Source: Sporohalobacter salinus
GTDB lineage: Bacteria; Bacillota; Halanaerobiia; Halobacteroidales; Acetohalobiaceae
DNA: 64,000 nucleotides
Direction: 5' to 3'
Assembly: GCF_016908635.1 (NCBI RefSeq)
Contig: NZ_JAFBEG010000010.1
Location: 1-64,000, forward strand
Within the stretch, counting starts at the first letter, position 1; every line of letters begins with the position of its first letter. The position numbers and the translations under genes were made by a program. The notes below the pieces were generated by a model, which worked only from the letters and a program-made list of their open reading frames with translations, did no database searches and was not told where the DNA came from. This document shows, piece after piece, positions 1 to 64,000 of this stretch.

Positions 1-2
1 GT

Positions 3-47
3 AAAGTAACAGGTTTATTTAAGGCTGTGAAATCATTAGCTTATTAA
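3..47 (+). CDS. C-terminal end of an unidentified gene
   Basis: The window opens inside a reading frame that gives KVTGLFKAVKSLAY and then TAA. Nothing else of the gene is visible, so neither family nor function can be given. No terminator-like hairpin follows before the next promoter. It may equally be a chance open frame. Confidence 0.3.
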   Translation, partial: KVTGLFKAVKSLAY

Positions 48-84
48 TTTATCAAAAAGGGAGTTTGAAAAATCCAAAAGTTAC

Positions 85-140
85 TTGACACAATCATGAT
101 ATAACTTATGATTGACAGATTATTTGCTCTTGTTTATAAT
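85..140 (+). promoter_or_regulatory. Promoter and possible operator of the ArsR/SmtB repressor
   Basis: A consensus sigma-A promoter is visible: TTGACA at 112-117, a 17-base spacer and TATAAT at 135-140. Just upstream lies an inverted repeat, AATCAT (92-97) and ATGATT (108-113), and a second TTGACA at 85-90. ArsR/SmtB repressors usually bind a dyad overlapping their own promoter, so this repeat is a plausible autoregulatory site. The promoter is clear; the operator is inference. Confidence 0.7.
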
Positions 141-169
141 AAAGATAAGTTGAAAGGGTTGAGTATAAT

Positions 170-550
170 ATGTCAAAAGAAAATAAGTGTTTAAGTTGTG
201 AAGTATATAATCTACATGAGGAAAATATTAAATTGCTGCAGGATGAAGAATTACCAGAGGATATTATTCAGAAATTAGCTGAAACTTTTAAGGTTTTAGG
301 AGATCCAACTCGGATTAAGATTATCAATGCATTGAGTAATGTAGAATTATGTGTTTGTGATATATCAGAGCATTTGGAAATGAGTTCTTCTGCTGTTTCC
401 CATCAACTTAGAGTTTTAAGGAATCTTAATTTAGTTAAGTACCGCAAGGAAGGAAGAACAGTTTATTATTCTCTTGATGATGATCACATTTTACAATTAT
501 TTAGTCAATGTTTAGAACATATATTAGAAAAAGAAGATGTAGAGAAGTAA
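170..550 (+). CDS. CadC-like ArsR/SmtB-family metal-sensing repressor
   Basis: A 126-residue winged-helix repressor of the ArsR/SmtB family, which leaves DNA when it binds a heavy metal. The recognition region is around residues 65-90 (MSSSAVSHQLRVLRNLNLV), followed by the beta-wing KEGRTVYYSL. Cysteines C7, C10, C61 and C63 (the ELCVCD motif) match the pattern of the CadC type, whose sulfur site binds Cd, Pb or Zn. A second His/Asp-rich C-terminal helix (DDDHILQLF, then LEH) could form the other metal site of this family. ATG start with an upstream AAAGGGT. It stands alone behind its own promoter with a terminator after it; no cadA, efflux pump or metallothionein is adjacent, so the target genes are unknown. 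Confidence 0.88.
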   Translation: MSKENKCLSCEVYNLHEENIKLLQDEELPEDIIQKLAETFKVLGDPTRIKIINALSNVELCVCDISEHLEMSSSAVSHQLRVLRNLNLVKYRKEGRTVYYSLDDDHILQLFSQCLEHILEKEDVEK

Positions 551-560
551 ATTTTATTGC

Positions 561-592
561 AGCTATGATTAATATTAATCATAGCTTTTTTT
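561..592 (+). terminator. Rho-independent terminator
   Basis: Perfect stem AGCTATGATTAAT / ATTAATCATAGCT followed by seven T. It ends the repressor transcript. Confidence 0.85.
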
Positions 593-725
593 ATTTAGAA
601 GTACTTTTATTTTAGAAGTATAATTAGGAAGCGGATGCATAGAAATAAATTAAATTGAAATAATAAAGGGTAATAGATAAATTCTTGTAAAGTGTGAATT
701 AGATTTTTCAAGGGAGCTGCCAAAG

Positions 726-1172
726 ATGAGTCAAATTTTCTTTTTTGTATTTGCTGTAATTGCTGGTACAGCAATGGCTATTCAAGGTTCATTAAATTCA
801 GTATTAGGTAAAATAATTGGTTTTTGGGAAGCAACTTTTGTAGTTCATATAATAGCTACTTTATTAGTAGCAATTATTATCTTTATTTTTAGTCTAAATA
901 AAGGGGATTTCGGTAATTTAGTAAAAGCTCCTTGGTATACTTATATAGGTGGAATATTAAATGTAATAATTCTATATGGAGTGGTAGTTACAATTCCAGA
1001 GTTAGGAGTAGCAAATGCTACTACTTTAATTATTGTAGGTCAAGTAACAACAGCAGTAATTATTGATCACTTTGGTTTTTGGGGATTAGAGACAGTTCCG
1101 TTTCAGTGGATAAAGTTAGTTGGAATGGGTTTATTGGCTTTGGGAGCAAGATTACTTTTAAATATGGGGTAA
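726..1172 (+). CDS. DMT-superfamily (DUF606/YdcZ-type) membrane protein
   Basis: A 148-residue hydrophobic protein with about five predicted membrane helices. The N-terminal segment with AGTAMAIQGSLNSVLG and the later GVANATTLIIVGQV region are typical of the DUF606 (YdcZ) branch of the drug/metabolite transporter superfamily, whose members are about 140-150 residues, half the size of EamA proteins, and probably dimerise. The substrate is unknown. The ATG follows GGGAG at a normal distance. It is a single gene; the neighbours on both sides are unrelated, so context gives no further hint. Confidence 0.78.
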   Translation: MSQIFFFVFAVIAGTAMAIQGSLNSVLGKIIGFWEATFVVHIIATLLVAIIIFIFSLNKGDFGNLVKAPWYTYIGGILNVIILYGVVVTIPELGVANATTLIIVGQVTTAVIIDHFGFWGLETVPFQWIKLVGMGLLALGARLLLNMG

Positions 1173-1294
1173 AATTTGACAATTTGAATGAATATCTATA
1201 TAATTACAATATACCCCATTAGGGTGGGGGTGAGTAATAGAACATATTTGTTAATTTATTAATCTTTACTTATTTTACAGGAGGGAATTATATT

Positions 1295-1615
1295 ATGGCT
1301 GGAGAAAATGTAACTGAATTAACTGGAGATAATTTTAAGAGTGAAGTTTTAGAAGCAGAGGGAAGAGTATTAGTTGATTTTTGGGCACCTTGGTGCGGTC
1401 CTTGCAAGCAGCTTCTTCCAATTATAGAAGAATTCGCAGATGATTATAAAGGAGAAGTTAAAGTAGGGAAGGTTAATGTAGAAGATAATAAAGATTTAGC
1501 AGCAGAATATAACGTTATGAGTATTCCTACTTTAGTTTTGTTTGAAGATGGTGAAATTCTTAATAGAGAGGTAGGAGTTTCTTCTAAAGAAGAATTGGAG
1601 AATTTAATTAAATAA
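1295..1615 (+). CDS. trxA: Thioredoxin
   Basis: A 106-residue cytosolic thioredoxin. The redox motif WCGPC is at residues 33-37 (C34 and C37), preceded by VDFWAP and followed by the cis-proline segment SIPTLVLF near residue 74, so the whole fold is present at the usual length. It reduces disulfides in enzymes such as ribonucleotide reductase; the B12-dependent reductase encoded 1 kb downstream is a likely client, although another gene lies between. It has a good GGAGGG site before the ATG and its own terminator, so it is probably monocistronic. Confidence 0.95.
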   Translation: MAGENVTELTGDNFKSEVLEAEGRVLVDFWAPWCGPCKQLLPIIEEFADDYKGEVKVGKVNVEDNKDLAAEYNVMSIPTLVLFEDGEILNREVGVSSKEELENLIK

Positions 1616-1627
1616 TTATTGCTGAGT

Positions 1628-1661
1628 AAAGAGGTAGAGGAATTTTTCTACCTCTTTTTTA
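1628..1661 (+). terminator. Rho-independent terminator of trxA
   Basis: Stem AGAGGTAGA / TCTACCTCT with an eight-base loop and a T-run. Confidence 0.85.
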
Positions 1662-1771
1662 TATATGAAGAAATTATATGTTGCTTTTAGTTGTATATAA
1701 AGTATTTAATCAAATAAAAATTAAATCTTATACTCATATAAGTATATAAGAAGGGGTTGGAGGAAATTAAA

Positions 1772-2230
1772 TTGAAACAAGAAGATATTATTAAAAAATT
1801 AAATTGGTTCTATTCTTTGGAACATAATCAGGTTGATCTTTATACGACTCAAAGCAAGAATACTACTGATCCATATATAAAAAAAACTTTTGCCCGGATA
1901 TCCACTATTGAACAACAACATGTTAATGTAATTGCAGATAAAATAAAAGAGCTTGGGGGAAGGCCTACATTATTAGGTAATGTAATGGGGTCATTAAGCG
2001 GGAGAATACTAGGTAAACTTACTGGTAAGATAGATATAGTTAGTTTGTTAAAATTAAATATAAAGTTAGAAGAGAAAGCTATGAAAGATTATAAAAACTT
2101 TATTGCCCGTGTGAAAGATGATAGTGACTTATATGAACTTTTATGGTCTAATTCAATCGATGAAGATTTACATGCAGGCTGGTTTGTTAAGAAGATCAAA
2201 GAAATAGAAAAAAGGGAAACAAACAAATAA
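1772..2230 (+). CDS. Ferritin-like diiron-type protein
   Basis: About 152 residues, predicted as a four-helix bundle of the ferritin-like superfamily. Likely metal ligands are visible: an early glutamate/histidine pair in YSLEHNQ, then STIEQQHVNV, a third in KLEEKAMKDY, and DEDLHAGW near the C-terminus, the ExxH spacing seen in Coq7/rubrerythrin-like proteins. A central glycine-rich stretch (MGSLSGRILGKLTG) separates the two helix pairs. The role may be iron or peroxide handling but is not determined. I place the start at TTG 1772 because GGAGG lies at 1759-1763; the longer in-frame TTG at 1757 overlaps that site and has none of its own. Confidence 0.7.
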   Translation: MKQEDIIKKLNWFYSLEHNQVDLYTTQSKNTTDPYIKKTFARISTIEQQHVNVIADKIKELGGRPTLLGNVMGSLSGRILGKLTGKIDIVSLLKLNIKLEEKAMKDYKNFIARVKDDSDLYELLWSNSIDEDLHAGWFVKKIKEIEKRETNK

Positions 2231-2633
2231 ATATTATAATAACTTCATTATAAAAATCGAGTTTAAACTCGATTGTGGATTTTTTCTTTTGGAGTTAATT
2301 TATTCTAGAATCTGTAAATCAAGTACAGAAATTAGAATACTTTATCAAAGTAATCCAGAGTTAACTTTTTTAATAAAGTAAGTTACCAAATCTTCTTAAA
2401 TCCCTGTTGATAACAAGGGAGAATAAAGTACTAAATTATGGAGAATAGATAAAAATAATTACTTTTTTATTTTCAGGCAGGTATTTTACGTAATTAAATC
2501 TAATGTATGTATAGACAAGGGCTTAATAACAGAGATTTGAATTTTTCAGCTTAAATTTATATAATAATCTTTGTTATTGAAAATTAGATAGTGATTTTTA
2601 TATGATCTAATATCTAAGGGAGGTATAAATAAT
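2231..2633 (+). other. Intergenic region and leader of the ribonucleotide reductase gene
   Basis: About 400 bases without a gene. A short palindrome (ATCGAG / CTCGAT, 2255-2272) with a loose T-rich stretch may end the ferritin-like transcript. An imperfect stem CCCTGTT / AACAAGGG lies at 2402-2419. I looked for an NrdR box and for the conserved parts of a B12 riboswitch and saw neither. The Shine-Dalgarno AAGGGAGGT lies just before the TTG start at 2634. Confidence 0.5.
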
Positions 2634-4922
2634 TTGAGTTTAGATTTACCAGAGAATACTAAAAATTTATTAGAAGACAGATATTTAAAACGCAATGAAA
2701 AAAGAGAGGTAGTTGAAACTCCTCAAGAATTATTTGTTAGGGTAGCTGAAAATATTGCTTCAGCTGAGGAGGATGAAGAGAAACAGGAATATTATGAAGA
2801 AGAATTCTATAATTTAATGACAGATTTTAAGTTTCTACCTAATTCCCCCACTTTGATGAATGCAGGAACTGAATTACAGCAATTAGCAGCCTGTTTTGTA
2901 TTGCCTGTAGAGGATAGCATGGAAGGAATATTTACTGCTGTAAGAAATGCAGCTTTAATACATAAAAGTGGAGGAGGTACTGGGTTTGCATTTAGTAGAT
3001 TAAGACCAAAGGATGATGTAGTTAAAAGTACTGGAGGAGTAAGTTCTGGGCCGCTTAGCTTTATGAAGGTTTTTAATTCTGCTACTAATACTGTAAAGCA
3101 GGGTGGTAAAAGACGCGGAGCTAATATGGGGATGTTACGTGTAGATCACCCTGATATTTTAGACTTTATTCATGCAAAAGGTGAGCTAAATGATGAAAAT
3201 CAAGAACTTTATGATGAATTTAAAGAAAGTCTTGAAGATACTTATTTGGCTCCAGAAGTTATTGATACAAAGTTAAAACAGTATAAACAGAAATTATTAG
3301 ACAATCAATTTTCTAATTTTAATTTATCAGTTGGAGTAACTGACAAATTTATGGAAGCTGTAAAAGAAGAAGAAGATTATGAATTAATTAATCCGCGAAC
3401 TGGACAAGTTGTAGATGAATTAGATGCTAAAAAAGTATTTAGATTAATTGTTAAATATGCTTGGAAAAATGGAGAACCGGGAATTGTTTTTCTTGATGAG
3501 ATTAATCGTGAAAATCAAGTTCCTAATCTAGGTGAAATTGAAGCTACTAATCCTTGTGGAGAGCAGCCTTTATTGCCTGATGAGGCTTGTAATTTGGGGT
3601 CAATTAATTTATCTAAGTTTGTTAGTGGTGGAAAAGTCGATTGGGAAGAATTAAAAGAAACAATTAAGTTGGCTGTTCGTTTTCTGGATAATGTAATTGA
3701 TATGAATGATTATCCTCTAGATGAAATAGAAGAACAGGTTATGAAGTCAAGAAAAGTTGGATTAGGAGTAATGGGCTTTCATGAAATGTTAATTAGATTA
3801 GAGATTGCTTATGATAGTAATGAGGGCGTTGAAATGGCTAAAAAAGTAATGAAATTTATTAATGAACATGCTCATCAATATAGTCAAGAGCTAGCAAAAG
3901 AAAAAGGGGCATTTCCAGCCTGGGAAGATAGTGAATATGAAAAACCTCGGCGAAATGCTACATTAACTACTATTGCTCCTACTGGTTCGATTAGTTTCTT
4001 AGCTGGTACTAGTGGAGGAATAGAGCCATTTTTTGATTTTTCTTATACACATACTGATGGGGAAGGAAATACATCAAAATTTGAGTATGACTTCACATCA
4101 GAGGCTGATGAAGAAGTATTAGTAACAACAATGGATATTGCTCCTGAATGGCATATTAGGATTCAGGCTGCTTTTCAAGAACATGTAGATAATGCAGTAT
4201 CAAAGACAATTAATCTACCTAATACGGCTACTAGAGAAGATGTAATGGAAAGCTATATGTTAGCCTATAAATTGAATTGCAAAGGCTTGACAGTTTATCG
4301 TGATGGTTCTAGAGAAAGCCAGGTATTACAGTCTAGTAATAATGAAAAGCAGGCAAAATTACGGACAGATAAAATTTATCCAAGGACTCGACCATTGATT
4401 GCAGATGGAAAGACAGTAAAGTATGATACTGGCTGCGGGAAACTCTATTTAACTATTAATGTTGATGACAATGGTGAACCAATTGAGACCTTCTTAACTA
4501 CTGGTTCTGATGGTGGATGCCAAGTTATGACAGAAGCAGTTAGTAGATTAACTAGTATGGCTTTAAGAGCAGGAATAGCACCAGAAGAGATTATTGATCA
4601 GCTTTCTTCTACTAGTACATGTCCAAGCTTTATGTATCAGCGAGGTAAAGGTGCTAAATTAACTGGAAGAAGTTGTTCTGATGTAGTAGGTAAGGCTTTA
4701 AAGAAGATATTAGAAACTACTAATGGTTTAGAAAAGATATCAGAAGAAGAAATAGCAGAGACTGAAGATGAAGTGATAAATGATACTGCTGATGTAAAAA
4801 AGAAAGAGGCTGATAATGTTGATTCAGTATCAAGACCTAAATGCCCTGAATGTGACAATGAACTTGTTTTTGAAGAGGGATGTAATACATGCCAAAATTG
4901 TGGATATAGTAGTTGCAGTTAA
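2634..4922 (+). CDS. nrdJ: Vitamin B12-dependent (class II) ribonucleotide reductase
   Basis: A 762-residue adenosylcobalamin-dependent reductase that makes deoxyribonucleotides without oxygen. Visible family motifs: [13 protein letters not shown] (about residues 67-79), the first active-site cysteine in LAACFVLP (C86), the NPCGEQPL loop (about 305-312) with the radical-bearing cysteine and catalytic glutamate, and the late [11 protein letters not shown] segment. The C-terminus has a zinc-ribbon-like tail with CPEC and [10 protein letters not shown]; such cysteines re-reduce the active site using thioredoxin. Starts at TTG with AAGGGAGGT. Full length and apparently intact. No class I or III reductase is in the window. 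A strong terminator follows. Confidence 0.95.
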
Positions 4923-4934
4923 CAAGTAATTTGT

Positions 4935-4972
4935 AAGAACCTTACTCATTAATGAGTAAGGTTCTTTTTTAT
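4935..4972 (+). terminator. Rho-independent terminator of nrdJ
   Basis: Perfect stem AGAACCTTACTCATT / AATGAGTAAGGTTCT followed by six T. Because it is symmetrical it may also serve the convergent gene on the minus strand. Confidence 0.9.
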
Positions 4973-4975
4973 TGA

Positions 4976-5530
4976 TTAAAGTAATATAGAATGAATCGGT
5001 TTTTGAAATAAAAGGATAAATAAACAAGCAATAACAATAGAAAAAAATAGATTTTCTTGCCAACTTCCGGTAGTGATATTGAATCCGAATTTAAATCGGT
5101 ATTTTAGAGGAAATAAAATAGGAAGTCCTGTTGAATTAAACATATCAGCAATTAAGTGACTAATATATCCTAGAATCAAGCTATAGTACCACCCTTGACT
5201 TATCCAGTCAAGATAGAATAACTTTTTAACTAAAAGTGAAAATAAAATTAGTCCGAGTAAACTATGAGTTATACCTCTATGTTTAATTCCTAATAATTTT
5301 ATAAACCAACTTAATGGTTTAAATTTATTTGCTATATGACTATTAATATGATCAATATCTGGAATTAAAGCACCAAGTATTGCTCCAGAATAGAGAGAAA
5401 TTTTATTAGTTTGATAAATAATTAATAGATATTCACCTAGGAAATTATTATATAAATCAAATGAGGTAATAACTTTAATGGTAATAACTGCAAATAAAAC
5501 TCCGAAAGCAGAATGAGTATGATGAGACAT
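4976..5530 (-). CDS. YdjM/DUF457-type membrane-bound metal-dependent hydrolase
   Basis: A 184-residue integral membrane protein of the YdjM (DUF457) family. Histidine/aspartate motifs are in order: MSHHTHSAFG at the N-terminus, LIPDIDHINS about residue 55, KHRGITHSLLG about 85, and GYISHLIADMFNSTG about 122, with the usual PLKYRFKFG region after it. The family is annotated as zinc-dependent hydrolases on the inner membrane; real substrates are unclear. The start is supported by AAGGAGGG before the ATG on the minus strand. It is convergent with nrdJ and stands alone. Confidence 0.85.
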   Translation of the reverse strand: MSHHTHSAFGVLFAVITIKVITSFDLYNNFLGEYLLIIYQTNKISLYSGAILGALIPDIDHINSHIANKFKPLSWFIKLLGIKHRGITHSLLGLILFSLLVKKLFYLDWISQGWYYSLILGYISHLIADMFNSTGLPILFPLKYRFKFGFNITTGSWQENLFFSIVIACLFILLFQKPIHSILL

Positions 5531-5792
5531 AAAATCCCTCCTTAGATAAATTGATAATTATTAAAGAATATAATGATATGTATGAAAAAATTCATTTATA
5601 CGTAGTGATTATACAATTTAATATTTTTTTTGTCAAATGTATGTTCTATTTGACTATTATTAAAAACTAAATATATCATTTTATAGTATTTAATAAGAAT
5701 TTATGAGTTTTGTTAGTATAATTTTCTATACCAAAAGCATTCAAGATCTGTTATAATTATTGTGTAGAAATATGAGTGGAAGGGGAGTTAAG

Positions 5793-6428
5793 ATGATACA
5801 GAATATGCAGCAGCGAAAGATAATTACATATTTAGTATTAATTAGTATATTAATCCCTTTTTTAACTGGGTTTATATTGATTGAACCAGTTTGGGCTTTT
5901 GGTAGTGAAAGCTATAAATCAGTTTTAAAAGGATTATTTATGATTTTTTTGTTATCATTTTTAGGAGATGATTCTGAAGCTGATGATAAAAAATCTAGTT
6001 CTAGTGATAATTCTTCGTCAAATGAAGGTGAATATGTTCGCTATCAACCTACAGAAGAGGAATTACAAACGTTATCTAGAGCAGTTTATTCTGAAGCTCG
6101 AGGTGAAAATTATACAGGTCAAGTAGCTGTAGCTGCTGTAATTTTAAATCGAGTTGATAGCTCTGAATTTCCTGATACTATTAATGGAGTGGTTTATCAA
6201 CGTCATGATGGGCAGTATGCTTTTTCTGCTGTTTGGGATGGCCAGATTTATTTAAAACCTAATGAAACAGCATATAAAGCGGCTAAGGATGCTTTAAATG
6301 GCTGGGATCCAAGTGAAGGAGCACTTTATTATTATAATCCTAAGACAGCTACTGCAAGCTGGATTTTTGAAAATACAGTACCAATTAAAAGGATTGGACG
6401 TCATTTATTTGCTAAGCTGAAGACTTAA
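5793..6428 (+). CDS. SleB-domain cell wall hydrolase (spore cortex-lytic type)
   Basis: About 211 residues. The N-terminal hydrophobic segment ITYLVLISILIPFLTGFILI is a signal peptide or anchor. An acidic, serine-rich linker (about residues 65-85) follows, then a hydrolase_2/SleB domain from about residue 95 to the end with the hallmark SRAVYSEARGE, VAAVILNRV and YYYNP motifs. SleB and CwlJ proteins cut peptidoglycan during germination; the catalytic glutamate is probably the one in SEARGE. I chose ATG 5793 because AGGGGAG precedes it; the upstream in-frame TTG has no such site. A TATAAT lies at 5752-5757. No ypeB partner is next to it, so a vegetative role is possible. Confidence 0.85.
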   Translation: MIQNMQQRKIITYLVLISILIPFLTGFILIEPVWAFGSESYKSVLKGLFMIFLLSFLGDDSEADDKKSSSSDNSSSNEGEYVRYQPTEEELQTLSRAVYSEARGENYTGQVAVAAVILNRVDSSEFPDTINGVVYQRHDGQYAFSAVWDGQIYLKPNETAYKAAKDALNGWDPSEGALYYYNPKTATASWIFENTVPIKRIGRHLFAKLKT

Positions 6429-6459
6429 AGATACTGTGTTAACACAGTATCTTTTTTAT
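6429..6459 (+). terminator. Rho-independent terminator
   Basis: Perfect palindromic stem AGATACTGTGTT / AACACAGTATCT followed by T6, directly after the SleB-type gene. Confidence 0.9.
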
Positions 6460-6591
6460 GTGAAACATTATTTTTGATTAGAGTTATCTATTCTGCATAT
6501 AAATATTTATAAATAATTCGCATTATTGTTAAATTGATAGTAAACTGATATGATTAAGTTAGGGGAATGGGACTAAAAGGAGGAAATAAAA

Positions 6592-7098
6592 ATGCATAGA
6601 GGATTAATTTTTAGTGGAATATTAATTTTATTATTAGTGATTACTGGATGTAATGTAAATAATAAAGTTAGTACTGTTATTTATAATTCAAAGGAAGAAT
6701 TATCTGGAGAATGGACAGAAAAGGAACCTCCACAAGAAACTAGATATAAATTGATTACTAATGAGAATAAACGAAAAGTATTGAGAGACTATTCTGATGA
6801 TGAAGCGAAACCATATTATCATAGTATTGAAGAATTGGATTTGACAAAAGAAGTAGCTATTCTAGCTTATTTAGGTCCAATGCCTAATGGAGGATATGGA
6901 ATTCAAATTAATAAAGTCATCCAAAGAAATAATAAATTAATTGCTAAGGTTAAATATGTAAGTCCTAAACCTGATGATCTAGTTACTATGATAGTTACAT
7001 ATCCTTATGATTTAGTTACAATAAAGAAGAATAAATTATCAGTCAACAATGTTGCTGAACTAGACTTAGTTATAGTAGAAAACAACAATATTAAATAA
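6592..7098 (+). CDS. PrcB-domain lipoprotein
   Basis: A 168-residue lipoprotein. The signal peptide ends in the lipobox VITGC, giving lipidated C20. The C-terminal half contains AYLGPMPNGGYGIQINKV and later VTYPYDLVTI, which match the PrcB C-terminal domain, named after a subunit of a treponemal outer-membrane protease complex and common as a small beta domain in Firmicutes lipoproteins. Function here is unknown. The ATG follows AAGGAGG. No protease gene is adjacent. Moderately sure of the domain, sure of the lipoprotein nature. Confidence 0.75.
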   Translation: MHRGLIFSGILILLLVITGCNVNNKVSTVIYNSKEELSGEWTEKEPPQETRYKLITNENKRKVLRDYSDDEAKPYYHSIEELDLTKEVAILAYLGPMPNGGYGIQINKVIQRNNKLIAKVKYVSPKPDDLVTMIVTYPYDLVTIKKNKLSVNNVAELDLVIVENNNIK

Positions 7099-7176
7099 TT
7101 TCATTGAAAAGTTATGTTTATACTTTAGTAATATATGTTATAATAATTATGAAAGCCAATTTAAGAGGAGGGATTA

Positions 7177-7539
7177 ATGAGTATGGATGATTTGGAAGAA
7201 AAATTAATTTCTCAGTCAGGTGAAACTATGCATCGTATTGAATCATATCAAGAGATGCAGGAATTGATTAATCTTTTTTCTGGTAAAGATATAAAAGTAA
7301 ATTTAATTGATAATTCATCTCGAAGTCAGGGATATAGTGAAGATTGGTCAGAAGAAAAGGAGCTGAGTATTGTAGATAGTAACTATATTGGTTATAAATT
7401 GAAATTGGATTTAGCTAATCAAGAGAAAGATATAAGCTTTTCTACTACTACTTTATCGATTAAAGAGGATGAAAATGATTTTAAAGTAATTTTTCCAAAT
7501 GAAGAAGTTGTAGGACAGAAGTTAATATTGACTATTTAA
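7177..7539 (+). CDS. Hypothetical protein, 120 aa
   Basis: A soluble acidic protein of 120 residues that I do not recognise. The first half (LISQSGETMHRIESYQEMQE) looks helical; the second half alternates charged and hydrophobic residues as in a small beta fold. No cysteine motif, signal peptide or membrane segment is visible. A strong AGAGGAGGG precedes the ATG and a TATAAT-like box is at 7138-7143, so it is very likely expressed alone. A long hairpin follows. Confidence 0.7.
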   Translation: MSMDDLEEKLISQSGETMHRIESYQEMQELINLFSGKDIKVNLIDNSSRSQGYSEDWSEEKELSIVDSNYIGYKLKLDLANQEKDISFSTTTLSIKEDENDFKVIFPNEEVVGQKLILTI

Positions 7540-7561
7540 ATTAAATAAATAGAGTATTAAT

Positions 7562-7602
7562 TATATCCCTTTAAACTATTCTCATATAGTTAAAAGGGAT
7601 AT
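7562..7602 (+). terminator. Terminator-like hairpin
   Basis: Long stem ATATCCCTTT..AACTAT / ATAGTT..AAAGGGATAT around a TCTC loop. The following T-run is weak, so termination is probable but not certain. Confidence 0.55.
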
Positions 7603-7727
7603 ATTATTTGTTAATTAAATTTTAGCTATTCTATTAAGAATAATTAGTTTGCTGAATATTAATTAGTATAATCTCTCCTTTTTTTAATATTTATAGAATA
7701 GTATTTGAAATAGAGGAGAGGCTAAGT

Positions 7728-8446
7728 ATGTGGGTAATAATTGAAAAAAATATTTAAAATACATAGGTGTTCTTTTGGTATTTTTAGTTTTTTTGCTAGG
7801 AAAGAGGTGTTATTTTTCTTCTGTAGCTGTGAATTTAAATTTTCCTTTAGATAAGAAAGTAATTATGATTGATCCAGGTCATGGAGGAATAGATGGTGGA
7901 ACAAATAAAGAGGGAGTTTTAGAAAAGAATATTAATTTAGCTATTGCATTAAAATTAAAGAAAATATTAGATCAAAAAAATGTTACTGTAAAGTTGACTC
8001 GAAAAGAAGATAAGACATTAGATCAGCTAAATAGTCGTTCAAGTAGTCGACATTTAAGGGATTTATGGGCTAGAGTAGAAATGATTAATCAAAAAGAAAT
8101 TGATTTATTTCTTAGCCTTCATGTTAATGCTGGGGCTTCCTATTTAAGGGGAGCTAAAATTTTTTATAGAGCAGATAATAAAGAATTAGCTTATTTATTA
8201 CAGAATAAATTGAATAATTTAAAATATAAGAATATAAATCATCCTACTAATTCACCTTTAGCAGCAGATTATTTTATTTTAAATCATGCTAATCCGCCAA
8301 GAGTGATAGTGGAAGTGGGTTATATTACCAATCCAATAGATTATAAGTTGTTACAGCAAAATGATTATCAATTGGTAATAGCAAAGACTTTATCTGAAGG
8401 CATAGAAGAATATTTCTCCAGCTTTTCTTTTATTTGGAGAAATTAG
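7728..8446 (+). pseudogene. cwlD: CwlD-like N-acetylmuramoyl-L-alanine amidase with a start-region frameshift
   Basis: An amidase_3 enzyme that removes stem peptides from spore cortex muramic acid. The domain is intact: MIDPGHGGIDGG (zinc histidine), an early glutamate in VLEKNINLA, SLHVNAG (second zinc histidine) and IVEVGYITNP (catalytic glutamate). CwlD proteins begin with a signal anchor, and here YIGVLLVFLVFLLGKR is encoded just upstream in the amidase frame but has no start codon. The only ATG with a good site (GAGGAGAGG, ATG 7728) is in another frame and hits TAA after nine codons. One extra A in the A7 run at 7744-7750 would join MWVIIEKKYLKY to the anchor and domain. So this is a sequencing slip, a real mutation or slippage. 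TTG 7775 with a weak AGGTG is the alternative start for an otherwise intact gene. Confidence 0.75.
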
Positions 8447-8472
8447 AGAATTAGATTAATTAAATTATTTTT

Positions 8473-8502
8473 GACATCCGAATTTAGGGTGTCTTTTTTT
8501 AA
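8473..8502 (+). terminator. Rho-independent terminator
   Basis: Stem GACATCC / GGGTGTC (one G-T pair) followed by seven T, after the amidase gene. Confidence 0.8.
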
Positions 8503-8567
8503 TTTTTGTCTAAAATATGGTATAGTACATGTTAGACAAGAAATTTAAAAAAAATTTGCTTTAAAAA

Positions 8568-8592
8568 TGAACTTTTTTAAAAAAATCACGTC
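8568..8592 (+). promoter_or_regulatory. ECF-type promoter of the sigma operon
   Basis: TGAAC at 8568-8572 and CGTC at 8589-8592 are 16 bases apart. The AAC..CGT(C/A) pair with this spacing is the typical ECF (SigW/SigX-like) promoter. It lies upstream of the ECF sigma gene, so the operon is probably autoregulated. The spacer holds T6 and A7 runs, also typical. Confidence 0.75.
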
Positions 8593-8630
8593 ATATATAG
8601 TGAAGAGGGTAATATAAGGGGAGTAGAGTA

Positions 8631-9215
8631 ATGGATAAAGAAGATGAGACTTTGATTGAAAATTGTAAGCAAGGAAATGATAAAGCCTTTAGCTTATTAA
8701 TTGAGAAGTATAAGCAGGATTGTCTTAATATAGCATATCAATTAATAGGTGATAGACAATTAGCTGAAGATATAGCTCAGGAGGCTTTTATTAGGGTTTA
8801 TAAATCTATAGGTGATTTTCGTGGAGATTCTGCATTTTTTACTTGGTTATATCAGATTGTTCTCAATCTCTGTCGTGATCATTTTCGAAGACAATCTGAG
8901 GAAAACCTGTTTTCATTAGAAAATTCAGCACTAGAGAATATTTTAAGAAAAGAAATTCCAGATTTTGATGATGCACCAGAAAATTATATAGAAAAACAAG
9001 AGTTACAACGAATGATAAAGGAAAGTTTGACTGAGTTATCTTTTAAACATCGACAAGTAATTGTTTTGCGTGATTTGCAGGGACTTACTTATCAAAAAAT
9101 TGCTGAGACTTTAAAAATTCCGTTAGGGACAGTAAAATCAAGATTAAATACAGCTAGAAATAGATTGCAACAGAGTTTGTTAACTGCTAAGAAAAGATAT
9201 AAATTTAGAGGCTAA
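8631..9215 (+). CDS. ECF-family RNA polymerase sigma factor
   Basis: A 194-residue group 4 sigma factor. Region 2 spans about residues 15-85, with YQLIGDRQLAEDIAQEAFIRVYKSI and FFTWLYQIVLNLCRDHFR; a variable linker follows; region 4 covers about 130-185 with LSFKHRQVIVLRDLQGLTYQKIAETLKIPLGTVKSR written here in parts: LTYQKIAETL, then LGTVKSRLNTAR, the -35 recognition helix. It directs polymerase to promoters like the one 60 bases upstream. The anti-sigma gene follows after eight bases, so both are co-translated and the sigma factor is presumably held at the membrane until a cell-envelope signal appears. Confidence 0.93.
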   Translation: MDKEDETLIENCKQGNDKAFSLLIEKYKQDCLNIAYQLIGDRQLAEDIAQEAFIRVYKSIGDFRGDSAFFTWLYQIVLNLCRDHFRRQSEENLFSLENSALENILRKEIPDFDDAPENYIEKQELQRMIKESLTELSFKHRQVIVLRDLQGLTYQKIAETLKIPLGTVKSRLNTARNRLQQSLLTAKKRYKFRG

Positions 9216-9228
9216 AGGAGGGATGAAG

Positions 9229-9786
9229 ATGGAGTGTAAGAAAGTTCAACAGACTTTATCGGCTTATTTAGACAAGGAAGTTTCTGATTTTGAAACAAAA
9301 AAGATTGAACGACATTTAGATAAGTGTAAAAGATGTAGATCGGCTTATCAAACTTTAAAGAATACAGTAGATAAATTGGAATATTATCCTCAAATAGAGG
9401 CTGATGATAATTTTACTGAAGAAGTAATGAATAAGATTGAAGAAGAAAACAGTTTATCTGATCTTGTTTTTGAAGATTGGCTAAATAAGTTTATCTTGTC
9501 TCATAAGTTAATAACAACAATTATTTTGTTGTGTTTTTTAGTAAGTGCTATTTTAATATTTACTGTTGCTAATAAGTTGTCTATATTTATTATTGGTAAA
9601 GTTTTTTATCATCTTTTTAGTAGTTCTTATTTTGTTAGTGATAGCTTGACTGCATTATATCCTGAATCGCTATTTTATTTAGAAGGGATCTTTTTGATTA
9701 GTTTAGTTAGCTTTCTATTTATTTTAAAACAAATTAAAGAATGGGATTCCTGTGAATTAAATAATAAGCTTAATAAGGAGAATTGA
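9229..9786 (+). CDS. Zinc-finger anti-sigma factor, membrane-bound
   Basis: About 185 residues. The N-terminal zf-HC2 (ZAS-like) domain has C3, H29, C33 and C36 (HLDKCKRC), the zinc site that binds ECF sigma factors. Two membrane helices follow, about residues 92-115 and 145-165, so the sensor part is in the envelope with little extracytoplasmic domain between them. I choose ATG 9229, which has AGGAGGG at a usual distance; ATG 9223 directly touches that site. It is translated right after the sigma gene. The signal and the release mechanism are not visible from the sequence. Confidence 0.88.
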   Translation: MECKKVQQTLSAYLDKEVSDFETKKIERHLDKCKRCRSAYQTLKNTVDKLEYYPQIEADDNFTEEVMNKIEEENSLSDLVFEDWLNKFILSHKLITTIILLCFLVSAILIFTVANKLSIFIIGKVFYHLFSSSYFVSDSLTALYPESLFYLEGIFLISLVSFLFILKQIKEWDSCELNNKLNKEN

Positions 9787-9787
9787 G

Positions 9788-10639
9788 ATGGAAGCCTGTA
9801 AAAAAAATGGTTCTACTCAAGCATTTATTATAATTATAATTACAGTTTTAATTTTATTTAACAGTCATAGTATTGGATTAGCTAAGTCTAATATAGTTAA
9901 TTTAATAAAACATGAAAGTGTAGTTGTTACTGCTGATCAGGTAGTAGAGAATGTTATCGTAGTAGGAGGCAAAGTTACTATTGCTGGTACAGTTAAAGAA
10001 GATGTAGTGGTTTTAGGCGGAAATTTGGAAATTAAATCTTCGGCAGTAATTGGAGGTAATATTGGAGTTATTGGTGGAAAAATCGATCAATCATCACAGG
10101 CTATAGTAACTGAAAATATATTTAACTTAGAATTATCACCGTCTGATTTTGATATTTTATTAATAGGGATACTTATTTTCTTAAGTTTTATGTTCGTTAA
10201 GTATCTAGTTGCAATTGTATTATTATTGACAACTATTTTATTTAATTATTTCTTGCCTCGGCAAATAAAAGAGATAGCTAGAGTAATTAATGAAGAATCA
10301 TTCAAGGCTAGTCTTTTAGGAATTTTTAGTTCAATTTTATTTGGATTATTAATAGTTATTTCTGCTATTACAATAATTGGTTCTTCAATTAGTATATTGA
10401 TCTTATGTTTAGTTTTAATTGGGGCTATTATTGGTTTGAATGGATTTGCTTATTTAGTGGGTAAACAATTAACTGAGGTACTTACTATAGAAATTAATAA
10501 AGATTTAACTACAGGAATTTTAGGAATTTGTAGTTTGATTTTACTTTGGTTTATTCCTATTGTTGGAAGTATATTATTTCTATTATTTTTCTTATTAAGT
10601 TTTGGAGCAATAATTTTTAGAATATTGGTTTTAGAATAG
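9788..10639 (+). CDS. Polymer-forming (bactofilin-like) domain membrane protein
   Basis: A 283-residue protein. After an N-terminal signal-anchor comes a short beta-solenoid repeat (about residues 45-105) with VVGGKVTIAG, VVVLGGNLEI and IGVIGGKIDQ: hydrophobic-glycine strands every 17-18 residues, as in polymer-forming cytoskeletal (bactofilin-like) domains, here outside or at the membrane. The C-terminal half has four or five membrane helices. Such proteins recur beside ECF sigma/anti-sigma pairs in Firmicutes, but their function is not known. It starts one base after the anti-sigma stop, so it is in the operon. Confidence 0.75.
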   Translation: MEACKKNGSTQAFIIIIITVLILFNSHSIGLAKSNIVNLIKHESVVVTADQVVENVIVVGGKVTIAGTVKEDVVVLGGNLEIKSSAVIGGNIGVIGGKIDQSSQAIVTENIFNLELSPSDFDILLIGILIFLSFMFVKYLVAIVLLLTTILFNYFLPRQIKEIARVINEESFKASLLGIFSSILFGLLIVISAITIIGSSISILILCLVLIGAIIGLNGFAYLVGKQLTEVLTIEINKDLTTGILGICSLILLWFIPIVGSILFLLFFLLSFGAIIFRILVLE

Positions 10640-10661
10640 AGTTTAGAATGGAGTGAAAGAT

Positions 10662-11708
10662 ATGGATAAAAAGATAAAAAAGGGATTAACCTTTTTTTAT
10701 ATTGTAAGTTTACTAGTAATTGGAGGTATTATTTATTATACTGCTAATTTTGAAACTTGGCAGCAGTTATTTAAATTGAAATTAAAGTATTTAGTTTTAA
10801 CTTTGTTATTGACATGTATTATGTGGTTATTTGATTTTATGAGGATTAAAGAGTTAGCTAAAGGTATTGGTGAAGATATATCTTTTTCCTTAGGTCTAAA
10901 ACTTGTTTGGACTAATTTATTTTTAGCTGCAGTAACACCTTTTCAGAGTGGCGGTGGGCCGATGCAGGTTTATTTGATGTATCGGAAGAATAATTTAGAA
11001 GTTCCAAAGGGAATTGTTATTACGTCTATGAAGTTTATGATTGGGCTGTTATTTTTTGCTGTAGTTAGCCCATTAATTATAATTTCATATCCTCAATTAT
11101 TGCCAGAAAATAGGTTTAAATATATATTTTATTATATAGTTTTTTTCTTTGCTATAACTGGAACTCTTTATTTATTAATTATTCTCTTTCCAAAGAGAAT
11201 AAAAGGGTTTTTATACATAATAGTTGATCTATTAGATAGAGTTAATTTTATTAATTCTAAATATACAACTAAATTATTAAAATTTGGGGTGCGGAATATA
11301 AATGAATTTAATAATAGCTTAAAGGTATATTTAACGGAAAGTAGGAAAAACTTATTGTTAAGTATTGTTTACACTGTACTTTTCTTATTAGTTCAATTTA
11401 GTATTCCAATCTTATTAATTAAGGCTTTAGGTTTTGAGGTTTCCAGTTTAAAGATTATTTTTAATCAGATAATTTTAACGACAGTAATGTATTTTACTCC
11501 TACACCAGGAGGTAGTGGTATAGCTGAAGGTGGATTTATGTTATTATTCTTGCAGTATGTACCTAAGTATTCAATTGGAATATTGATTTTATTATGGAGA
11601 TTTTTTGCTGTTTATTTAGGAGTGATTTTTGGATTTTATATCTTTATTAAAGTTTTAGGAAAAGTAACGTTAGGAAGGATCATGAATATAGAAACAGAAG
11701 GGAGTTAA
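10662..11708 (+). CDS. YbhN/UPF0104-type flippase-like membrane protein
   Basis: About 348 residues, eight or so membrane helices, matching the lysylphosphatidylglycerol synthase transmembrane domain (UPF0104, flippase-like). The signature is visible in TPFQSGGGPMQVYLM (about residues 89-103) and TPTPGGSGIAEGGFMLLF near 280. There is no C-terminal lysyltransferase domain, so it is not a full MprF. Family members are thought to move lipid-linked substrates across the membrane. ATG 10662 has GGAG eight bases upstream; the GTG at 10653 overlaps that site. The glycosyltransferase next to it suggests export of a glycolipid. Confidence 0.83.
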   Translation: MDKKIKKGLTFFYIVSLLVIGGIIYYTANFETWQQLFKLKLKYLVLTLLLTCIMWLFDFMRIKELAKGIGEDISFSLGLKLVWTNLFLAAVTPFQSGGGPMQVYLMYRKNNLEVPKGIVITSMKFMIGLLFFAVVSPLIIISYPQLLPENRFKYIFYYIVFFFAITGTLYLLIILFPKRIKGFLYIIVDLLDRVNFINSKYTTKLLKFGVRNINEFNNSLKVYLTESRKNLLLSIVYTVLFLLVQFSIPILLIKALGFEVSSLKIIFNQIILTTVMYFTPTPGGSGIAEGGFMLLFLQYVPKYSIGILILLWRFFAVYLGVIFGFYIFIKVLGKVTLGRIMNIETEGS

Positions 11709-11714
11709 TCAAAG

Positions 11715-12926
11715 ATGCATATAGCAATGTTTACTAATAACTATAAGCCCTTTGTGGGTGGAGTTCCGATTTCTATTGAACTTTTTGCTAGACAATTTAG
11801 GAAATTAGGACATAAAGTAAGTATCTTTGCTCCTGAATATTATGAAGATGTTGAAGATGAGAAGGATACTTTTCGGGTTCCTTCTTTGAAAGTGATTAAG
11901 TACGGAGATAGTTGTTTACCTATTCCTATATCAGGTTTGAGTGATTTTAAAAAGAACTTTGTAGATTTTAATATAGATATTATTCATTGTCATCATCCCT
12001 TCTTTTTAGGAAAAGTAGGACAAAAGCTAGGAGATAAGCATAACATACCGGTAGTATATACTTATCATACTCGTTTTAAGGAATATTGCGTTCATCTTCC
12101 TTCAGGAGTGCGTCAGATTTGCGAAACAGTTTTAGATAAAGTAATCAAAAATTTTTGTAATCAGGCTGATTTAATATTTACTCCTACTGAAGGAATGACT
12201 GGACATTTAATTGATAAAGGAATTCAAAGTAAGATTGAAGTGATTCCAACTGGAATTGTCATAAATAATTATAATAAATATGAGAAAGAGGAAATTGAGG
12301 ATTATCGTAAGCAATTGGGGCTTAAATTAGATGAAGATGTTTTATTGTTTGTAAGTAGATTATCAAAAGAAAAGAATATAGGTTTCTTATTTGAATCTTT
12401 ACAACCACTTTTAAAGTCTAATAAAGGAAATAAGACCAAATTATTAATTGTGGGTGACGGTCCTAGAAAAGAAAAGTTGATGCAGAAGACAAAAAAATTA
12501 AGTATGGATAGTCAGGTAGAATTTTTAGGAGAAAGAAGTCGTGAAGAATTAATAAAATTATATAAATTGGCAGATGTATTTGTATTTTCGTCATTATCAG
12601 AAACACAAGGAATCGTTATCATAGAAGCTTTAGCTGGAGAAACACCAGTAGTAGCTTTAAACGGTACTGGAGTAAGAGATATTATTACTGATGGTAAAGA
12701 CGGATATTTGTTAGAACCAGAAGATAAAGATGGTTTTCATAAGAGAGTATTGAAATTATTAAATAATGAACAGCTACTTGATAATATGAGTGAGAAAGCT
12801 TGGCAGAAAGCTAATCAATATAGTATTAATACATTAGCTAAAGAAGTATTAAGTTATTATCAAAATTTATGCAATAAAGGCCCTAACAATTATAAATCTG
12901 AACTTGCTGCTGGAAGTAAGAGATAA
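11715..12926 (+). CDS. GT4-family glycosyltransferase, probably diacylglycerol glycosyltransferase
   Basis: A 403-residue GT-B fold enzyme of family GT4. The N-terminal domain starts MHIAMFTNNYKPFVGGVPISI with the acceptor-side glycine loop and HCHHPFFLG; the C-terminal donor domain has VSRLSKEKN, LLIVGDGP and the EX7E motif in SLSETQGIVIIEALAGE. This layout is that of processive or monoglucosyl-diacylglycerol synthases. Together with the flippase-like protein six bases upstream it may make and place a surface glycolipid as an envelope-stress response under the ECF sigma factor. Exact sugar and acceptor cannot be read from sequence. A weak terminator follows. Confidence 0.83.
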   Translation: MHIAMFTNNYKPFVGGVPISIELFARQFRKLGHKVSIFAPEYYEDVEDEKDTFRVPSLKVIKYGDSCLPIPISGLSDFKKNFVDFNIDIIHCHHPFFLGKVGQKLGDKHNIPVVYTYHTRFKEYCVHLPSGVRQICETVLDKVIKNFCNQADLIFTPTEGMTGHLIDKGIQSKIEVIPTGIVINNYNKYEKEEIEDYRKQLGLKLDEDVLLFVSRLSKEKNIGFLFESLQPLLKSNKGNKTKLLIVGDGPRKEKLMQKTKKLSMDSQVEFLGERSREELIKLYKLADVFVFSSLSETQGIVIIEALAGETPVVALNGTGVRDIITDGKDGYLLEPEDKDGFHKRVLKLLNNEQLLDNMSEKAWQKANQYSINTLAKEVLSYYQNLCNKGPNNYKSELAAGSKR

Positions 12927-12954
12927 AAAGGGACATTTGGTCTTTTTTTATCAA
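12927..12954 (+). terminator. Probable terminator of the ECF operon
   Basis: A-rich stem AAAAAGGGAC / GTCTTTTTTT with two G-T pairs around ATTTG. Imperfect but with a good T-run. Confidence 0.55.
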
Positions 12955-12971
12955 AATTATAGTTTATATTT

Positions 12972-12990
12972 ACTTAGTCACTTATGACTT
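12972..12990 (+). repeat. Copy 1 of an intergenic dyad motif
   Basis: ACTTAGTCACTTATGACTT. It contains a perfect dyad, AGTCA-CTTA-TGACT. The same 19 bases with one or two changes occur at 24299-24317 and 33876-33894. All three are on the plus strand within about 60 bases after a gene with a terminator, and 100-240 bases before the next start. It may be a regulator binding site; see findings. Confidence 0.6.
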
Positions 12991-13090
12991 CAATATATAA
13001 TAAAAATTAAAAAACTTATTAAAATAAATCTAAATATAATTGTACATAATAAGAAATGGATTTTTAAATAGAAATAAAGGAGGAAATTTT

Positions 13091-13672
13091 ATGCCTCAGA
13101 ATATGAACTTAACAATAGCTATTACAATAATTACTTTAATTATAGGAGCATTAGTTGGTGCTTATTATTATAAAGTTTTAGATGGAAAAGTTGATATTGA
13201 GGATCAAAAGAAGCAAAAAGAACATTTTTATCCTATTTATGGAGCAAATAAGGAGGCGGAAAAAACCGTAGTAAATTTTTATATCAAATTATCTGAAGAT
13301 TTAACTATAAAAGAAAAACTAGAGAATATTGCTAATAGATTATCTCGATTTAAATTTAATCATCTCCCAATTGAAATAGTAAAAATTGAGGAGAGTAATG
13401 GAGATATAGCAGTAATAGATTTGCAGGAGTATAAATGGAATCATAATCAAGATAAGTTTAATAAATTACAAGGTATAAGCTGGAGATCACATTATTTTCA
13501 AGGCTCGACTGGTGGAATGATTACTTCTAAAACATTAATTAGGACATTTTTACAAAGGGATTATGATGGCAATTGGGTTGATGGAGTAAAGTTCCTCTAT
13601 GAAGGTAGTGAAATATCTAAAGATGTAGCACAGCATATTCGGTTATCTGGAATTAAATATCGAAAACAGTAA
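13091..13672 (+). CDS. Membrane-anchored protein, possibly GerMN-like
   Basis: About 193 residues. One N-terminal membrane helix (ITIITLIIGALVGAYYY) is followed by a soluble domain in which FQGSTGGMITSKTLIRTFLQ and VKFLYEGSEIS resemble the GerMN domain of spore-germination and lipoprotein families (substrate-contact glycines and a final beta strand). The resemblance is by eye only. ATG 13091 has a perfect AAAGGAGG; the longer frame upstream is not needed. It is monocistronic. If truly GerMN-like, a role in the spore or cell envelope would fit. Confidence 0.55.
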   Translation: MPQNMNLTIAITIITLIIGALVGAYYYKVLDGKVDIEDQKKQKEHFYPIYGANKEAEKTVVNFYIKLSEDLTIKEKLENIANRLSRFKFNHLPIEIVKIEESNGDIAVIDLQEYKWNHNQDKFNKLQGISWRSHYFQGSTGGMITSKTLIRTFLQRDYDGNWVDGVKFLYEGSEISKDVAQHIRLSGIKYRKQ

Positions 13673-13828
13673 ATTAGTATTAAAGACATTTACTGACAGA
13701 ACTAACTAACATTTTAAGGATTATAAAGAATTAAAATAAAGAGTTAAGTATGCAGATACAGCAAATGACTAAAACTAAGAGTAAATATTATAATTGAAAT
13801 AAGGCTGAGAGGAGAGATAAAAGTTTAC

Positions 13829-13978
13829 CTGCATGAATCGGGCTATTTCGGTCATAGAGGAAATTTGAGAATCTATCAACCTAAATGTATTTATTGTGAT
13901 GAAAGTATCTATAGTAATCAGAAGATTATGTGGACGGATTTTGGGGTAGCTCATAAAGATTGTTTTTTAAATGTTTAA
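13829..13978 (+). CDS. Small zinc-ribbon-like protein, start codon unclear
   Basis: A reading frame of about 49 codons, open further upstream, ends HKDCFLNV. It contains KCIYCDESIYSN and, about 20 residues later, AHKDC, a CxxC...HxxC pattern that could bind one zinc as a treble-clef or LIM-like knuckle. A strong GAGAGGAGAG lies at 13807-13816, but no ATG/GTG/TTG in this frame follows it. CTG 13829 or GTT 13823 would be at a usable distance. The ATG at 13834 is in another frame and gives 11 residues. Either a rare start is used or this is a decayed gene. Confidence 0.4.
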   Translation: MHESGYFGHRGNLRIYQPKCIYCDESIYSNQKIMWTDFGVAHKDCFLNV

Positions 13979-13995
13979 AAAATCAAGAGATAATT

Positions 13996-14031
13996 AAAGC
14001 TGGTATCTTAATTAGGATACCAGCTTTAAAA
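13996..14031 (+). terminator. Bidirectional terminator hairpin
   Basis: Perfect stem AAAGCTGGTATC / GATACCAGCTTT with an eight-base loop. The T-run is short on the plus strand and the A-rich flank would serve the minus strand as well. Confidence 0.65.
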
Positions 14032-14033
14032 AT

Positions 14034-14214
14034 TATGCAGGATAATAGATAAGTACATAAGCTTTAAGCATTGAATCAGCTTTATTACAATAAGTATCAG
14101 ATTTATCAGCGGTGAAATGTACTATGTTATCGGATGTTACTTTATATGTTTGATTATTAATCTTTAGTTCTAATTCACCTTCAGAATTAGTAGGTCTAAT
14201 TTGAATTTGAGTTT
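14034..14214 (-). pseudogene. Possible gene remnant, unknown family
   Basis: On the minus strand an uninterrupted frame of about 59 codons reads KTQIQIRPTNSEG..., then ELKINNQTYKV, and ends KAYVLIYYPA. Composition looks coding, but there is no start: a TGA precedes it, and the ATG inside the upstream hairpin (14231-14233) is out of frame. Deleting one A from the run just before the frame would join MPDFLK to TQIQIR. No family recognised. It may be a short decayed gene, or chance. Confidence 0.3.
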
Positions 14215-14217
14215 TTC

Positions 14218-14245
14218 AAGAAGTCAGGCATATGCCTGACTTCTT
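14218..14245 (+). terminator. 28-bp perfect palindrome with T-run
   Basis: AAGAAGTCAGGCAT / ATGCCTGACTTCTT with T6 on the plus strand. It is a textbook plus-strand terminator, but no gene ends just upstream on that strand. It may end read-through from 13.9 kb or an unannotated RNA. Confidence 0.7.
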
Positions 14246-14461
14246 TTTTAATATAATCTATGTTTTTAGTAATAAGAATTAAATTATACAGTTTTAATAA
14301 ATTTTTAGATAAAATTATACTGCAGATAAATTCAGATAGATAATGAAAAATAGTTTTATTTAAAGTGATGATTAGAAAATAAAGCATAAGTTATCATTTA
14401 GGTAGTTGAAAACGTATTATATTAAAAACATTTAAAAGTAATGGAGGTTGAAAGCTAAAGA

Positions 14462-14989
14462 ATGGATGATAAATTTAATCGTGCTTTAAAAAAAGTTTTA
14501 TTTTATGAGGGAGGATATAATGATGATGAGGAAGACCGAGGAGGTAAAACTAAATATGGTATTACTGAAAATCTTGCCCGTAATTATGGGTATGATGGTA
14601 AGATGAAAGATTTAGAATTAAAGAAAGCAAAAGAGATATATTATCGTGAATTTTGGGCTAAACATTTTTATAATTGGATAGAAGATGAAAGAATAGCTGT
14701 CGAAGTGTTTGAACAAGCGGTTAATATAGGAGCAAAAACAGCTAATAAAAATTTACAGAAAGCTTATAATTTGATTGCAGGCAAGGAAATAGAGGTAGAT
14801 GGAATTATTAGGAGTTGTACTTTAGATGCAATTAATAATTTTAAGCATAAAAATGATCTATTGAAGTTATTAAATATATTACAAGCTAAAAAATATATTG
14901 AGATAATAGAGAATGATAAATCACAAAAGAAGTTCATGAGAGGATGGTTGAAAAGGGTAGAACTTAACCTGGATGACAAAAAGTCCTAG
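14462..14989 (+). CDS. GH108 lysozyme-type muramidase
   Basis: A 175-residue phage-type endolysin of glycoside hydrolase family 108. The catalytic glutamate is in FYEGGYN (E16), followed by DRGGKTKYGIT and YYREFWAKHFYNWI, the typical N-terminal motifs; the C-terminal half (from about residue 95, KNLQKAYNLIAGKEIEVDG) corresponds to the peptidoglycan-binding domain usually fused to GH108. No holin or other phage gene is near, and no signal peptide, so it is either a prophage relic or a domesticated autolysin. GGAGG lies 14 bases before the ATG, which is far. Confidence 0.85.
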   Translation: MDDKFNRALKKVLFYEGGYNDDEEDRGGKTKYGITENLARNYGYDGKMKDLELKKAKEIYYREFWAKHFYNWIEDERIAVEVFEQAVNIGAKTANKNLQKAYNLIAGKEIEVDGIIRSCTLDAINNFKHKNDLLKLLNILQAKKYIEIIENDKSQKKFMRGWLKRVELNLDDKKS

Positions 14990-15041
14990 CATTATTTTTA
15001 CTATTCGTCATAGACTAAGGTTATGGAGGTGGTATAATAGG

Positions 15042-15410
15042 ATGACAGAAGATAGTAAAAATAGAGAAATAGACGAGGAAAAAGATAATAAGTATGGAGA
15101 AGATGAATTTGACCGACTAGAAAATATAGTGGAAGAAAATTTAGAAGGTATAGTTAATGGCGATGATGATACCGAAAATGTTGAAATGGGACGAGTTCAA
15201 TTTCCTAATACAGAAACTGATGATGAATTTATTGGTAATTTTAAATCAGATGTTGCTCAGCAGGTAGGGCGTTTTAGCGATAAGGTGCATATGGGTTCTC
15301 CAGCTGATGAAGCTGGAGTAATAGGAGAAGCTGGGCTTAAGGATACAATTGAAAAGTCTAGAGAAAAATTGGCTGAAAAATTGAATAATAAAGAAGATAG
15401 TAAGGAATAA
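15042..15410 (+). CDS. Hypothetical acidic protein
   Basis: About 122 residues, very rich in Asp and Glu (EDEFDRLENIVEENLEG, DGDDDTEN-like stretches), ending KEDSKE. No domain, membrane helix or signal peptide is visible, and I do not recognise the family. The high acidic content fits a cytosolic protein of a salt-in halophile. ATG 15042 lies 12 bases after GGAGG; a longer frame starting at ATG 14973 would overlap the lysozyme gene by 17 bases and adds a basic leader (RHRLRLWRWYNR). The two genes are probably co-transcribed. Confidence 0.6.
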   Translation: MTEDSKNREIDEEKDNKYGEDEFDRLENIVEENLEGIVNGDDDTENVEMGRVQFPNTETDDEFIGNFKSDVAQQVGRFSDKVHMGSPADEAGVIGEAGLKDTIEKSREKLAEKLNNKEDSKE

Positions 15411-15422
15411 TTAGCAAAATAA

Positions 15423-15456
15423 TTTAGGTAACCTTTTAAAAGGTTACCTAAATTAT
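15423..15456 (+). terminator. Rho-independent terminator
   Basis: Perfect palindrome TTTAGGTAACCTTTT / AAAAGGTTACCTAAA, followed by ATTATTT. Confidence 0.75.
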
Positions 15457-15610
15457 TTATTGCAGTAGTTGATTGATCATTTTTAACTTTTATAATATAT
15501 GGATAGTAATAACAGATTAAATTGGAGCTAAAGTTATGTTAAATTAATGTATATTAATTTAGTTAGAGTGGCATTATACTAATAGAAAGATTGAAAATCA
15601 AATTTTATAT

Positions 15611-15684
15611 TGGCGAGTAATGTAATGGTAGCATATGAGGTTTTGATCCTCAGAGTGCAGGTTCAAATCCTGCCTCGCCAACCA
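15611..15684 (+). tRNA. tRNA-Gln (anticodon TTG)
   Basis: A 74-base cloverleaf with encoded CCA. The acceptor stem is TGGCGAG / CTCGCCA with discriminator A; the anticodon arm is TGAGG-TTTTGAT-CCTCA, so the anticodon is TTG and reads CAA/CAG. The T-arm is GCAGG-TTCAAAT-CCTGC. Isolated single tRNA gene; a TATACT-like box lies about 35 bases upstream. Confidence 0.95.
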
Positions 15685-15743
15685 TTTAATGAAGGCTATT
15701 CCAGCAAATAATAAATATGGTCTAGAATAAGTTAAAGCTTGTT

Positions 15744-15786
15744 GCTTCATGATCAATTAATTGATCATGAAGCTTTTTATTTTGAA
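15744..15786 (+). terminator. Rho-independent terminator after the tRNA
   Basis: Perfect stem GCTTCATGATCAATT / AATTGATCATGAAGC followed by TTTTTATTTT. Confidence 0.85.
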
Positions 15787-15898
15787 ATATATAAAGGTTT
15801 TTAGAAAATATTACATAATTATTCACAGAATTTAAAATAATAATTAATAATTAGATTACAGAGATAAATAATTATTGATAAAGTTAGGAGGAAAAGAA

Positions 15899-16138
15899 GT
15901 GAATGAATTTGAAGAATTTAAAGAAACTGAGAAAGAATGGAATGAAGAAGTTGATATAACTACTAATATTATACTTTTTCAATTTAAAGTAGAATGTCCA
16001 AATTGTATGAAAAGCTATAATGATTGGAGATTATTGCCCCCGATCCAAGTGATTAATGAAAAGTTTCATTTAGTTAAATATGAATGTCAATGTGGGGAAA
16101 TATTTAAAAAAATAGAGGATGCTAGAGAAGATAAGTAA
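15899..16138 (+). CDS. Small protein with zinc-ribbon cysteines
   Basis: About 79 residues. An acidic helical N-terminus (NEFEEFKETEKEWNEEV) precedes VECPNCMKSYNDW and, 30 residues later, ECQCGEIFKK: two CxxC/CxC-type knuckles, as in small zinc ribbons. GTG 15899 has AGGAGG seven bases upstream; the in-frame TTG at 15875 is before that site. Function unknown. No partner gene is close. Confidence 0.6.
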   Translation: MNEFEEFKETEKEWNEEVDITTNIILFQFKVECPNCMKSYNDWRLLPPIQVINEKFHLVKYECQCGEIFKKIEDAREDK

Positions 16139-16460
16139 AGTGAATTAAAAAATATAATTTAAAGTTATGTTATTTAGGATTTTGAAGAAAAAAAGTGAAA
16201 AAAATTATAAAATAAAGCTAGTTGAAGGTTATTTCCAATAATAGTTTTAAAAGCTCCTTTATCACTTGACAAACTATCATATTATTATTATACTATACCG
16301 TGAGTTGTTGAATGACTATTTTTTTCATATTATGTAGAATAGAATAAGGGTGGTGATATTTTAAAGTGGTTAAGGAAAATCTGTTATACTCAATGATAAA
16401 TATAAAGAATATTATTATAATTTATAGATTTATTTAATTTTAATAAGGGGGATAATAGAA
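16139..16460 (+). promoter_or_regulatory. Long leader with promoter upstream of the binding-protein gene
   Basis: A consensus promoter lies here: TTGACA at 16266-16271, 17 bases, TATACT at 16289-16294. The transcript leader would be about 160 bases long. I see no clear riboswitch fold. The Shine-Dalgarno AGGGGG is just before the ATG. Confidence 0.7.
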
Positions 16461-17390
16461 ATGAAAAAATCAATTCTAAAATTTCTTGTATTAATAATGT
16501 TAGTAACTATTTTTACATATCCTGTTACAGCTAGTAATGTTGAAGAACCTATTGTTTTTGGAGAAGCTGATTGGCCAGGTATTTGGGGTAAAGATGCAGT
16601 AGTAGAACATATTCTTGAAAGCATAGGCTATAAGGTGGAGATTAAAACAGTTAAAAATGTTATTATTTATAATAGAATGGCTGATAAAGAAATAGATGTT
16701 TATTTAGGGAGTTGGATGCCTTCTGATAAGCCAATTCGCGATAAATTAAAAGGTCAAATCAAGATAGTACAAACCAATCTTGATGAAGGATTATATACGT
16801 TAGGAGTTCCTAAGTATGTTTGGGAAGCAGGAGTAAGATCATTTGCTGATTTAGATAAGTATGCAGAAAAATTTGATCATAAAATATATGCTGGTCCTAT
16901 TGGCTGGGAGTTTACAAAGCAGATAAAAAAAGCTATTAAAAATGATACATATGGCTTAGGGGATTGGAAGCTAGTAAATTCAAGTCAGACTGCTATGATA
17001 GCAAATATGAAAAGAAGCGTAAAGAAAGAAAATTGGATTGTTACTCTTGCCTGGAAACCTCACTGGATGAATTATGTAATGGACATAAAGTATCTTAAAG
17101 ATCCTAAAAATGTTTGGGTTAATGCTGAATCTAGGGTAAATACTATTACTAGAGTTGGTTTTAAACAAGACCACCCCCAAGTTCATAAGTTTTTAACTCA
17201 ATTTAAAGTGACTAATGATATGAGTAATAAGTGGATATATTATATTGGTTATAAGGACCAAGAGCCTGAAAAAGCAGCACAAAAATGGGTTGAGAATAAT
17301 TTAAACATCATAAAAAGTTGGCTTAATGGAGTAAAAGCTAAAAATGGTAAGGATGCATTCAAAGTTTTAAAGAATAGAATAAATAATTAA
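16461..17390 (+). CDS. Periplasmic glycine betaine/choline-type binding protein
   Basis: A 309-residue OpuAC-family (PF04069) solute-binding protein. A classical signal peptide (about 1-25, ending TYPVTAS) has no lipobox cysteine, so the mature protein is free in a periplasm, in keeping with a diderm cell. The ligand domain starts IVFGEADWPGIWGKD and contains several tryptophans (WMPSDKP, DWKLVN, WKPHWMNY, NVWVN), the aromatic cage that holds quaternary ammonium groups. WPG...K and the DVYLGSWMP motif resemble ChoX/ProX proteins. No ATPase or permease gene is adjacent. In a halophile it would collect betaine or choline as osmolyte or carbon source. Confidence 0.87.
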   Translation: MKKSILKFLVLIMLVTIFTYPVTASNVEEPIVFGEADWPGIWGKDAVVEHILESIGYKVEIKTVKNVIIYNRMADKEIDVYLGSWMPSDKPIRDKLKGQIKIVQTNLDEGLYTLGVPKYVWEAGVRSFADLDKYAEKFDHKIYAGPIGWEFTKQIKKAIKNDTYGLGDWKLVNSSQTAMIANMKRSVKKENWIVTLAWKPHWMNYVMDIKYLKDPKNVWVNAESRVNTITRVGFKQDHPQVHKFLTQFKVTNDMSNKWIYYIGYKDQEPEKAAQKWVENNLNIIKSWLNGVKAKNGKDAFKVLKNRINN

Positions 17391-17476
17391 GTTAACGATG
17401 GCTAAATTTTTGTTTCTAGAGATGTTGTTTGGTGTAATTATATAAATTGAAAGAGTATATGACTGGGGGGATTATA

Positions 17477-19114
17477 GTGGCAAAGAAATCAGAGCAAGTT
17501 GGAGCTGATCTAGTTGTAAAAAGTTTAGAAGACCTTCAAGTAGAAACAGTATTTGGGATTCCTGGAATTCATAATCTTGATATTTATGATTCACTTATAT
17601 CCAGTAATGTAGAACATGTAACGGCAAGGCATGAACAAGGAGCTGGATTTATGGCTGATGGATATGCTAGGACTAATGGAAAACCTGGTGTATGTTTAGT
17701 TATTTCCGGGCCAGGATTAACAAATATAATTACTCCTATGGGGCAAGCAATGGCTGATTCAGTTCCTATGGTAGTAATATCCAGTCAATTACCTACTTCT
17801 GATTTAGGTCAGGGAACAGGATTTCTTCATGAAATTAAAAATTCTACATATTTAACAAAAAGTGTAGCTAAGAAAAGCAAGAGGGTAATGCATAAGGATA
17901 AAATTGGAGCAAGTATTAAAGAAGCATATCATTTATCAATGACTGGACGACCGGGTCCTGTACATGTAGAAGTTCCATTAGATGTACTGCAAACTCCTAT
18001 ATCTAATAAGCAATTATCAATAAATAATAACTCAATTTCTTATAATCCTTGGGAAGATTTAAATCAAGATGACAAAATTGACTCTACTGTAAACTTACTT
18101 CAAAAGGCTGATAAGCCGATAATTATTGCTGGCGGAGGTAGTAGCCAGTCTACAGAAGAATTAAAGAAATTAGTTGAAAGGTTAAAAGCACCTGTGGTAC
18201 AGACTGTTGCTGGAAAAGGAGTTATTTCTGAAAAGCATCCGCTGTGTTTGGGGGCTAGTATAAAGTTTAATAGTATTCAGAAAAGAATTAAGAATTCTGA
18301 TTGTGTGCTAGCAGTTGGTACTGAACTTGCGCCAACAGATCTAGAAAGTACAGACTTAAAGATAGAGGGTACACTCATTCAGATTGATATTGATCCAGGT
18401 AATTTTCAGCGAAACTTTCCTGCAGATATTTCTTTACGAGGAAATGCGCTGCAAATGTTAAGTAAAATAAATGATAAGCTTAATTTAAAAGGTATTGATA
18501 ATAATAAACTGCAAGTGGAACAAATAAGATATAGCAAAGAGGAATTAATTAGTCATAGAAGAGTAAAAGAGTCGGAATTAGATTTTACTTTAAATGTGTT
18601 GGAGGTTATTAGAGAAGTTATTTCAGATGATGGTATTTTGGTGGCAGATATGACTTCGCCTGCTTATGTAGCTAGAAGCGAATATCCGGCACATAAACCG
18701 CAGACTTTCTTGCATCCGATAGGTTATGGAACTTTAGGTTATGCTTTACCTGCTGCAGTAGGAGCAAAGTTTGCTGATCCTAAAAAGGAGATTGTAGCTT
18801 TAGCAGGAGATGGTGGATTTCAATTTACAATGCAGGAATTAGGAGTTCTTTTGGAATATGAATTCACTTTACCTATTATCATTTGGAATAATGGAGGTTT
18901 TGGAGAAATTAGAAAGAATGAAAAGATGCGTCACCCAGGTGAAACTATTGCAGTTAATCATAAGAATCCAAATTTGAAGGATTTAGCTAGATCTTATGAA
19001 TTTTCTTTTTCTTCTGTTAGTAAGTCTTCTGAACTGAAGTTGGCTTTAGAAGGAGCATTAACAAAATATAAATCAGAAATTATTGAAATTGATGTTAATA
19101 AAAGGGAGGGTTAA
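17477..19114 (+). CDS. Thiamine diphosphate-dependent decarboxylase (acetolactate-synthase-like)
   Basis: About 545 residues in the three-domain ThDP fold. The N-terminal domain has the catalytic glutamate in ARHEQGAGFMADGYAR and ISGPGLTN; the middle domain covers about 195-330; the C-terminal domain carries the cofactor motif GDGGFQFTMQE...NNGGFGEI. FAD-binding residues of true acetolactate synthase are not obvious, and no ilvN follows, so a 2-oxo acid decarboxylase (for example AruI-like, acting on 2-ketoarginine) is more likely. The aminotransferase five bases downstream would supply or use the oxo acid. GTG 17477 is chosen for its GGGGGG site; the upstream TTG lacks one. Confidence 0.82.
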   Translation: MAKKSEQVGADLVVKSLEDLQVETVFGIPGIHNLDIYDSLISSNVEHVTARHEQGAGFMADGYARTNGKPGVCLVISGPGLTNIITPMGQAMADSVPMVVISSQLPTSDLGQGTGFLHEIKNSTYLTKSVAKKSKRVMHKDKIGASIKEAYHLSMTGRPGPVHVEVPLDVLQTPISNKQLSINNNSISYNPWEDLNQDDKIDSTVNLLQKADKPIIIAGGGSSQSTEELKKLVERLKAPVVQTVAGKGVISEKHPLCLGASIKFNSIQKRIKNSDCVLAVGTELAPTDLESTDLKIEGTLIQIDIDPGNFQRNFPADISLRGNALQMLSKINDKLNLKGIDNNKLQVEQIRYSKEELISHRRVKESELDFTLNVLEVIREVISDDGILVADMTSPAYVARSEYPAHKPQTFLHPIGYGTLGYALPAAVGAKFADPKKEIVALAGDGGFQFTMQELGVLLEYEFTLPIIIWNNGGFGEIRKNEKMRHPGETIAVNHKNPNLKDLARSYEFSFSSVSKSSELKLALEGALTKYKSEIIEIDVNKREG

Positions 19115-19119
19115 AATTA

Positions 19120-20223
19120 GTGGTGGATGAAATTCGTAGAACTATAAAGAATTTGCCTCCTTATGAGCATGGTAAAACAATTAAAGAGCTAAAAAAAGAA
19201 TTTGGTTTGGATAAAATAGCAAAGTTATGTTTTAATGAAAATCCATATGCTCCTTATCCCAGTTGCTTAAAGGCTATGAAAAAGGAACTTGAAAACTTAA
19301 ATTATTATCCGGATGCAAATTATATAGAATTAAAAGAATCAATAGGTAGAAAGCTTAGCGTGCCCAAAAAGAATATTGCTTTATCACATGGAGCAGTGGG
19401 AATTTTAGAAATATTGAGTAAACTATTTATTAAAAAAGGAACTGAAGTTATTATTCCAGAATCGACTTATGGTTTATATGAAGATTTATCTAAAGGATTA
19501 GGAGCAGTAGTGAAGGAAGTTCCTTTAGCTTCTGATAGAATAAATGTAGAAGTCATTTTAGACCAAATAACTTCAGAAACTAAATTAATTTGGCTTTGTA
19601 ATCCTCATAATCCTACAGGAACAATTATTAATGGCAATGATTTCGAACACTTTTTGAATCAACTTCCAGAACATGTATGGGTTGTAGTTGATGAAGCTTA
19701 TTATGAGTTTACTAATACTGAAGAATTTCCTAATACTATTACTACAATTAAAGAAGGGAAGAATGTAATTGCAGTGCGAACTTTTTCTAAGGCTTATGGT
19801 ATGGCTGGGCTTAGACTTGGCTATGCTATTGCTGATCAAGTAATAATAGGAGCAGTTAAGCAAGCTAGTCAACCATTTAATACTAATAAAGCGGCTCTTG
19901 TAGGAGCTAAAGCTGTTTTAAAAGATGGAAGTTATTTTGAAGAAGCTGTCAATAAAATAAATAATAGTAAGAAGAATCTAATTTCTGAACTAAGAAGCAT
20001 GGGATGTCAGGTACTTCCTTCTCATACCAATTTTGTATTTTTTCGTACCCCCTATCCTGCTGATGAAATTTCTGAAGAATTATTACAAAAGGGGATTATG
20101 GTAGCTGCTGGGAGCAGGTGGAATTATGATAGAGGAATTAGAGTTTCTATAGGAAAACCGGAAGAAAATAAAAAATTTCTAAAAGAATTAAAAAGGATTA
20201 TTAATAAAAAGAAGAATAAATAA
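19120..20223 (+). CDS. HisC-like class I/II aminotransferase
   Basis: A 367-residue PLP enzyme of the histidinol-phosphate/aromatic aminotransferase group. Motifs: NENPYAPYP at the N-terminus, CNPHNPTG (about 163-170), VVDEAYYEF, and the Schiff-base lysine in RTFSKAYGMAGLRLGYA (K224). C-terminal RVSIGKPEEN binds the substrate carboxylate. There is no histidine operon here. It directly follows the ThDP decarboxylase (GGGAGGG then GTG), so the two probably work in sequence, as transaminase plus 2-oxo acid decarboxylase in an amino-acid degradation or amine/aldehyde pathway. Two GTG starts three bases apart are both possible. Confidence 0.85.
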   Translation: MVDEIRRTIKNLPPYEHGKTIKELKKEFGLDKIAKLCFNENPYAPYPSCLKAMKKELENLNYYPDANYIELKESIGRKLSVPKKNIALSHGAVGILEILSKLFIKKGTEVIIPESTYGLYEDLSKGLGAVVKEVPLASDRINVEVILDQITSETKLIWLCNPHNPTGTIINGNDFEHFLNQLPEHVWVVVDEAYYEFTNTEEFPNTITTIKEGKNVIAVRTFSKAYGMAGLRLGYAIADQVIIGAVKQASQPFNTNKAALVGAKAVLKDGSYFEEAVNKINNSKKNLISELRSMGCQVLPSHTNFVFFRTPYPADEISEELLQKGIMVAAGSRWNYDRGIRVSIGKPEENKKFLKELKRIINKKKNK

Positions 20224-20232
20224 TAAGTTAGT

Positions 20233-20272
20233 AAAGAGCTGGTAATTAAAATATTATCCAGCTCTTTTTTTG
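20233..20272 (+). terminator. Rho-independent terminator
   Basis: Stem AAAGAGCTGG / CCAGCTCTTT with a 15-base loop and seven T. Confidence 0.85.
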
Positions 20273-20451
20273 ATATTAATAATGTATTTTAAATATTAAA
20301 GAAAGAAGTGATATTATTGAAAATTAAAAGTTAAGTTTTAAGGTAAGATTTATATATAATCTTTAATTTTATAGTTTAATTTAGTATAATTAAGAAGTAA
20401 AAGGAATTTTAGGAATAGGTAATAGTTTTGAAGAAGGAGGAATGGTAATAC

Positions 20452-20550
20452 ATGGGAGAAATTATTACTGGAATAGCTACAGGAGCTGGTATAGGAATTG
20501 TAGTTGGTTATTTAGGAATGAGGATTTATTTGAAGATGAAAGATAATTAA
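20452..20550 (+). CDS. 32-residue small membrane peptide
   Basis: A short frame, MGEIITGIATGAGIGIVVGY followed by a basic tail ending LKMKDN. It has one glycine-rich membrane helix with positive-inside ending. AGGAGG lies 11 bases before the ATG. The size and the strong ribosome site make a real small protein plausible. It sits alone between two unrelated units. Confidence 0.5.
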   Translation: MGEIITGIATGAGIGIVVGYLGMRIYLKMKDN

Positions 20551-20650
20551 GGATTAAGTTCAGATTATCTATAGGAATATTGTCATATAATAATTATAGA
20601 TTTATTGAAGTTATTTTAGATTAATATGATATTTTTATTGAGGTGATAAA

Positions 20651-21124
20651 ATGAAGATTAATAGCAAATTAATTACTAAAATAGCTGGAGTAGCAGCTAT
20701 ATATGCAGTATTGACTATTTTATTGGCACCAATTAGTTATGGAGCAATTCAAGTAAGAATAGCCGAAGCTTTAACTTTATTACCTTTCTTTTTAGGTAAT
20801 TGGGCAGCAGTTGGTTTATGGATTGGATGTATTTTTGCTAATATGTTTGGTGGTTTAGGTTTAATAGATATTATTGGAGGTAGTACTTTAACGTTAGTTG
20901 CTGGTTTATTTACAGCTAGAGCTAATAATATATGGGAAGCTGGTATTTATCCTGTTGTAATTAATGCCTTTGGAGTAGGACTAATTTTAAATCGTACTTT
21001 AGGACTGCCTTATTGGAGTACGAGTTTTTATGTAGGAATAGGGGAATTAATATCTGTTTATATCGTAGGTGTACCTGCAATTAGTATAACTATGAAGAAA
21101 ATTGGTAGTATATTTAATACTTAA
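20651..21124 (+). CDS. queT: QueT-type ECF transporter S component
   Basis: A 157-residue membrane protein with five or six helices. The LAPISYGAIQVRIAEALTLLPFFLG segment near residues 25-48 is the hallmark of the QueT family, the substrate-binding component of energy-coupling-factor transporters for queuosine precursors (preQ0/preQ1). The ATPase and T subunits are shared ones encoded elsewhere. No preQ1 riboswitch could be recognised in the 100 bases upstream. The ATG follows GAGGTGAT. Confidence 0.85.
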   Translation: MKINSKLITKIAGVAAIYAVLTILLAPISYGAIQVRIAEALTLLPFFLGNWAAVGLWIGCIFANMFGGLGLIDIIGGSTLTLVAGLFTARANNIWEAGIYPVVINAFGVGLILNRTLGLPYWSTSFYVGIGELISVYIVGVPAISITMKKIGSIFNT

Positions 21125-21148
21125 AATTCAATTAAAGGAGGCAGCTTT

Positions 21149-21607
21149 ATGGGGCAAGATAAAGAATTATATATGACAATAGGATTGCCGCGTAGTGGAA
21201 AATCTACCTGGATTGAGAAAAATGCAGAAGATGGAGTAGTTGTTTCTGCTGATTCTCTACGAAAGAAAGTATATGGACAGAGATTTTGGGAAGATGGTGA
21301 GGGATTACTTTGGTGGATTAGAGGAATTTTTCTAAGAGAACTGCTTGAACAAGGAGTTAAAATTTATATTGATGAAACAAATGTAACTAAAGAGCGGCGA
21401 TCTAAGATAATTGGTCTTGCACATGAATATGGTTATGAAGTAATTGGAATTTGGATTGGAACTGACAAGGAAAGCTGTCTTAATAGATGTCGAGAAATAT
21501 CCATAGAAGAGTATAAATTGATGAAACCAGCGATTGAACAGATGGCTGCTACGTTTAAAAAGCCAACCAAAGATGAAGGTTTTAAAGAGATAATTAAAGA
21601 TAAATAA
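21149..21607 (+). CDS. P-loop kinase (polynucleotide-kinase-like AAA_33)
   Basis: A 152-residue P-loop NTPase. Walker A is GLPRSGKSTW (residues 13-22); VVSADSLRKKVYG corresponds to the Asp-Ser/Arg motif after strand 2; IYIDETNVTKERR is a Walker-B-like strand with the catalytic region; IGIWIGTDKESCLNRCR is the lid region. This order is that of T4 polynucleotide kinase-like and related small ATP-binding kinases. The substrate is unknown. It is 24 bases after the queT-like gene, so it may be in the same transcript. Confidence 0.75.
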   Translation: MGQDKELYMTIGLPRSGKSTWIEKNAEDGVVVSADSLRKKVYGQRFWEDGEGLLWWIRGIFLRELLEQGVKIYIDETNVTKERRSKIIGLAHEYGYEVIGIWIGTDKESCLNRCREISIEEYKLMKPAIEQMAATFKKPTKDEGFKEIIKDK

Positions 21608-21682
21608 GCTAATTGACATAGCTTTTAAAATGTGTTATCATTATCTAAAGAATTAAAAATAATTGAATAATTTTATATGTTG

Positions 21683-21802
21683 CTCTCTTATCAAGAGTGG
21701 TGGAGGGACTGGCCCTTTGAAGCCCGGCAACCTTCCCAGATTATAATCTGGGAAGTGGTGCCAACTCCTGCAATGTTATTATGACATTGGAAGATAAGAG
21801 AG
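21683..21802 (+). ncRNA. SAM-I (S-box) riboswitch
   Basis: All conserved S-box parts are visible: P1 CTCTCTTATC / GATAAGAGAG (21683-21692, 21793-21802), AAGAGTGGTGGAGGGACTGGCCC, written in parts as AAGAGTGGTGGAGGGA and CTGGCCC, then TGAAGCCCGGCAACC, a long P3 CTTCCCAGATT / AATCTGGGAAG, and GGTGCCAACTCC. It binds S-adenosylmethionine and, when bound, favours the terminator that follows, shutting off homocysteine/methionine synthesis. Confidence 0.96.
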
Positions 21803-21819
21803 GTGAAGATCTAGCGATT

Positions 21820-21856
21820 AAAGCCTCTTCTTATCTGATTAAGAAGGGGCTTTTTA
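21820..21856 (+). terminator. Riboswitch-controlled terminator
   Basis: Stem AAGCCTCTTCTTA / TAAGAAGGGGCTT with T5. The left half can also pair with the P1 strand, giving the antiterminator in the absence of SAM. Confidence 0.85.
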
Positions 21857-21895
21857 GTTTTTGGTAAACTTCAAATTATGATTGGAGGAATAAAA

Positions 21896-23086
21896 ATGAC
21901 AAATGAAAAGAATTTAGGGTTTGATACGTTATCTGTTCATGCAGGTTATGAACCAGAACCTACAACAGGTTCACGAGCAGTTCCTATTTATCAGACAACA
22001 TCTTATGTATTTGATGATGCTGAACATGCTGCTCAATTATTTGCTCAAGAAAAAGAGGGAAATATCTATACTAGACTAGGTAACCCAACTAATGCAGTAT
22101 TTGAAAAACGAGTAGCGGTATTGGAAGGTGGAGAAGCAGGGTTAGCTATAGCTTCAGGAATGGCAGCTATAAATTTAACCGTCTTAACACTGTTAGAATC
22201 TGGTGATGAAATTGTTGCTTCTAGATCTATTTATGGTGGTACTTTTCATTTATTTACTGAAACCCTTCCTAAATATGGAATCGAAACTACCTTTGTTGAT
22301 CCAGACAGTTTAGAAGGTTGGAAAGCAGCAATTACGGAGGACACAAAGATTATCTATTTAGAATCCCCAGGGAATCCATTATTAGATTTAGTAGATATCA
22401 AAGCAGTATCTGAGATTGCTCATAAATATAATATTAAAGTAGTTGTTGATAATACCTTTAATACTCCGTATTTGTCTCAACCTTTAAGTTTAGGAGCAGA
22501 TATTGTTATTCATTCAGCAACCAAATATATCGGCGGTCACGGTAATTCAATAGGCGGAATTATTGTTGGACCTGAAGATTTAATTACGGATATGAGAAGC
22601 GAAGGGTATCGCGATACTGGACCGGCATTAAGTCCAATGAATTCTTGGCTGTTTATTCAGGGACTAGAGACTTTGTCATTGCGGATGAAAAAACATTGTA
22701 AAAATGCTCAAGAAATAGCAGAATGGTTAGAAGACCATCCTAAGGTAGAGTGGGTACGATATCCTGGTCTTGAAAGTCATCCGCATCATGAATTGGCTAA
22801 AAAGCAACAGAAGGATTTTGGTGGAATGATCTGTTTTGAAGTTAAGGGCGGTTTAGAAGCAGGTAAAAAATTAATTAATAATGTTAGATTATGTTCTTTA
22901 TTAGCAAATATAGGTGATACTAGGACTTTAATTATTCATCCGGCTTCTACAACTCATGAACAGTTATCAAAAGAAGATCAAAAGAAAGCAGGTATTACGG
23001 AAGGGTTAATCAGATTATCAGTAGGTATTGAAAATGTAGAAGATATTATTGCGGATTTAAGTCAGGCTTTTGCTCAATTAAATTAA
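21896..23086 (+). CDS. metY: O-acetylhomoserine sulfhydrylase
   Basis: About 396 residues, a Cys/Met-metabolism PLP enzyme that makes homocysteine from O-acetylhomoserine and sulfide. Motifs: TLSVHAGYEPEP at the N-terminus, IYTRLGNPTNAVFE, EGGEAGLAIASGMAA, the PLP-stacking tyrosine in IYGGTFHLF, and the Schiff-base lysine in HSATKYIGGHGNSIGG (about K209). The tyrosine-glycine-glycine where methionine lyases have a cysteine marks it as a synthase rather than a lyase. ATG 21896 follows GGAGG. Under the SAM riboswitch, and followed by metX. Confidence 0.93.
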   Translation: MTNEKNLGFDTLSVHAGYEPEPTTGSRAVPIYQTTSYVFDDAEHAAQLFAQEKEGNIYTRLGNPTNAVFEKRVAVLEGGEAGLAIASGMAAINLTVLTLLESGDEIVASRSIYGGTFHLFTETLPKYGIETTFVDPDSLEGWKAAITEDTKIIYLESPGNPLLDLVDIKAVSEIAHKYNIKVVVDNTFNTPYLSQPLSLGADIVIHSATKYIGGHGNSIGGIIVGPEDLITDMRSEGYRDTGPALSPMNSWLFIQGLETLSLRMKKHCKNAQEIAEWLEDHPKVEWVRYPGLESHPHHELAKKQQKDFGGMICFEVKGGLEAGKKLINNVRLCSLLANIGDTRTLIIHPASTTHEQLSKEDQKKAGITEGLIRLSVGIENVEDIIADLSQAFAQLN

Positions 23087-23114
23087 TTATAAAACTAGGG
23101 AAGGAGGTAGTAGG

Positions 23115-24257
23115 TTGAGCATTCCTAGTGAAAAAATAAGTTCAATAAATAGTGTAGGCTTAGTAAAACCAAAGAACTTAACTTTATTTAAAGAAAAAGA
23201 ATTTAATTTTGAATCTGGAGCTAAGTTAAATCAAATAGATGTTACTTATGAGACTTATGGAACTTTGAATTCAAATAAAGATAATGTAATTTTAATCTGT
23301 CATCCTTTAACAGCTAGTGCTCACGCTGCTGGCTGGCATTCTAAAGATGATAAAAAACCTGGTTTATGGGATCCTTTAATCGGACCTGGTAAAGTAATTG
23401 ATACAAATCAATATTATGTAATCTGTAGCAATGTTTTAGGAGGATGTTATGGAACTACAGGTCCTGCTTCAATCAATCCAGAAACTAAAGAAGAATATGG
23501 ACTTAATTTTCCAACGGTAACTATTAAAGATATGGTTAATTTACAGAAAGCTTTAATGGACAAATTAAAAATTGAACATCTTTTTGCTGTAATTGGAGGT
23601 TCAATGGGAGGAATGCAGGCTTTAAAGTGGACTGTTGAATATCCTAGCTTTATAGAAAAAGCTATTCCCATTGGGACATCTGGTCGTTTAAAGGCTAGAA
23701 ATATAGCTTTTAATCAATTAGCGATTGAAGCAATCAAGAATGATCCAGATTGGCAGAATGGAGATTATTATGATTCTGAACAAAAGCCTATTAATGGTAT
23801 GGCTTTGGCTCGTAAGATTGGTATTATTACTTATAGAACTAATAAATCTTTTCAATCTAAATTTGGTAGAGATAGAATAGAGGATAAGGATTTATATAGT
23901 TTGGATAATCAATTCCAGGTTAATAGTTATTTAGATTATCAGGGAGAAAAGTTTATAAATCGTTTTGATGCTAATTCTTATATCTATCTCACCAAGGCTA
24001 TGGATCTTTATGATTTAGGGCGTGGTTATAAGTCTTTTAAAACGGCTTTAAGTAGGATTCAAGCTAAGATTTTATTAATTACTATTAATTCTGATAAGTT
24101 ATTTCCTCCAGAAGAATCAATGGAGTTAGTAAAAGGACTGCAAGAAGTAGGAGGGAAGATAAAACATGATCAAATTAATTCTGAATTTGGTCATGATGCA
24201 TTTTTAATTGAATTTAATAAATTGTATGATCCTATACGGAATTTTCTTCAAGACTAA
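23115..24257 (+). CDS. metX: Homoserine O-acetyltransferase
   Basis: A 380-residue alpha/beta hydrolase-fold acyltransferase that makes O-acetylhomoserine, the substrate of the enzyme encoded just upstream. The nucleophile is S163 in GGSMGGMQALKW; the triad aspartate is in ITINSDKLFPPEE and the histidine in SEFGHDAFLIE near the C-terminus. LICHPLTASAHAAGWH and CSNVLGGCYGTTGP are typical of MetX. Starts at TTG with AAGGAGGT. metY-metX form one SAM-controlled operon. Confidence 0.94.
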   Translation: MSIPSEKISSINSVGLVKPKNLTLFKEKEFNFESGAKLNQIDVTYETYGTLNSNKDNVILICHPLTASAHAAGWHSKDDKKPGLWDPLIGPGKVIDTNQYYVICSNVLGGCYGTTGPASINPETKEEYGLNFPTVTIKDMVNLQKALMDKLKIEHLFAVIGGSMGGMQALKWTVEYPSFIEKAIPIGTSGRLKARNIAFNQLAIEAIKNDPDWQNGDYYDSEQKPINGMALARKIGIITYRTNKSFQSKFGRDRIEDKDLYSLDNQFQVNSYLDYQGEKFINRFDANSYIYLTKAMDLYDLGRGYKSFKTALSRIQAKILLITINSDKLFPPEESMELVKGLQEVGGKIKHDQINSEFGHDAFLIEFNKLYDPIRNFLQD

Positions 24258-24279
24258 GTTATTGCTTAGTCTTTTTTTA
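24250..24279 (+). terminator. Rho-independent terminator of metYX
   Basis: Stem AGACTAAG / CTTAGTCT with TTATTG loop (six bases) and T7. The left arm includes the metX stop codon. Confidence 0.88.
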
Positions 24280-24298
24280 TACTTAATAGTTAATTTAT

Positions 24299-24317
24299 AC
24301 TTAGTCACTTATAACTA
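24299..24317 (+). repeat. Copy 2 of the intergenic dyad motif
   Basis: ACTTAGTCACTTATAACTA, 20 bases after the metX terminator and about 50 bases upstream of a TATAAT (24369-24374) for the next gene. Nearly identical to 12972-12990 and identical to 33876-33894. Confidence 0.6.
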
Positions 24318-24433
24318 AACTTAAATTAAAAATACTAATAAAATTTAATACCTCAAATATATATGATATAATATTATCAAATATAAATTTTATTTTTAAT
24401 ATAAACATATTTTAATTAAAAGGGGAAATTAAA

Positions 24434-26014
24434 TTGACAAGAATTAAGATACTTACTGCTGATAAAGTGGGAATTACTTATAAAGTACTTAAACAGATAG
24501 CTGAGACTGAAATAAATATTAAATCAATGGAAGTAATACCTAGTCAAATTCACCTAAAGTTAGAGAGAATGACAAATTTCAAAAACCTTTTTTCAAGGCT
24601 ACAGAATATTGATGGAATAATTAATATAGAAGAAGTTAAATTTCTTCCTTATGAACGTAGAGAATATAGAAATAATGCTATGATAAATGCTGTTAATGAA
24701 GGAATTATAGCTATCAATGAGCGAAAAGAAATTACTTTTATTAATGATAAAGCTGAGAAAATTCTTAAGGTATCTTCTGAAGAAGAAATGGGAAAAAATG
24801 TTGGAGAAATATTAGATTATGATATTCCCATGTTGAAGACTTTAAAAGATGGAAAGAGTTATGATAATAAGGAAATAATAATAGGAGAAAGTCATTATTT
24901 CACGTCTGGTCGACCAATTAAGAATGAACAAGGTAGGGTTATGGGGGTAGTAGCTACTTTAAAAGATATTAATGAAGTACGAGAATTGTATCATACTGTT
25001 CACCCCTCTTCCTTAATAAACTTTGATGAAATTATATATAATAGTGAGGTTATGAATAGAGTAGTGGAAATGTCCAAAAAGGTAGCCGAAAGTAATTCAA
25101 CTGTACTTATAAAAGGAGAAACTGGAACTGGAAAAGAACTTTTTGCACGTGCTATACATTCTGAAAGTTATCGACAAGATAAGCCCTTTGTACCTATAAA
25201 TTGTGCTGCTTTACCAGATTCATTATTAGAAAGCGAGTTATTTGGATATGAAGAGGGAGCTTTTACTGGTGCTCAAAAAGGAGGAAAGCAAGGAGTATTT
25301 GAACTTGCTAATAAAGGGACTATATTTTTAGATGAAATTGGAGAGATTCCATCTAATATACAAGTAAAACTTCTTCGAGTATTAGAAGAAAGAAAAGTCC
25401 GGCGAGTAGGAGGTAATGAAAAAATAAATATTGATGTACGAGTGATATCAGCTACTAATAGGGATTTAGAGAAATTGATTCGAAGAAAGGAGTTTAGAGA
25501 AGATCTTTATTATAGGCTCAATGTAATTCCAATTAATCTTCCTCCTTTAAGAGAAAGAAAAAAGGATTTACCTTATTTAATTGATTACTTTTTAAATAAG
25601 TTTTCTAAAGAATTCGGAAGAGAAAAAAAATCACTTTCTACTTCTGCAAAAGATAAATTATTATCTTATTCTTGGCCTGGAAATGTAAGAGAATTAAGGA
25701 ATGTATTAGAAAGGGCTGTTAACTTATCTTCAGGAAAAAAGATTACAATTAAAAATTTATTATTTGAATCTAATCCAAGCTTTGAAAAAAAAGAAAATTT
25801 AAATTCTAAAAAAGACTGGGAATTAGAAGGGGATAATCTTAAGGTTAAAGAAATCATGCCTTTAGATCAATTAGTAAATGAATTAGAAAAGACGGTTTTA
25901 AAAAAGGCTCAAGCTGAATATAAAAGTTCGCGACAAATTGGACAAGTTTTAGGAGTGTCACATACTACTGTATTAAATAAATTAAAAAAATACGGAATCA
26001 AAGAGGAAAGCTAA
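24434..26014 (+). CDS. TyrR-like sigma-54-dependent activator (ACT-PAS-AAA-HTH)
   Basis: A 526-residue enhancer-binding protein. An N-terminal ACT-like domain (about 1-75, MTRIKILTADKVGITYKVL) is followed by a PAS domain (about 80-185), the sigma-54 AAA+ domain (about 195-430) with Walker A GETGTGKE (near 228), the polymerase-contact loop GAFTGA (near 275), IFLDEIGEIP and FREDLYYRLNV, and a Fis/TyrR-type helix-turn-helix at the C-terminus (SSRQIGQVLGVSHTTVLNKLKK). The order matches TyrR, whose ACT domain senses amino acids. A sigma-54 promoter is just downstream, so it probably activates the methionine gamma-lyase operon, perhaps in response to methionine. Start is TTG after AAAGGGG. Confidence 0.9.
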   Translation: MTRIKILTADKVGITYKVLKQIAETEINIKSMEVIPSQIHLKLERMTNFKNLFSRLQNIDGIINIEEVKFLPYERREYRNNAMINAVNEGIIAINERKEITFINDKAEKILKVSSEEEMGKNVGEILDYDIPMLKTLKDGKSYDNKEIIIGESHYFTSGRPIKNEQGRVMGVVATLKDINEVRELYHTVHPSSLINFDEIIYNSEVMNRVVEMSKKVAESNSTVLIKGETGTGKELFARAIHSESYRQDKPFVPINCAALPDSLLESELFGYEEGAFTGAQKGGKQGVFELANKGTIFLDEIGEIPSNIQVKLLRVLEERKVRRVGGNEKINIDVRVISATNRDLEKLIRRKEFREDLYYRLNVIPINLPPLRERKKDLPYLIDYFLNKFSKEFGREKKSLSTSAKDKLLSYSWPGNVRELRNVLERAVNLSSGKKITIKNLLFESNPSFEKKENLNSKKDWELEGDNLKVKEIMPLDQLVNELEKTVLKKAQAEYKSSRQIGQVLGVSHTTVLNKLKKYGIKEES

Positions 26015-26040
26015 GTTTACAGTGTAAACTTAGCTTTCCG
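26006..26040 (+). terminator. Long perfect hairpin over the activator stop codon
   Basis: GGAAAGCTAAGTTTACA and its exact complement TGTAAACTTAGCTTTCC flank a single base at the centre. It includes the stop codon. There is no T-run, so it may end transcription poorly, protect the mRNA 3' end, or block read-through. Confidence 0.5.
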
Positions 26041-26106
26041 GAGTGTTTATTTGGTTTTAGATAGAGTATTAGTTAGATAAATTCGAATAATCGGATTTTA
26101 TCACAC

Positions 26107-26141
26107 GACTATTCTGGAAACAATACTTTCCAGAATAGTTA
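26107..26141 (+). promoter_or_regulatory. Candidate upstream activator site
   Basis: A perfect inverted repeat ACTATTCTGGAAA / TTTCCAGAATAGT separated by six bases, about 115 bases upstream of the sigma-54 promoter and with no T-run. This position and symmetry fit the enhancer site of the TyrR-like activator encoded upstream. Inference. Confidence 0.55.
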
Positions 26142-26250
26142 TATGGCAGATTCTAAAATATTTTTTATGTGTAATACATTAATATTTTTATTGTCGTTAT
26201 TCCTATGAATTAAAGGAGTTTTAAAAAATAATAGGTATTTTTGATATAGT

Positions 26251-26268
26251 TTGGAATAGTAATTGCAC
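26251..26268 (+). promoter_or_regulatory. Sigma-54 (-24/-12) promoter
   Basis: TTGGAATAGTAATTGCAC. GG (26253-26254) and GC (26265-26266) are ten bases apart, the obligatory sigma-54 spacing, with good flanks (TTGG and TTGCA). It lies about 50 bases before the methionine gamma-lyase gene. Confidence 0.75.
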
Positions 26269-26317
26269 TAATATATATAACGAAAGTAATTAATAAAATA
26301 TCAAGGGGGATATAAAA

Positions 26318-27499
26318 ATGACTAAAGATTATTCTTTTGAAACTCGTACTGTTCATGCTGATGAAGGATACAAAAATGAAGTTGGTGCTCTAAGAACGCC
26401 TATTTATCAAAGTTCTACTTTTGTATTTGATGATGCTGCTCAGGGAGCTAAACGATTTGCTGGAGAGGAAGACGGGTGTATTTATACTAGGTTAGGTAAT
26501 CCAACTCAAAGTGATTTGGAAAAACAAATGGCTAATTTAGACGGTGGCGAAGCTGCTATTGCAACAGCATCAGGAATGGCTGCTATTTCTGGAGTTATTT
26601 TAGGAATTCTTGAAGCTGGAGATCATCTAGTTGCTTCGGATACTTTATATGGCTGCACACATGCTTTTCTAAGTGAAATGATAACTAAATGGGGTATTGA
26701 AGTAACTTTTGTAGATATGTCTGATTTAGATAATGTAAAAGAAGCTGTTCAAGAAAATACAAAAGCAATTTATACTGAAACTCCTTCCAATCCTACTTTA
26801 TCATTAGTTGATATTGAAGGAGTAAGTGAGATTTCTGATGAACATGATTTAATGACTATTGTTGATAATACTTTCATGTCTCCGTATTTACAGCATCCTC
26901 TAGAATTAGGAGCAGATATAGTAGTTTATAGTGCTACTAAATCAATTAGTGGACATGGTGATACTGTTGCTGGTATAATAGTTGGTCCTGAAGAATTGTT
27001 AGCTGAATGGAGAATGACTACAATTAAGGATATTGGAGGAATCATTGCTCCATTTAATGCTTTCTTATTATTAAGAGGATTGAAAACTTTAGCAGTTAGA
27101 ATGGATCGTATTTGTGAAAATGCAATGAAGGTTGCTGAATTTTTAGCTGATCATCCAAAAGTTGAAGAGGTACATTATCCTGGCTTAGAAAGTCATCCTC
27201 AACATGAATTAGCTAAAAAACAAATGGACGACTTTGGTGGTTTAATGGCTTTTGAACTAAAAGGAGGATATGAAGCAGGAGAGCAATTAATGGATACAGT
27301 TGAACTATGCACTTTAGCAGTAAGTCTAGGTGATGTAGATACTTTAATCCAGCACCCTGCGTCTATGACTCATTCTCCAGTTCCAGAAAAAGAAAGATTA
27401 GAAGCAGGAATTACTAATGGTTTAGTAAGACTATCAATTGGAATAGAATCTGCAGATGATCTAATTGCTGATTTAGATCAAGCTCTAAATAAACTATAA
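26318..27499 (+). CDS. megL: Methionine gamma-lyase
   Basis: A 393-residue PLP enzyme that splits methionine into methanethiol, ammonia and 2-oxobutyrate. It resembles the sulfhydrylase at 21.9 kb but has the lyase signature TLYGCTHAF with C112 equivalent to Cys116 of known methionine gamma-lyases, and SATKSISGHGD with Schiff-base lysine K208. IYTRLGNPTQSDLEKQ and LVRLSIGIESADDLI are family motifs. It is the first gene after the sigma-54 promoter. With a transporter and phosphotransacetylase downstream, a role in methionine fermentation is likely; cystathionine gamma-lyase activity cannot be excluded. Confidence 0.88.
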   Translation: MTKDYSFETRTVHADEGYKNEVGALRTPIYQSSTFVFDDAAQGAKRFAGEEDGCIYTRLGNPTQSDLEKQMANLDGGEAAIATASGMAAISGVILGILEAGDHLVASDTLYGCTHAFLSEMITKWGIEVTFVDMSDLDNVKEAVQENTKAIYTETPSNPTLSLVDIEGVSEISDEHDLMTIVDNTFMSPYLQHPLELGADIVVYSATKSISGHGDTVAGIIVGPEELLAEWRMTTIKDIGGIIAPFNAFLLLRGLKTLAVRMDRICENAMKVAEFLADHPKVEEVHYPGLESHPQHELAKKQMDDFGGLMAFELKGGYEAGEQLMDTVELCTLAVSLGDVDTLIQHPASMTHSPVPEKERLEAGITNGLVRLSIGIESADDLIADLDQALNKL

Positions 27500-27520
27500 A
27501 ATTTATAGTAATTTATAATT

Positions 27521-27582
27521 GAAATTCTCCTTCCTAAAGTATAAAATATAATTGATCCATTTTAGGAAGGAGGGATAATTTC
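27521..27582 (+). repeat. Inverted repeat between megL and the transporter gene
   Basis: CTCCTTCCTAAA (27527-27538) and TTTAGGAAGGAG (27561-27572) are exact complements, extended by GAAATT / AATTTC with a small bulge. No T-run follows, and the transporter's Shine-Dalgarno lies directly after it. It may be an mRNA processing or stabilising hairpin. Confidence 0.65.
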
Positions 27583-27601
27583 AAAAGGAGGAAATGAATA
27601 A

Positions 27602-28930
27602 ATGGATAATAATCAGAAACAGGAGAGACCGTTAGCTCTTTTACCATTATTAGTCTTTTTAGGCTTATTTATGGGAACTGGATTGTATTTAAATTATCAA
27701 GGAGTGGAAATGGCTTTTTATAAGTTACCTGCTCCAATAGCTGCAGGCATAGGTGTAATTGTTGCTTTTATAATTACTAGAGGTTCCTTAGATGACAAGA
27801 TGAATTCATTTATCGAAGGAGCAGGAGAAAGTAGTATTGTAACTATGTGTATGATTTACTTGTTAGCTGGAGCTCTTGCAGCAGTAGCCAAAAGCATTGG
27901 TGGAGTAGATTCTACTGTAAACTTAGGCTTATCACTCATTCCTTCCCGATTTATTATTCCTGGATTATTCATTATTGCTGGTTTTATTGCTACTGCAATG
28001 GGAACTTCTATGGGAACAGTTGGAGCAGTAGTTCCTATAGCGGTAGGTATGGCAGATAAAACTAGTCTCCCATTAGCATTAACTGTTGGAGCTGTTGTAG
28101 GTGGAGCTATGTTTGGAGATAATTTATCAATGATTTCTGATACTACAATTGCTGCTACTCAAACTCAGGGATGTAAGATGAGGGATAAGTTTAAAGCTAA
28201 TTTTAGTTTAGTTTTGCCGGCAGCAATTCTTACTTTAATAATTTTATTCTTTATGGGACAAGGTGGTAGTTTAGCTGGATCATATCCGTATGAATTAATT
28301 AAAGTAGTACCTTATTTATTAGTATTAATTTTAGCATTAGCAGGATTAAATGTATTTGTAGTTTTAACAATTGGAATTTTATTAGCCGGTGGAATAGGTA
28401 TCGTGGGTGGCGAATTAGAATTATTAGAATTTGCAAGTACAGCTTATGATGGCTTTACAAGTATGCAGAGTATTTTCTTCTTATCGATGTTAATAGGTGG
28501 ATTAGCAGAAATGATTAGAGAAGATGGAGGAATTGACTATTTACTAAATTCAATTAGAAGCAAGGTCAAAAGTAAAAGAGGAGCTAAATTGGGTATTGGA
28601 GCTTTAGTTAGTGTAGCAGATATTTGTACTGCTAATAATACAGTAGCTATTATTTTAGCTGGTCCAATGGCTAAAGAAATAGCTGAAGAACATAAGATAA
28701 AACCTAAAAACAGTGCTAGTATATTAGATATATTTTCTTGTGTTTGGCAGGGTCTAATACCTTACAGTGCTCAACTATTATTAGCTGGATCACTTGCTAA
28801 AATTTCTCCATTAAAGATTTTACCTTATTTATATTATCAATTTATTTTAGGAGCCGTAATATTAGGAGTAATTATCTTTGGGGATAAATTATTTAGTACT
28901 GAAGATAATGAAGTAGAATCAACTGCCTAA
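27602..28930 (+). CDS. NhaC-family transporter, possibly methionine (MetT-like)
   Basis: A 442-residue membrane protein with about 11 helices of the NhaC Na+/H+ antiporter family. Typical are the GTSMGTVGAVVPIAVG segment (near residue 138) and GGAMFGDNLSMISDTTIAATQTQG (near 165), conserved ion-path residues, and the mirrored VADICTANNTVAIILAGP later on. The family includes amino-acid carriers such as malate/lactate, tyrosine and the predicted methionine transporter MetT. Lying between methionine gamma-lyase and phosphotransacetylase, it most likely brings in methionine with sodium or exchanges it for a product. Confidence 0.8.
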   Translation: MDNNQKQERPLALLPLLVFLGLFMGTGLYLNYQGVEMAFYKLPAPIAAGIGVIVAFIITRGSLDDKMNSFIEGAGESSIVTMCMIYLLAGALAAVAKSIGGVDSTVNLGLSLIPSRFIIPGLFIIAGFIATAMGTSMGTVGAVVPIAVGMADKTSLPLALTVGAVVGGAMFGDNLSMISDTTIAATQTQGCKMRDKFKANFSLVLPAAILTLIILFFMGQGGSLAGSYPYELIKVVPYLLVLILALAGLNVFVVLTIGILLAGGIGIVGGELELLEFASTAYDGFTSMQSIFFLSMLIGGLAEMIREDGGIDYLLNSIRSKVKSKRGAKLGIGALVSVADICTANNTVAIILAGPMAKEIAEEHKIKPKNSASILDIFSCVWQGLIPYSAQLLLAGSLAKISPLKILPYLYYQFILGAVILGVIIFGDKLFSTEDNEVESTA

Positions 28931-28963
28931 TAAAGGTATTCATTTGTAAATGGAGGGGAAAAG

Positions 28964-29962
28964 ATGAAATTTATTGAAAAAATTTATAACCAAGCGAAAA
29001 AAGATAAGAAGACAATAGTTCTTCCAGAAGGTACAGAACCTAGGATGATTAAAGCTATTCCTGAAATTTCAGAAAAACAAATTGCAGATATTGTTTTACT
29101 TGGGAATGAAAAGGAAATTGAACAATTAGGTTCAGAATATAATGTTGATTTAACGGAAGTAGAAATTATTAATCCTTCGAAGTCTGATAAACTTGCTGAA
29201 TATACAGAAACATATTATCAATTACGAAAACATAAAGGAATTGACAAAAAAGAAGCTAAAGAGAAAATTAAAGATCCTCTGTATTTTGGATCAATGATGG
29301 TAAAGCAAGGAGAAGCAGATGGAAAAGTTGCTGGAGCTGATAATCCTACCGGTGATGTATTAAAGCCTGCTATAAAGATAATTGGAACACCGGAAGGAAT
29401 TTCGGTTATTTCTAGTTCCTTTATAATGATTTTAGATGATGAAGATTTTGGAGAAGAAGGAATATTAGTATTTAGTGATTGTGCTGTAAATCCTAATCCG
29501 GATAGCCAACAATTAGCTGAAATTGCAGTTTCAGCAGCTGATACAGCTCAGAATCTAGTAAATATAGATCCGAAAGTGGCAATGCTATCATTTTCAACTA
29601 ATGATAGTGCTAAACATGAGTTAGTAGATAAAGTACAAGAAGCTACTGTTAAAGCTAAAGATATAGATCCAGATTTGAAAATATCTGGAGAGATGCAAGC
29701 AGATGCAGCACTTGTACCAGAGATAGCTGATAAGAAATATCCAGAAAGTGAAATAGCTGGTCAAGCAAATGTATTGGTATTCCCTGATTTACAGGCTGCA
29801 AATATTGGTTATAAGTTAGTGCAACGGTTAGCAAAGGCTGAGGCTATTGGCCCAGTTTCTCAAGGAATGGCAAAAGCAGTCAATGATTTATCTCGTGGTT
29901 GTAGTGTAGAGGATATTGTAAAGGTTATAGCTATTACTGGAGTTCAAGCCCAAAACTGTTAA
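28964..29962 (+). CDS. pta: Phosphate acetyltransferase
   Basis: A 332-residue single-domain phosphotransacetylase converting acyl-CoA and phosphate to acyl phosphate. Typical motifs: IVLPEGTEPRMIKA, DPLYFGSMMVKQGEADGKVAGA, FSDCAVNPNPDSQQLAEIA, LSFSTNDSAKHELVDKV, and NVLVFPDLQAANIGYKLVQR near the end. The C-terminus (RGCSVEDIVKV, then IAITGVQAQ) is complete. No ackA is adjacent. Being in the methionine lyase unit it may act on propionyl-CoA made from 2-oxobutyrate, giving ATP via acetate/propionate kinase; that substrate is inferred. Confidence 0.92.
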   Translation: MKFIEKIYNQAKKDKKTIVLPEGTEPRMIKAIPEISEKQIADIVLLGNEKEIEQLGSEYNVDLTEVEIINPSKSDKLAEYTETYYQLRKHKGIDKKEAKEKIKDPLYFGSMMVKQGEADGKVAGADNPTGDVLKPAIKIIGTPEGISVISSSFIMILDDEDFGEEGILVFSDCAVNPNPDSQQLAEIAVSAADTAQNLVNIDPKVAMLSFSTNDSAKHELVDKVQEATVKAKDIDPDLKISGEMQADAALVPEIADKKYPESEIAGQANVLVFPDLQAANIGYKLVQRLAKAEAIGPVSQGMAKAVNDLSRGCSVEDIVKVIAITGVQAQNC

Positions 29963-29989
29963 ATGAAAAATGCGAAGTGAGGGGTAATT

Positions 29990-30661
29990 ATTAAAGAAAG
30001 TAGTTTAGTAGCAGTAATTGCTGGAACCGAAGTTGATACACAGATGGGAATAAATTATTTTAAAGCAAAGGGGTTACATGCGGTAGGTAGTAAAATTTCA
30101 AAAGTTCCTGAAGAGACTTCAACACTGCAAGTATTAAATCCTAAAAGATTAAAGAAGATTATGTTACTAAAAATAAATTGGCTAACTAATAAGTTTAAAG
30201 ATATAAATACTATATGCATTTATTGTAACTCTTTAAGTACTGCAGTAAATTTAGAAGAATTACGTCGCGAAATTGATCTACCGATTATTACACCTCTAGA
30301 AGCTTATCATAAAATGGGTAAGAAATATAATAAAATTGGAGTTTTAGCAGCTAATTGCCAAGCAACAGCAGGAATCGAAAATATTATTCAATCAGTTAAT
30401 AGCTCAGCTCAAGTAATAGGTATTGGAGCTTTGCCTTTAGTTTCTGCAATTGAAGAGCAAAAAACTGCTAAAGATATTATCAATAAATTAAAAGTAAATA
30501 AAATAGTAGATTTTTTTACTGCAGTAGGAGTAGAAGTAATTATTTTAGGTTGCACCCATTTTCCTTATATTGAAGAGGAGTTAGAAAGTATATCAAAAAT
30601 TCCAATTTTTAATCCTTCAGATCAGATGTTAAAAGATATACATAAAAATAGATATTATTAA
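29990..30661 (+). CDS. Aspartate/glutamate racemase-family protein with an ATT start
   Basis: About 223 residues of the Asp/Glu/hydantoin racemase superfamily. Both family cysteines are present: C79 in IYCNSLSTAV and C188 in LGCTHFPYIEEE. The N-terminal strand and loop VAVIAGTEVDTQMGINYF are needed for the fold, but lie upstream of the first ATG (30044). The frame opens after TGA at 29978 and contains no ATG, GTG or TTG before 30044; GAGGGG at 29979-29984 lies five bases before ATT 29990, giving MKESSLVAVIAGT. I infer an AUU start. It follows pta by 27 bases and is probably in the operon. Substrate unknown. Confidence 0.78.
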   Translation: MKESSLVAVIAGTEVDTQMGINYFKAKGLHAVGSKISKVPEETSTLQVLNPKRLKKIMLLKINWLTNKFKDINTICIYCNSLSTAVNLEELRREIDLPIITPLEAYHKMGKKYNKIGVLAANCQATAGIENIIQSVNSSAQVIGIGALPLVSAIEEQKTAKDIINKLKVNKIVDFFTAVGVEVIILGCTHFPYIEEELESISKIPIFNPSDQMLKDIHKNRYY

Positions 30662-30663
30662 AA

Positions 30664-30706
30664 GAAAAAGACCTTCTAGAAATATTTCTAGAAGGTCTTT
30701 TTCTTT
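30664..30706 (+). terminator. Bidirectional terminator
   Basis: Perfect stem AAAAAGACCTTCTAGAAA / TTTCTAGAAGGTCTTTTT between convergent genes, with T-runs on both strands. Confidence 0.92.
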
Positions 30707-30707
30707 A

Positions 30708-31697
30708 TTAATTTTCAGCTAAAAACTCCCATAATTCATCCTGAGGTGCTTCTTTCAATTCGATTTCTGTGGTAGAAGTTTTAATAATTCGCTTATTTTC
30801 AGTAATTTTACCGATAACTGTTGCTGGAATGTCTTTCTCATTTAATTGTTGAACAAGTTTATCACCTTGAGAAGTAGTTAGAATCATCATTCCAGATCCA
30901 ATTAATTGATATGGATTTAATTCTAATACTGTTGTAATACTTTTTGTTGCTGAATGAAGTGGTATTTTCTGTTGATCTATCATAAAACCTACTTCAGCTG
31001 CTTCTGTCAGTTCAAATAATGAACCGTAAAGTCCACCTTCAGTTACATCATGCATTGCATTTACACCAAATTCAGCTCCAATTAATCCTTCTGGTAGAAC
31101 ACTAATATTATCAGTGAAATTTTTAGCAGTTAGTAATAATTCTTTATCAACATCTAAGTTTAATAATTCTTCATAATAATCTGTAGCTAGAATTGAAGTT
31201 CCTTCTAGACCTACCCACTTAGTAACTACAATATCATCATTTACTGTTGCTTCTGAAGAGGTAACAAACTTTTCTTTAGTTGTTTTCCCGATTGCTGTAC
31301 AAGAAACTAAAGGTTTAGTAACAATATCTGTAATTTCAGTATGTCCACCTAAAATATCGATGCCTAACTCTTGGGCTCCTTTATTAATGTCACGTGTAAT
31401 AGCAATAATTTCTTTCTCGGTAGTTTCAGGTGGTACTAATAATGTTTGTTGAATTCCGATTGGTTTAGCTCCATTGGCTGCTATATCATTACAAGCTACA
31501 TTAACAGCTAAGCTACCCATTCCTTTTTGAACTCCAGTAATTGGATCGGTAGAGATAACTGCTACAAATTCACCGAAATCTATAACTGCTGAATCTTCTC
31601 CGATATTTGGTTTAACTAATACGTCTTGATTAGTGACTGAAATCTGGTTCAGAATTAAACTTTTAAGATTATTTATATTAAGTTTTCCTGCTTTCAT
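30708..31697 (-). CDS. AIR-synthase/HypE-like protein
   Basis: About 329 residues of the PurM/HypE/SelD/ThiL superfamily (two-domain ATP-dependent enzymes). Motifs: NIGEDSAVIDFGE, VISTDPITG, NVACNDIAANGAKPIG, LGGHTEITD and MHDVTEGGLYGSLFE. The spacing resembles HypE more than ThiL, but there are no hydrogenase maturation genes and the C-terminal cysteine of HypE is absent (the protein ends DELWEFLAEN), so it is not HypE. It is coupled to an ECF S-component gene 26 bases upstream, which suggests a cofactor salvage or precursor kinase role. ATG 31697 is preferred over GTG 31706 because of GAGGTG upstream. Confidence 0.78.
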   Translation of the reverse strand: MKAGKLNINNLKSLILNQISVTNQDVLVKPNIGEDSAVIDFGEFVAVISTDPITGVQKGMGSLAVNVACNDIAANGAKPIGIQQTLLVPPETTEKEIIAITRDINKGAQELGIDILGGHTEITDIVTKPLVSCTAIGKTTKEKFVTSSEATVNDDIVVTKWVGLEGTSILATDYYEELLNLDVDKELLLTAKNFTDNISVLPEGLIGAEFGVNAMHDVTEGGLYGSLFELTEAAEVGFMIDQQKIPLHSATKSITTVLELNPYQLIGSGMMILTTSQGDKLVQQLNEKDIPATVIGKITENKRIIKTSTTEIELKEAPQDELWEFLAEN

Positions 31698-31723
31698 AAA
31701 TATCACCTCAATTAATTTAAAAC

Positions 31724-32239
31724 TTAATTATGTAGAAATTTTAATATATTACTCTTAATAATGGCAAAAATAATTGGAAAGGCAATAATTGCTCCTCCAA
31801 CTGCTTGAATTATATTCCAAGGAATACTGCTTAAAGGCACGGCAAAGCTATGAGTTAAGATTACACCAGCCAAATAATATCCTAATACCATCCAGCCTCC
31901 ACCAGTAAGAGCAGCAATAATATCTTTAATTCTTAATGAAGTATTTTGAGTTGTTTTATAGGCAATTTTACCAATGATTAGCCCTTCTAGACCTTTAATA
32001 ATTAATGTAGGAAATGCCCAATGAGCATAACCAGAAAAAAGATCAGCTAATGCTGAGCCTAATCCACCGGCTATTAAACCAGTTTTCCATCCAAAAAGAA
32101 TTGAAACTATATAAATCATACTATCACCTAGATGAATATAGCCTTCTGTAGCTGGAACAGGCACTTTAATAACCATAGTTGCTACAGCTATTAGAGCAAT
32201 TGAAATACCATTTAATGATAATTCTTTAGTTTTGTTCAT
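31724..32239 (-). CDS. ECF transporter S component
   Basis: A 171-residue membrane protein with five or six helices. ATEGYIHLGDSMIYIVSILFG near residue 30 and GGLGSALADLFSGYAHW near 60 are typical of energy-coupling-factor S components in the folate/hydroxymethylpyrimidine/pantothenate-like groups. The ATG follows AAAGGAGG. The substrate is not readable; the AIR-synthase-like enzyme downstream in the same operon probably acts on the imported compound. No THF or TPP riboswitch was recognised in the leader. Confidence 0.83.
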   Translation of the reverse strand: MNKTKELSLNGISIALIAVATMVIKVPVPATEGYIHLGDSMIYIVSILFGWKTGLIAGGLGSALADLFSGYAHWAFPTLIIKGLEGLIIGKIAYKTTQNTSLRIKDIIAALTGGGWMVLGYYLAGVILTHSFAVPLSSIPWNIIQAVGGAIIAFPIIFAIIKSNILKFLHN

Positions 32240-32344
32240 TTTACTTCATCCTCCTTTATCTTTAAAAACAGATCATAAGTATCACTATGAATTATATCAC
32301 TTACAGTTATAAAAAAAAACCACTTAGAGAAAAATTATTAAAGC

Positions 32345-32367
32345 TTTATCTTTTTATAAAAAGATAA
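32345..32367. repeat. Palindrome between divergent genes
   Basis: TTATCTTTTTATAAAAAGATAA, a perfect 22-base palindrome between the ECF S-component gene (minus) and the DUF1540 gene (plus). Operator or hairpin; no further evidence. Confidence 0.5.
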
Positions 32368-32447
32368 TTTTATAACTCTTCAAATTTTCCCAAGTATAAA
32401 ATCATTTCCAAGAAACATCCTAATAAATAAAAGGAGGATCTAATTAA

Positions 32448-32711
32448 ATGAGTCAAAAGTCCCATGTGCATTGTACTGTTGAAAACTGTAAATGGTTTGA
32501 AAAACCGAATCTTTGTGTTGCAGAAAAGATTTTGATTACTAGTGATGATTTTGCTAAAGATTTACCTAATGAAATGGATGTTGAGCAAACCAATCAAATC
32601 GTTAATCAAAAAGGATTTTCACCAATTACAGAATGTTATCAAAGTAATTGTAAAACCTTTGTTCCAGAAGATAAGTATGATCAAGGATTAGGAGGTACAA
32701 ATCCAAAATAA
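32448..32711 (+). CDS. DUF1540-type cysteine-rich small protein
   Basis: An 87-residue protein with HCTVENCKWFEKPNLCVAEKI at the start and ITECYQSNCKTFVP near the end, the cysteine pattern of DUF1540, a probable small metal-binding domain common in spore-formers. The middle part is a 40-residue acidic insertion (residues about 32-60), longer than usual between the two cysteine groups. Function unknown. AAGGAGG lies before the ATG. Confidence 0.78.
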   Translation: MSQKSHVHCTVENCKWFEKPNLCVAEKILITSDDFAKDLPNEMDVEQTNQIVNQKGFSPITECYQSNCKTFVPEDKYDQGLGGTNPK

Positions 32712-32755
32712 ATCGGAATAAAACCTGATTTTAATCAATTTTTTCTAAAAATGAC

Positions 32756-32784
32756 TTGACATTATCTATACTTTACTATATAAT
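32756..32784 (+). promoter_or_regulatory. Consensus promoter upstream of the group 2 sigma gene
   Basis: TTGACA at 32756-32761, 17 bases, TATAAT at 32779-32784: a perfect sigma-A consensus. Transcription would start near 32791 and give a leader of about 215 bases. Confidence 0.85.
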
Positions 32785-32790
32785 TATATG

Positions 32791-32980
32791 GTGCTAGCCC
32801 CTGCTGAAGGCAGGGTTAATTTTTTTAGACATGCTTTTATTATAAATGCATTATTTAATACTTGGTCTTCTAAAAGAGCTCAATTATTAACTTCGTCGAT
32901 TCTGAACAAATTTAATGTTTGAAAGTTAATGAAGACTTTAATTAATAGTTGATAACAGAGGAAAGTAATGATTCGACTTA
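32791..32980 (+). ncRNA. Structured leader RNA of the sigma gene
   Basis: Directly at the predicted transcript start is a hairpin CCCTG / CAGGG followed by TTAATTTTTTT, which could terminate after about 40 bases. Further down, GTCTTC (32875) pairs with GAAGAC (32931) and an inner TTAACTT with AAGTTAA, so a long stem can form. I know no riboswitch with this pattern. Attenuation of the sigma gene, or a short RNA, is possible. The stems are seen; the regulation is inference. Confidence 0.4.
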
Positions 32981-33008
32981 GTTACAAAATGAGAAGGAGG
33001 TTTATCAA

Positions 33009-33830
33009 TTGAGTATTGATCAATATTATCGGGAAATGGGTCATGACCTTCTTTCCAAACAGGAAGAAGCTGAATTAGCTAAAAAGGCTCAAAATGGAGA
33101 CCAAGAGGCTAGAAAAGAACTAATTGAACACAACTTAAGATTAGTAGTCAGCATAGCTAAGAAATATCGAGGCAAAGGCATGGAATTAGAGGATATGATT
33201 CAAGAAGGAAATTTGGGATTGATGAAAGCAATAGATAAGTTTGATCCAGATAGGGGGTATAGATTTAGCACTTATGCCACTTGGTGGATAAGACAGAGTA
33301 TAACTAGAGCACTACCGGAGGCAAAAACTATACGGGTTCCAGTACATGTCTGGGAAAAAACAACGAAAGTTTTTAAAGCAAAAGAAAAGTTGTATAATCA
33401 ATTGAATCGCGATCCTACTTTTGAAGAAATTAGTGAGGAGACTGGAATTGATTCAGAAAAAGTCAAAGAAATTATCAGAATTTCATCTGATCAAAATCTT
33501 GCTTCACTAAATAATTTAGTTGGAGATGATGAAAATACAGAATTAGGCGAATTAATTGCTAATGATGATGTAGATGATCCAATGACTGATTTAAATCAGC
33601 AATTTTTACAAGAAGACCTGGAAAAAGTTTTAGAAGAATTGACAGAAAGAGAAGCAGAGATAATAAGATTACGTTTTGGTTTGAAAGATAATTGGCCTAA
33701 GACTTTACAGGAAGTTGCAGATAGATTTAAGCTAAGTCGAGAAAGAATTAGGCAAATTCAAGAGAAAGCTTTACGAAGATTAAGACATCCTTCTAGAAGT
33801 AAAGCATTAAGAGCTTATATAGCAGGATAA
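33009..33830 (+). CDS. RpoD-family group 2 sigma factor
   Basis: A 273-residue sigma-70 protein with regions 1.2 ([22 protein letters not shown]), 2 ([35 protein letters not shown], cited in parts: [16 protein letters not shown] and [11 protein letters not shown]), 2.4 ([16 protein letters not shown]), 3 ([14 protein letters not shown]) and 4 ([19 protein letters not shown]). Region 1.1 and the long non-conserved part of the primary SigA are absent, and the 2.4-3.0 turn reads [19 protein letters not shown] rather than the usual IADQARTIRIP, so it is an alternative, stress-type factor, not the housekeeping one. Start TTG after GAAGGAGG. No anti-sigma gene follows. Confidence 0.9.
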
Positions 33831-33853
33831 AATTTTTATTCTGCTATTTTTTT
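33822..33853 (+). terminator. Terminator of the sigma gene
   Basis: AGCAG / CTGCT stem with the intervening ATAAAATTTTTAT also self-complementary, followed by T7. Confidence 0.75.
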
Positions 33854-33875
33854 ATTAAAATAATAGTTTATTTTA

Positions 33876-33894
33876 ACTTAGTCACTTATAACTA
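33876..33894 (+). repeat. Copy 3 of the intergenic dyad motif
   Basis: ACTTAGTCACTTATAACTA, identical to 24299-24317, just after the sigma-gene terminator. The preceding TAATAGTTTATTTTA is also shared in part with the other copies. The rest of 33895-34134 shows no gene. Confidence 0.6.
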
Positions 33895-34134
33895 ATAATA
33901 TTTACCAAAATAAAAAAACAAAAATACATTACTTATTACATATATACTTAATAATAGTTTTATTCTGTAATTTTTCTATTTTTCTTGACTAATAATAAAA
34001 TAATTAATATAGTTTTAATAAAGTAAAGGAATCTTTTGATTATAAAATTTTTGACTATGCGTTATCAGGATTTACTTTTTACTGACTTACATAATAAATG
34101 AAATATTAATTTACCTTAATTAGGAGGAACTATA

Positions 34135-35022
34135 GTGACTAATTTGATAAAGAAAAATCTTATTTATTTTAAATTATTTTCTGTTGCTTTTTTCTTTGGA
34201 GGAACTTTTATAGCAGGGAAGATATTATCTCAAATTGTCCCCCCATTTACTTCTGCTTTTTTACGTTTTTTTATTGCTTCGATATTTCTTATAATCTTTG
34301 TAGTTAAGAAGCACGGTAAATTACCTCGACTTAATTGTAAACAATTCTTGACAATTTTAATTCTAGGATTTTCAGGAATTATGGGATATAACTTTTTCTT
34401 CTTTTCGGGATTAAAGATTATTTCAGCTAGCCGGGCATCAATGATTATTTCCTGCAATCCAGTAATTATTGCTGGATTTTCTAGTTTGTTGTTTAACGAA
34501 AAATTTACTAAATATAAATTAACCGGTATTTTAATTTCATTGATAGGAGCGTTAATTGTCATTTCCAGAGGTAATCCTCTTATCATTTTACAGGGTAATA
34601 TAGGCTTAGGAGAACTTTATATTTTGGGATGTGTAGGTTGTTGGGTTATCTTTACATTAACTGGTAAAATAGCAATGAATAAGCTACCACCATTAATAGT
34701 TATTACTTATGCTTGTATTATTGGGAGTATAATTCTACTTATTCCTGGTTATTTTGAAGGTGAATTACATCATTTAATTCGATTTAATCTAACTAAGTGG
34801 CTTAGTGTATTATTCCTTGGTTTTTTTGGAACTGCTTTAAGTTTTAACTGGTATTATGAAGGTATTAATAAAATTGGTCCTTCTAAGTCTGGTATTTTTC
34901 TTAATTTTGTGCCCGTCTGTGCTGTAATACTAGCAATCATAATTTTGAATGAACCTCTAACATTTTCTTTAGTTTTAGGTGCAATACTAGTAGTCAGTGG
35001 GATTTATTTGACAAATAAATAA
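34135..35022 (+). CDS. EamA-family DMT transporter
   Basis: A 295-residue permease with ten membrane helices in two EamA repeats. The first repeat starts with FGGTFIAGKILSQIVPPFTSAFLRF and the second with YILGCVGCWVIFTLTGKIAMNKLPP; LNEPLTFSLVLGAILVVSGIYL closes it. Such carriers export amino acids or other metabolites; the substrate is unknown. GTG start after TAGGAGG. It marks the left edge of the conserved backbone before the island. Confidence 0.88.
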   Translation: MTNLIKKNLIYFKLFSVAFFFGGTFIAGKILSQIVPPFTSAFLRFFIASIFLIIFVVKKHGKLPRLNCKQFLTILILGFSGIMGYNFFFFSGLKIISASRASMIISCNPVIIAGFSSLLFNEKFTKYKLTGILISLIGALIVISRGNPLIILQGNIGLGELYILGCVGCWVIFTLTGKIAMNKLPPLIVITYACIIGSIILLIPGYFEGELHHLIRFNLTKWLSVLFLGFFGTALSFNWYYEGINKIGPSKSGIFLNFVPVCAVILAIIILNEPLTFSLVLGAILVVSGIYLTNK

Positions 35023-35122
35023 AGAAATTAAACTTACTTAGAACTTCTTTATTAAACGGTTATTTTGGAAATTAATAGTATGGAAATGTTATGTCTTTCT
35101 AAAAATATAATATATCAAATAA

Positions 35123-35206
35123 AAAAGACTAGGGTGGATCCAACCCCTAGTCTTTTCCAGAACTATCTATATTTATTAATGGCAGAGATTAAAATGATCC
35201 CTGCCT
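35123..35206 (+). ncRNA. Twin-hairpin element in the left repeat
   Basis: Hairpin 1: AAAAGACTAGGG / CCCTAGTCTTTT, which also suits termination of the EamA gene. Hairpin 2: GGCAGAGAT / ATCCCTGCC (one mismatch) with a TAAAATG loop. Both stems are kept in the right copy at about 52847-52930. A small RNA is possible, not shown. Confidence 0.4.
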
Positions 35207-35407
35207 TACTCGAAAGATATAGAAAATAGACAGTACTGGAATTCTATAATTATTTTCTGTAAGATTCAAATAATATATTTATGTAGTATTTGTTAATTAT
35301 CATAACTAACTGTCAATATTACTTATTATTATAAATTTAATATCATAATATTTTAGAAAAACAAATATGCTTAACAAATCAAATAGATTATGGTAAAGGT
35401 GATTACT

Positions 35408-35595
35408 ATGAAAAAATAATTATAATTTTAATTGATTACATATCTTATTTGGCCCAATTATTTGCAATATTTATAATTACAAATGGAATAATAGTAGTCT
35501 TCTGGATTAATCTAAAGGATATTTTTGGTAGAGAAGATGATGTTAATGTTATGAAAAAGAGTAGAGAAAAATTAAAGTCTTCATTTTCTGAATGA
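35408..35595 (+). pseudogene. Broken DUF1622 membrane-protein gene
   Basis: A copy of the gene at 53132. It begins ATGAAAAAATAA: loss of one G after the start makes an immediate stop, and the remaining frame (IIIILIDYISYLAQLFAIFI, then DIFGREDDVNVMKKSR) ends early at KLKSSFSE because about 150 bases of the 3' half are deleted. The intact copy reads on into GLGILIGSSILRSVV. Confidence 0.88.
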
Positions 35596-35888
35596 AATTA
35601 AAAGAACTGTAATTTGATTTTATTTTACAATGTACAGAAAATATTGTAAAATAAGTTAAAATGTATAATAAAATTATACTAAAGGGAGGGAATCTAAAAA
35701 AAGACTTACAGTAAACAGTTTAAGAGAAAAGCAGTTCTATTAAATTCAAACTTTTTATAATTAATATTACCTAATTCAATAAAAGAAGATATTTTCCATA
35801 TTCTTTATTAAGCTAAAAGTTAATCGATAATAAGCTTAAATTTCTATAGAGCAAAGGAAAAATATATGAGAGGAATGATGTAATAATA

Positions 35889-36962
35889 ATGAAAGATAAA
35901 ATATTAGTTGTTGGTGGGTATGGTAAAGTAGGACGAGTTATCTGTCGAGATTTGGGAAAAAAATTTCCCGGTAAAGTTATTGCTGGGGGAAGAAATTATA
36001 AGAAAGCAAAGAAATTTGCTAAAACAACTAATGGAAATGTTTCGCCATTGGAACTTGATGTTAATGTAAATCCCAAAAAAAATAATATATTAGAGGGAGT
36101 TTCTATTGTCATAATGTGTATAGACCAAAAAAATATACAATTCATTAAATGTTGTTTAAGAAAGGGAGTAAATTATATAGATATTACAGCTTCATATAAT
36201 TTTTTATCAGAAGTTGAATTATTACATAATACAGCTAAATCTTCAGGAGTTACTGCTATTTTAAGTGTTGGGCTGTCGCCTGGTTTGACTAATTTATTAG
36301 TTCAATATAGCAAAAATCATTTTGATGTTTTAGAGAAAGTTGATATTTCTGTAATACTTGGGTTAGGCGAAGAACATGGGAAAGCAGCAGTTGAATGGAT
36401 GATTGATAATATAAATACTACATTTCAAGCTAATAAAAATGGGACTGAAAGAGAAATTAAAAGTTTTACAGATGGAAAAAAAGTTGATTTTTTTAAAACT
36501 GAGAGCAATAGAACTGCTTATCGATTTAATTTCCCTGAACAACATGTTTTACCTAAAACTCTAAATGTTAAAGAAGTTTCTCATCGTATTTGTTTTGATT
36601 CTAAATTTATTACAAGGATTCTGGCTTTTTTAAAAAAATTAGGTATATTAAATTTTTTAGAGTTAAAAAAATTAAGAAATGCTGTTGTAAAGTTTTTGAA
36701 TAATATTCATTTAGGTTCTGATAAATTTATTGTAAAAGTAAAAGCTTTTGGTAAAAAAGAAGGAAAAACAACTGACTTTGAATTTTCTATTCTAGGTAAT
36801 AATCAAACTAGAATTACAGGTAAAGTGGCAGCGATTGTAGCTGAAAATATTTATACAGAAAAGCTTTCATCTGGAGTTTATCATATTGAAGAAATTTTTA
36901 ACTTACAAGATATTATTGCTCAGCTAAATAATGATATTAATTTTTATTTTGATGATCTATAA
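35889..36962 (+). CDS. Saccharopine-dehydrogenase-like oxidoreductase
   Basis: A 357-residue protein of the saccharopine dehydrogenase family. The N-terminal Rossmann motif VVGGYGKVGRVICRDLG (residues 7-23) is followed by AGGRNYKKAKKFA, VSIVIMCIDQ, GVNYIDITASYNFLSEV and SVGLSPGLTNLLV, as in family members that act on varied substrates. The C-terminal domain is smaller and less conserved. The real reaction is unknown. It is the first live gene of the island, monocistronic, with GAGAGGA upstream. It is codon-wise like its neighbours. Confidence 0.8.
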   Translation: MKDKILVVGGYGKVGRVICRDLGKKFPGKVIAGGRNYKKAKKFAKTTNGNVSPLELDVNVNPKKNNILEGVSIVIMCIDQKNIQFIKCCLRKGVNYIDITASYNFLSEVELLHNTAKSSGVTAILSVGLSPGLTNLLVQYSKNHFDVLEKVDISVILGLGEEHGKAAVEWMIDNINTTFQANKNGTEREIKSFTDGKKVDFFKTESNRTAYRFNFPEQHVLPKTLNVKEVSHRICFDSKFITRILAFLKKLGILNFLELKKLRNAVVKFLNNIHLGSDKFIVKVKAFGKKEGKTTDFEFSILGNNQTRITGKVAAIVAENIYTEKLSSGVYHIEEIFNLQDIIAQLNNDINFYFDDL

Positions 36963-37209
36963 AATTTGAAGTAGAATTTTAACGTTGTATAGAAATTTTT
37001 GGATAATGAGTTAAAGGAAGAAATTATTTAATTTTTAATAAAAATAATATAGATAATTTTTAAATTTATTCTAAATTAGACGAGATATACAAATAAGCAA
37101 TTTTGTAAAGAAAAAAGCCAAGATTATGGACGTTCGAAAAAATATACTGACTTACAGATTGTAAATTCTTTCTCTTTAAAGTAAAAAATAAAATTTATTG
37201 CTTAAGAGA
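36963..37209 (+). other. Non-coding, AT-rich stretch
   Basis: Nothing recognisable: no open frame with a ribosome site, no long inverted repeat. It leads into the transposase relics. Confidence 0.5.
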
Positions 37210-37543
37210 ACAAGAAACTAAATTAAATGCTCCTCCATTTATTAAAGGAATAGGCATTAATAAAGCACCTGCTCACTCAACATTCTCAATTCGGGTAAAA
37301 AAATCAAAGCAAATAAGTTTTATTCCTCATTTCAGCAATTAGTTAATGTAATAGGACCAAATACTGGAGAAATGATATTGACTCTACCCCTTTAAGAGTT
37401 CGAAATGCGATTCTTAAGCCGAAAAAGCTATTCTACTAGAAGCAGGATGGTATAAAGGTTACAAATCCTATCTTATATTTTCAAAAAATTATATTCCTTT
37501 ATTTTTTACTATAACTACTACTAATATTTACGATTTTCAATAA
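37210..37543 (+). pseudogene. IS5/IS4-like DDE transposase relic
   Basis: Pieces in shifted frames, in order: NAPPFIKGIGINKAPAHSTF, then KANKFYSSFQQLVNVIGP, IDSTPLR (the first catalytic aspartate motif of DDE_Tnp_1 enzymes), GWYKGYKSYLIFSKNYIPLF and TITTTNIYDFQ before a stop. Several frameshifts separate them, so it cannot be functional. Both element ends are lost. Confidence 0.7.
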
Positions 37544-37663
37544 AATATTGTATAATAGTATTCATAATAAGGCTTTCCTTTCATTATGTTTGGGTAATTA
37601 CAAGCATTTTATCAAAAGGGAAGCTTTTTTCTATTTATTTGATTATAATCTCCAAAAATTATT

Positions 37664-37900
37664 TTACACTATGCCTGGGAAGATAGAAAAATAATAAAAT
37701 ATCTATATAATATTCAAAATAAATCAATATCTAAAATAACAGCTGAATTAGGTAGACATAGAACTAAAATAAGCAGGGAAATAAAGAAAGGCAAAGTAGA
37801 GTTTTTAAATACAGACTACTCGACTAGAGAGGAATATGATGCCAAGAAAGCTCAACAGGTGTATGAGAATAATGCTACGGCTAAAGGGCCTAAGAATTAA
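37664..37900 (+). pseudogene. IS30-family transposase N-terminal relic
   Basis: One open frame reads HYAWEDRKIIKYLYN, KITAELGRHRTKISREIKKG and DYSTREEYDAKKAQQVYENN before TAA. This is the helix-turn-helix (HTH_38) start of an IS30 transposase, with the typical ELGRH-x-T-x-SRE-IKRG pattern. The start codon and the whole DDE domain are missing. Confidence 0.82.
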
Positions 37901-38169
37901 AATTAGCTTAGATAGTAATTATATATGTAGGTATGATTTTTTTGAAAAAACCGTGCATTTAACCTTGCAATTCATACACGCATATTATAATTATTTTAAT
38001 TTGACATTAAACAAATTATATGCTAATATAAGGACATGTATTGTTAATATATGTATTTAAGTAAAATATTTTACTTAAATTAATAATAATGTTAATAAAA
38101 TAAGCCAACATTTAGGAATTTTTTAATATATGATGAGTAAATATCAAAGTTGTTTTCTCTACCGTTAAG

Positions 38170-38469
38170 GTGGAATCAAATTTAATACTCTTTATAACCT
38201 TAATCTCGGGAACATCTGGAAATGTAATAATTACAGAAGTTTTAATGCACGACAAAGAAATATTTGATAATTTAATCTGGAATTTTAATTACATTTATGT
38301 TTTTGATATAGCTTATATAAGCTATAAAAAATTTAATAAGTTTATTGAAGATGATATTTATTTTGTTACAAGAGCTAAATCTGATACTCAAATTAAAGTT
38401 ACTAAGTCAATCTCTTTAACCGATAGGGAATCTAATATTTTAAAAGAACCTGATGAGATTTATAGTTAA
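38170..38469 (+). pseudogene. IS4-family transposase relic
   Basis: A 99-codon open frame whose central part, YVFDIAYISYKKFNKFIEDD followed by IYFVTRAKSD, matches the second-aspartate region (D-x-GY...F-x-VTR) of IS4-type transposases. The usual arginine/glycine after the aspartate is changed to IAY. It lacks the rest of the enzyme. The start is arbitrary, with no ribosome site. Confidence 0.75.
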
Positions 38470-38599
38470 TTTCTCCATTTATTGGCTACAACTTTTTTAG
38501 GTTTTTTATAATGCAACGCTAGTGAGCTTAATTAAGACTAATTGTATTAAGGTGTAAATATAGGGTTAAATTGCTTTCAACAAGGGAGGAAATAAGAAA

Positions 38600-41026
38600 A
38601 TGAGAAAGATTAATATTTGTGTTATTAGCTCTAATCAAACTCTTATTGACGATATTTCCTTTATGATAAGTCACTTAAATAAAGTTATAAAGAAATATTT
38701 AGAAGAAGATAAAAATTCTACACCTGGTGACGATTATAATTATAAAGACATGATTTATGATGATGTATTTTATACTTTACTTAAACAGATAGCTCAGTAT
38801 CTTTCTAAGCAAAGAAAGCAATTTGTCTTAGATGCTTATTATTATGAAACATTTAAAAAGTTCCGGCAGGCAGCAAAAGAAGGAAAAATTGAGTTTTCTG
38901 ATGATTCAGCTTTTGAATTTTTTATTGTTTATAAACCAAAATTCGAACAAAGACTTTCAGGTAATCAGCGGTTTACAAATAAAAAAGAAGAATTAATCTC
39001 AATTTGTAATCAAAATGACATAGAAACTAAAATTTCTCCGAATTCATTCATTTTCTATATTGATAAAAAAAGATTGGATTCTTGGATTTTTTATAGTTCT
39101 GGAGGTTATCACTTACGTTTGTTTGATTGTGATGCTACTGATCGGCGGGCTGATTTACTAAGGCTAATAATGAATCATTTAGAACAAACCCGTTTTAATA
39201 AAATACTGAGCCGATATTTTGGAAAAAATTTATCTCCAGTAACTATTGCTCAGGAAATTAAACAATTTATGCGTTCTCAATGTTCAGAAAAATGGGATTT
39301 TTATTTTTACACGGGAAGTGCGATTGCTACATTTATTGAGTCAATGACTGATTCAAAATCTGAAATTTCTGCTAGGTGTTTTACTGGACCTAGTGAGCAT
39401 AGCTTAGCATGTGGAGCCTTATCAAGTTGGCTCCTTTATAATCGTGAATATGTGATAGCTATAACAATGGGAATGATTGATGAATTTCGAGGAACGTTAG
39501 CTAATTTACAGCGGGCTAAGGCGAACGGCTTTATTATTTGTGCTGAAAGTAAAACAGATACTTGGCAGCCTTTTCAAGGAACTATTAATCAGGAAAGTGA
39601 TGGGCTAGAAGTTATAGAAGCACGTGGCTTATCTTATGTATATATTGAAAAAACTAATGAAATTGCTGATAAATTGGAAGAAGCTTTTCGACTTTATCTT
39701 AAAAAAGGAGGCCCAGTAGTAATTTTTGCTACTCAGCAGGTATTAGATTCTCGTTCTGGTCAAAAAATTGAAATTTCTTATGCAAAAGAAAAAGCAACTA
39801 CCTTTTCTGAAATAAAAATAACAAAAAATGAAGAATTTAAAAAAGCATTAAAAGTGATTAATGAAACTCCTTCTCACATTCTTTGGCAGTGTGATAACTT
39901 AACTGATTCACAACGTGAATTAGTTTACGAGATAGCTGAGCAGGCTGGTATTGCTTTAGCTGATTCATTGATTTATCCTGGTAGTGTAAGTAGGTATTGG
40001 AAAGGGGAGAAAATACATAATTATCTTGGGTCACTAGCTATATATGGTTATAGCCGTCGTATTTATAAATTTTTACATAATGATCATAGACTTGCTGATA
40101 AAGAAGAACAGTGCTTGTTTTTTATAAATAGTAGAATAGGTCAGGTAGCAACTCCAATTTCGGAACCAAAATTAAAACGACGGCTGCAGGTTGCCCAAGT
40201 AAATAATAATTTAGAATATATGTCTCCTTTTACTGATATTCCAATTAATATACCGACAACTCAATTTTTACGAAATATAAAAGAAGAACTTGCTGTTAAA
40301 CCTTATATATTGAAAAAAAGGAAAAATAAAATAGACGAACTAAATAAAGTTTCTAAGGCTATGCCATGTGATCAGATAGGTAGTTTACCATTTTCGCTAG
40401 GTTATTTCTTTGAGCAGCTAAGAACATTAGTAAAAGAATTAATTGAAAATCAAGGATATCAGTATACTGGAGTATTTGAAGTTGGACGTAGTGGTGCATA
40501 TGCTATTTGCAAAATGCCTCTAACTAATCAAGGTTTTTCCGGCTGGTATGGACGAGCTCTTATGGGCGATGGACTTATGGCTTTACCTTATGTTGCTGTA
40601 AATACCCCTCTTAATGTTATAGCTTTTATTGGTGATGGAGCTCGTGGTTTAGTACCTAATATAGAGGAACAGTTGATATCCAAATTTACAGATAATCCAA
40701 AAAAGATGAAGAACAAAAATGTTACTGTGTTTTGTATGGTTAATGGAAACCTTTCTATGATTCAAAGTTACATTGATTATCAATATTCTCGCTGGGGATC
40801 AACTCAGACTATTTCTCCAGTTCATTTTAACAGAAAACAGAAGAAAAAATTTAATTCAGTCTCTGTTTGTCGAAAAACCATTGTTGATTTCGATGCTTCT
40901 ATGCTTAAAGAAGCTTTGACTTGTAAAGAAAGAATAAATTTCTTTGATGTTTTTGTCTCGCATAGTATGAGAGGTGACGGCTTGAGTCCCTTGACAGAGA
41001 AATTGTGGGACCATGAAAAATTATAA
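38600..41026 (+). CDS. PigD-like ThDP-dependent carboligase
   Basis: An 808-residue ThDP enzyme that resembles PigD of prodigiosin biosynthesis, which adds an acetyl unit from pyruvate to 2-octenal to give 3-acetyloctanal. A long N-terminal domain of about 200 residues with no simple family match precedes the PYR-like domain (FTGPSEHSLACGALSSWLL, MGMIDEFRGTLANLQRAKA, near 260-320) and the PP domain with IGDGARGLVPNIEEQLIS (GDG near 678) and VFCMVNGNLSMIQSY, the Mg-ThDP motif. Length is close to PigD (about 870). AGGGAGG before the ATG. The PigE-like gene follows after 53 bases. No other pig genes are present; the substrate aldehyde is unknown. Confidence 0.78.
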   Translation: MRKINICVISSNQTLIDDISFMISHLNKVIKKYLEEDKNSTPGDDYNYKDMIYDDVFYTLLKQIAQYLSKQRKQFVLDAYYYETFKKFRQAAKEGKIEFSDDSAFEFFIVYKPKFEQRLSGNQRFTNKKEELISICNQNDIETKISPNSFIFYIDKKRLDSWIFYSSGGYHLRLFDCDATDRRADLLRLIMNHLEQTRFNKILSRYFGKNLSPVTIAQEIKQFMRSQCSEKWDFYFYTGSAIATFIESMTDSKSEISARCFTGPSEHSLACGALSSWLLYNREYVIAITMGMIDEFRGTLANLQRAKANGFIICAESKTDTWQPFQGTINQESDGLEVIEARGLSYVYIEKTNEIADKLEEAFRLYLKKGGPVVIFATQQVLDSRSGQKIEISYAKEKATTFSEIKITKNEEFKKALKVINETPSHILWQCDNLTDSQRELVYEIAEQAGIALADSLIYPGSVSRYWKGEKIHNYLGSLAIYGYSRRIYKFLHNDHRLADKEEQCLFFINSRIGQVATPISEPKLKRRLQVAQVNNNLEYMSPFTDIPINIPTTQFLRNIKEELAVKPYILKKRKNKIDELNKVSKAMPCDQIGSLPFSLGYFFEQLRTLVKELIENQGYQYTGVFEVGRSGAYAICKMPLTNQGFSGWYGRALMGDGLMALPYVAVNTPLNVIAFIGDGARGLVPNIEEQLISKFTDNPKKMKNKNVTVFCMVNGNLSMIQSYIDYQYSRWGSTQTISPVHFNRKQKKKFNSVSVCRKTIVDFDASMLKEALTCKERINFFDVFVSHSMRGDGLSPLTEKLWDHEKL

Positions 41027-41091
41027 AATTAGATATTTTTTCTTTCATTTAATTAAATAATAAATTTTTTAGAAAGGAAGTGACATTAATT

Positions 41092-43614
41092 ATGAAATTT
41101 GGATTTATAGCTCATCCTACTTCTTTAAAATTAAAACGTTATATTAAAATTTCTGATCTTGTTTCTAGGCATATTAAAGATCAGGAAGACGGTTTTGATA
41201 CTGAACGTTGGCAGTATCGTAATTTAATTCCTACTATTGATTTTGGCCAAATTTCAAGTTCAAATGATTCGGTATGTGAAGGAAGTATTTATTCTATGCC
41301 GCTTACTGCAAATGAAATGTTAGATCAGCCGCGAGATATAGCTAAACGAGTAGTCGACAGCGTAAATCAATTGAAAGAAGATGGAGCTGAGTTAGTAGGT
41401 TTGGGAGGTTTTACAGGAATTATCGGCAATCGAGGAAAAAAAACTCTTGAGAAAACTGGAGTACCGGTAACTACAGGAAACTCTTTAACTGCATATACTA
41501 CTTGGCAAAATATGCTTAATGTGTTGGATCACCTTGAGATAAACCCTGAAAATGCTGAAATTGCTGTAGTTGGTTATCCGGGTTCGATTGCTTTGGTAGT
41601 TGCTAAATTATTGTTACGTCAAGTAGATAACTTGGTATTAGTTTATCGCGGAGATAGTAACAAAGAAGAAAAACTTTTAAACCATCTTGCAAAAAAATAC
41701 CACAATCAAGTTAGGTTAACTAATGATATAGAAACTTGTTATGATCAAGTTCAATTTTATGTTTCGGCAACTTCCAGTGGTTCAGTTATTGATCCTTATG
41801 CTTTACCTTCAGGCTCTGTTGTGGTTGATGCTGCTCTTCCTCAGGATGTTAAGTCTTATGATAATGATCGTAATGATATTATTGTAATTGATGGAGGATT
41901 AATTTCTGCTAACAATGATTTTCAGTTAGGAAGTAAAATAATGGGGATTGCACCGGATAAATCAATTAACGGTTGTATAGCTGAAACGATAGTCCTTGCA
42001 CTTGAAGATCGGGCTGAATCTTTTTCTGTGGGACGTGAGTTATCTCAAGAAAAAGTTATTGAAATTGGAGAAATAGCTGCAAAACATGGTCTTACTCCAA
42101 CTAGATTAACTTCTTATGGAGAAAAAATTGATCAAAGTGATTTTTATAAACTAAAGAAATTCTTTCGAGATTCCCAAAAGCAAAAATCATATGATTTAGA
42201 AGAATGGTCCGGCCAAGAACTTCATTCTGAAATTTTTCAATTATTTGGAGAGCATATAAATCCTTATTTTCGAGATTTTTACGAGTTTAATTATATTGAT
42301 AGAGTGTTTATCGAAGGTAAAGGTTGTACTCTTGTTGATACCGAAGGAAAAGAATTTTTAGATTTTGTAGGAGGTTATGGATGCCTTAATACAGGGCATA
42401 ATCATCCAGATATTGTGGAGGCAGTAAATAGTTATCTTAATAAAGGATATCCTACGTTTACTCAGTATGTGTCTGCTCCAGCTCAAACTAGTATCCTTGC
42501 TGAAAAATTAGCTGAATTAACCCCGGGAGATCTAGAACGGACTTTCTTCAGTAATTCAGGTACTGAAGCTGTTGAAGCTGCTATTAAATTAGCAAAGGCA
42601 GCTACTGATAATCCCCGTTTTTTATATTGTGATAATAGTTATCATGGTAAAACACTTGGTTCATTATCGATAACTGGCCGCGATAAACACCGGTCAATTT
42701 TTGAACCATTATTACCGAAATGTACAAGTATCCCGTTTGATGATATCGAAGCACTAGAGACTGAATTAGAAAAAGGTGATGTTGGAGCTTTTATTTTGGA
42801 ACCAATCCAGGGCGAAGGGGGAGTTATTTTACCTTCTAGAGATTATCTTGCTTCAGTAGAAAAGCTCTGCAACAAATACGACTGTATCCTGATAATGGAT
42901 GAAATTCAAACTGGATTCTGCCGAACCGGAAAAATGTTTGCTTGTGAGCAGACAGGTATTGAGCCGGATATTATTGCGTTAGCAAAATCACTATCAGGAG
43001 GTCTTGTTCCGATTGGAGCTACAGTTACGCGAAAAGAACTTTGGGACCGAGCTTATGGAACAGCTGATAATTTTGCTTTGCATACATCCACCTTTGGTGG
43101 AGGAAATCTTGCAGCAACAGCTGGAATTGCTGCTCTTGAAGTAATGAACAAAGAAGGTCTTGCTGATAATGCTTTGTCTGTTGGTTCAATGCTAAAAGAA
43201 GAATTACAAAATATTGCTCAAAATTATCCCTTTATTAAAGAAGTGCGAGGGCAAGGATTGATGATTGGAATTGAATTTTCTAATCCTTATGATAAGGGAA
43301 TTGAAGGGCTTATAGATGAGTTTGCTAGTCGGATTCCTGGAAATGTTTTTGCAACTTATCAGTTTTTGTCAGATAAAGCTAAAAGTAATATTGAGATGGC
43401 AATTAAAGAGTTTGAAAAAAGTTTTGAAGAAATGTTCCTGATGCGAATAATTGCTAAACTTTCTCATCAATATGGAATTCTTACTTTTGTGACTGCAAAT
43501 ACATCTAAAGTAATGCGAATTCAGCCTCCATTAGTTCTTACTAAAAAACAAGCTCGTTATTTTGTTGATTCTTTTGCAAAAGTATGTGAAGATATGACAA
43601 CAGTTTTAGGTTAA
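41092..43614 (+). CDS. PigE-like acyl reductase-aminotransferase fusion
   Basis: An 840-residue two-part enzyme. Residues 1 to about 365 (MKFGFIAHPTSLKLKRYIK, GLGGFTGIIGNRG, TTGNSLTAYT, VVGYPGSIALVVAKLLLR) resemble the acyl-ACP reductase/NAD-binding half seen in PigE and cyanobacterial AAR. Residues about 375-840 are a class III aminotransferase: DFVGGYGCLNTGHNHP, FFSNSGTEAVEAAIKLAKA, IMDEIQTGFCRTG, and LAKSLSGGLVPIG with PLP lysine K632. The order and length match PigE (about 850 residues), which aminates 3-acetyloctanal to a 4-amino ketone that cyclises. ATG 41092 follows AAAGGAAGTG. It uses more GC-ending codons than its neighbours, hinting at transfer. Confidence 0.85.
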   Translation: MKFGFIAHPTSLKLKRYIKISDLVSRHIKDQEDGFDTERWQYRNLIPTIDFGQISSSNDSVCEGSIYSMPLTANEMLDQPRDIAKRVVDSVNQLKEDGAELVGLGGFTGIIGNRGKKTLEKTGVPVTTGNSLTAYTTWQNMLNVLDHLEINPENAEIAVVGYPGSIALVVAKLLLRQVDNLVLVYRGDSNKEEKLLNHLAKKYHNQVRLTNDIETCYDQVQFYVSATSSGSVIDPYALPSGSVVVDAALPQDVKSYDNDRNDIIVIDGGLISANNDFQLGSKIMGIAPDKSINGCIAETIVLALEDRAESFSVGRELSQEKVIEIGEIAAKHGLTPTRLTSYGEKIDQSDFYKLKKFFRDSQKQKSYDLEEWSGQELHSEIFQLFGEHINPYFRDFYEFNYIDRVFIEGKGCTLVDTEGKEFLDFVGGYGCLNTGHNHPDIVEAVNSYLNKGYPTFTQYVSAPAQTSILAEKLAELTPGDLERTFFSNSGTEAVEAAIKLAKAATDNPRFLYCDNSYHGKTLGSLSITGRDKHRSIFEPLLPKCTSIPFDDIEALETELEKGDVGAFILEPIQGEGGVILPSRDYLASVEKLCNKYDCILIMDEIQTGFCRTGKMFACEQTGIEPDIIALAKSLSGGLVPIGATVTRKELWDRAYGTADNFALHTSTFGGGNLAATAGIAALEVMNKEGLADNALSVGSMLKEELQNIAQNYPFIKEVRGQGLMIGIEFSNPYDKGIEGLIDEFASRIPGNVFATYQFLSDKAKSNIEMAIKEFEKSFEEMFLMRIIAKLSHQYGILTFVTANTSKVMRIQPPLVLTKKQARYFVDSFAKVCEDMTTVLG

Positions 43615-43748
43615 ATGAAGTTATTAAATTGACTAGGACTATTAAGATTTTTGACAGTACCTAATTTTTGATGAAAAAAGTTAATTATGACAGCAGTATG
43701 CTGATTCTTATGAGTATCAACTCCAACAAAGATATATATGAGATTCAA
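43611..43748 (-). pseudogene. IS110-family transposase N-terminal relic
   Basis: On the minus strand one frame reads NLIYIFVGVDTHKNQHTAVI, then NFFHQKLGTVKNLNSPSQFN and a stop that overlaps the end of the PigE-like gene. FVGVDTHK...TAV is the first RuvC-like aspartate motif of IS110 recombinases. Only 45 of about 400 codons remain. Confidence 0.8.
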
Positions 43749-43754
43749 TTCCTT

Positions 43755-43885
43755 TCAAGATAATATATTAAATCATCAAACAGATCCTATTATAGTAGCG
43801 TTGAATGTAGCGTCCTATTGACTACCTCTGATGATTAAAAAAGTGGGTGGAAAGGAGCCATAGAGGCACTCTACCTCGCTTAAGT
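43755..43885 (-). ncRNA. Possible IS110 bridge-RNA relic
   Basis: Directly upstream of the IS110 relic. A stem AATCATCA / TGATGATT (43771-43778, 43829-43836) encloses a loop of about 50 bases with GTAGCGT twice (43795-43801, 43807-43813), and a small hairpin GAGG / CCTC (43863-43877) lies at the 5' side. Known IS110-group elements encode a bridge RNA at this place with hairpin plus guide loops. Assignment is inference. Confidence 0.4.
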
Positions 43886-43982
43886 TAAATATAACAAAGT
43901 TTAGATCAAAAATTAAGATGGAGTACAAATTTTCAACTTGTTGGTAAGACTTCTTTAAAATAACACAATGGGGAGTGGTAAA

Positions 43983-44612
43983 ATGTTTAGACGAGCTTTT
44001 GTAGAGTTAATAATTGTTTTACTTGTTAGGTGGCCTCGATTGATGGAATCAACTATTATAAAAAAATCAATAGTATTTATTTATGGAAAACTAATAGCTG
44101 ATGATCTGGATCAAGTAATTAAGAAAAAGGAAGATTATGATAAACCAATAATTAATGCCCTCCGGTATATTAAGTCAAATTTTGATCAACCTCAAAAAGT
44201 TCTTGATTTAGGAACAGGTACTGGATTTGGTGTTTTTAAAACTAAGGAAATTATCGAGTCAAAAGAGATAATAGGGGTAGATTTATCTAAAAACATGCTC
44301 GAAATAGCCCGAAAAAAAGCAAAGGCAAGGGAGGGGGATAATATTTTTTTTGAGCAGCAAGATGCATCTGATCTGAGTTATGAAAGTAATAGCTTTGACC
44401 TTTTGATGAGTAATAATTGTCCTTGCTATTTAAAAGAGGTAGCTAGAGTTTTAAAACCTTCCGGATTATTTTTATTTACTCTATCTTATAGTGGAGAAAA
44501 AGTAATGAAACACAAACCTCGATTGGAAAAATTTTTAAGAAGACATGGTTTTCAGATAAATAAGATGGATCAAGGAGGGAATGGGGTATACATTATTGCA
44601 GAATTGTCTTAA
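43983..44612 (+). CDS. Class I SAM-dependent methyltransferase
   Basis: About 209 residues. The SAM-binding motif I is VLDLGTGTGFGVFKTKEI (near residue 72), motif II IIGVDLSKNMLEIARKKA, then SNSFDLLMSNNCPCYLKEVARVLKPSG with the post-motif loop and KPSGLFLFTLS. The N-terminal 60 residues are hydrophobic and helical (FVELIIVLLVRWPRL), perhaps membrane-associated. ATG 43983 follows GGGGAG; the ATG at 43968 precedes that site. It lies after the PigE-like gene beyond the IS110 relic; a role in modifying the same product is possible, not shown. Confidence 0.83.
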   Translation: MFRRAFVELIIVLLVRWPRLMESTIIKKSIVFIYGKLIADDLDQVIKKKEDYDKPIINALRYIKSNFDQPQKVLDLGTGTGFGVFKTKEIIESKEIIGVDLSKNMLEIARKKAKAREGDNIFFEQQDASDLSYESNSFDLLMSNNCPCYLKEVARVLKPSGLFLFTLSYSGEKVMKHKPRLEKFLRRHGFQINKMDQGGNGVYIIAELS

Positions 44613-45023
44613 TTCTGAACAAATTTTAATAACTTCTGATTAATTTTGCCAGATTATTTGAAATATAAATGGATATTAAACCGGCATATGCCGCATTAAT
44701 TTTTTCAAGAAGCTTTTTTAGCGTGCTTCGGAAATTATATAAATAACAAATGCAAATTCTGTTCATGTTATTAAGGAAAAGAAAAAGGTTTTGGAAAGGG
44801 AGCTAACTTAAATCTAATTCGACTTTGAAGATAAATAAAGGTTAATTTTGTAAGCTGGATTGGATTTTTTGAAAGGATATGATTTAAACTTAATGAGGTG
44901 CAGTTTAGATTAAGTTCTGTGCTAAAAATTCACTTAGATATTTGACAAATTGAAGGTAAGAGTGTTATAATTTTCATTGAATTAATTTTCGATAAAAATC
45001 AGTATTATAAAGGAAGTGAAATT
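44613..45023 (+). promoter_or_regulatory. Intergenic region with the TetR-gene promoter
   Basis: A small palindrome CGGCATATGCCG (44683-44694) followed by ATTAATTTTTT may end the methyltransferase transcript. A promoter TTGACA (44942-44947), 18 bases, TATAAT (44966-44971) serves the TetR gene. The rest shows no coding potential. Confidence 0.65.
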
Positions 45024-45617
45024 ATGGCTCCTAAATTAGTTAATGTAGACCAAAAAAAGCAGAAAATAATAGAGGGAACCCTTGCTGCTTTAGCCAAAAA
45101 AGAATTAAATCAATTAAAAATAGCTGATATTGCTGACGAACTTGATATGGGGCAGAGTACTATTTATGAATACTTTAAGAATAAAGATGAACTTATCAAA
45201 GAAGCTTTAGAATATTTTTTACAGCAGTTACATGTTCCCGAAGAAAATGAAAGTTTAACTGCTTTAGAAGAATTAAAGCGATTACTAAAGCAGGTTGAAA
45301 AGCAAGTAAAAGCGAATAAACTAAATGAAATTAATCTGTTGATTGATTTGTTTTATCAGGGGATTAAAGGGGATTTTAACCAGTTAGAAGAAGTTTATAA
45401 AGATTATCTAGATTATATGGAAGCAAGAATAGCGGAAGATCAAAAAAGAGGGCTAATCAGAGAGGACATTAATCCCCAGGCTTTAGCTTCTTGGGTGGGG
45501 GCTGTTGTTGATGGATTAGGGTTACAAATATTATTAAGGTCAGAAGGTTTTGATATTGATGAAGTACTTGGTTCGTTTATAGAAGCAGTAGAAATATATA
45601 CAATAAAAGAGAGTTAA
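45024..45617 (+). CDS. TetR/AcrR-family repressor
   Basis: A 197-residue regulator. The N-terminal DNA-binding domain (about 10-55) reads LKIADIADELDMGQSTIYEYFKNKDELIKEAL, given here in parts: IADIADELDMGQSTIYEYF and KNKDELIKEAL. The C-terminal ligand domain is helical, with a likely dimer interface near ALASWVGAVVDGLGLQILL. It sits just upstream of an RND exporter operon, with a 40-base palindrome between them, so it almost surely represses that operon and leaves when it binds the exported compound or an analogue. It has its own promoter and terminator. AAGGAAGTG before the ATG. Confidence 0.92.
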   Translation: MAPKLVNVDQKKQKIIEGTLAALAKKELNQLKIADIADELDMGQSTIYEYFKNKDELIKEALEYFLQQLHVPEENESLTALEELKRLLKQVEKQVKANKLNEINLLIDLFYQGIKGDFNQLEEVYKDYLDYMEARIAEDQKRGLIREDINPQALASWVGAVVDGLGLQILLRSEGFDIDEVLGSFIEAVEIYTIKES

Positions 45618-45631
45618 ATTAAATAAAGATA

Positions 45632-45658
45632 AGAAGCTTCCTTGTAGGAAGCTTTTTA
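45632..45658 (+). terminator. Terminator of the TetR gene
   Basis: AAGCTTCC / GGAAGCTT around TTGTA, then T5. Confidence 0.85.
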
Positions 45659-45660
45659 AT

Positions 45661-45700
45661 ACAAATTATTTTGAACGAATATTCGTTCAAAATAATTTGT
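45661..45700. promoter_or_regulatory. 40-bp perfect palindrome, TetR operator
   Basis: The two 20-base halves, ACAAATTATTTTGAACGAAT and ATTCGTTCAAAATAATTTGT, are exact reverse complements. The core GAACGAATATTCGTTC is like operators of AcrR/TetR repressors. It lies 50 bases before the exporter gene. Confidence 0.88.
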
Positions 45701-45748
45701 AAGTTTATTAGGCTATTACAATTGAAAGTATAGAAAGGAGAGGGGAAA

Positions 45749-48376
45749 ATGAGAAAAAAATTATTTAATTTAATTGCTGATTTAATTACGAGTAAGCCTA
45801 AACAGATTTTAGCAATTGCTGCTGTTATAACATTAATTATGTTAGTGTTGACAAGTAATTTAAATCTAGAACTGAGTTGGGTTGGATTAGCCCCTAAAGG
45901 TGACCCATCCCAGAAAGAATATAAGAAAATTATAGAAAACTATCCTTCAGCAGGTAATATATATGTTACTGTTAAGGACGAAAATGGAAATCCGACCCGG
46001 GCTGCTCGATTAGCAGTAGAAGCATTAGAAGATATAAAGTATATCAAGGATGTAAATTATAAGTTGAATACAGATTATTTGTTAAATAATGGACTTCTGC
46101 TTTATAAAACTAAAAATTTATCTGAAATAACCCCTACATTAAAGAATCCTAATTTGACGGATTATATAAGAAATTTAAACCAAGTTTATGAAGATGAATA
46201 TAGAGGAGACAGCGATAATATTAAAGATGATGAAAAAGAGTTGGTTAGATCTTTTCGAGGGATAAAAACTTTTTTACAGACAGCTAATACTTCTTTGAAT
46301 AAAAACATTTCCACTAAAACAGTTCATTCTCAAGTTGATCGGTTGCTACTTGGAGATCCTTATTTTAGATCTAATAATGGTAAACTTTTATTGATGACTT
46401 TACAGCCTACCTTTAATATGATGGATTATTCCAAACTTGAGCCAGGGATAGGAGCAGTTGAAAAGAAATTAAAAGAGTTAGAACAGGCTAACCCTAATTA
46501 TCACTTCGGTCTTACCGGGATGCATGTAATAGTTCGAGATGAAATGGTGACTACTACGCAGGATTCCACCTTAGCAATGATTATGGGATTTATTTTAGTA
46601 ATAATTATTTTAGTTGCCGCATTTAAAATGTGGTTGTCGCCGTTGTTGGCGGCAATTCCTCTTATTACAGGTATTATCTGGGATCTGGGTCTTGCTTCTA
46701 TTTTTATCGGTCGGTTAAACTTAATAACTGCTTTTACGGCTGCAATTTTAATTGGGTTGGGCATTGATTTTTCTGTTCATACTTTAAGTGGTTATACGGA
46801 AGCAAAAAGTAATGGACTGTCAGCTAAGGAATCTGTTTATTATATTTTGACGGAAGTTGCCCCGGCAATATTAACAGGAGCTTTAACTACAGCAGCAGCT
46901 TTTTTTGCTTTAACTGTTACTTCTTTGGGAGTTTTAGTTGAGTTAGGTATTATTATGGGAATAGGAATTTTAACTACAGTAGTAGCTGTATTGTTTATTC
47001 TGCCAACATTATTATTTCTTAGGACGAAAAAATTTAAGGAGGCTAAAATAAATAAAGGTCGCTATTATACTATTGGTACTGTAGCAAGCTGGACCAAAAA
47101 ATTCAAATATGCTGTAATCCCACTTTTATTGATTATTCTTGCCTTTATGGGATGGCAGGGAAAACAAGCTAAATTTTATCTTAACATTGAAAAAATAGAA
47201 CCGCAAGGATTAGAATCAATTAAAGTAACAGATAAAATAGCTGATAAATTTGATATGAGTAATGATGCAATTATGTATACTACGGATAGTTTAAACAGGA
47301 CTTACTCTATAGCAGAATGGGCCCGGGATAAGTCGCAAGTAGAGATGGTAAGAACAATAACAGATTATTTACCGCCCAAGAAAATACAGCAAAAAAGATT
47401 GAAAGAATTAAAAGATATAAATAAAGCTTTGTCTAATCCACCTAGTTATCACAAAATAGAGCGTAATAAGTTAGTGGCTGAGTTAATTCGCTTGCAGAAA
47501 AATATTATTGAAATTGGTCAACTGTCTTTCATGTCAGGAGTTGACGAGATTGTAAACGTAACTGATAAAATTACTGGTACAAAACAAAAGTCAGGTATAT
47601 TGCCTAAATTAATAGATAAGTTAAAATCTAATAATTATAATCAGCAGTATTTAACTAAATTTAGTCAAGACTTTTATAAATCCTTCGAACAAAAATGTAA
47701 ACTTATGAAAATAGAAGATACCCTGTCGCTTGAAGATGTTCCTCAAGATATAAAAAGTCGCTTTTTGCCAAAAAGCGGCAACTCCTTTTTAACATCAGTT
47801 CATGCTCAGGGTCATCTATGGAAAAAAATAAAGAAACCAACTGGGGAAAGATTTATTTATATGATGCGGGAAAAAATCCCGAAAATAACTGGAGCTCCTG
47901 TATTTATGCGGGTTTTATATGATGCAGTAGTAAAAGAAGCAACTAAGTCTTTATTAGTTGTAGGTGTTACTTTACTTATCCTGCTAATGATCCATTTTAG
48001 ATCTGTCAAACAAGTGATGGTAGGGTTTGTTCCTATGGTATTTGCCTTAATTATGACCTTAGGAATGGTTAAGGTATTGAAGGTTAATTTAGATATTATT
48101 AGCGCCCTTGCTTTCCCTTTAATTGTAGGGATTGGAATTGATGATTGTGTTCATGTAATTCATAGGTTAAATGCAACTGATGAAGATTTAGAGATGGTTT
48201 TTAGCAGCGCAGGACGAGCTATTTTATTGACTTCTCTGACTACGATGGCCTCATTTGGATCCTTAATGATAGCTAATTACCAAGCAATATTTAGAATGGG
48301 GGTTGTCTTATTTGTCGGGGTAGCTTTTTGTTTTTTGATGACTTTGTTTGTAGTTCCTATTTTTCTAGATAATTAA
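45749..48376 (+). CDS. RND-superfamily (MMPL/HAE3-type) exporter
   Basis: An 875-residue inner-membrane transporter with 12 predicted helices in two halves, each with a large periplasmic loop (about residues 35-270 and 470-730). Conserved transport motifs: LIGLGIDFSVHTLSGYTEA (near 335) and IVGIGIDDCVHVIHRLNA (near 795), each with the GxxxD element. This is the MMPL/HAE3 type, which moves lipids, hopanoids or other hydrophobic compounds and needs no membrane-fusion protein of the AcrA type. It is the first gene after the operator and is followed by a LolA-like protein and a beta-barrel, forming an inner-membrane to outer-membrane route. Confidence 0.9.
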   Translation: MRKKLFNLIADLITSKPKQILAIAAVITLIMLVLTSNLNLELSWVGLAPKGDPSQKEYKKIIENYPSAGNIYVTVKDENGNPTRAARLAVEALEDIKYIKDVNYKLNTDYLLNNGLLLYKTKNLSEITPTLKNPNLTDYIRNLNQVYEDEYRGDSDNIKDDEKELVRSFRGIKTFLQTANTSLNKNISTKTVHSQVDRLLLGDPYFRSNNGKLLLMTLQPTFNMMDYSKLEPGIGAVEKKLKELEQANPNYHFGLTGMHVIVRDEMVTTTQDSTLAMIMGFILVIIILVAAFKMWLSPLLAAIPLITGIIWDLGLASIFIGRLNLITAFTAAILIGLGIDFSVHTLSGYTEAKSNGLSAKESVYYILTEVAPAILTGALTTAAAFFALTVTSLGVLVELGIIMGIGILTTVVAVLFILPTLLFLRTKKFKEAKINKGRYYTIGTVASWTKKFKYAVIPLLLIILAFMGWQGKQAKFYLNIEKIEPQGLESIKVTDKIADKFDMSNDAIMYTTDSLNRTYSIAEWARDKSQVEMVRTITDYLPPKKIQQKRLKELKDINKALSNPPSYHKIERNKLVAELIRLQKNIIEIGQLSFMSGVDEIVNVTDKITGTKQKSGILPKLIDKLKSNNYNQQYLTKFSQDFYKSFEQKCKLMKIEDTLSLEDVPQDIKSRFLPKSGNSFLTSVHAQGHLWKKIKKPTGERFIYMMREKIPKITGAPVFMRVLYDAVVKEATKSLLVVGVTLLILLMIHFRSVKQVMVGFVPMVFALIMTLGMVKVLKVNLDIISALAFPLIVGIGIDDCVHVIHRLNATDEDLEMVFSSAGRAILLTSLTTMASFGSLMIANYQAIFRMGVVLFVGVAFCFLMTLFVVPIFLDN

Positions 48377-48397
48377 ATTTATATAGGAGGAGATAAC

Positions 48398-49159
48398 ATG
48401 AGATTAAAAATTAAGGCAATAAGCTTGATAGTGTTAATGTTAATTTTGATTGGTGTAGGATCTGGTTTTGCTTCTGAAATTACTGGAAAAAAGATACTAG
48501 ATAAGGCAGAAACAAGTATGGATTACGGTCACTTTAAGGGCAAGTCCAAAATGATAATTTATACTACTAGTGGAGATAAGAGAGTTTTAAAAATGAAAAT
48601 GTGGGGGAAAGGAACTGAAAAATCTATGATGAAATATTATGCTCCTTCACGGGTTGAAGGAGTAGCGTTTCTCTATTTTTCTAATGATATTTGGTCTTAT
48701 TTTCCCAGAACTGGCCGAACTAGACATCTTGCTTCGCATATTAAAAATCAAAAAATGATGGGGAGTTCCTTTAATTATGAAGATTTTAGCAATGATATAT
48801 TTGATGATTACCAAGGCAAATTAATTAAAGAAGAGAGGTTTAAAGAAAAAAAATGTTATGTTGTAAAGGCTAAAGCTAAAAATGAGACAACAGCTTATGA
48901 CCAATATATTGCCTGGATAACTAAAGAAGAATTTACACCGTTGAAAATTGATTATTATAATAAGGGAAGAAAAATTAAGGAAATGAGAGTTAAAGCCTTT
49001 CTAAATATAAACGAAGATATAAAAGTAAAAAAGATGGTAATGAAAGATTTAAGAGAAGATGATAAAACTGTATTTAAGTATTCAGAGATAAAAACAGGAG
49101 TTAATTTTAGACCTAACTTTTTTCATAAGCGAAATTTAGAAAGGATTTCTCATAGATAG
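48398..49159 (+). CDS. LolA-like outer-membrane lipoprotein-sorting protein
   Basis: A 253-residue secreted protein. Signal peptide about 1-26 (ISLIVLMLILIGVGSGFASE). The mature part matches the family named outer membrane lipoprotein-sorting protein (PF17131): KSKMIIYTTSGDKRVLKMKMW, YAPSRVEGVAFLYF, WSYFPRTGRTRHL and MGSSFNYEDFSNDI. It has a LolA-like half-barrel fold that carries hydrophobic ligands. It is regularly next to MMPL-type RND genes, as here, and should shuttle the cargo across the periplasm. No lipobox. Starts 22 bases after the exporter gene with AGGAGG. Confidence 0.87.
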   Translation: MRLKIKAISLIVLMLILIGVGSGFASEITGKKILDKAETSMDYGHFKGKSKMIIYTTSGDKRVLKMKMWGKGTEKSMMKYYAPSRVEGVAFLYFSNDIWSYFPRTGRTRHLASHIKNQKMMGSSFNYEDFSNDIFDDYQGKLIKEERFKEKKCYVVKAKAKNETTAYDQYIAWITKEEFTPLKIDYYNKGRKIKEMRVKAFLNINEDIKVKKMVMKDLREDDKTVFKYSEIKTGVNFRPNFFHKRNLERISHR

Positions 49160-49171
49160 GAGGGGAGTAAA

Positions 49172-50380
49172 ATGAGAAAAAAGTTAATACCTGTTGTAGT
49201 GACGGTATTAGTAGTTATAACTTCTTCACCATTACAGGCAGTAGATTTGTCTTACGGTGGGCAAGTGAATAGTTATTTGGAACAATATGAAGAGGAAGGG
49301 ACTAATTACTTTACTTCTTTAACTGAATTAAAGCTGAAATTAACTGGCCAATTGGCTAATTGGAGCTTTCATTTTGACGGTAGTTTAAATCTAGATGAAC
49401 AAGAAATGGAAGGGTGGGCAGATTATTCACCAGAAGGTGATACAGAATTAAATAAATTGTATTTTAATTTGTGGCTACCTAAAGGAGAAGTAAAAGTCGG
49501 CAAACAAAGAATAGCCTGGGGCTCTGGTTATTTCTTTAACCCAACTGATATTATTAATCCGATAGATGATAATAGTAAAGTAAGTAGTAGGCAGAGTAAG
49601 AGCAAACGGAATACAAATAGTGTATATGGAATGTATTATCTGCCGCAGGGTACTTTAGAAGGAGTGATAGTTACTGATTTTCAGGAAATTGGCCCCGGAA
49701 CTGAAAAGGAAGCTAATTCTTATATTAATCAGATAAATCCTTTATTTTCAGGTGAAATAAAGCTGCCCAATGGATTTAATGAAGAAAAGGAATGGGCCCT
49801 AAAGTATTCTACGTTAATTAATAATTTTGATGTTGCTTTAAATTATTATCAGGGTAGAGAAGATCATCCAGTGCCTCAAATTAATCCCCGGAAAAGAAAA
49901 GTAATTTTATCTTATCCTGAAAAAAAGATGATTGGCTTTGATACAGCAGGTACTTTAGATGATGTAGGAGTGTGGGGGGAAGCTTCTTATTCCTTCCCTG
50001 ACAAAGGAGATAATTACTCACAGATAATAATAGGTATGGACTACACTTTTGCAACGGGAATTCACTTATTAGGAGAGTATTATAGAGATGAAAGCTTAGG
50101 TAATTATACGGTAAAAGAAGTAACTGAAAAAGATTTTATTACTCTCCGAAGTGATTATGATTTAACAGATTCAATTGAAATTTCTGGTAATGGCATATTT
50201 TCTTTAGAATCTGACTTTACTGGTTTAGCAGGAAAAGTTACTTATTCTTATACTCAAGATATTGAATTAAAAGTAGGAGTTAATAAACTTATAAATGAAG
50301 AAGGAACGGTTTTTGCTAGTGAAAGTAGTTTGCTTCCTTTTAAAAATAAAATATACTTTAAGGGCACATATTATTTTTAG
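49172..50380 (+). CDS. Outer-membrane beta-barrel protein
   Basis: A 402-residue protein with a signal peptide (about 1-23, ending SSPLQAVD) and alternating amphipathic strands throughout, such as VDLSYGGQVNSYLEQY, WSFHFDGSLNLD, VKVGKQRIAWGSG and a last strand KIYFKGTYYF ending in phenylalanine, the BAM recognition signature. The GKQRIAWGSGYFFNPTDIINP segment resembles DUF1302-type porins found with RND/LolA-like genes. It shows that the cell has an outer membrane. Last gene of the TetR-controlled operon, 12 bases after the LolA-like gene. Confidence 0.83.
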   Translation: MRKKLIPVVVTVLVVITSSPLQAVDLSYGGQVNSYLEQYEEEGTNYFTSLTELKLKLTGQLANWSFHFDGSLNLDEQEMEGWADYSPEGDTELNKLYFNLWLPKGEVKVGKQRIAWGSGYFFNPTDIINPIDDNSKVSSRQSKSKRNTNSVYGMYYLPQGTLEGVIVTDFQEIGPGTEKEANSYINQINPLFSGEIKLPNGFNEEKEWALKYSTLINNFDVALNYYQGREDHPVPQINPRKRKVILSYPEKKMIGFDTAGTLDDVGVWGEASYSFPDKGDNYSQIIIGMDYTFATGIHLLGEYYRDESLGNYTVKEVTEKDFITLRSDYDLTDSIEISGNGIFSLESDFTGLAGKVTYSYTQDIELKVGVNKLINEEGTVFASESSLLPFKNKIYFKGTYYF

Positions 50381-50486
50381 TTTTTAACCCAAAATTTGAT
50401 TTAAAATTAAGTTGAAGAAATCTCCGGGCCAACTATATGTTAATCAACTTTATTGTAACTTTGTCAGCTATTTATTACTGGGGTGA

Positions 50487-50780
50487 TTAATCTCGAAGGT
50501 CTCTTAAAATAGCTAGTCTTAATTTCTTTTCAGTAAATAATTGTTTTAATTTATCATTTTCAAAACTTACTTTTTCTAATTGTTCAAAAATTTCTTTAAG
50601 CTTTTTCTTTTTGTCTTTAGGTGAAGATTCGACCGATTCAGTTTCACGAGCTTTTTTAATCCACGAATAAACAGTACTTTTAGAAATCTCATGACGTCTG
50701 GCTACTAAAGCAGTATTGCCAACTTGTCTACATCTTTTAACAATTTATTCTTTGAATTCATCAGAATATTGATTTTTAGT
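50487..50780 (-). pseudogene. IS3-family OrfA relic with an in-frame stop
   Basis: On the minus strand the frame reads KNQYSDEFKE, TAA (50745-50747), then IVKRCRQVGNTALVARRHEI, SKSTVYSWIKKARE and a coiled-coil part LEKVSFENDKLKQLF. This is the OrfA HTH_Tnp_1 protein of IS3 elements. The start codon is also spoiled (AAAAGACT where AAAATGACT is expected after GGAGG). No OrfB is present. Confidence 0.82.
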
Positions 50781-50865
50781 CTTTTAGACCTCCGAATTGT
50801 AAAATAGAAGGTGAAAATTATGTTATATTAAAAATAGAGATCAACTTTCTATTTTTGGTTATAGA

Positions 50866-51625
50866 GCTATGAAATTATCAACAAAGATGATAGGATTTGT
50901 TACTATCTCCGCGATAAACTAATACAAAGTTATCTACAGATTTAAAAAAGGAAAATATTCAAATTTAATAAAATATTATTTTTACAATTTCTACGGTAAT
51001 GTTAATTCTATTATCTGGAGAAAGGTATGCTCTTTTTCCTATGGTATCTTTATTTCTCTTTTGGTAATTTCTATATATTTTAGAAAAAGAGTAATCTATT
51101 CATATATAACTTCGATTATAATTAAATTCAATTGTTTTTTAAAATTTATCTTTTCAACCATGATAGTATCGATCTATTTTTTCTAATATTTTTCTTTTTA
51201 GTACTGGAGTTATAGCTGTATTTTCCTCTAATATTGTTAGGAAATCAATGAAGAAAAGCAAAATATTGAAACTACAATAAATAGTATTGAAGAAATTAAT
51301 CAAGTAGTTAAGGAGTTAGATAATAGAAGAAATAAATGAACTAGTTGAATTAATCACTAATATAACTGAATAAACTAATTTGTTAGCGCTAAATGCTTCT
51401 GTAGAAGCAGCTAGGGCAGGTGAGTACAGGGCAGTAGTAGTAAATGAAATTAAAGAATTGGCAGAAGAAACTAGTCATGCGACGGAAAAAGTTGCTGAAT
51501 TAGTTAGAAGAACATAGTACCAAGAATACTATTGATGATTTAGCCTAACAAAGTGATGGAATAGATGATGCTGCAAAAGATATAAGTAATATATTTATAG
51601 AAATTAAAAAACTTATTAGAAAAAT
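50866..51625 (+). pseudogene. Decayed methyl-accepting chemotaxis protein gene
   Basis: The start survives: MKLSTKMIGFVTISAIN then TAA. Unreadable sequence follows, with traces of a membrane segment, and at 51340-51530 the signalling-domain core is plain: [38 protein letters not shown] and LVRR, with several stops and frameshifts. The gene is dead. No other chemotaxis gene is near. Confidence 0.82.
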
Positions 51626-51720
51626 CTGAGTGGTAATTCTGGTCTTAAACTTGGTAGTAGAGAGATAGCAGAAGAAGTAAATTTAAAATTGCAATATAAA
51701 AGTCAAATGGAGGGATTAAT

Positions 51721-52542
51721 ATGTGTAAAAAAGTAGTTTTGGTAACTGGGGCAAGTTCAGGAATTGGTAAGGCGACTGCTAAAAAATTAATTGAAGAAGG
51801 ATATACTGTTTATGGTGCAGCAAGGCGTTTAGAAAAGATGGAGAATTTGAAGAAAATGGGAGAAGGATCAATAAAAATGGACATTACAAAAGAGGAAGAT
51901 ATTAAAAATTGTGTTGATAAGATTATCAAAGAGCAAGGAAAAATTGATGTACTTTTTAATAATGCAGGATTTGGTTTATATGGTGCTGTTGAAGATGTGA
52001 GTCTTGAGGATGCTAGATATCAGTTTGAAGTAAATTTGTTTGGACTGGCTAGAATTACACAACTGGTGTTGCCGCATATGAGAAAGCAAAAATCAGGTAC
52101 AATTATAAATACATCATCAATAGGTGGTAGAATTTATACTCCATTTGGGGCCTGGTATCATGCAACCAAACATGCCTTAGAAGGTTGGTCAGATGTTTTG
52201 AGATTGGAAGTCGAGCAATTTGGAATTGATGTTGTAATTATTGAACCCGGAATTATAGAAACAGAATTTGCTGATGCTGTTAGTAGTTCGATGATGAAAA
52301 ATTCAGGTGATGGTCTTTATAAAGATATGGCAAAAGTAGTGGCAAAATCTATGGAAGATTCTTATAAAGAAGGGAATGGTTCCTGCCCAACAGTAATTGC
52401 TAAAACAGTTTCTAAAGCCATAAAAGCTAGAAAACCTAAAACAAGATATGTAGCCGGGAAAATGGCAAAGCCATTAATGTTTATGAGAAAGTGGTTACCT
52501 GATAAAATCTTCGATAAAGTTATTATGAGTCAAATGAAATAA
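51721..52542 (+). CDS. SDR-family oxidoreductase
   Basis: A 273-residue classical short-chain dehydrogenase. Cofactor motif TGASSGIGKATA (residues 8-19), NNAGFGLYGAVEDVSLEDA (near 80), catalytic serine in NTSSIGGR and Y146/K150 in YHATKHALEGWSDVLRLEV. An arginine in YGAARRLEKM after strand 2 suggests NADPH. IEPGIIETEF follows as usual. It acts on an unknown alcohol or ketone; members with this C-terminus are often annotated as 17-beta-HSD-like. ATG after TGGAGGG. Single gene between the dead chemotaxis gene and the right repeat. Confidence 0.9.
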   Translation: MCKKVVLVTGASSGIGKATAKKLIEEGYTVYGAARRLEKMENLKKMGEGSIKMDITKEEDIKNCVDKIIKEQGKIDVLFNNAGFGLYGAVEDVSLEDARYQFEVNLFGLARITQLVLPHMRKQKSGTIINTSSIGGRIYTPFGAWYHATKHALEGWSDVLRLEVEQFGIDVVIIEPGIIETEFADAVSSSMMKNSGDGLYKDMAKVVAKSMEDSYKEGNGSCPTVIAKTVSKAIKARKPKTRYVAGKMAKPLMFMRKWLPDKIFDKVIMSQMK

Positions 52543-52566
52543 CTTAATATAGAAAAACATCTAATA

Positions 52567-52591
52567 TCTATTCTTGGTTATGGAGCTATGA
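52567..52591 (+). repeat. Short repeat of the chemotaxis-gene leader
   Basis: This stretch matches 50848-50872 (just before and into the dead chemotaxis gene) with two changes in 25; both end GAGCTATGA. It suggests a second, otherwise lost copy of that leader. Confidence 0.5.
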
Positions 52592-52775
52592 GTCTACTGA
52601 CAACAATTGACCGTTGTGTCAATTGTCACCAATTACAAAAGCTTCAGATTAGCTGATTTGTCTTATAAAAAGAGAACTAGAGTGGTTGAAACATTAATAC
52701 TAATTCTTTAAAATTATAATGCCATTTAGTAAAATTCGTCATATATATCAATAATAAAATTTAAATTTTCCTCAG

Positions 52776-53505
52776 AAACGGTTGTTTTGGAAATTAATAG
52801 TATAGAAATGTTATGTCTTTCTAAAAATATAATATATCAAATAAAAAAAGACTAGGGTGGATCCAACCCCCTAGTCTTTTCCAGAACTATCTATATTTAT
52901 TAATGGCAGAGATTAAAGTGATCCCTGCCTTACTCGAAAGATATAGAAAATAGACAGTACTGGAATTCTATAATTATTTTCTGTAAAATTCAAATAATAT
53001 ATTTATGTAGTATTTGTTAATTATCATAACTAACTGTCAATATTGTTTATTATTACAAATTTAATATCATAACATTTTAGAGAAACAAATATGCTTAATA
53101 AATCAAATAGATTATGGCAAAGGTGATTACTATGAAAAAGATAATTATAATTTTAATTGATTACATATCTTATTTGGCCCAATTATTTGCAATATTTATA
53201 ATTGCAAATGGAATAATAGTAGTCTTCTGGATTAACCTAAAAGATATTTTTGGTAGAGAAGATGATGTTAATGTTATGAAAAAGAGTAGAGCAAAATTAG
53301 GACGTTCATTTTCTGTAGGACTGGGTATATTAATTGGTTCAAGTATTTTAAGAAGTGTAGTAGCTCCTACTTGGAATGATATAGGTCAACTAGCAGCAAT
53401 AATAGGCATTAGAACTGTTTTAAACTATTTTTTAACTAGAGATATGGGGACTACATAGATCGAGTTAAAAAGAAATTAAGGAAATCTGCAATTTGATTTT
53501 AATTA
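52776..53505 (+). repeat. Right copy of the long direct repeat
   Basis: The longer, intact copy. It matches 35054-35590 over about 540 bases, then has about 150 bases with the DUF1622 3' half that the left copy lacks, then matches again near 53480-53500. The twin hairpins are at about 52847-52930. It ends just before miaB. Confidence 0.88.
53132..53458 (+). CDS. DUF1622 family membrane protein
   Basis: About 108 residues with three membrane helices: IIIILIDYISYLAQLFAIFI, a middle GLGILIGSSILRSVV and a C-terminal AAIIGIRTVLNYFL. The LGRSFSVGLGILIGSSILRSVVAPTWNDIG segment, cited in parts as LGRSFSVGLGILIG and VVAPTWNDIG, is the DUF1622 hallmark. Function unknown. ATG 53132 follows AAAGGTGAT; the ATG at 53114 is less likely. 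The intact twin of the broken gene at 35408. Confidence 0.85.
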   Translation: MKKIIIILIDYISYLAQLFAIFIIANGIIVVFWINLKDIFGREDDVNVMKKSRAKLGRSFSVGLGILIGSSILRSVVAPTWNDIGQLAAIIGIRTVLNYFLTRDMGTT

Positions 53506-53630
53506 TACTATTATGTATAATAATATAGAAAAAGTTTATGTTTGCAATGAAGTTGAATTTTTATGAATAAATTCCAATTATATTGTATAATATTTCTTTT
53601 ATTTGAATAGAATAAGGAGTGAAGTTGAAA

Positions 53631-54983
53631 ATGAATAAAGAAGAGAAAAAAGGTAAAAATATTGAAGGTTTCTTTTATATTGATACTTATGGTTGTCAAA
53701 TGAATGAACATGATTCGGAAAAATTAGCTGGAGTATTAAAAGAAAAAGGCTATAAATCAATAAACAATATAGAAAAAGCAGATGTGATAATTCTTAATAC
53801 TTGCTGTATTAGAGAAAATGCTGAGGTTAAAGTTCATGGTAAGATAGGATATTTAAAACAGTATAAAAGAGAAAATCCTGAGTTGATTATTGGTGTTTGT
53901 GGTTGTATGATGCAACAAGAAGGAATGGCAAAAAAAATTAAAGATATGCATCCTCATGTAGATATAGTATTCGGCACTCATAATATCCATGAATTTTCTA
54001 GCCTTTTAGAATCAGCAAAGGAAGAATCAGAAACCCTTATTGATATTTGGGGAGAAAAAGAAGGTTTAATACCAAATCTTCCAACAAAGCGAGAAACTGA
54101 TCATAAAGCTTGGGTGACAATCATTTACGGTTGTAATAATTTCTGTACCTATTGTATTGTACCCTATGTTCGAGGACGCGAAAAAAGCCGATCGGTGATG
54201 GATATAGTAAATGAAATTAAAGAATTAGCTAGTGATGGAGTAAAAGAAATTACATTACTCGGACAGAATGTTAATTCTTATGGGCGTGACTTGGATAAAG
54301 AAATAGATTTTGCTAATTTATTAGAGCGATTAGATCAAATAAAAGGTATTGAAAGAATTCGTTATATGACTTCACATCCTCGAGACTTTACTACTAAATT
54401 AGTTAAAACAATCGCTGATAGCGATAAAGTATGTGAACATTTCCATCTACCGGTACAATCAGGTAGTAGTCGTATTTTAAAAAAGATGAATCGTGGCTAT
54501 ACACAGAAAGAGTATCTCACATTAGTAGAAGAAATTCGCAAATATATTCCTCAAGCAGCGATTACTACAGATTTTATTGTTGGTTTCCCTGGAGAAACAG
54601 AAGAAGATTTTGTTGAAACAATAAAAATAGTTAAAGAAGTAGAATTTGACATGGCTTATACTTTTAAATATTCACAGCGTAGTGGAACGCCCGCAGCAAA
54701 AATGGAAGAGCAGATTGATGAAGAAATCAAACAGAATCGTCTTCAGAAGTTAATGGATATTCAAAGTAATATCAGTGCTCAAAAGAATAAAAAACTGATT
54801 GGAAAGACAGTAGAAGTTCTTGGAGATGGAGAAAGCAAAAATAATGCCGATCGTCAAACCGGTAGAACCAGAACTAATAAAATAGTTGTATTTAATTCTG
54901 ATAAAGATTTGACAGGCAAGCTAATAAATGTTAAGATAAATAAGGCGTCTAGCTGGACGTTAAATGGAGATTTAGTGAGATAA
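53631..54983 (+). CDS. miaB: tRNA 2-methylthio-N6-isopentenyladenosine synthase
   Basis: A radical-SAM methylthiotransferase of about 450 residues that adds the methylthio group to i6A37 of tRNAs reading UNN codons. N-terminal UPF0004 domain with its three cluster cysteines in TYGCQMNEHDSE, NTCCIRENAE and GVCGCMMQQEG; radical-SAM motif CNNFCTYCIVPYVRG (near 168-180); C-terminal TRAM domain from about 375. It works on the product of MiaA, encoded 6 kb downstream. AAGGAG at 53614-53619 could serve ATG 53631 or TTG 53625. Confidence 0.96.
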   Translation: MNKEEKKGKNIEGFFYIDTYGCQMNEHDSEKLAGVLKEKGYKSINNIEKADVIILNTCCIRENAEVKVHGKIGYLKQYKRENPELIIGVCGCMMQQEGMAKKIKDMHPHVDIVFGTHNIHEFSSLLESAKEESETLIDIWGEKEGLIPNLPTKRETDHKAWVTIIYGCNNFCTYCIVPYVRGREKSRSVMDIVNEIKELASDGVKEITLLGQNVNSYGRDLDKEIDFANLLERLDQIKGIERIRYMTSHPRDFTTKLVKTIADSDKVCEHFHLPVQSGSSRILKKMNRGYTQKEYLTLVEEIRKYIPQAAITTDFIVGFPGETEEDFVETIKIVKEVEFDMAYTFKYSQRSGTPAAKMEEQIDEEIKQNRLQKLMDIQSNISAQKNKKLIGKTVEVLGDGESKNNADRQTGRTRTNKIVVFNSDKDLTGKLINVKINKASSWTLNGDLVR

Positions 54984-55060
54984 TTTAAGAAAATAGGAGG
55001 ATATTGGTCTTTTTTCTTGAAAGATTAATATTGTAAACACACCCGGAGGTGGATTAATTT

Positions 55061-55432
55061 ATGTCAATTATGGATAAAGCAGAAGAATTAGGAGACGAAA
55101 TTTTAGAATCATCTGAGTACAATGAACTAAAAGCTGCTGAAGAAGCTGTAGAAAGTGATGAAACAGCAAAAAGCTTATTAGATGAATTTCAAGCTGCACA
55201 AAAAAGACTACAAATGGCACAAGCTAATGGTCAAGAAGTTACTCAAGAACAACAACAAGAAATTCAATCTATTCAAGCTAAGATGCAAGAAAACGAAAAG
55301 ATTAAAGAATTTATGGAAGCTCAGCAGAATTTTAATAAGATAATGCAGACAGTAAACCAAGTAATCACTTCAGCATTACAGGGTGAAGAAGAAGCAGCTG
55401 CTGATCAATGCGGCGGATGCTCTGGCTGCTAA
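55061..55432 (+). CDS. ricA: YlbF/YmcA-family protein, RicA-like
   Basis: A 123-residue, almost all-helical Com_YlbF protein. It has the helical bundle (MDKAEELGDEILESSEYNEL, DEFQAAQKRLQMAQ) and a C-terminal cysteine tag CGGCSGC. In Bacillus, RicA (YmcA), RicF and RicT form a complex with two iron-sulfur clusters that helps RNase Y mature mRNAs; ymcA lies right after miaB there, as here. The extra cysteines at the end may bind a cluster. RicA is chosen over RicF on this synteny. CCGGAGGTG before the ATG. Confidence 0.82.
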   Translation: MSIMDKAEELGDEILESSEYNELKAAEEAVESDETAKSLLDEFQAAQKRLQMAQANGQEVTQEQQQEIQSIQAKMQENEKIKEFMEAQQNFNKIMQTVNQVITSALQGEEEAAADQCGGCSGC

Positions 55433-55455
55433 CTCAATAAAAATTTTGCTTACAA

Positions 55456-55488
55456 AGCCTCAGGTTTATAGCCTGTGGCTTTTTTAAT
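55456..55488 (+). terminator. Rho-independent terminator
   Basis: AAAGCCTCAGG / CCTGTGGCTTT (one G-T pair) with a loop TTTATAG and T6. Confidence 0.88.
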
Positions 55489-55594
55489 AATTATACTACT
55501 TTATTTTTAGAATTCAACATGATATAATATTATGTTAAGAATATTAGTTACTCAGAATTTACATAGATTGATTTTGGTTAAGGAGGTAGCAAAA

Positions 55595-58300
55595 ATGGCT
55601 AAAAAATTAACTCCGATGATGCAACAATATTTTTCTATTAAGGATGAATATGATGATGCAATTTTATTATTTAGATTAGGTGACTTTTATGAGATGTTTG
55701 CTGATGATGCTGAATTAGCAGCTAGAGAATTAGAATTAACTTTAACTTCTCGAAATAAAGGTAAAGGTAAAAAAACTCCAATGGCAGGTATTCCTTATCA
55801 CTCAGCTGAATCATATATTGCTACATTAATAGATAAAGGCTATCGGGTTGCTATTTGTGAACAAGTAGAAGATCCTAGTGAAACTAGTGGTTTAGTTAAA
55901 CGAGAAGTAGTTAGAGTAATTACTCCAGGAACGGTAATTGATAATGAACTATTGGACGATAAGAATAATAATTATCTTTCAGCAGTTGTAACTAATAAAA
56001 ACGGCTTTGGAATTGCAACAGTAGATATTTCTACTGGAGACTTTTCTACAACAGAGTTGACTGGAAAGGAAGCCCAATCCAACCTAATTGATGAATTAGC
56101 TCGAATAAATCCAGCCGAATGTTTAATTGATACTGATTTATATCAAAAAACAGAGATAATTACTTATATTAATCAGCAGTTAGATCCTATTATTAATGAA
56201 ATAAATGAACGATTTAACTATAATCAAGCCTATGATTTATTGACAGATCATTTCCAGGTTAATTCTTTAGAGGGGTTTGGTTGTAAAGGCTTAAAAATTG
56301 CTATAACTGCTGCTGGTGCTGCATTGGATTTTTTAATTGAAACTCAAAAAAGAACTTTAAGTCATTTAAATCAGTTAACCACATATTCAACAAAAGATTA
56401 TATGACACTGGATGCCAATACAAGACGAAATTTAGAACTTACAAAGACAATTCGAGACCAATCATACAAAGGAAGCTTACTTTGGGTATTAGATCAGACA
56501 GTTACAGCTATGGGAGGACGTAAATTACAGAAGTGGCTAGAACAGCCATTATTAGATGTAGAAAATATTAATAATCGATTGAATGCAGTTGGAGAGCTTA
56601 AAGATAATATCTTTCTTAAAGAAGAGCTCAAGGATAATTTAGCTGAGGTTTATGATCTTGAACGATTAATGAGTAAGATTACTTATGGTTCAGCTAATGC
56701 TAGAGACTTAGTTGCTCTTAGAACTTCAGTGTCTAATTTACCAGAAATTAAAGAATTATTGACTCAATTTGAATCATCAAAATTAAAAACAGCTGCTGAA
56801 AAATTAGATACTTTAGAAGATGTTCACACATTGATTGAGAATTCAATTAAAGAAGAACCTCCTGCTACAGTAACTGAAGGAGATATCATAAAAACTGGTT
56901 ATGATGAGGAATTAGACGGATTTAGACAAGCTATGAATGAAGGGAAGGACTGGATTGCTAGTTTAGAAAAAGAGGAAAAAGAACGAACTGGAATTAAATC
57001 GCTAAAGGTTGGTTTCAATAAGGTCCACGGCTATTATATAGAAGTAACCAAAGCTAATTTAGATTTAGTTCCTGATGACTATGAACGAAAACAGACACTT
57101 TCTAATAGTGAAAGATATATTACTCCTGAACTTAAAGAGAAAGAATCTAAAATCTTAGGAGCTGAAGAGAAGAGTGTTGAGTTAGAATATCAATTATTTA
57201 CTGAAATTAGAGAAAAGATAGCCCAACAGACAGAAAGAATTCAGAAAGTAGCCGATATTGTAGCTCAGTTGGACGTATTGGCCTCATTGGCAGAAGTGGC
57301 CATTAATAACGATTACTGTCGACCTAAGGTAGATGCAAGTGATGTAATTGATATTAAAGATGGTCGTCATCCAGTAGTTGAAGAGATGTTAGAAGAAGAA
57401 AGTTTTGTTCCTAATGATAGTTATATTGATTGTGAACAAGATCGGTTTTTAATCATCACTGGTCCTAATATGTCTGGAAAATCTACTTATATGCGTCAAG
57501 TGGCATTAATGGTTTTAATGGCTCAAATTGGTAGTTTTATTCCTGCAGATAATGCGAGAGTTGGCATTGTAGATAGAATTTTTACGCGAGTAGGAGCTTC
57601 TGATGATTTAACTACTGGTCAGAGTACTTTCATGGTTGAAATGAATGAAGTTGCTAATATTCTCAATAATGCTACTCAAAATAGCTTAGTTATTCTAGAC
57701 GAGGTCGGTCGTGGTACCAGTACCTATGACGGATTAAGTATTGCTTGGGCGGTAACAGAATATATAAGTGATCAAAGCAATATTGGAGCTAAATCGCTTT
57801 TTGCGACTCATTATCATGAATTAACCGAATTGGAGTCTAAATTACCAGGAGTGAAGAATTATAATGTTGCTGTGAAAGAAGAAGGTAGTGATATTACCTT
57901 CCTGCGTAAGATTGTACCAGGCAGAGCCAATGATAGTTACGGAATTGAAGTAGCTAAACGCGCGGGGGTGCCTAAATCAGTAATTGATAGAGCTAATGAA
58001 GTTCTAGAAAGATTAGAAACTGAAATGGACAATTATGAACAAATAGATAGCAATTCAGCATCTGAAGTAGCAGCTGAAGCAAGTACTGAACTTAAATCAG
58101 AATCAGAAACTGAATTGAAAGCCGTTGATAATAAACAACAGCGTGGACAATTAGCCTTATTTGCTGCTCAAAATAGTGAGATTATAAAAGAACTTGATAA
58201 ATTAGATATCATGTCTATGACTCCTTTAGAAGCTATGCAAAAACTACATCAATTACAACAGGAAGCAAAAGAAGAGTTAAAGACTCAGGGATTAGCTTAA
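55595..58300 (+). CDS. mutS: DNA mismatch repair protein MutS
   Basis: About 901 residues. The mismatch-binding motif FRLGDFYEMF (with the wedge phenylalanine) is near residue 28; connector, lever and clamp domains follow; the ATPase carries Walker A GPNMSGKST (near 623), VILDEVGRGTSTYDG (Walker B/signature) and FATHYHELTELE. The last 80 residues before the C-terminal helix-turn-helix (MSMTPLEAMQKLHQLQ) are an acidic, serine-rich linker. ATG 55595 is preceded by AAGGAGG; the upstream ATG in frame at 55532 has none. First gene of mutS-mutL-miaA. Confidence 0.97.
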   Translation: MAKKLTPMMQQYFSIKDEYDDAILLFRLGDFYEMFADDAELAARELELTLTSRNKGKGKKTPMAGIPYHSAESYIATLIDKGYRVAICEQVEDPSETSGLVKREVVRVITPGTVIDNELLDDKNNNYLSAVVTNKNGFGIATVDISTGDFSTTELTGKEAQSNLIDELARINPAECLIDTDLYQKTEIITYINQQLDPIINEINERFNYNQAYDLLTDHFQVNSLEGFGCKGLKIAITAAGAALDFLIETQKRTLSHLNQLTTYSTKDYMTLDANTRRNLELTKTIRDQSYKGSLLWVLDQTVTAMGGRKLQKWLEQPLLDVENINNRLNAVGELKDNIFLKEELKDNLAEVYDLERLMSKITYGSANARDLVALRTSVSNLPEIKELLTQFESSKLKTAAEKLDTLEDVHTLIENSIKEEPPATVTEGDIIKTGYDEELDGFRQAMNEGKDWIASLEKEEKERTGIKSLKVGFNKVHGYYIEVTKANLDLVPDDYERKQTLSNSERYITPELKEKESKILGAEEKSVELEYQLFTEIREKIAQQTERIQKVADIVAQLDVLASLAEVAINNDYCRPKVDASDVIDIKDGRHPVVEEMLEEESFVPNDSYIDCEQDRFLIITGPNMSGKSTYMRQVALMVLMAQIGSFIPADNARVGIVDRIFTRVGASDDLTTGQSTFMVEMNEVANILNNATQNSLVILDEVGRGTSTYDGLSIAWAVTEYISDQSNIGAKSLFATHYHELTELESKLPGVKNYNVAVKEEGSDITFLRKIVPGRANDSYGIEVAKRAGVPKSVIDRANEVLERLETEMDNYEQIDSNSASEVAAEASTELKSESETELKAVDNKQQRGQLALFAAQNSEIIKELDKLDIMSMTPLEAMQKLHQLQQEAKEELKTQGLA

Positions 58301-58324
58301 GGGAAATTTGAGGAGTGACTAATT

Positions 58325-60331
58325 ATGCCGAAACAAATTAAAAAACTGCCACAGGAAGTTGTTAGTAAGATAGCAGCTGGAGAAGTGATTGAACGTCCTG
58401 CGTCTGTAGTTAAAGAATTGGTAGAAAACTCAATAGATGCTAAAAGTGATAAGATTGAAGTAAAAGTTAATAATGGAGGAAAAGATTTAATTCAGGTTGT
58501 TGATACAGGGCACGGGATGACTAGAGAGGATGCAGAATTAGCTCTAGAACGTCATGCTACTAGTAAAATAACCAAAGCAAATGACCTATTTTCAATTCGC
58601 AGTTTAGGCTTCAGAGGCGAAGCTTTACCTAGTATTGCTGCTGTTTCCCGTTTGACAATGAAAACAAGAACCGAAGACGAATTAGGAGGTACTTTAGTTA
58701 AAATAAACGGCGGCGAGATAAAAAAGATTAATAATGTTGGATGCCCTATTGGGACTAATATTATTGTTAAAGACCTATTTTATAATACTCCTGTCCGTTA
58801 CAAATATTTAAAGACAACTACTACTGAAATAAGTCGAATTAGTAATATTGTTAATCGATTAGCTTTAGCTTATCCGGAAATTACTTTTAAACTAACTCAT
58901 AATCAAAACAAATTATTAGAGACGCCTGGTAATGATAATTTATTAGATACTATTTTAAGTATTTATGGTAAAGAAGTTGCTAAAAATATGGTGGCTGTGG
59001 ATTATGAAGATAAGTATATGCAGATAAAAGGTTATGTTTCGAAACCCAATATTAGTCGTGCTTCAAGAAAGCATCAATCATTTTTTATTAACCGTCGTTA
59101 TATCAAAAGTAGGGTTTTAAGTGAAGCTATTTCTGAAGCCTATCATACCCTTTTAGCTAAAAAGCGTAATCCAATTGTTGTTTTAACGATAAAATTAAAT
59201 CCAGTTTTAGTAGATGTTAATGTTCATCCTACAAAGATGGAGGTTAATTTCAGTCGTGAAAAAGAAGTTGCTTCTGTAGTGCATAATGGAGTAAAGGAGG
59301 CATTAGATAATGCTGATTTAATTCCAAAGGTAGAATTGACTTCTAAGAAAAATAATAATGTTGCTTCTAAAAAGGATTCAAAAGATTCTAGATCTCAACA
59401 AAAATTGAAGTTAACTAAGAAAAGAAAATCTAACCAAAAAGAAACTAAGAAAAAAACTCAGGAAAAAACAAAAACTGATTCTCATAACAATTCTAAATTA
59501 AAAAAGAAAACTACTAATCATAACCAAAATAAAAATACGACATCAAAGCAAATCGATAATAAAGAAGAATTAATCCAAAATAGCAAGAAAAAATCAAATA
59601 AAAAATTTAAAGATAATACTGAAAAGAAAAACAAAAAATCTAATTATCAACAGAGGAAAAATCAAAATAACAAAAAAGAGAAAGAAATTAATCAATCTGT
59701 AGCAATAAAAGAAAGTCAATTGGATTATAATAATAATGATTCTACAAAATCTCTGTCTAGCTTTTTACCTTTGGGGCAGATTCATAATACCTATATTATT
59801 GCTCAAGGAGAAGATGGTTTTTATATCGTTGATCAGCATGCTGCTCATGAACGTATTCTCTATAATGAATTAATGGAGAAATTTAAACAAGCTGATATTC
59901 AATCTCAATCTTTATTAATGCCGGTTCGATTAGAATTAACCAATCCTGAAATAGAAATTTTAAAAGAAAATAAGGATAATTTAGAAAACTTAGGTTTTAA
60001 ATTTGAATCTTTTGGAGGGCAAACATATATAGTAAGGGCAGTGCCTAATTTATTACACAAACTGGATATTAAGGAATTATGCTTAGATATAATTGATAGT
60101 TTGTTGGAAAAGGGAAAGATACAAGAACCAACAGAAATAATTGAAGACTTGATAGTATTAATGTCTTGTCGTGGAGCAATTAAGAGTGGTAAAAGTTTAG
60201 TACCAGGAGAAATGGAAAGTCTATTACAACAATTAGAGGATAGTGGAGACCAGCACACCTGTCCACATGGTAGACCGACAATTATTCACTTTTCAAAAAA
60301 AGAATTAGATAAAAAGTTTCAACGTATTTAA
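58325..60331 (+). CDS. mutL: DNA mismatch repair protein MutL
   Basis: A 668-residue GHKL ATPase. N-terminal motifs EVIERPASVVKELVENSIDA (about 20-39), DTGHGM and GFRGEALPSIAAVS are intact. The C-terminal endonuclease has DQHAAHERILYNELM (metal site, near 503), SCRGAIKSG and CPHGRPT, so it is the nicking type found in organisms without MutH. The linker (about 335-470) is extremely rich in Lys and Asn with little hydrophobic residue, far more basic than usual. The gene starts 25 bases after mutS. Confidence 0.96.
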   Translation: MPKQIKKLPQEVVSKIAAGEVIERPASVVKELVENSIDAKSDKIEVKVNNGGKDLIQVVDTGHGMTREDAELALERHATSKITKANDLFSIRSLGFRGEALPSIAAVSRLTMKTRTEDELGGTLVKINGGEIKKINNVGCPIGTNIIVKDLFYNTPVRYKYLKTTTTEISRISNIVNRLALAYPEITFKLTHNQNKLLETPGNDNLLDTILSIYGKEVAKNMVAVDYEDKYMQIKGYVSKPNISRASRKHQSFFINRRYIKSRVLSEAISEAYHTLLAKKRNPIVVLTIKLNPVLVDVNVHPTKMEVNFSREKEVASVVHNGVKEALDNADLIPKVELTSKKNNNVASKKDSKDSRSQQKLKLTKKRKSNQKETKKKTQEKTKTDSHNNSKLKKKTTNHNQNKNTTSKQIDNKEELIQNSKKKSNKKFKDNTEKKNKKSNYQQRKNQNNKKEKEINQSVAIKESQLDYNNNDSTKSLSSFLPLGQIHNTYIIAQGEDGFYIVDQHAAHERILYNELMEKFKQADIQSQSLLMPVRLELTNPEIEILKENKDNLENLGFKFESFGGQTYIVRAVPNLLHKLDIKELCLDIIDSLLEKGKIQEPTEIIEDLIVLMSCRGAIKSGKSLVPGEMESLLQQLEDSGDQHTCPHGRPTIIHFSKKELDKKFQRI

Positions 60332-60345
60332 CAGGAGGGACTAAA

Positions 60346-61305
60346 ATGCAAGAACCATTAGTAGCCATTATCGGACCTACGGCTGTTGGCAAAACAGAAC
60401 TATCGCTTGCATTAGCTAAAGAATTAAATGCTGAAATTATTTCTGGTGACTCAATGCAAGTTTATAAAGAAATGGATATTGGTACAGCTAAGCCGACTGT
60501 AGAAGAACGTCAAAATATTCCTCATCATATGATAGATATTTTGACTCCTGAAGAAGATTTTAGTGTAGCAGATTTTCAAAAGCGAGTAGATGAATTAATT
60601 CCTGATATAGTTGAACGTAATAGATTGCCTATGTTAGTTGGTGGTACTGGTTTGTATATTAAAGCTTTAATACAAGGATTTCTCTTTCCAGAAATGGAGA
60701 CTGATTGGGAGCTTAGGGAGAGATTAGAAAAAGAAGCTGAAAAGCATGGTACGGAATATGTTCATAATAAACTAAAAGAAATTGATCCTACTTTAGCTGA
60801 TAAATTACATCCTAATGATCTACGAAGAGTAATCCGTGGAATTGAAGTTTATAAGCAAACTGGAAAAACATCTACCTATTTTCGTGAGAAAGCTAAGGAA
60901 AGACCACCTAGATATCAAGCAGTTAAAATTGGTTTAAGAAGAGATCGCGATGAACTTTATAGCCGAATTAACCGTCGAGTAGATTTAATGATTGATAATG
61001 GACTAGTAAAAGAAGTTAAAGAATTATATGAAGCTGGATATGAACGGGGATTAACTTCAATGCAAGGATTAGGTTATAAAGAATTGCTTGGTTATTTCGA
61101 AGGAGAATATGATTTAGAAGAAGCAATTAGGTTAATTAAACGTGATACTCGTCATTTTGCTAAAAAACAATTAACTTGGTTTAGAAAAGATGATAAAATT
61201 AACTGGTTTGATGTTGGAGAATATGAATTTGAAAAATTAGTTTTAGTGGTAAAAGAGGTAATCAAAAATGAATTACCTCCTGAAGGTAAAAAATTAATAA
61301 CTTAA
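60346..61305 (+). CDS. miaA: tRNA dimethylallyltransferase
   Basis: A 319-residue enzyme that puts the isopentenyl group on A37 of tRNA. P-loop GPTAVGKTELS (residues 10-20), SGDSMQVYKEMDIGTAKPT, HHMIDILTPEEDFSVADFQ, VGGTGLYIKALIQG and the C-terminal MQGLGYKELLGYFEGEY, DTRHFAKKQLTWFRKD are all present. Normal length. Last gene of the mismatch-repair operon, 14 bases after mutL. Hfq further on commonly follows miaA in bacteria; here three to four genes intervene. Confidence 0.96.
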   Translation: MQEPLVAIIGPTAVGKTELSLALAKELNAEIISGDSMQVYKEMDIGTAKPTVEERQNIPHHMIDILTPEEDFSVADFQKRVDELIPDIVERNRLPMLVGGTGLYIKALIQGFLFPEMETDWELRERLEKEAEKHGTEYVHNKLKEIDPTLADKLHPNDLRRVIRGIEVYKQTGKTSTYFREKAKERPPRYQAVKIGLRRDRDELYSRINRRVDLMIDNGLVKEVKELYEAGYERGLTSMQGLGYKELLGYFEGEYDLEEAIRLIKRDTRHFAKKQLTWFRKDDKINWFDVGEYEFEKLVLVVKEVIKNELPPEGKKLIT

Positions 61306-61321
61306 TAACTAATTTAATTTG

Positions 61322-61356
61322 CTTCTGAGAACCTATTTTTCTCAGAAGTTTTTATT
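61322..61356 (+). terminator. Rho-independent terminator of the mutS-mutL-miaA operon
   Basis: CTTCTGAGAA / TTCTCAGAAG with an eight-base loop and T5. Confidence 0.88.
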
Positions 61357-61430
61357 TTGCACACTTTTAATTAATTTGCATATAATAATTAAAGCCATTA
61401 GTTGCTAATCAAAAAAGGAGTGATTAGCAG

Positions 61431-62363
61431 TTGAAGAAAAGTGGAATTATTGAACAAATTGAAAATGGTAAGATGTCTATAAAAGAAAGTTTCCGTCTTT
61501 TAAATAACAATAATAATTTGGCTTTAAAGCAGCATAGAGTTAATAGTAATTCTAAGAAAAAGATTCAAGAAATTAAGGCTAAATTGGATAGATTAGTTGG
61601 ATTAGATAAGCTTAAAAGATTAGTCAATGAATTAGAGGCTTTTGTAAAGATACAGCAAAAAAGACAGGAAAACCAGTTAGCTACTGAACCGCTAGTGATG
61701 CATATGATCTTCAAAGGAAATCCAGGAACAGGGAAAACTACAATTGCTCGTATATTTGGAAAGTTATTTAAAGAATTAGGCCTATTAAGTGAAGGTCATC
61801 TTAAAGAAGTTGAACGGGCTGATTTAGTAGGAGAGTACATAGGTCATACTGCTCAAAAAACTAAAGATGCTATTGAAGACGCCTTAGGAGGAATTCTTTT
61901 CATTGATGAAGCATATTCATTAGCAAGAGGCGGAGTTAGAGATTTTGGGAAGGAATCTATTGATGCTTTAGTTAAGGGAATGGAAGATAACCGTGATGAT
62001 TTAGTAATTATTTTAGCAGGTTATCCGCAAGAAATGGAAAATTTCTTAAATACTAATCCTGGACTTAGTTCTAGATTTCCAATTAAAGTTCATTTCGAAG
62101 ATTATACTTTGGATGAATTAATTGAAATTGCTGAATTAATGTTAGAAGAAAGAGAATATGAATTAAGTCAAGCAGCTAAAAGTAGATTATATAAGATTTT
62201 AGCTGAAAAGAGGCGAAAAGCCGGCCCCGAAAAGGGAAATGCCAGGACAGTAAGAAATTTAATTGAACGGGCAATTCGAATTCAGGCTACTCGAGTAGTT
62301 GAAAAGGAAAAAATTTTTCGTAAAGACTTAATGAAAATTGAACCTGAGGACTTTGAAGATTAG
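61431..62363 (+). CDS. spoVK: Stage V sporulation protein K-type AAA ATPase
   Basis: A 310-residue CbbX/SpoVK AAA+ protein. Walker A FKGNPGTGKTTIARIFG (near 96), sensor/pore region VERADLVGEYIGHTAQKT, Walker B ILFIDEAYSLARGG (near 154), sensor 1 VIILAGYPQEME and arginine finger NPGLSSRFP; then GNARTVRNLIERAIRIQ. SpoVK is needed for spore maturation in Bacillus; its substrate is not known. Starts at TTG after AAAGGAGTG. It opens a new operon with the GTPase and two membrane proteins. Confidence 0.9.
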   Translation: MKKSGIIEQIENGKMSIKESFRLLNNNNNLALKQHRVNSNSKKKIQEIKAKLDRLVGLDKLKRLVNELEAFVKIQQKRQENQLATEPLVMHMIFKGNPGTGKTTIARIFGKLFKELGLLSEGHLKEVERADLVGEYIGHTAQKTKDAIEDALGGILFIDEAYSLARGGVRDFGKESIDALVKGMEDNRDDLVIILAGYPQEMENFLNTNPGLSSRFPIKVHFEDYTLDELIEIAELMLEEREYELSQAAKSRLYKILAEKRRKAGPEKGNARTVRNLIERAIRIQATRVVEKEKIFRKDLMKIEPEDFED

Positions 62364-62390
62364 TAATGATTATTAGGGAGAGGAACAATT

Positions 62391-62996
62391 ATGGCCAAAT
62401 CTTTAGTAGTAGGACGGACAAATGCAGGAAAGACTTGTTTTACTATTAATTTTGCTGATTATTTGGGATTAAAAGAATTAAAGTTTACACTTAAACAACC
62501 AGCAGGATTTTTATCTCGGCGGACTTTTCAACTACATACAGCTAAAGAAGAATTGGTAGCATCAACAAACCATACTACCAAAGAAATTCAACAGGTTCAG
62601 CTGCAATTACCAGTAGGAAAAGGACATAAAGAATTACAACTTATGGACACTTGTGGTTTAGTAGAAGGCATTCACCCTGAGCAAAAGATTCGTAAAGCTA
62701 TGGCTCAAACGCTTTCTAAATTACAGCAGGCGGATATTGTTTTACATATTATTGATTTAGCTAAATTAAGCAATGAAAAAATTCAAAAGATTTCAGAGTT
62801 AGATTTTGAAATTTATAACTATTGTAAGGCGGAAAAATGTTATGTTATTTTAGCTAATAAAATTGATCTTAAAGTAGCTCAAAAAAATTTATCATTTCTT
62901 CAAAAAAAACTTAGTCAAGCAGAAATAATTCCGATTTCTGCTCTTTACCAGCAGGGCTTTAAAGAAGTAAAAAAATTTTTATTGAAGAACCTTTAA
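62391..62996 (+). CDS. Small GTPase of the Era/YihA-like superfamily
   Basis: A 201-residue P-loop GTPase. G1 GRTNAGKTCF (residues 8-17), G3 DTCGL (near 85, glycine-cysteine-glycine variant of DxxG), G4 NKIDLK (near 161) and G5 ISALYQQG. The short switch region has a TTKEI, a probable G2 threonine. No extra RNA-binding or membrane domain is attached. It is encoded directly after spoVK and before two membrane proteins; a role in sporulation is possible, but nothing in the sequence proves it. Confidence 0.82.
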   Translation: MAKSLVVGRTNAGKTCFTINFADYLGLKELKFTLKQPAGFLSRRTFQLHTAKEELVASTNHTTKEIQQVQLQLPVGKGHKELQLMDTCGLVEGIHPEQKIRKAMAQTLSKLQQADIVLHIIDLAKLSNEKIQKISELDFEIYNYCKAEKCYVILANKIDLKVAQKNLSFLQKKLSQAEIIPISALYQQGFKEVKKFLLKNL

Positions 62997-63009
62997 AGAA
63001 GGTGAAAAA

Positions 63010-63603
63010 TTGTTAAAAATAATTAATACTTTAATTCGAGATTTCTTAGCGGTCTTTTTTGTAGGAATGAGTATAAAATTAATGGATGATTATCTAGATC
63101 AAATAATAGATAAACTAGAAAATAAAAAAACTTTAGCACTAAAATGGGGGAGAGCAACTCTCCCATATGCTTTATTATTTTTTTCATTAGCAGCTGTTTT
63201 CAATTATTCCTGGACTATATCTTTATTTTGGGTTAGTTATATTCTAGGTATGGGATATGATATAACAGACAAGTTACCTACTGGAATTAAAGCTTACCAA
63301 GAAAGTCTTTTTCTATTATTAATAGCAATTTATGTTTTATCGATAGAAAATCTTCTTTCTTCTTTGTCTATTATTGTTGGGATTCAGTTAATTGATGATT
63401 TAATAGATATAAAGCATGATAATCAAGTCTATCGTAATAATTTTGTTTATTTATTAGGGGAACAATACGTTATATTTTTACTTATTATTGTATTATCAAT
63501 TGGAATTTATTTGAATATTAGAAAGACTTTATTTGTATTGATAAGCACTCCTCTTATTATATTATTACTTGAGGATAAAGGTGGGAGGGGAAGTAAAAAT
63601 TAA
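63010..63603 (+). CDS. Polytopic membrane protein of unknown function
   Basis: A 197-residue protein with six or seven membrane helices. Two acidic motifs, MDDYLDQIIDKLE near residue 25 and LIDDLIDIKHDN near 130, recall the Asp-rich DDxxD/DxxxD motifs of UbiA-type prenyltransferases, though the protein is shorter than that family (about 290). I do not recognise it otherwise. The TTG start follows GAAGGTG 14 bases after the GTPase gene. Its position in the spoVK-hfq block suggests a conserved lineage-specific role. Confidence 0.6.
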   Translation: MLKIINTLIRDFLAVFFVGMSIKLMDDYLDQIIDKLENKKTLALKWGRATLPYALLFFSLAAVFNYSWTISLFWVSYILGMGYDITDKLPTGIKAYQESLFLLLIAIYVLSIENLLSSLSIIVGIQLIDDLIDIKHDNQVYRNNFVYLLGEQYVIFLLIIVLSIGIYLNIRKTLFVLISTPLIILLLEDKGGRGSKN

Positions 63604-63817
63604 TGAGTTTATAATCTTTAGATTTTTCATTATGCTGGGGGTTGGATATTTAATTGGTTATTATTTTGGATGTAAAACTGGAATTAAGAAAGGAAAGTTA
63701 AAAGCTAAACTTTTATTGCGTGAAAAATCATTACAAGAAGGATATTGTGTCCTCTGTAAGAATGATAAAAATAGTCAAACTTTGCAGGAGATAATAGAGG
63801 CATCTAGAAGTAAGTAA
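63599..63817 (+). CDS. Small single-helix membrane protein with ATT start
   Basis: About 72 residues. A membrane helix FIIFRFFIMLGVGYLIGYYF is followed by a basic region (KTGIKKGKLKAKLLLREK) and a CVLC pair. No ATG, GTG or TTG follows the strong GGGAGGGG at 63583-63590 in this frame; ATT 63599 is eight bases after it and gives MNEFIIFRFF. The ATG at 63603 is out of frame and gives three residues; TTG 63569 and GTG 63581 lie before the ribosome site. Its first codons overlap the end of the preceding gene by five bases. Function unknown. Confidence 0.6.
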   Translation: MNEFIIFRFFIMLGVGYLIGYYFGCKTGIKKGKLKAKLLLREKSLQEGYCVLCKNDKNSQTLQEIIEASRSK

Positions 63818-63846
63818 TATAAATATAAAGGAGGCTCTATATAAAT

Positions 63847-64000
63847 ATGACGTCTCAAATCAATCTCCAAGATAGCTTTTTGAATCAAGTTCGTCGTGAG
63901 GATATTACTGTTACAGTCTATTTAGTAAATGGCTTTCAATTAACCGGAAAAGTAACTGGTTTCGATAATTTTACTGTTATTTTAAATACTGATGACCAAC
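63847..64000 (+). CDS. hfq: RNA chaperone Hfq, N-terminal part
   Basis: The window ends 51 codons into the gene. [40 protein letters not shown] and [11 protein letters not shown] give the N-terminal helix with the Gln-Asp proximal-site residues and the Sm1 motif of Hfq. Hfq hexamers bind small RNAs and mRNA A-rich tails. AAAGGAGG lies before the ATG. The Sm2 motif (YKHA) falls outside the window. Confidence 0.94.

Follow-up and report, generated by a model that had tools for sequence, protein, structure and literature searches.

Two adjacent genes in the 64,000-nt stretch of DNA analysed here (the window) rather likely form a stand-alone alkyl-pyrroline synthase of the PdtL/PdtM type that was acquired horizontally. 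The chemistry is of a known kind. What is new is that the pair is assigned to the PDTC-type clade, that a gene source is proposed for a set of orphan compounds, and that the two-gene module occurs in an anaerobe.

The gene pair and its catalytic residues

The first gene (38600..41026, forward strand) encodes an 808-aa PigD/PdtL-like, ThDP-dependent acetyl transferase of the Stetter type, and a Shine-Dalgarno sequence, AGGGAGG, lies 5' of its ATG. The second (41092..43614, forward strand) encodes a PigE/PdtM-like fusion of 840 aa from its ATG, or 844 aa from an alternative GTG at 41080, in which an acyl-thioester reductase (residues ~1-360) is joined to a class III aminotransferase (~400-840). 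This succession of a ThDP enzyme and a reductase/aminotransferase fusion had been read from the DNA in an earlier note, and was borne out by the NCBIfam models NF053552 and NF053554, by Serratia PigE (4ppm) and by a fold model. The PigE equivalog NF053554 matched the second protein over its full length with 1348.7 bits, above the cut-off of 850, and 4ppm matched residues 1-839 (8e-266). The PigD equivalog NF053552 matched residues 45-806 of the first protein with 676 bits (8.5e-203), which is under its cut-off of 950 bits; a PigD of pdt type (locus L031) likewise stayed below it, at 685 bits. The cut-off of NF053552 thus leaves out the PdtL-type proteins tested, while NF053554 labels the PdtM-type protein of the window 'prodigiosin PigE'. 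Since that protein passes NF053554, the model does not separate PdtM-type proteins from prodigiosin PigE, and its name can mislead annotation.

In the Pfam search of the pair, the class III aminotransferase domain alone was recognised, and no family matched the PigD-like protein. A PDB sequence search with the PigD-like protein also gave no match, and fold comparison was therefore used. The structure model, built from a 30-row alignment (pLDDT 79), was compared with the PDB using Foldseek, and the best matches were acetohydroxyacid synthases and other ThDP enzymes (E 6e-19). As modelled, the protein has the ThDP fold and resembles the acetohydroxyacid synthases.

The residues expected of both enzymes were well preserved. 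Among columns with 98% or higher invariance in the relatives, the PigD-like protein kept 65 of 68, including the catalytic glutamate E266 and the GDG motif G678-D679-G680, which together with the fold place it among the ThDP enzymes. The PigE-like protein kept 183 of 190, including D603, the PLP lysine K632 and C295, which occupies the position of the Serratia reductase Cys296; both hallmarks of a PigE-type enzyme, the reductase cysteine and the PLP lysine, were therefore present. The ThDP glutamate, the PLP lysine and the thioester/aldehyde site, which the earlier note had singled out for checking, were all retained.

Placement of the pair among PDTC-type loci

With one genome scanned per species, 69 PigD/PigE loci were found, and three plasmid loci were added. 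They split into prodigiosin loci with pigA-J and a second large group with none of these genes. The window PigE-like protein was 58-60% identical to this second, pdt-type group versus 47-53% to the prodigiosin copies; the PigD-like protein was ~41% identical to the second group over its full length. In the trees, the window proteins fell within the PdtL/PdtM clade (support 100/99 for PigE and 100 for PigD), and grouping them with the prodigiosin enzymes was rejected for both PigE (AU p 0.0084) and PigD (AU p 4e-49). On these sequence comparisons, the PdtL/PdtM-type clade is placed as sister to prodigiosin PigD/PigE, and the window pair lies outside the prodigiosin branch. The earlier assignment of the genes as PigD/PigE-like held for homology, gene order and domains, but the prodigiosin grouping did not, the closest relatives being of the PdtL/PdtM type. 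The window shares with the prodigiosin pairs of Serratia, Hahella and Pseudoalteromonas the gene order, the domain make-up, the catalytic residues and the expected chemistry as far as the pyrroline. However, prodigiosin loci carry PigB, PigC and the MBC genes, and the window has none of the three.

The window sat on a long branch in both the PigD and the PigE tree, and the pair is therefore a deep member of the clade. Because of this position, its substrate may have shifted from that of the clade. The N-terminal 180 residues of the PigD-like protein were just 19% identical to the Pseudomonas copies.

The loci of the second group carry, beside PigD and PigE, an AraC regulator, a TonB siderophore receptor, an MFS transporter, a MoeZ-like adenylyltransferase/sulfurtransferase, a JAMM protease, a MoaD-like sulfur carrier, a type III CoA transferase, an AMP ligase and an acyl-CoA dehydrogenase. 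Sulfur-carrier and thioacid genes are the mark of thiocarboxylate pathways (PMC6006322). In Pseudomonas the order is AraC-TonB-P-MFS-PigD-PigE-MoeZ-JAMM-MoaD-CoA transferase-AMP ligase-acyl-CoA dehydrogenase-MFS. This fits the order of the PDTC cluster in P. kilonensis F113, pdtCKPELMFGHIJON, so that by position PigD corresponds to PdtL and PigE to PdtM; the mapping comes from gene order, not from the F113 sequence. The Pseudomonas pair was the best match of the window pair and shared its clade in both trees. Nevertheless, it lies inside a metallophore cluster (MoeZ, JAMM, MoaD, CoA transferase, AMP ligase, TonB receptor), and the window holds none of these genes.

The pair and the thioacid set occur together in Pseudomonas, Halomonadaceae, Thauera, Hahella, Microbulbifer, Xenorhabdus and Photobacterium, and every cluster includes an acyl-CoA dehydrogenase and an AMP ligase of its own, as might be expected if PdtL/PdtM made a building block, short-chain or carboxylated, for a thiocarboxylate metallophore instead of free alkyl-pyrrolines, and the window pair a related small amine or imine. 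We consider this unlikely. Two PDTC strains are reported to contain free long-chain pyrrolines, which are exactly the PigD/PigE type of product. Moreover, neither prodigiosin nor thioacid genes were found in the window, pdtF-J being absent beside the pair, and a thioacid set elsewhere in the genome was rejected because the single JAMM gene sits in a cysteine-type setting (MoaD-MoeB-JAMM-CysM). Brenneria salicis (L044) likewise has a pair of this clade with no adjoining prodigiosin or thioacid set.

Other settings were also seen. The prodigiosin-side pairs of Microbulbifer halophilus and Photobacterium lipolyticum adjoin neither set, and in the former (L093, 9521-16787) the gene immediately after PigD-PigE resembles an arginine decarboxylase; ornithine and arginine are the amino donors preferred by Serratia PigE. 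In two Photorhabdus loci (L050, L079) a PigD-like gene of the pdt-type clade has no full-length PigE adjoining it. Micromonospora echinofusca (L078) combines PigD-PigE with a CoA transferase, an AMP ligase and an acyl-CoA dehydrogenase, and MoeZ, JAMM and MoaD were not detected at this locus. A third setting is found in Streptomyces iconiensis (L067), where the pair stands beside polyketide synthase genes (KS, AT, DH, KR, TE). PigD/PigE chemistry is thereby separated from the red pigments: it seems to serve prodigiosin, thiocarboxylate clusters, the Streptomyces polyketide locus and stand-alone pairs.

Proposed route and product

In Serratia, PigD takes an acetyl group from pyruvate and attaches it to a 2-octenoyl thioester at the beta carbon, the N-domain of PigE reduces the thioester, its C-domain transaminates the aldehyde, and the resulting amino ketone cyclises to H2MAP, 5-methyl-4-pentyl-3,4-dihydro-2H-pyrrole (PMC8341465; PMC7065143). 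The earlier note had named an enal as the acceptor of PigD. This belongs to an older version of the pathway; the acceptor is an enoyl thioester, and the aldehyde is made by the PigE N-domain (PMC8341465).

We infer by analogy that the window enzymes run the same reactions. The PigD-like enzyme would load onto ThDP an acetyl group from pyruvate and attach this at the beta carbon of an ACP- or CoA-bound 2-enoyl thioester from fatty acid synthesis. The N-domain of the PigE-like protein would then reduce the 3-acetylacyl thioester to the 3-acetyl aldehyde through Cys295, and the C-domain would transaminate this, with PLP on Lys632, to the amino ketone. Spontaneous ring closure of the amino ketone would give a 2-methyl-3-alkyl-1-pyrroline in which the alkyl group has three carbons fewer than the acyl chain, and without PigB this pyrroline would be the end product of the pair.

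A PigB query found no match in the whole genome. The PigC query gave weak, partial matches confined to its C-terminal end, and a PigC homologue was rejected on these grounds; the PigB and PigC of the prodigiosin MAP pathway were thus not found in the genome. The absence of PigB and of bipyrrole genes asserted in the earlier note was confirmed. Since the host is anaerobic and both are missing, the pathway is expected to end at a pyrroline or amino ketone, in support of the stop at this stage that the note had foreseen. In the known system, H2MAP without PigB is not oxidised to MAP in air (PMC7065143).

Compounds of this class are known from Pseudomonas. According to PMC7415375, among four tested strains characterised pyrroles came from F113 alone, as 3,4-dihydro-5-methyl-4-alkyl(C11:0)- and alkenyl(C13:1, C15:1)-2H-pyrroles; the same paper cites their first isolation from P. 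putida DSM 3601 (Hildebrand and Budzikiewicz 1986), a PDTC strain by the title of Leach 2007. Wheat root extracts raise both the pyrrolines and the PDTC derivatives in F113 (PMC7911646). These pyrrolines are long-chain homologues of H2MAP. Enoyl thioesters of C14, C16:1 and C18:1 would give the reported chains after loss of three carbons from the acyl length, and the computed masses of 238.25 (C14) and 264.27 (C16:1) match the published m/z values of 238 and 264.

Because two PDTC strains make them, and because in F113 they rise together with the PDTC derivatives, PdtL/PdtM probably make 2-methyl-3-alkyl(C11-C15)-1-pyrrolines; the basis is the two strains, gene order and co-induction. A product of this kind is therefore also probable for the window pair, acting as a stand-alone module, with a long chain of ~C11-C15 expected by analogy with Pseudomonas. 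This provides proposed genes for an orphan compound class described in 1986, and a concrete predicted product for an anaerobic halophile (m/z 238, 264, 266 and related). To our knowledge, such alkyl-pyrrolines have not been reported from Halanaerobiales. The earlier note had called the product undescribed for the group of the host, which has to be qualified by the compounds already reported from PDTC Pseudomonas strains in PMC7415375. The product class predicted here is that of DSM 3601 and F113, but those are compounds of aerobic Pseudomonas, and their genes are not assigned in PMC7415375 or PMC7911646; our literature search yielded no report connecting the Pseudomonas pyrrolines with pdtL/M or with PigD/E homologues. 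As a tentative though serious possibility, we put forward a two-part proposal: that PdtL/PdtM are the genes behind the Pseudomonas pyrrolines, and that a two-gene form of this synthase is a portable unit that crossed from aerobic proteobacteria, or from a common source, into an obligately anaerobic, halophilic member of the Halanaerobiales, where it would make a lipophilic cyclic imine from a fatty-acid intermediate without oxygen.

The insert and its other genes

The genome nearest to the host was that of Acetohalobium arabaticum, placed as a congener. A. arabaticum is an anaerobic halophile of the Halanaerobiales (PMC3035264). Its locus is collinear with the window on both flanks, with a sigma factor and a DUF1622 gene ~250 bp apart, and lacks a block of ~19 kb (34135..52542). 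Two direct repeats of 540 bp, 96% identical, were found, of which A. arabaticum has one copy. The left copy (35054..35590) repeats sequence upstream of the DUF1622 gene at 53114 plus the 5' part of that gene, and the right copy (52776..53315) runs into the intact DUF1622 gene; the 17.2 kb between them lie inside the insert. This arrangement looks like single-crossover integration, or an insertion bounded by a duplication of the target.

The earlier note had suggested looking for the pair in other Halanaerobiales. It was not found in ~100 relatives, sampled Halanaerobiales included, nor outside the window genome in 397 genomes of the phylum, where two weak matches (E 4.5e-5 and 2.5e-4) spanned just ~115 residues. 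Phages and viral contigs held no PigD relatives. Upstream of the pair, the AT-rich segment 36960-38470 contains probable remnants of transposase genes, one at 38170..38469 on the forward strand (weak DDE_Tnp_1 match, E 0.01, under the cut-off) and an IS30-like fragment at ~37.7-37.9 kb judged by eye. The upstream remnant had no match among plasmids, in DNA or protein searches.

Downstream, all on the forward strand, lie a class I SAM methyltransferase (43968..44612; Methyltransf_31), whose link to the pair is unproven, a TetR regulator (45024..45617) and, by family matches, an MMPL (HpnN-like) transporter, a LolA-like protein and a DUF1302-like protein (45749..50380). The TetR gene has its own near-perfect (12/12) promoter match at 44942-44971. 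Between the TetR and MMPL genes is a perfect palindrome, TTGAACGAATATTCGTTCAA (45671..45690), the sole copy in the window and likely the TetR operator of the MMPL unit. An operator shared with the region upstream of pigD was rejected, none being found there.

The earlier note had pointed to the methyltransferase and the regulated hydrophobic exporter as neighbours. Their positions were confirmed, but a conserved linkage to the pair was not found. Were the entire insert one pathway, the pyrroline would be methylated by the methyltransferase and exported by MMPL-LolA-DUF1302 under TetR control. All these genes are in the insert that A. arabaticum lacks, and HpnN-like MMPL proteins transport hydrophobic molecules. 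Nevertheless, we regard this as distinctly improbable: the TetR-MMPL unit has its own promoter and operator, the TetR-MMPL-LolA order recurs without PigD/E on a Haliovirga plasmid, and beside PigD/E elsewhere there was one weak 29% methyltransferase match and no other methyltransferase, TetR or MMPL homologue. The exporter is regarded as a separate module that arrived with this insert; hypothetically, it may play a part in exporting the pyrroline. More improbable still is an idle pair, carried along on a mobile or tandemly integrated segment and yielding nothing in this host. Its occurrence in a single genome among ~400 of the phylum and the probable transposase remnants upstream might suggest as much, but against it stand the intact reading frames, the near-invariant residues kept despite the long branch, the good Shine-Dalgarno sequence and a GC content in line with the surroundings.

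An exporter shared with the pdt loci was also rejected, as the conserved trio beside P. putida-type and Thauera loci is not MMPL-LolA-DUF1302 but consists of a TonB receptor, a TbpB-like lipoprotein and a Slam protein. These three genes were grouped beside four pdt-type loci (L086 by domains; L043, L088 and L052 by clustering), and they possibly form a surface-receptor set.
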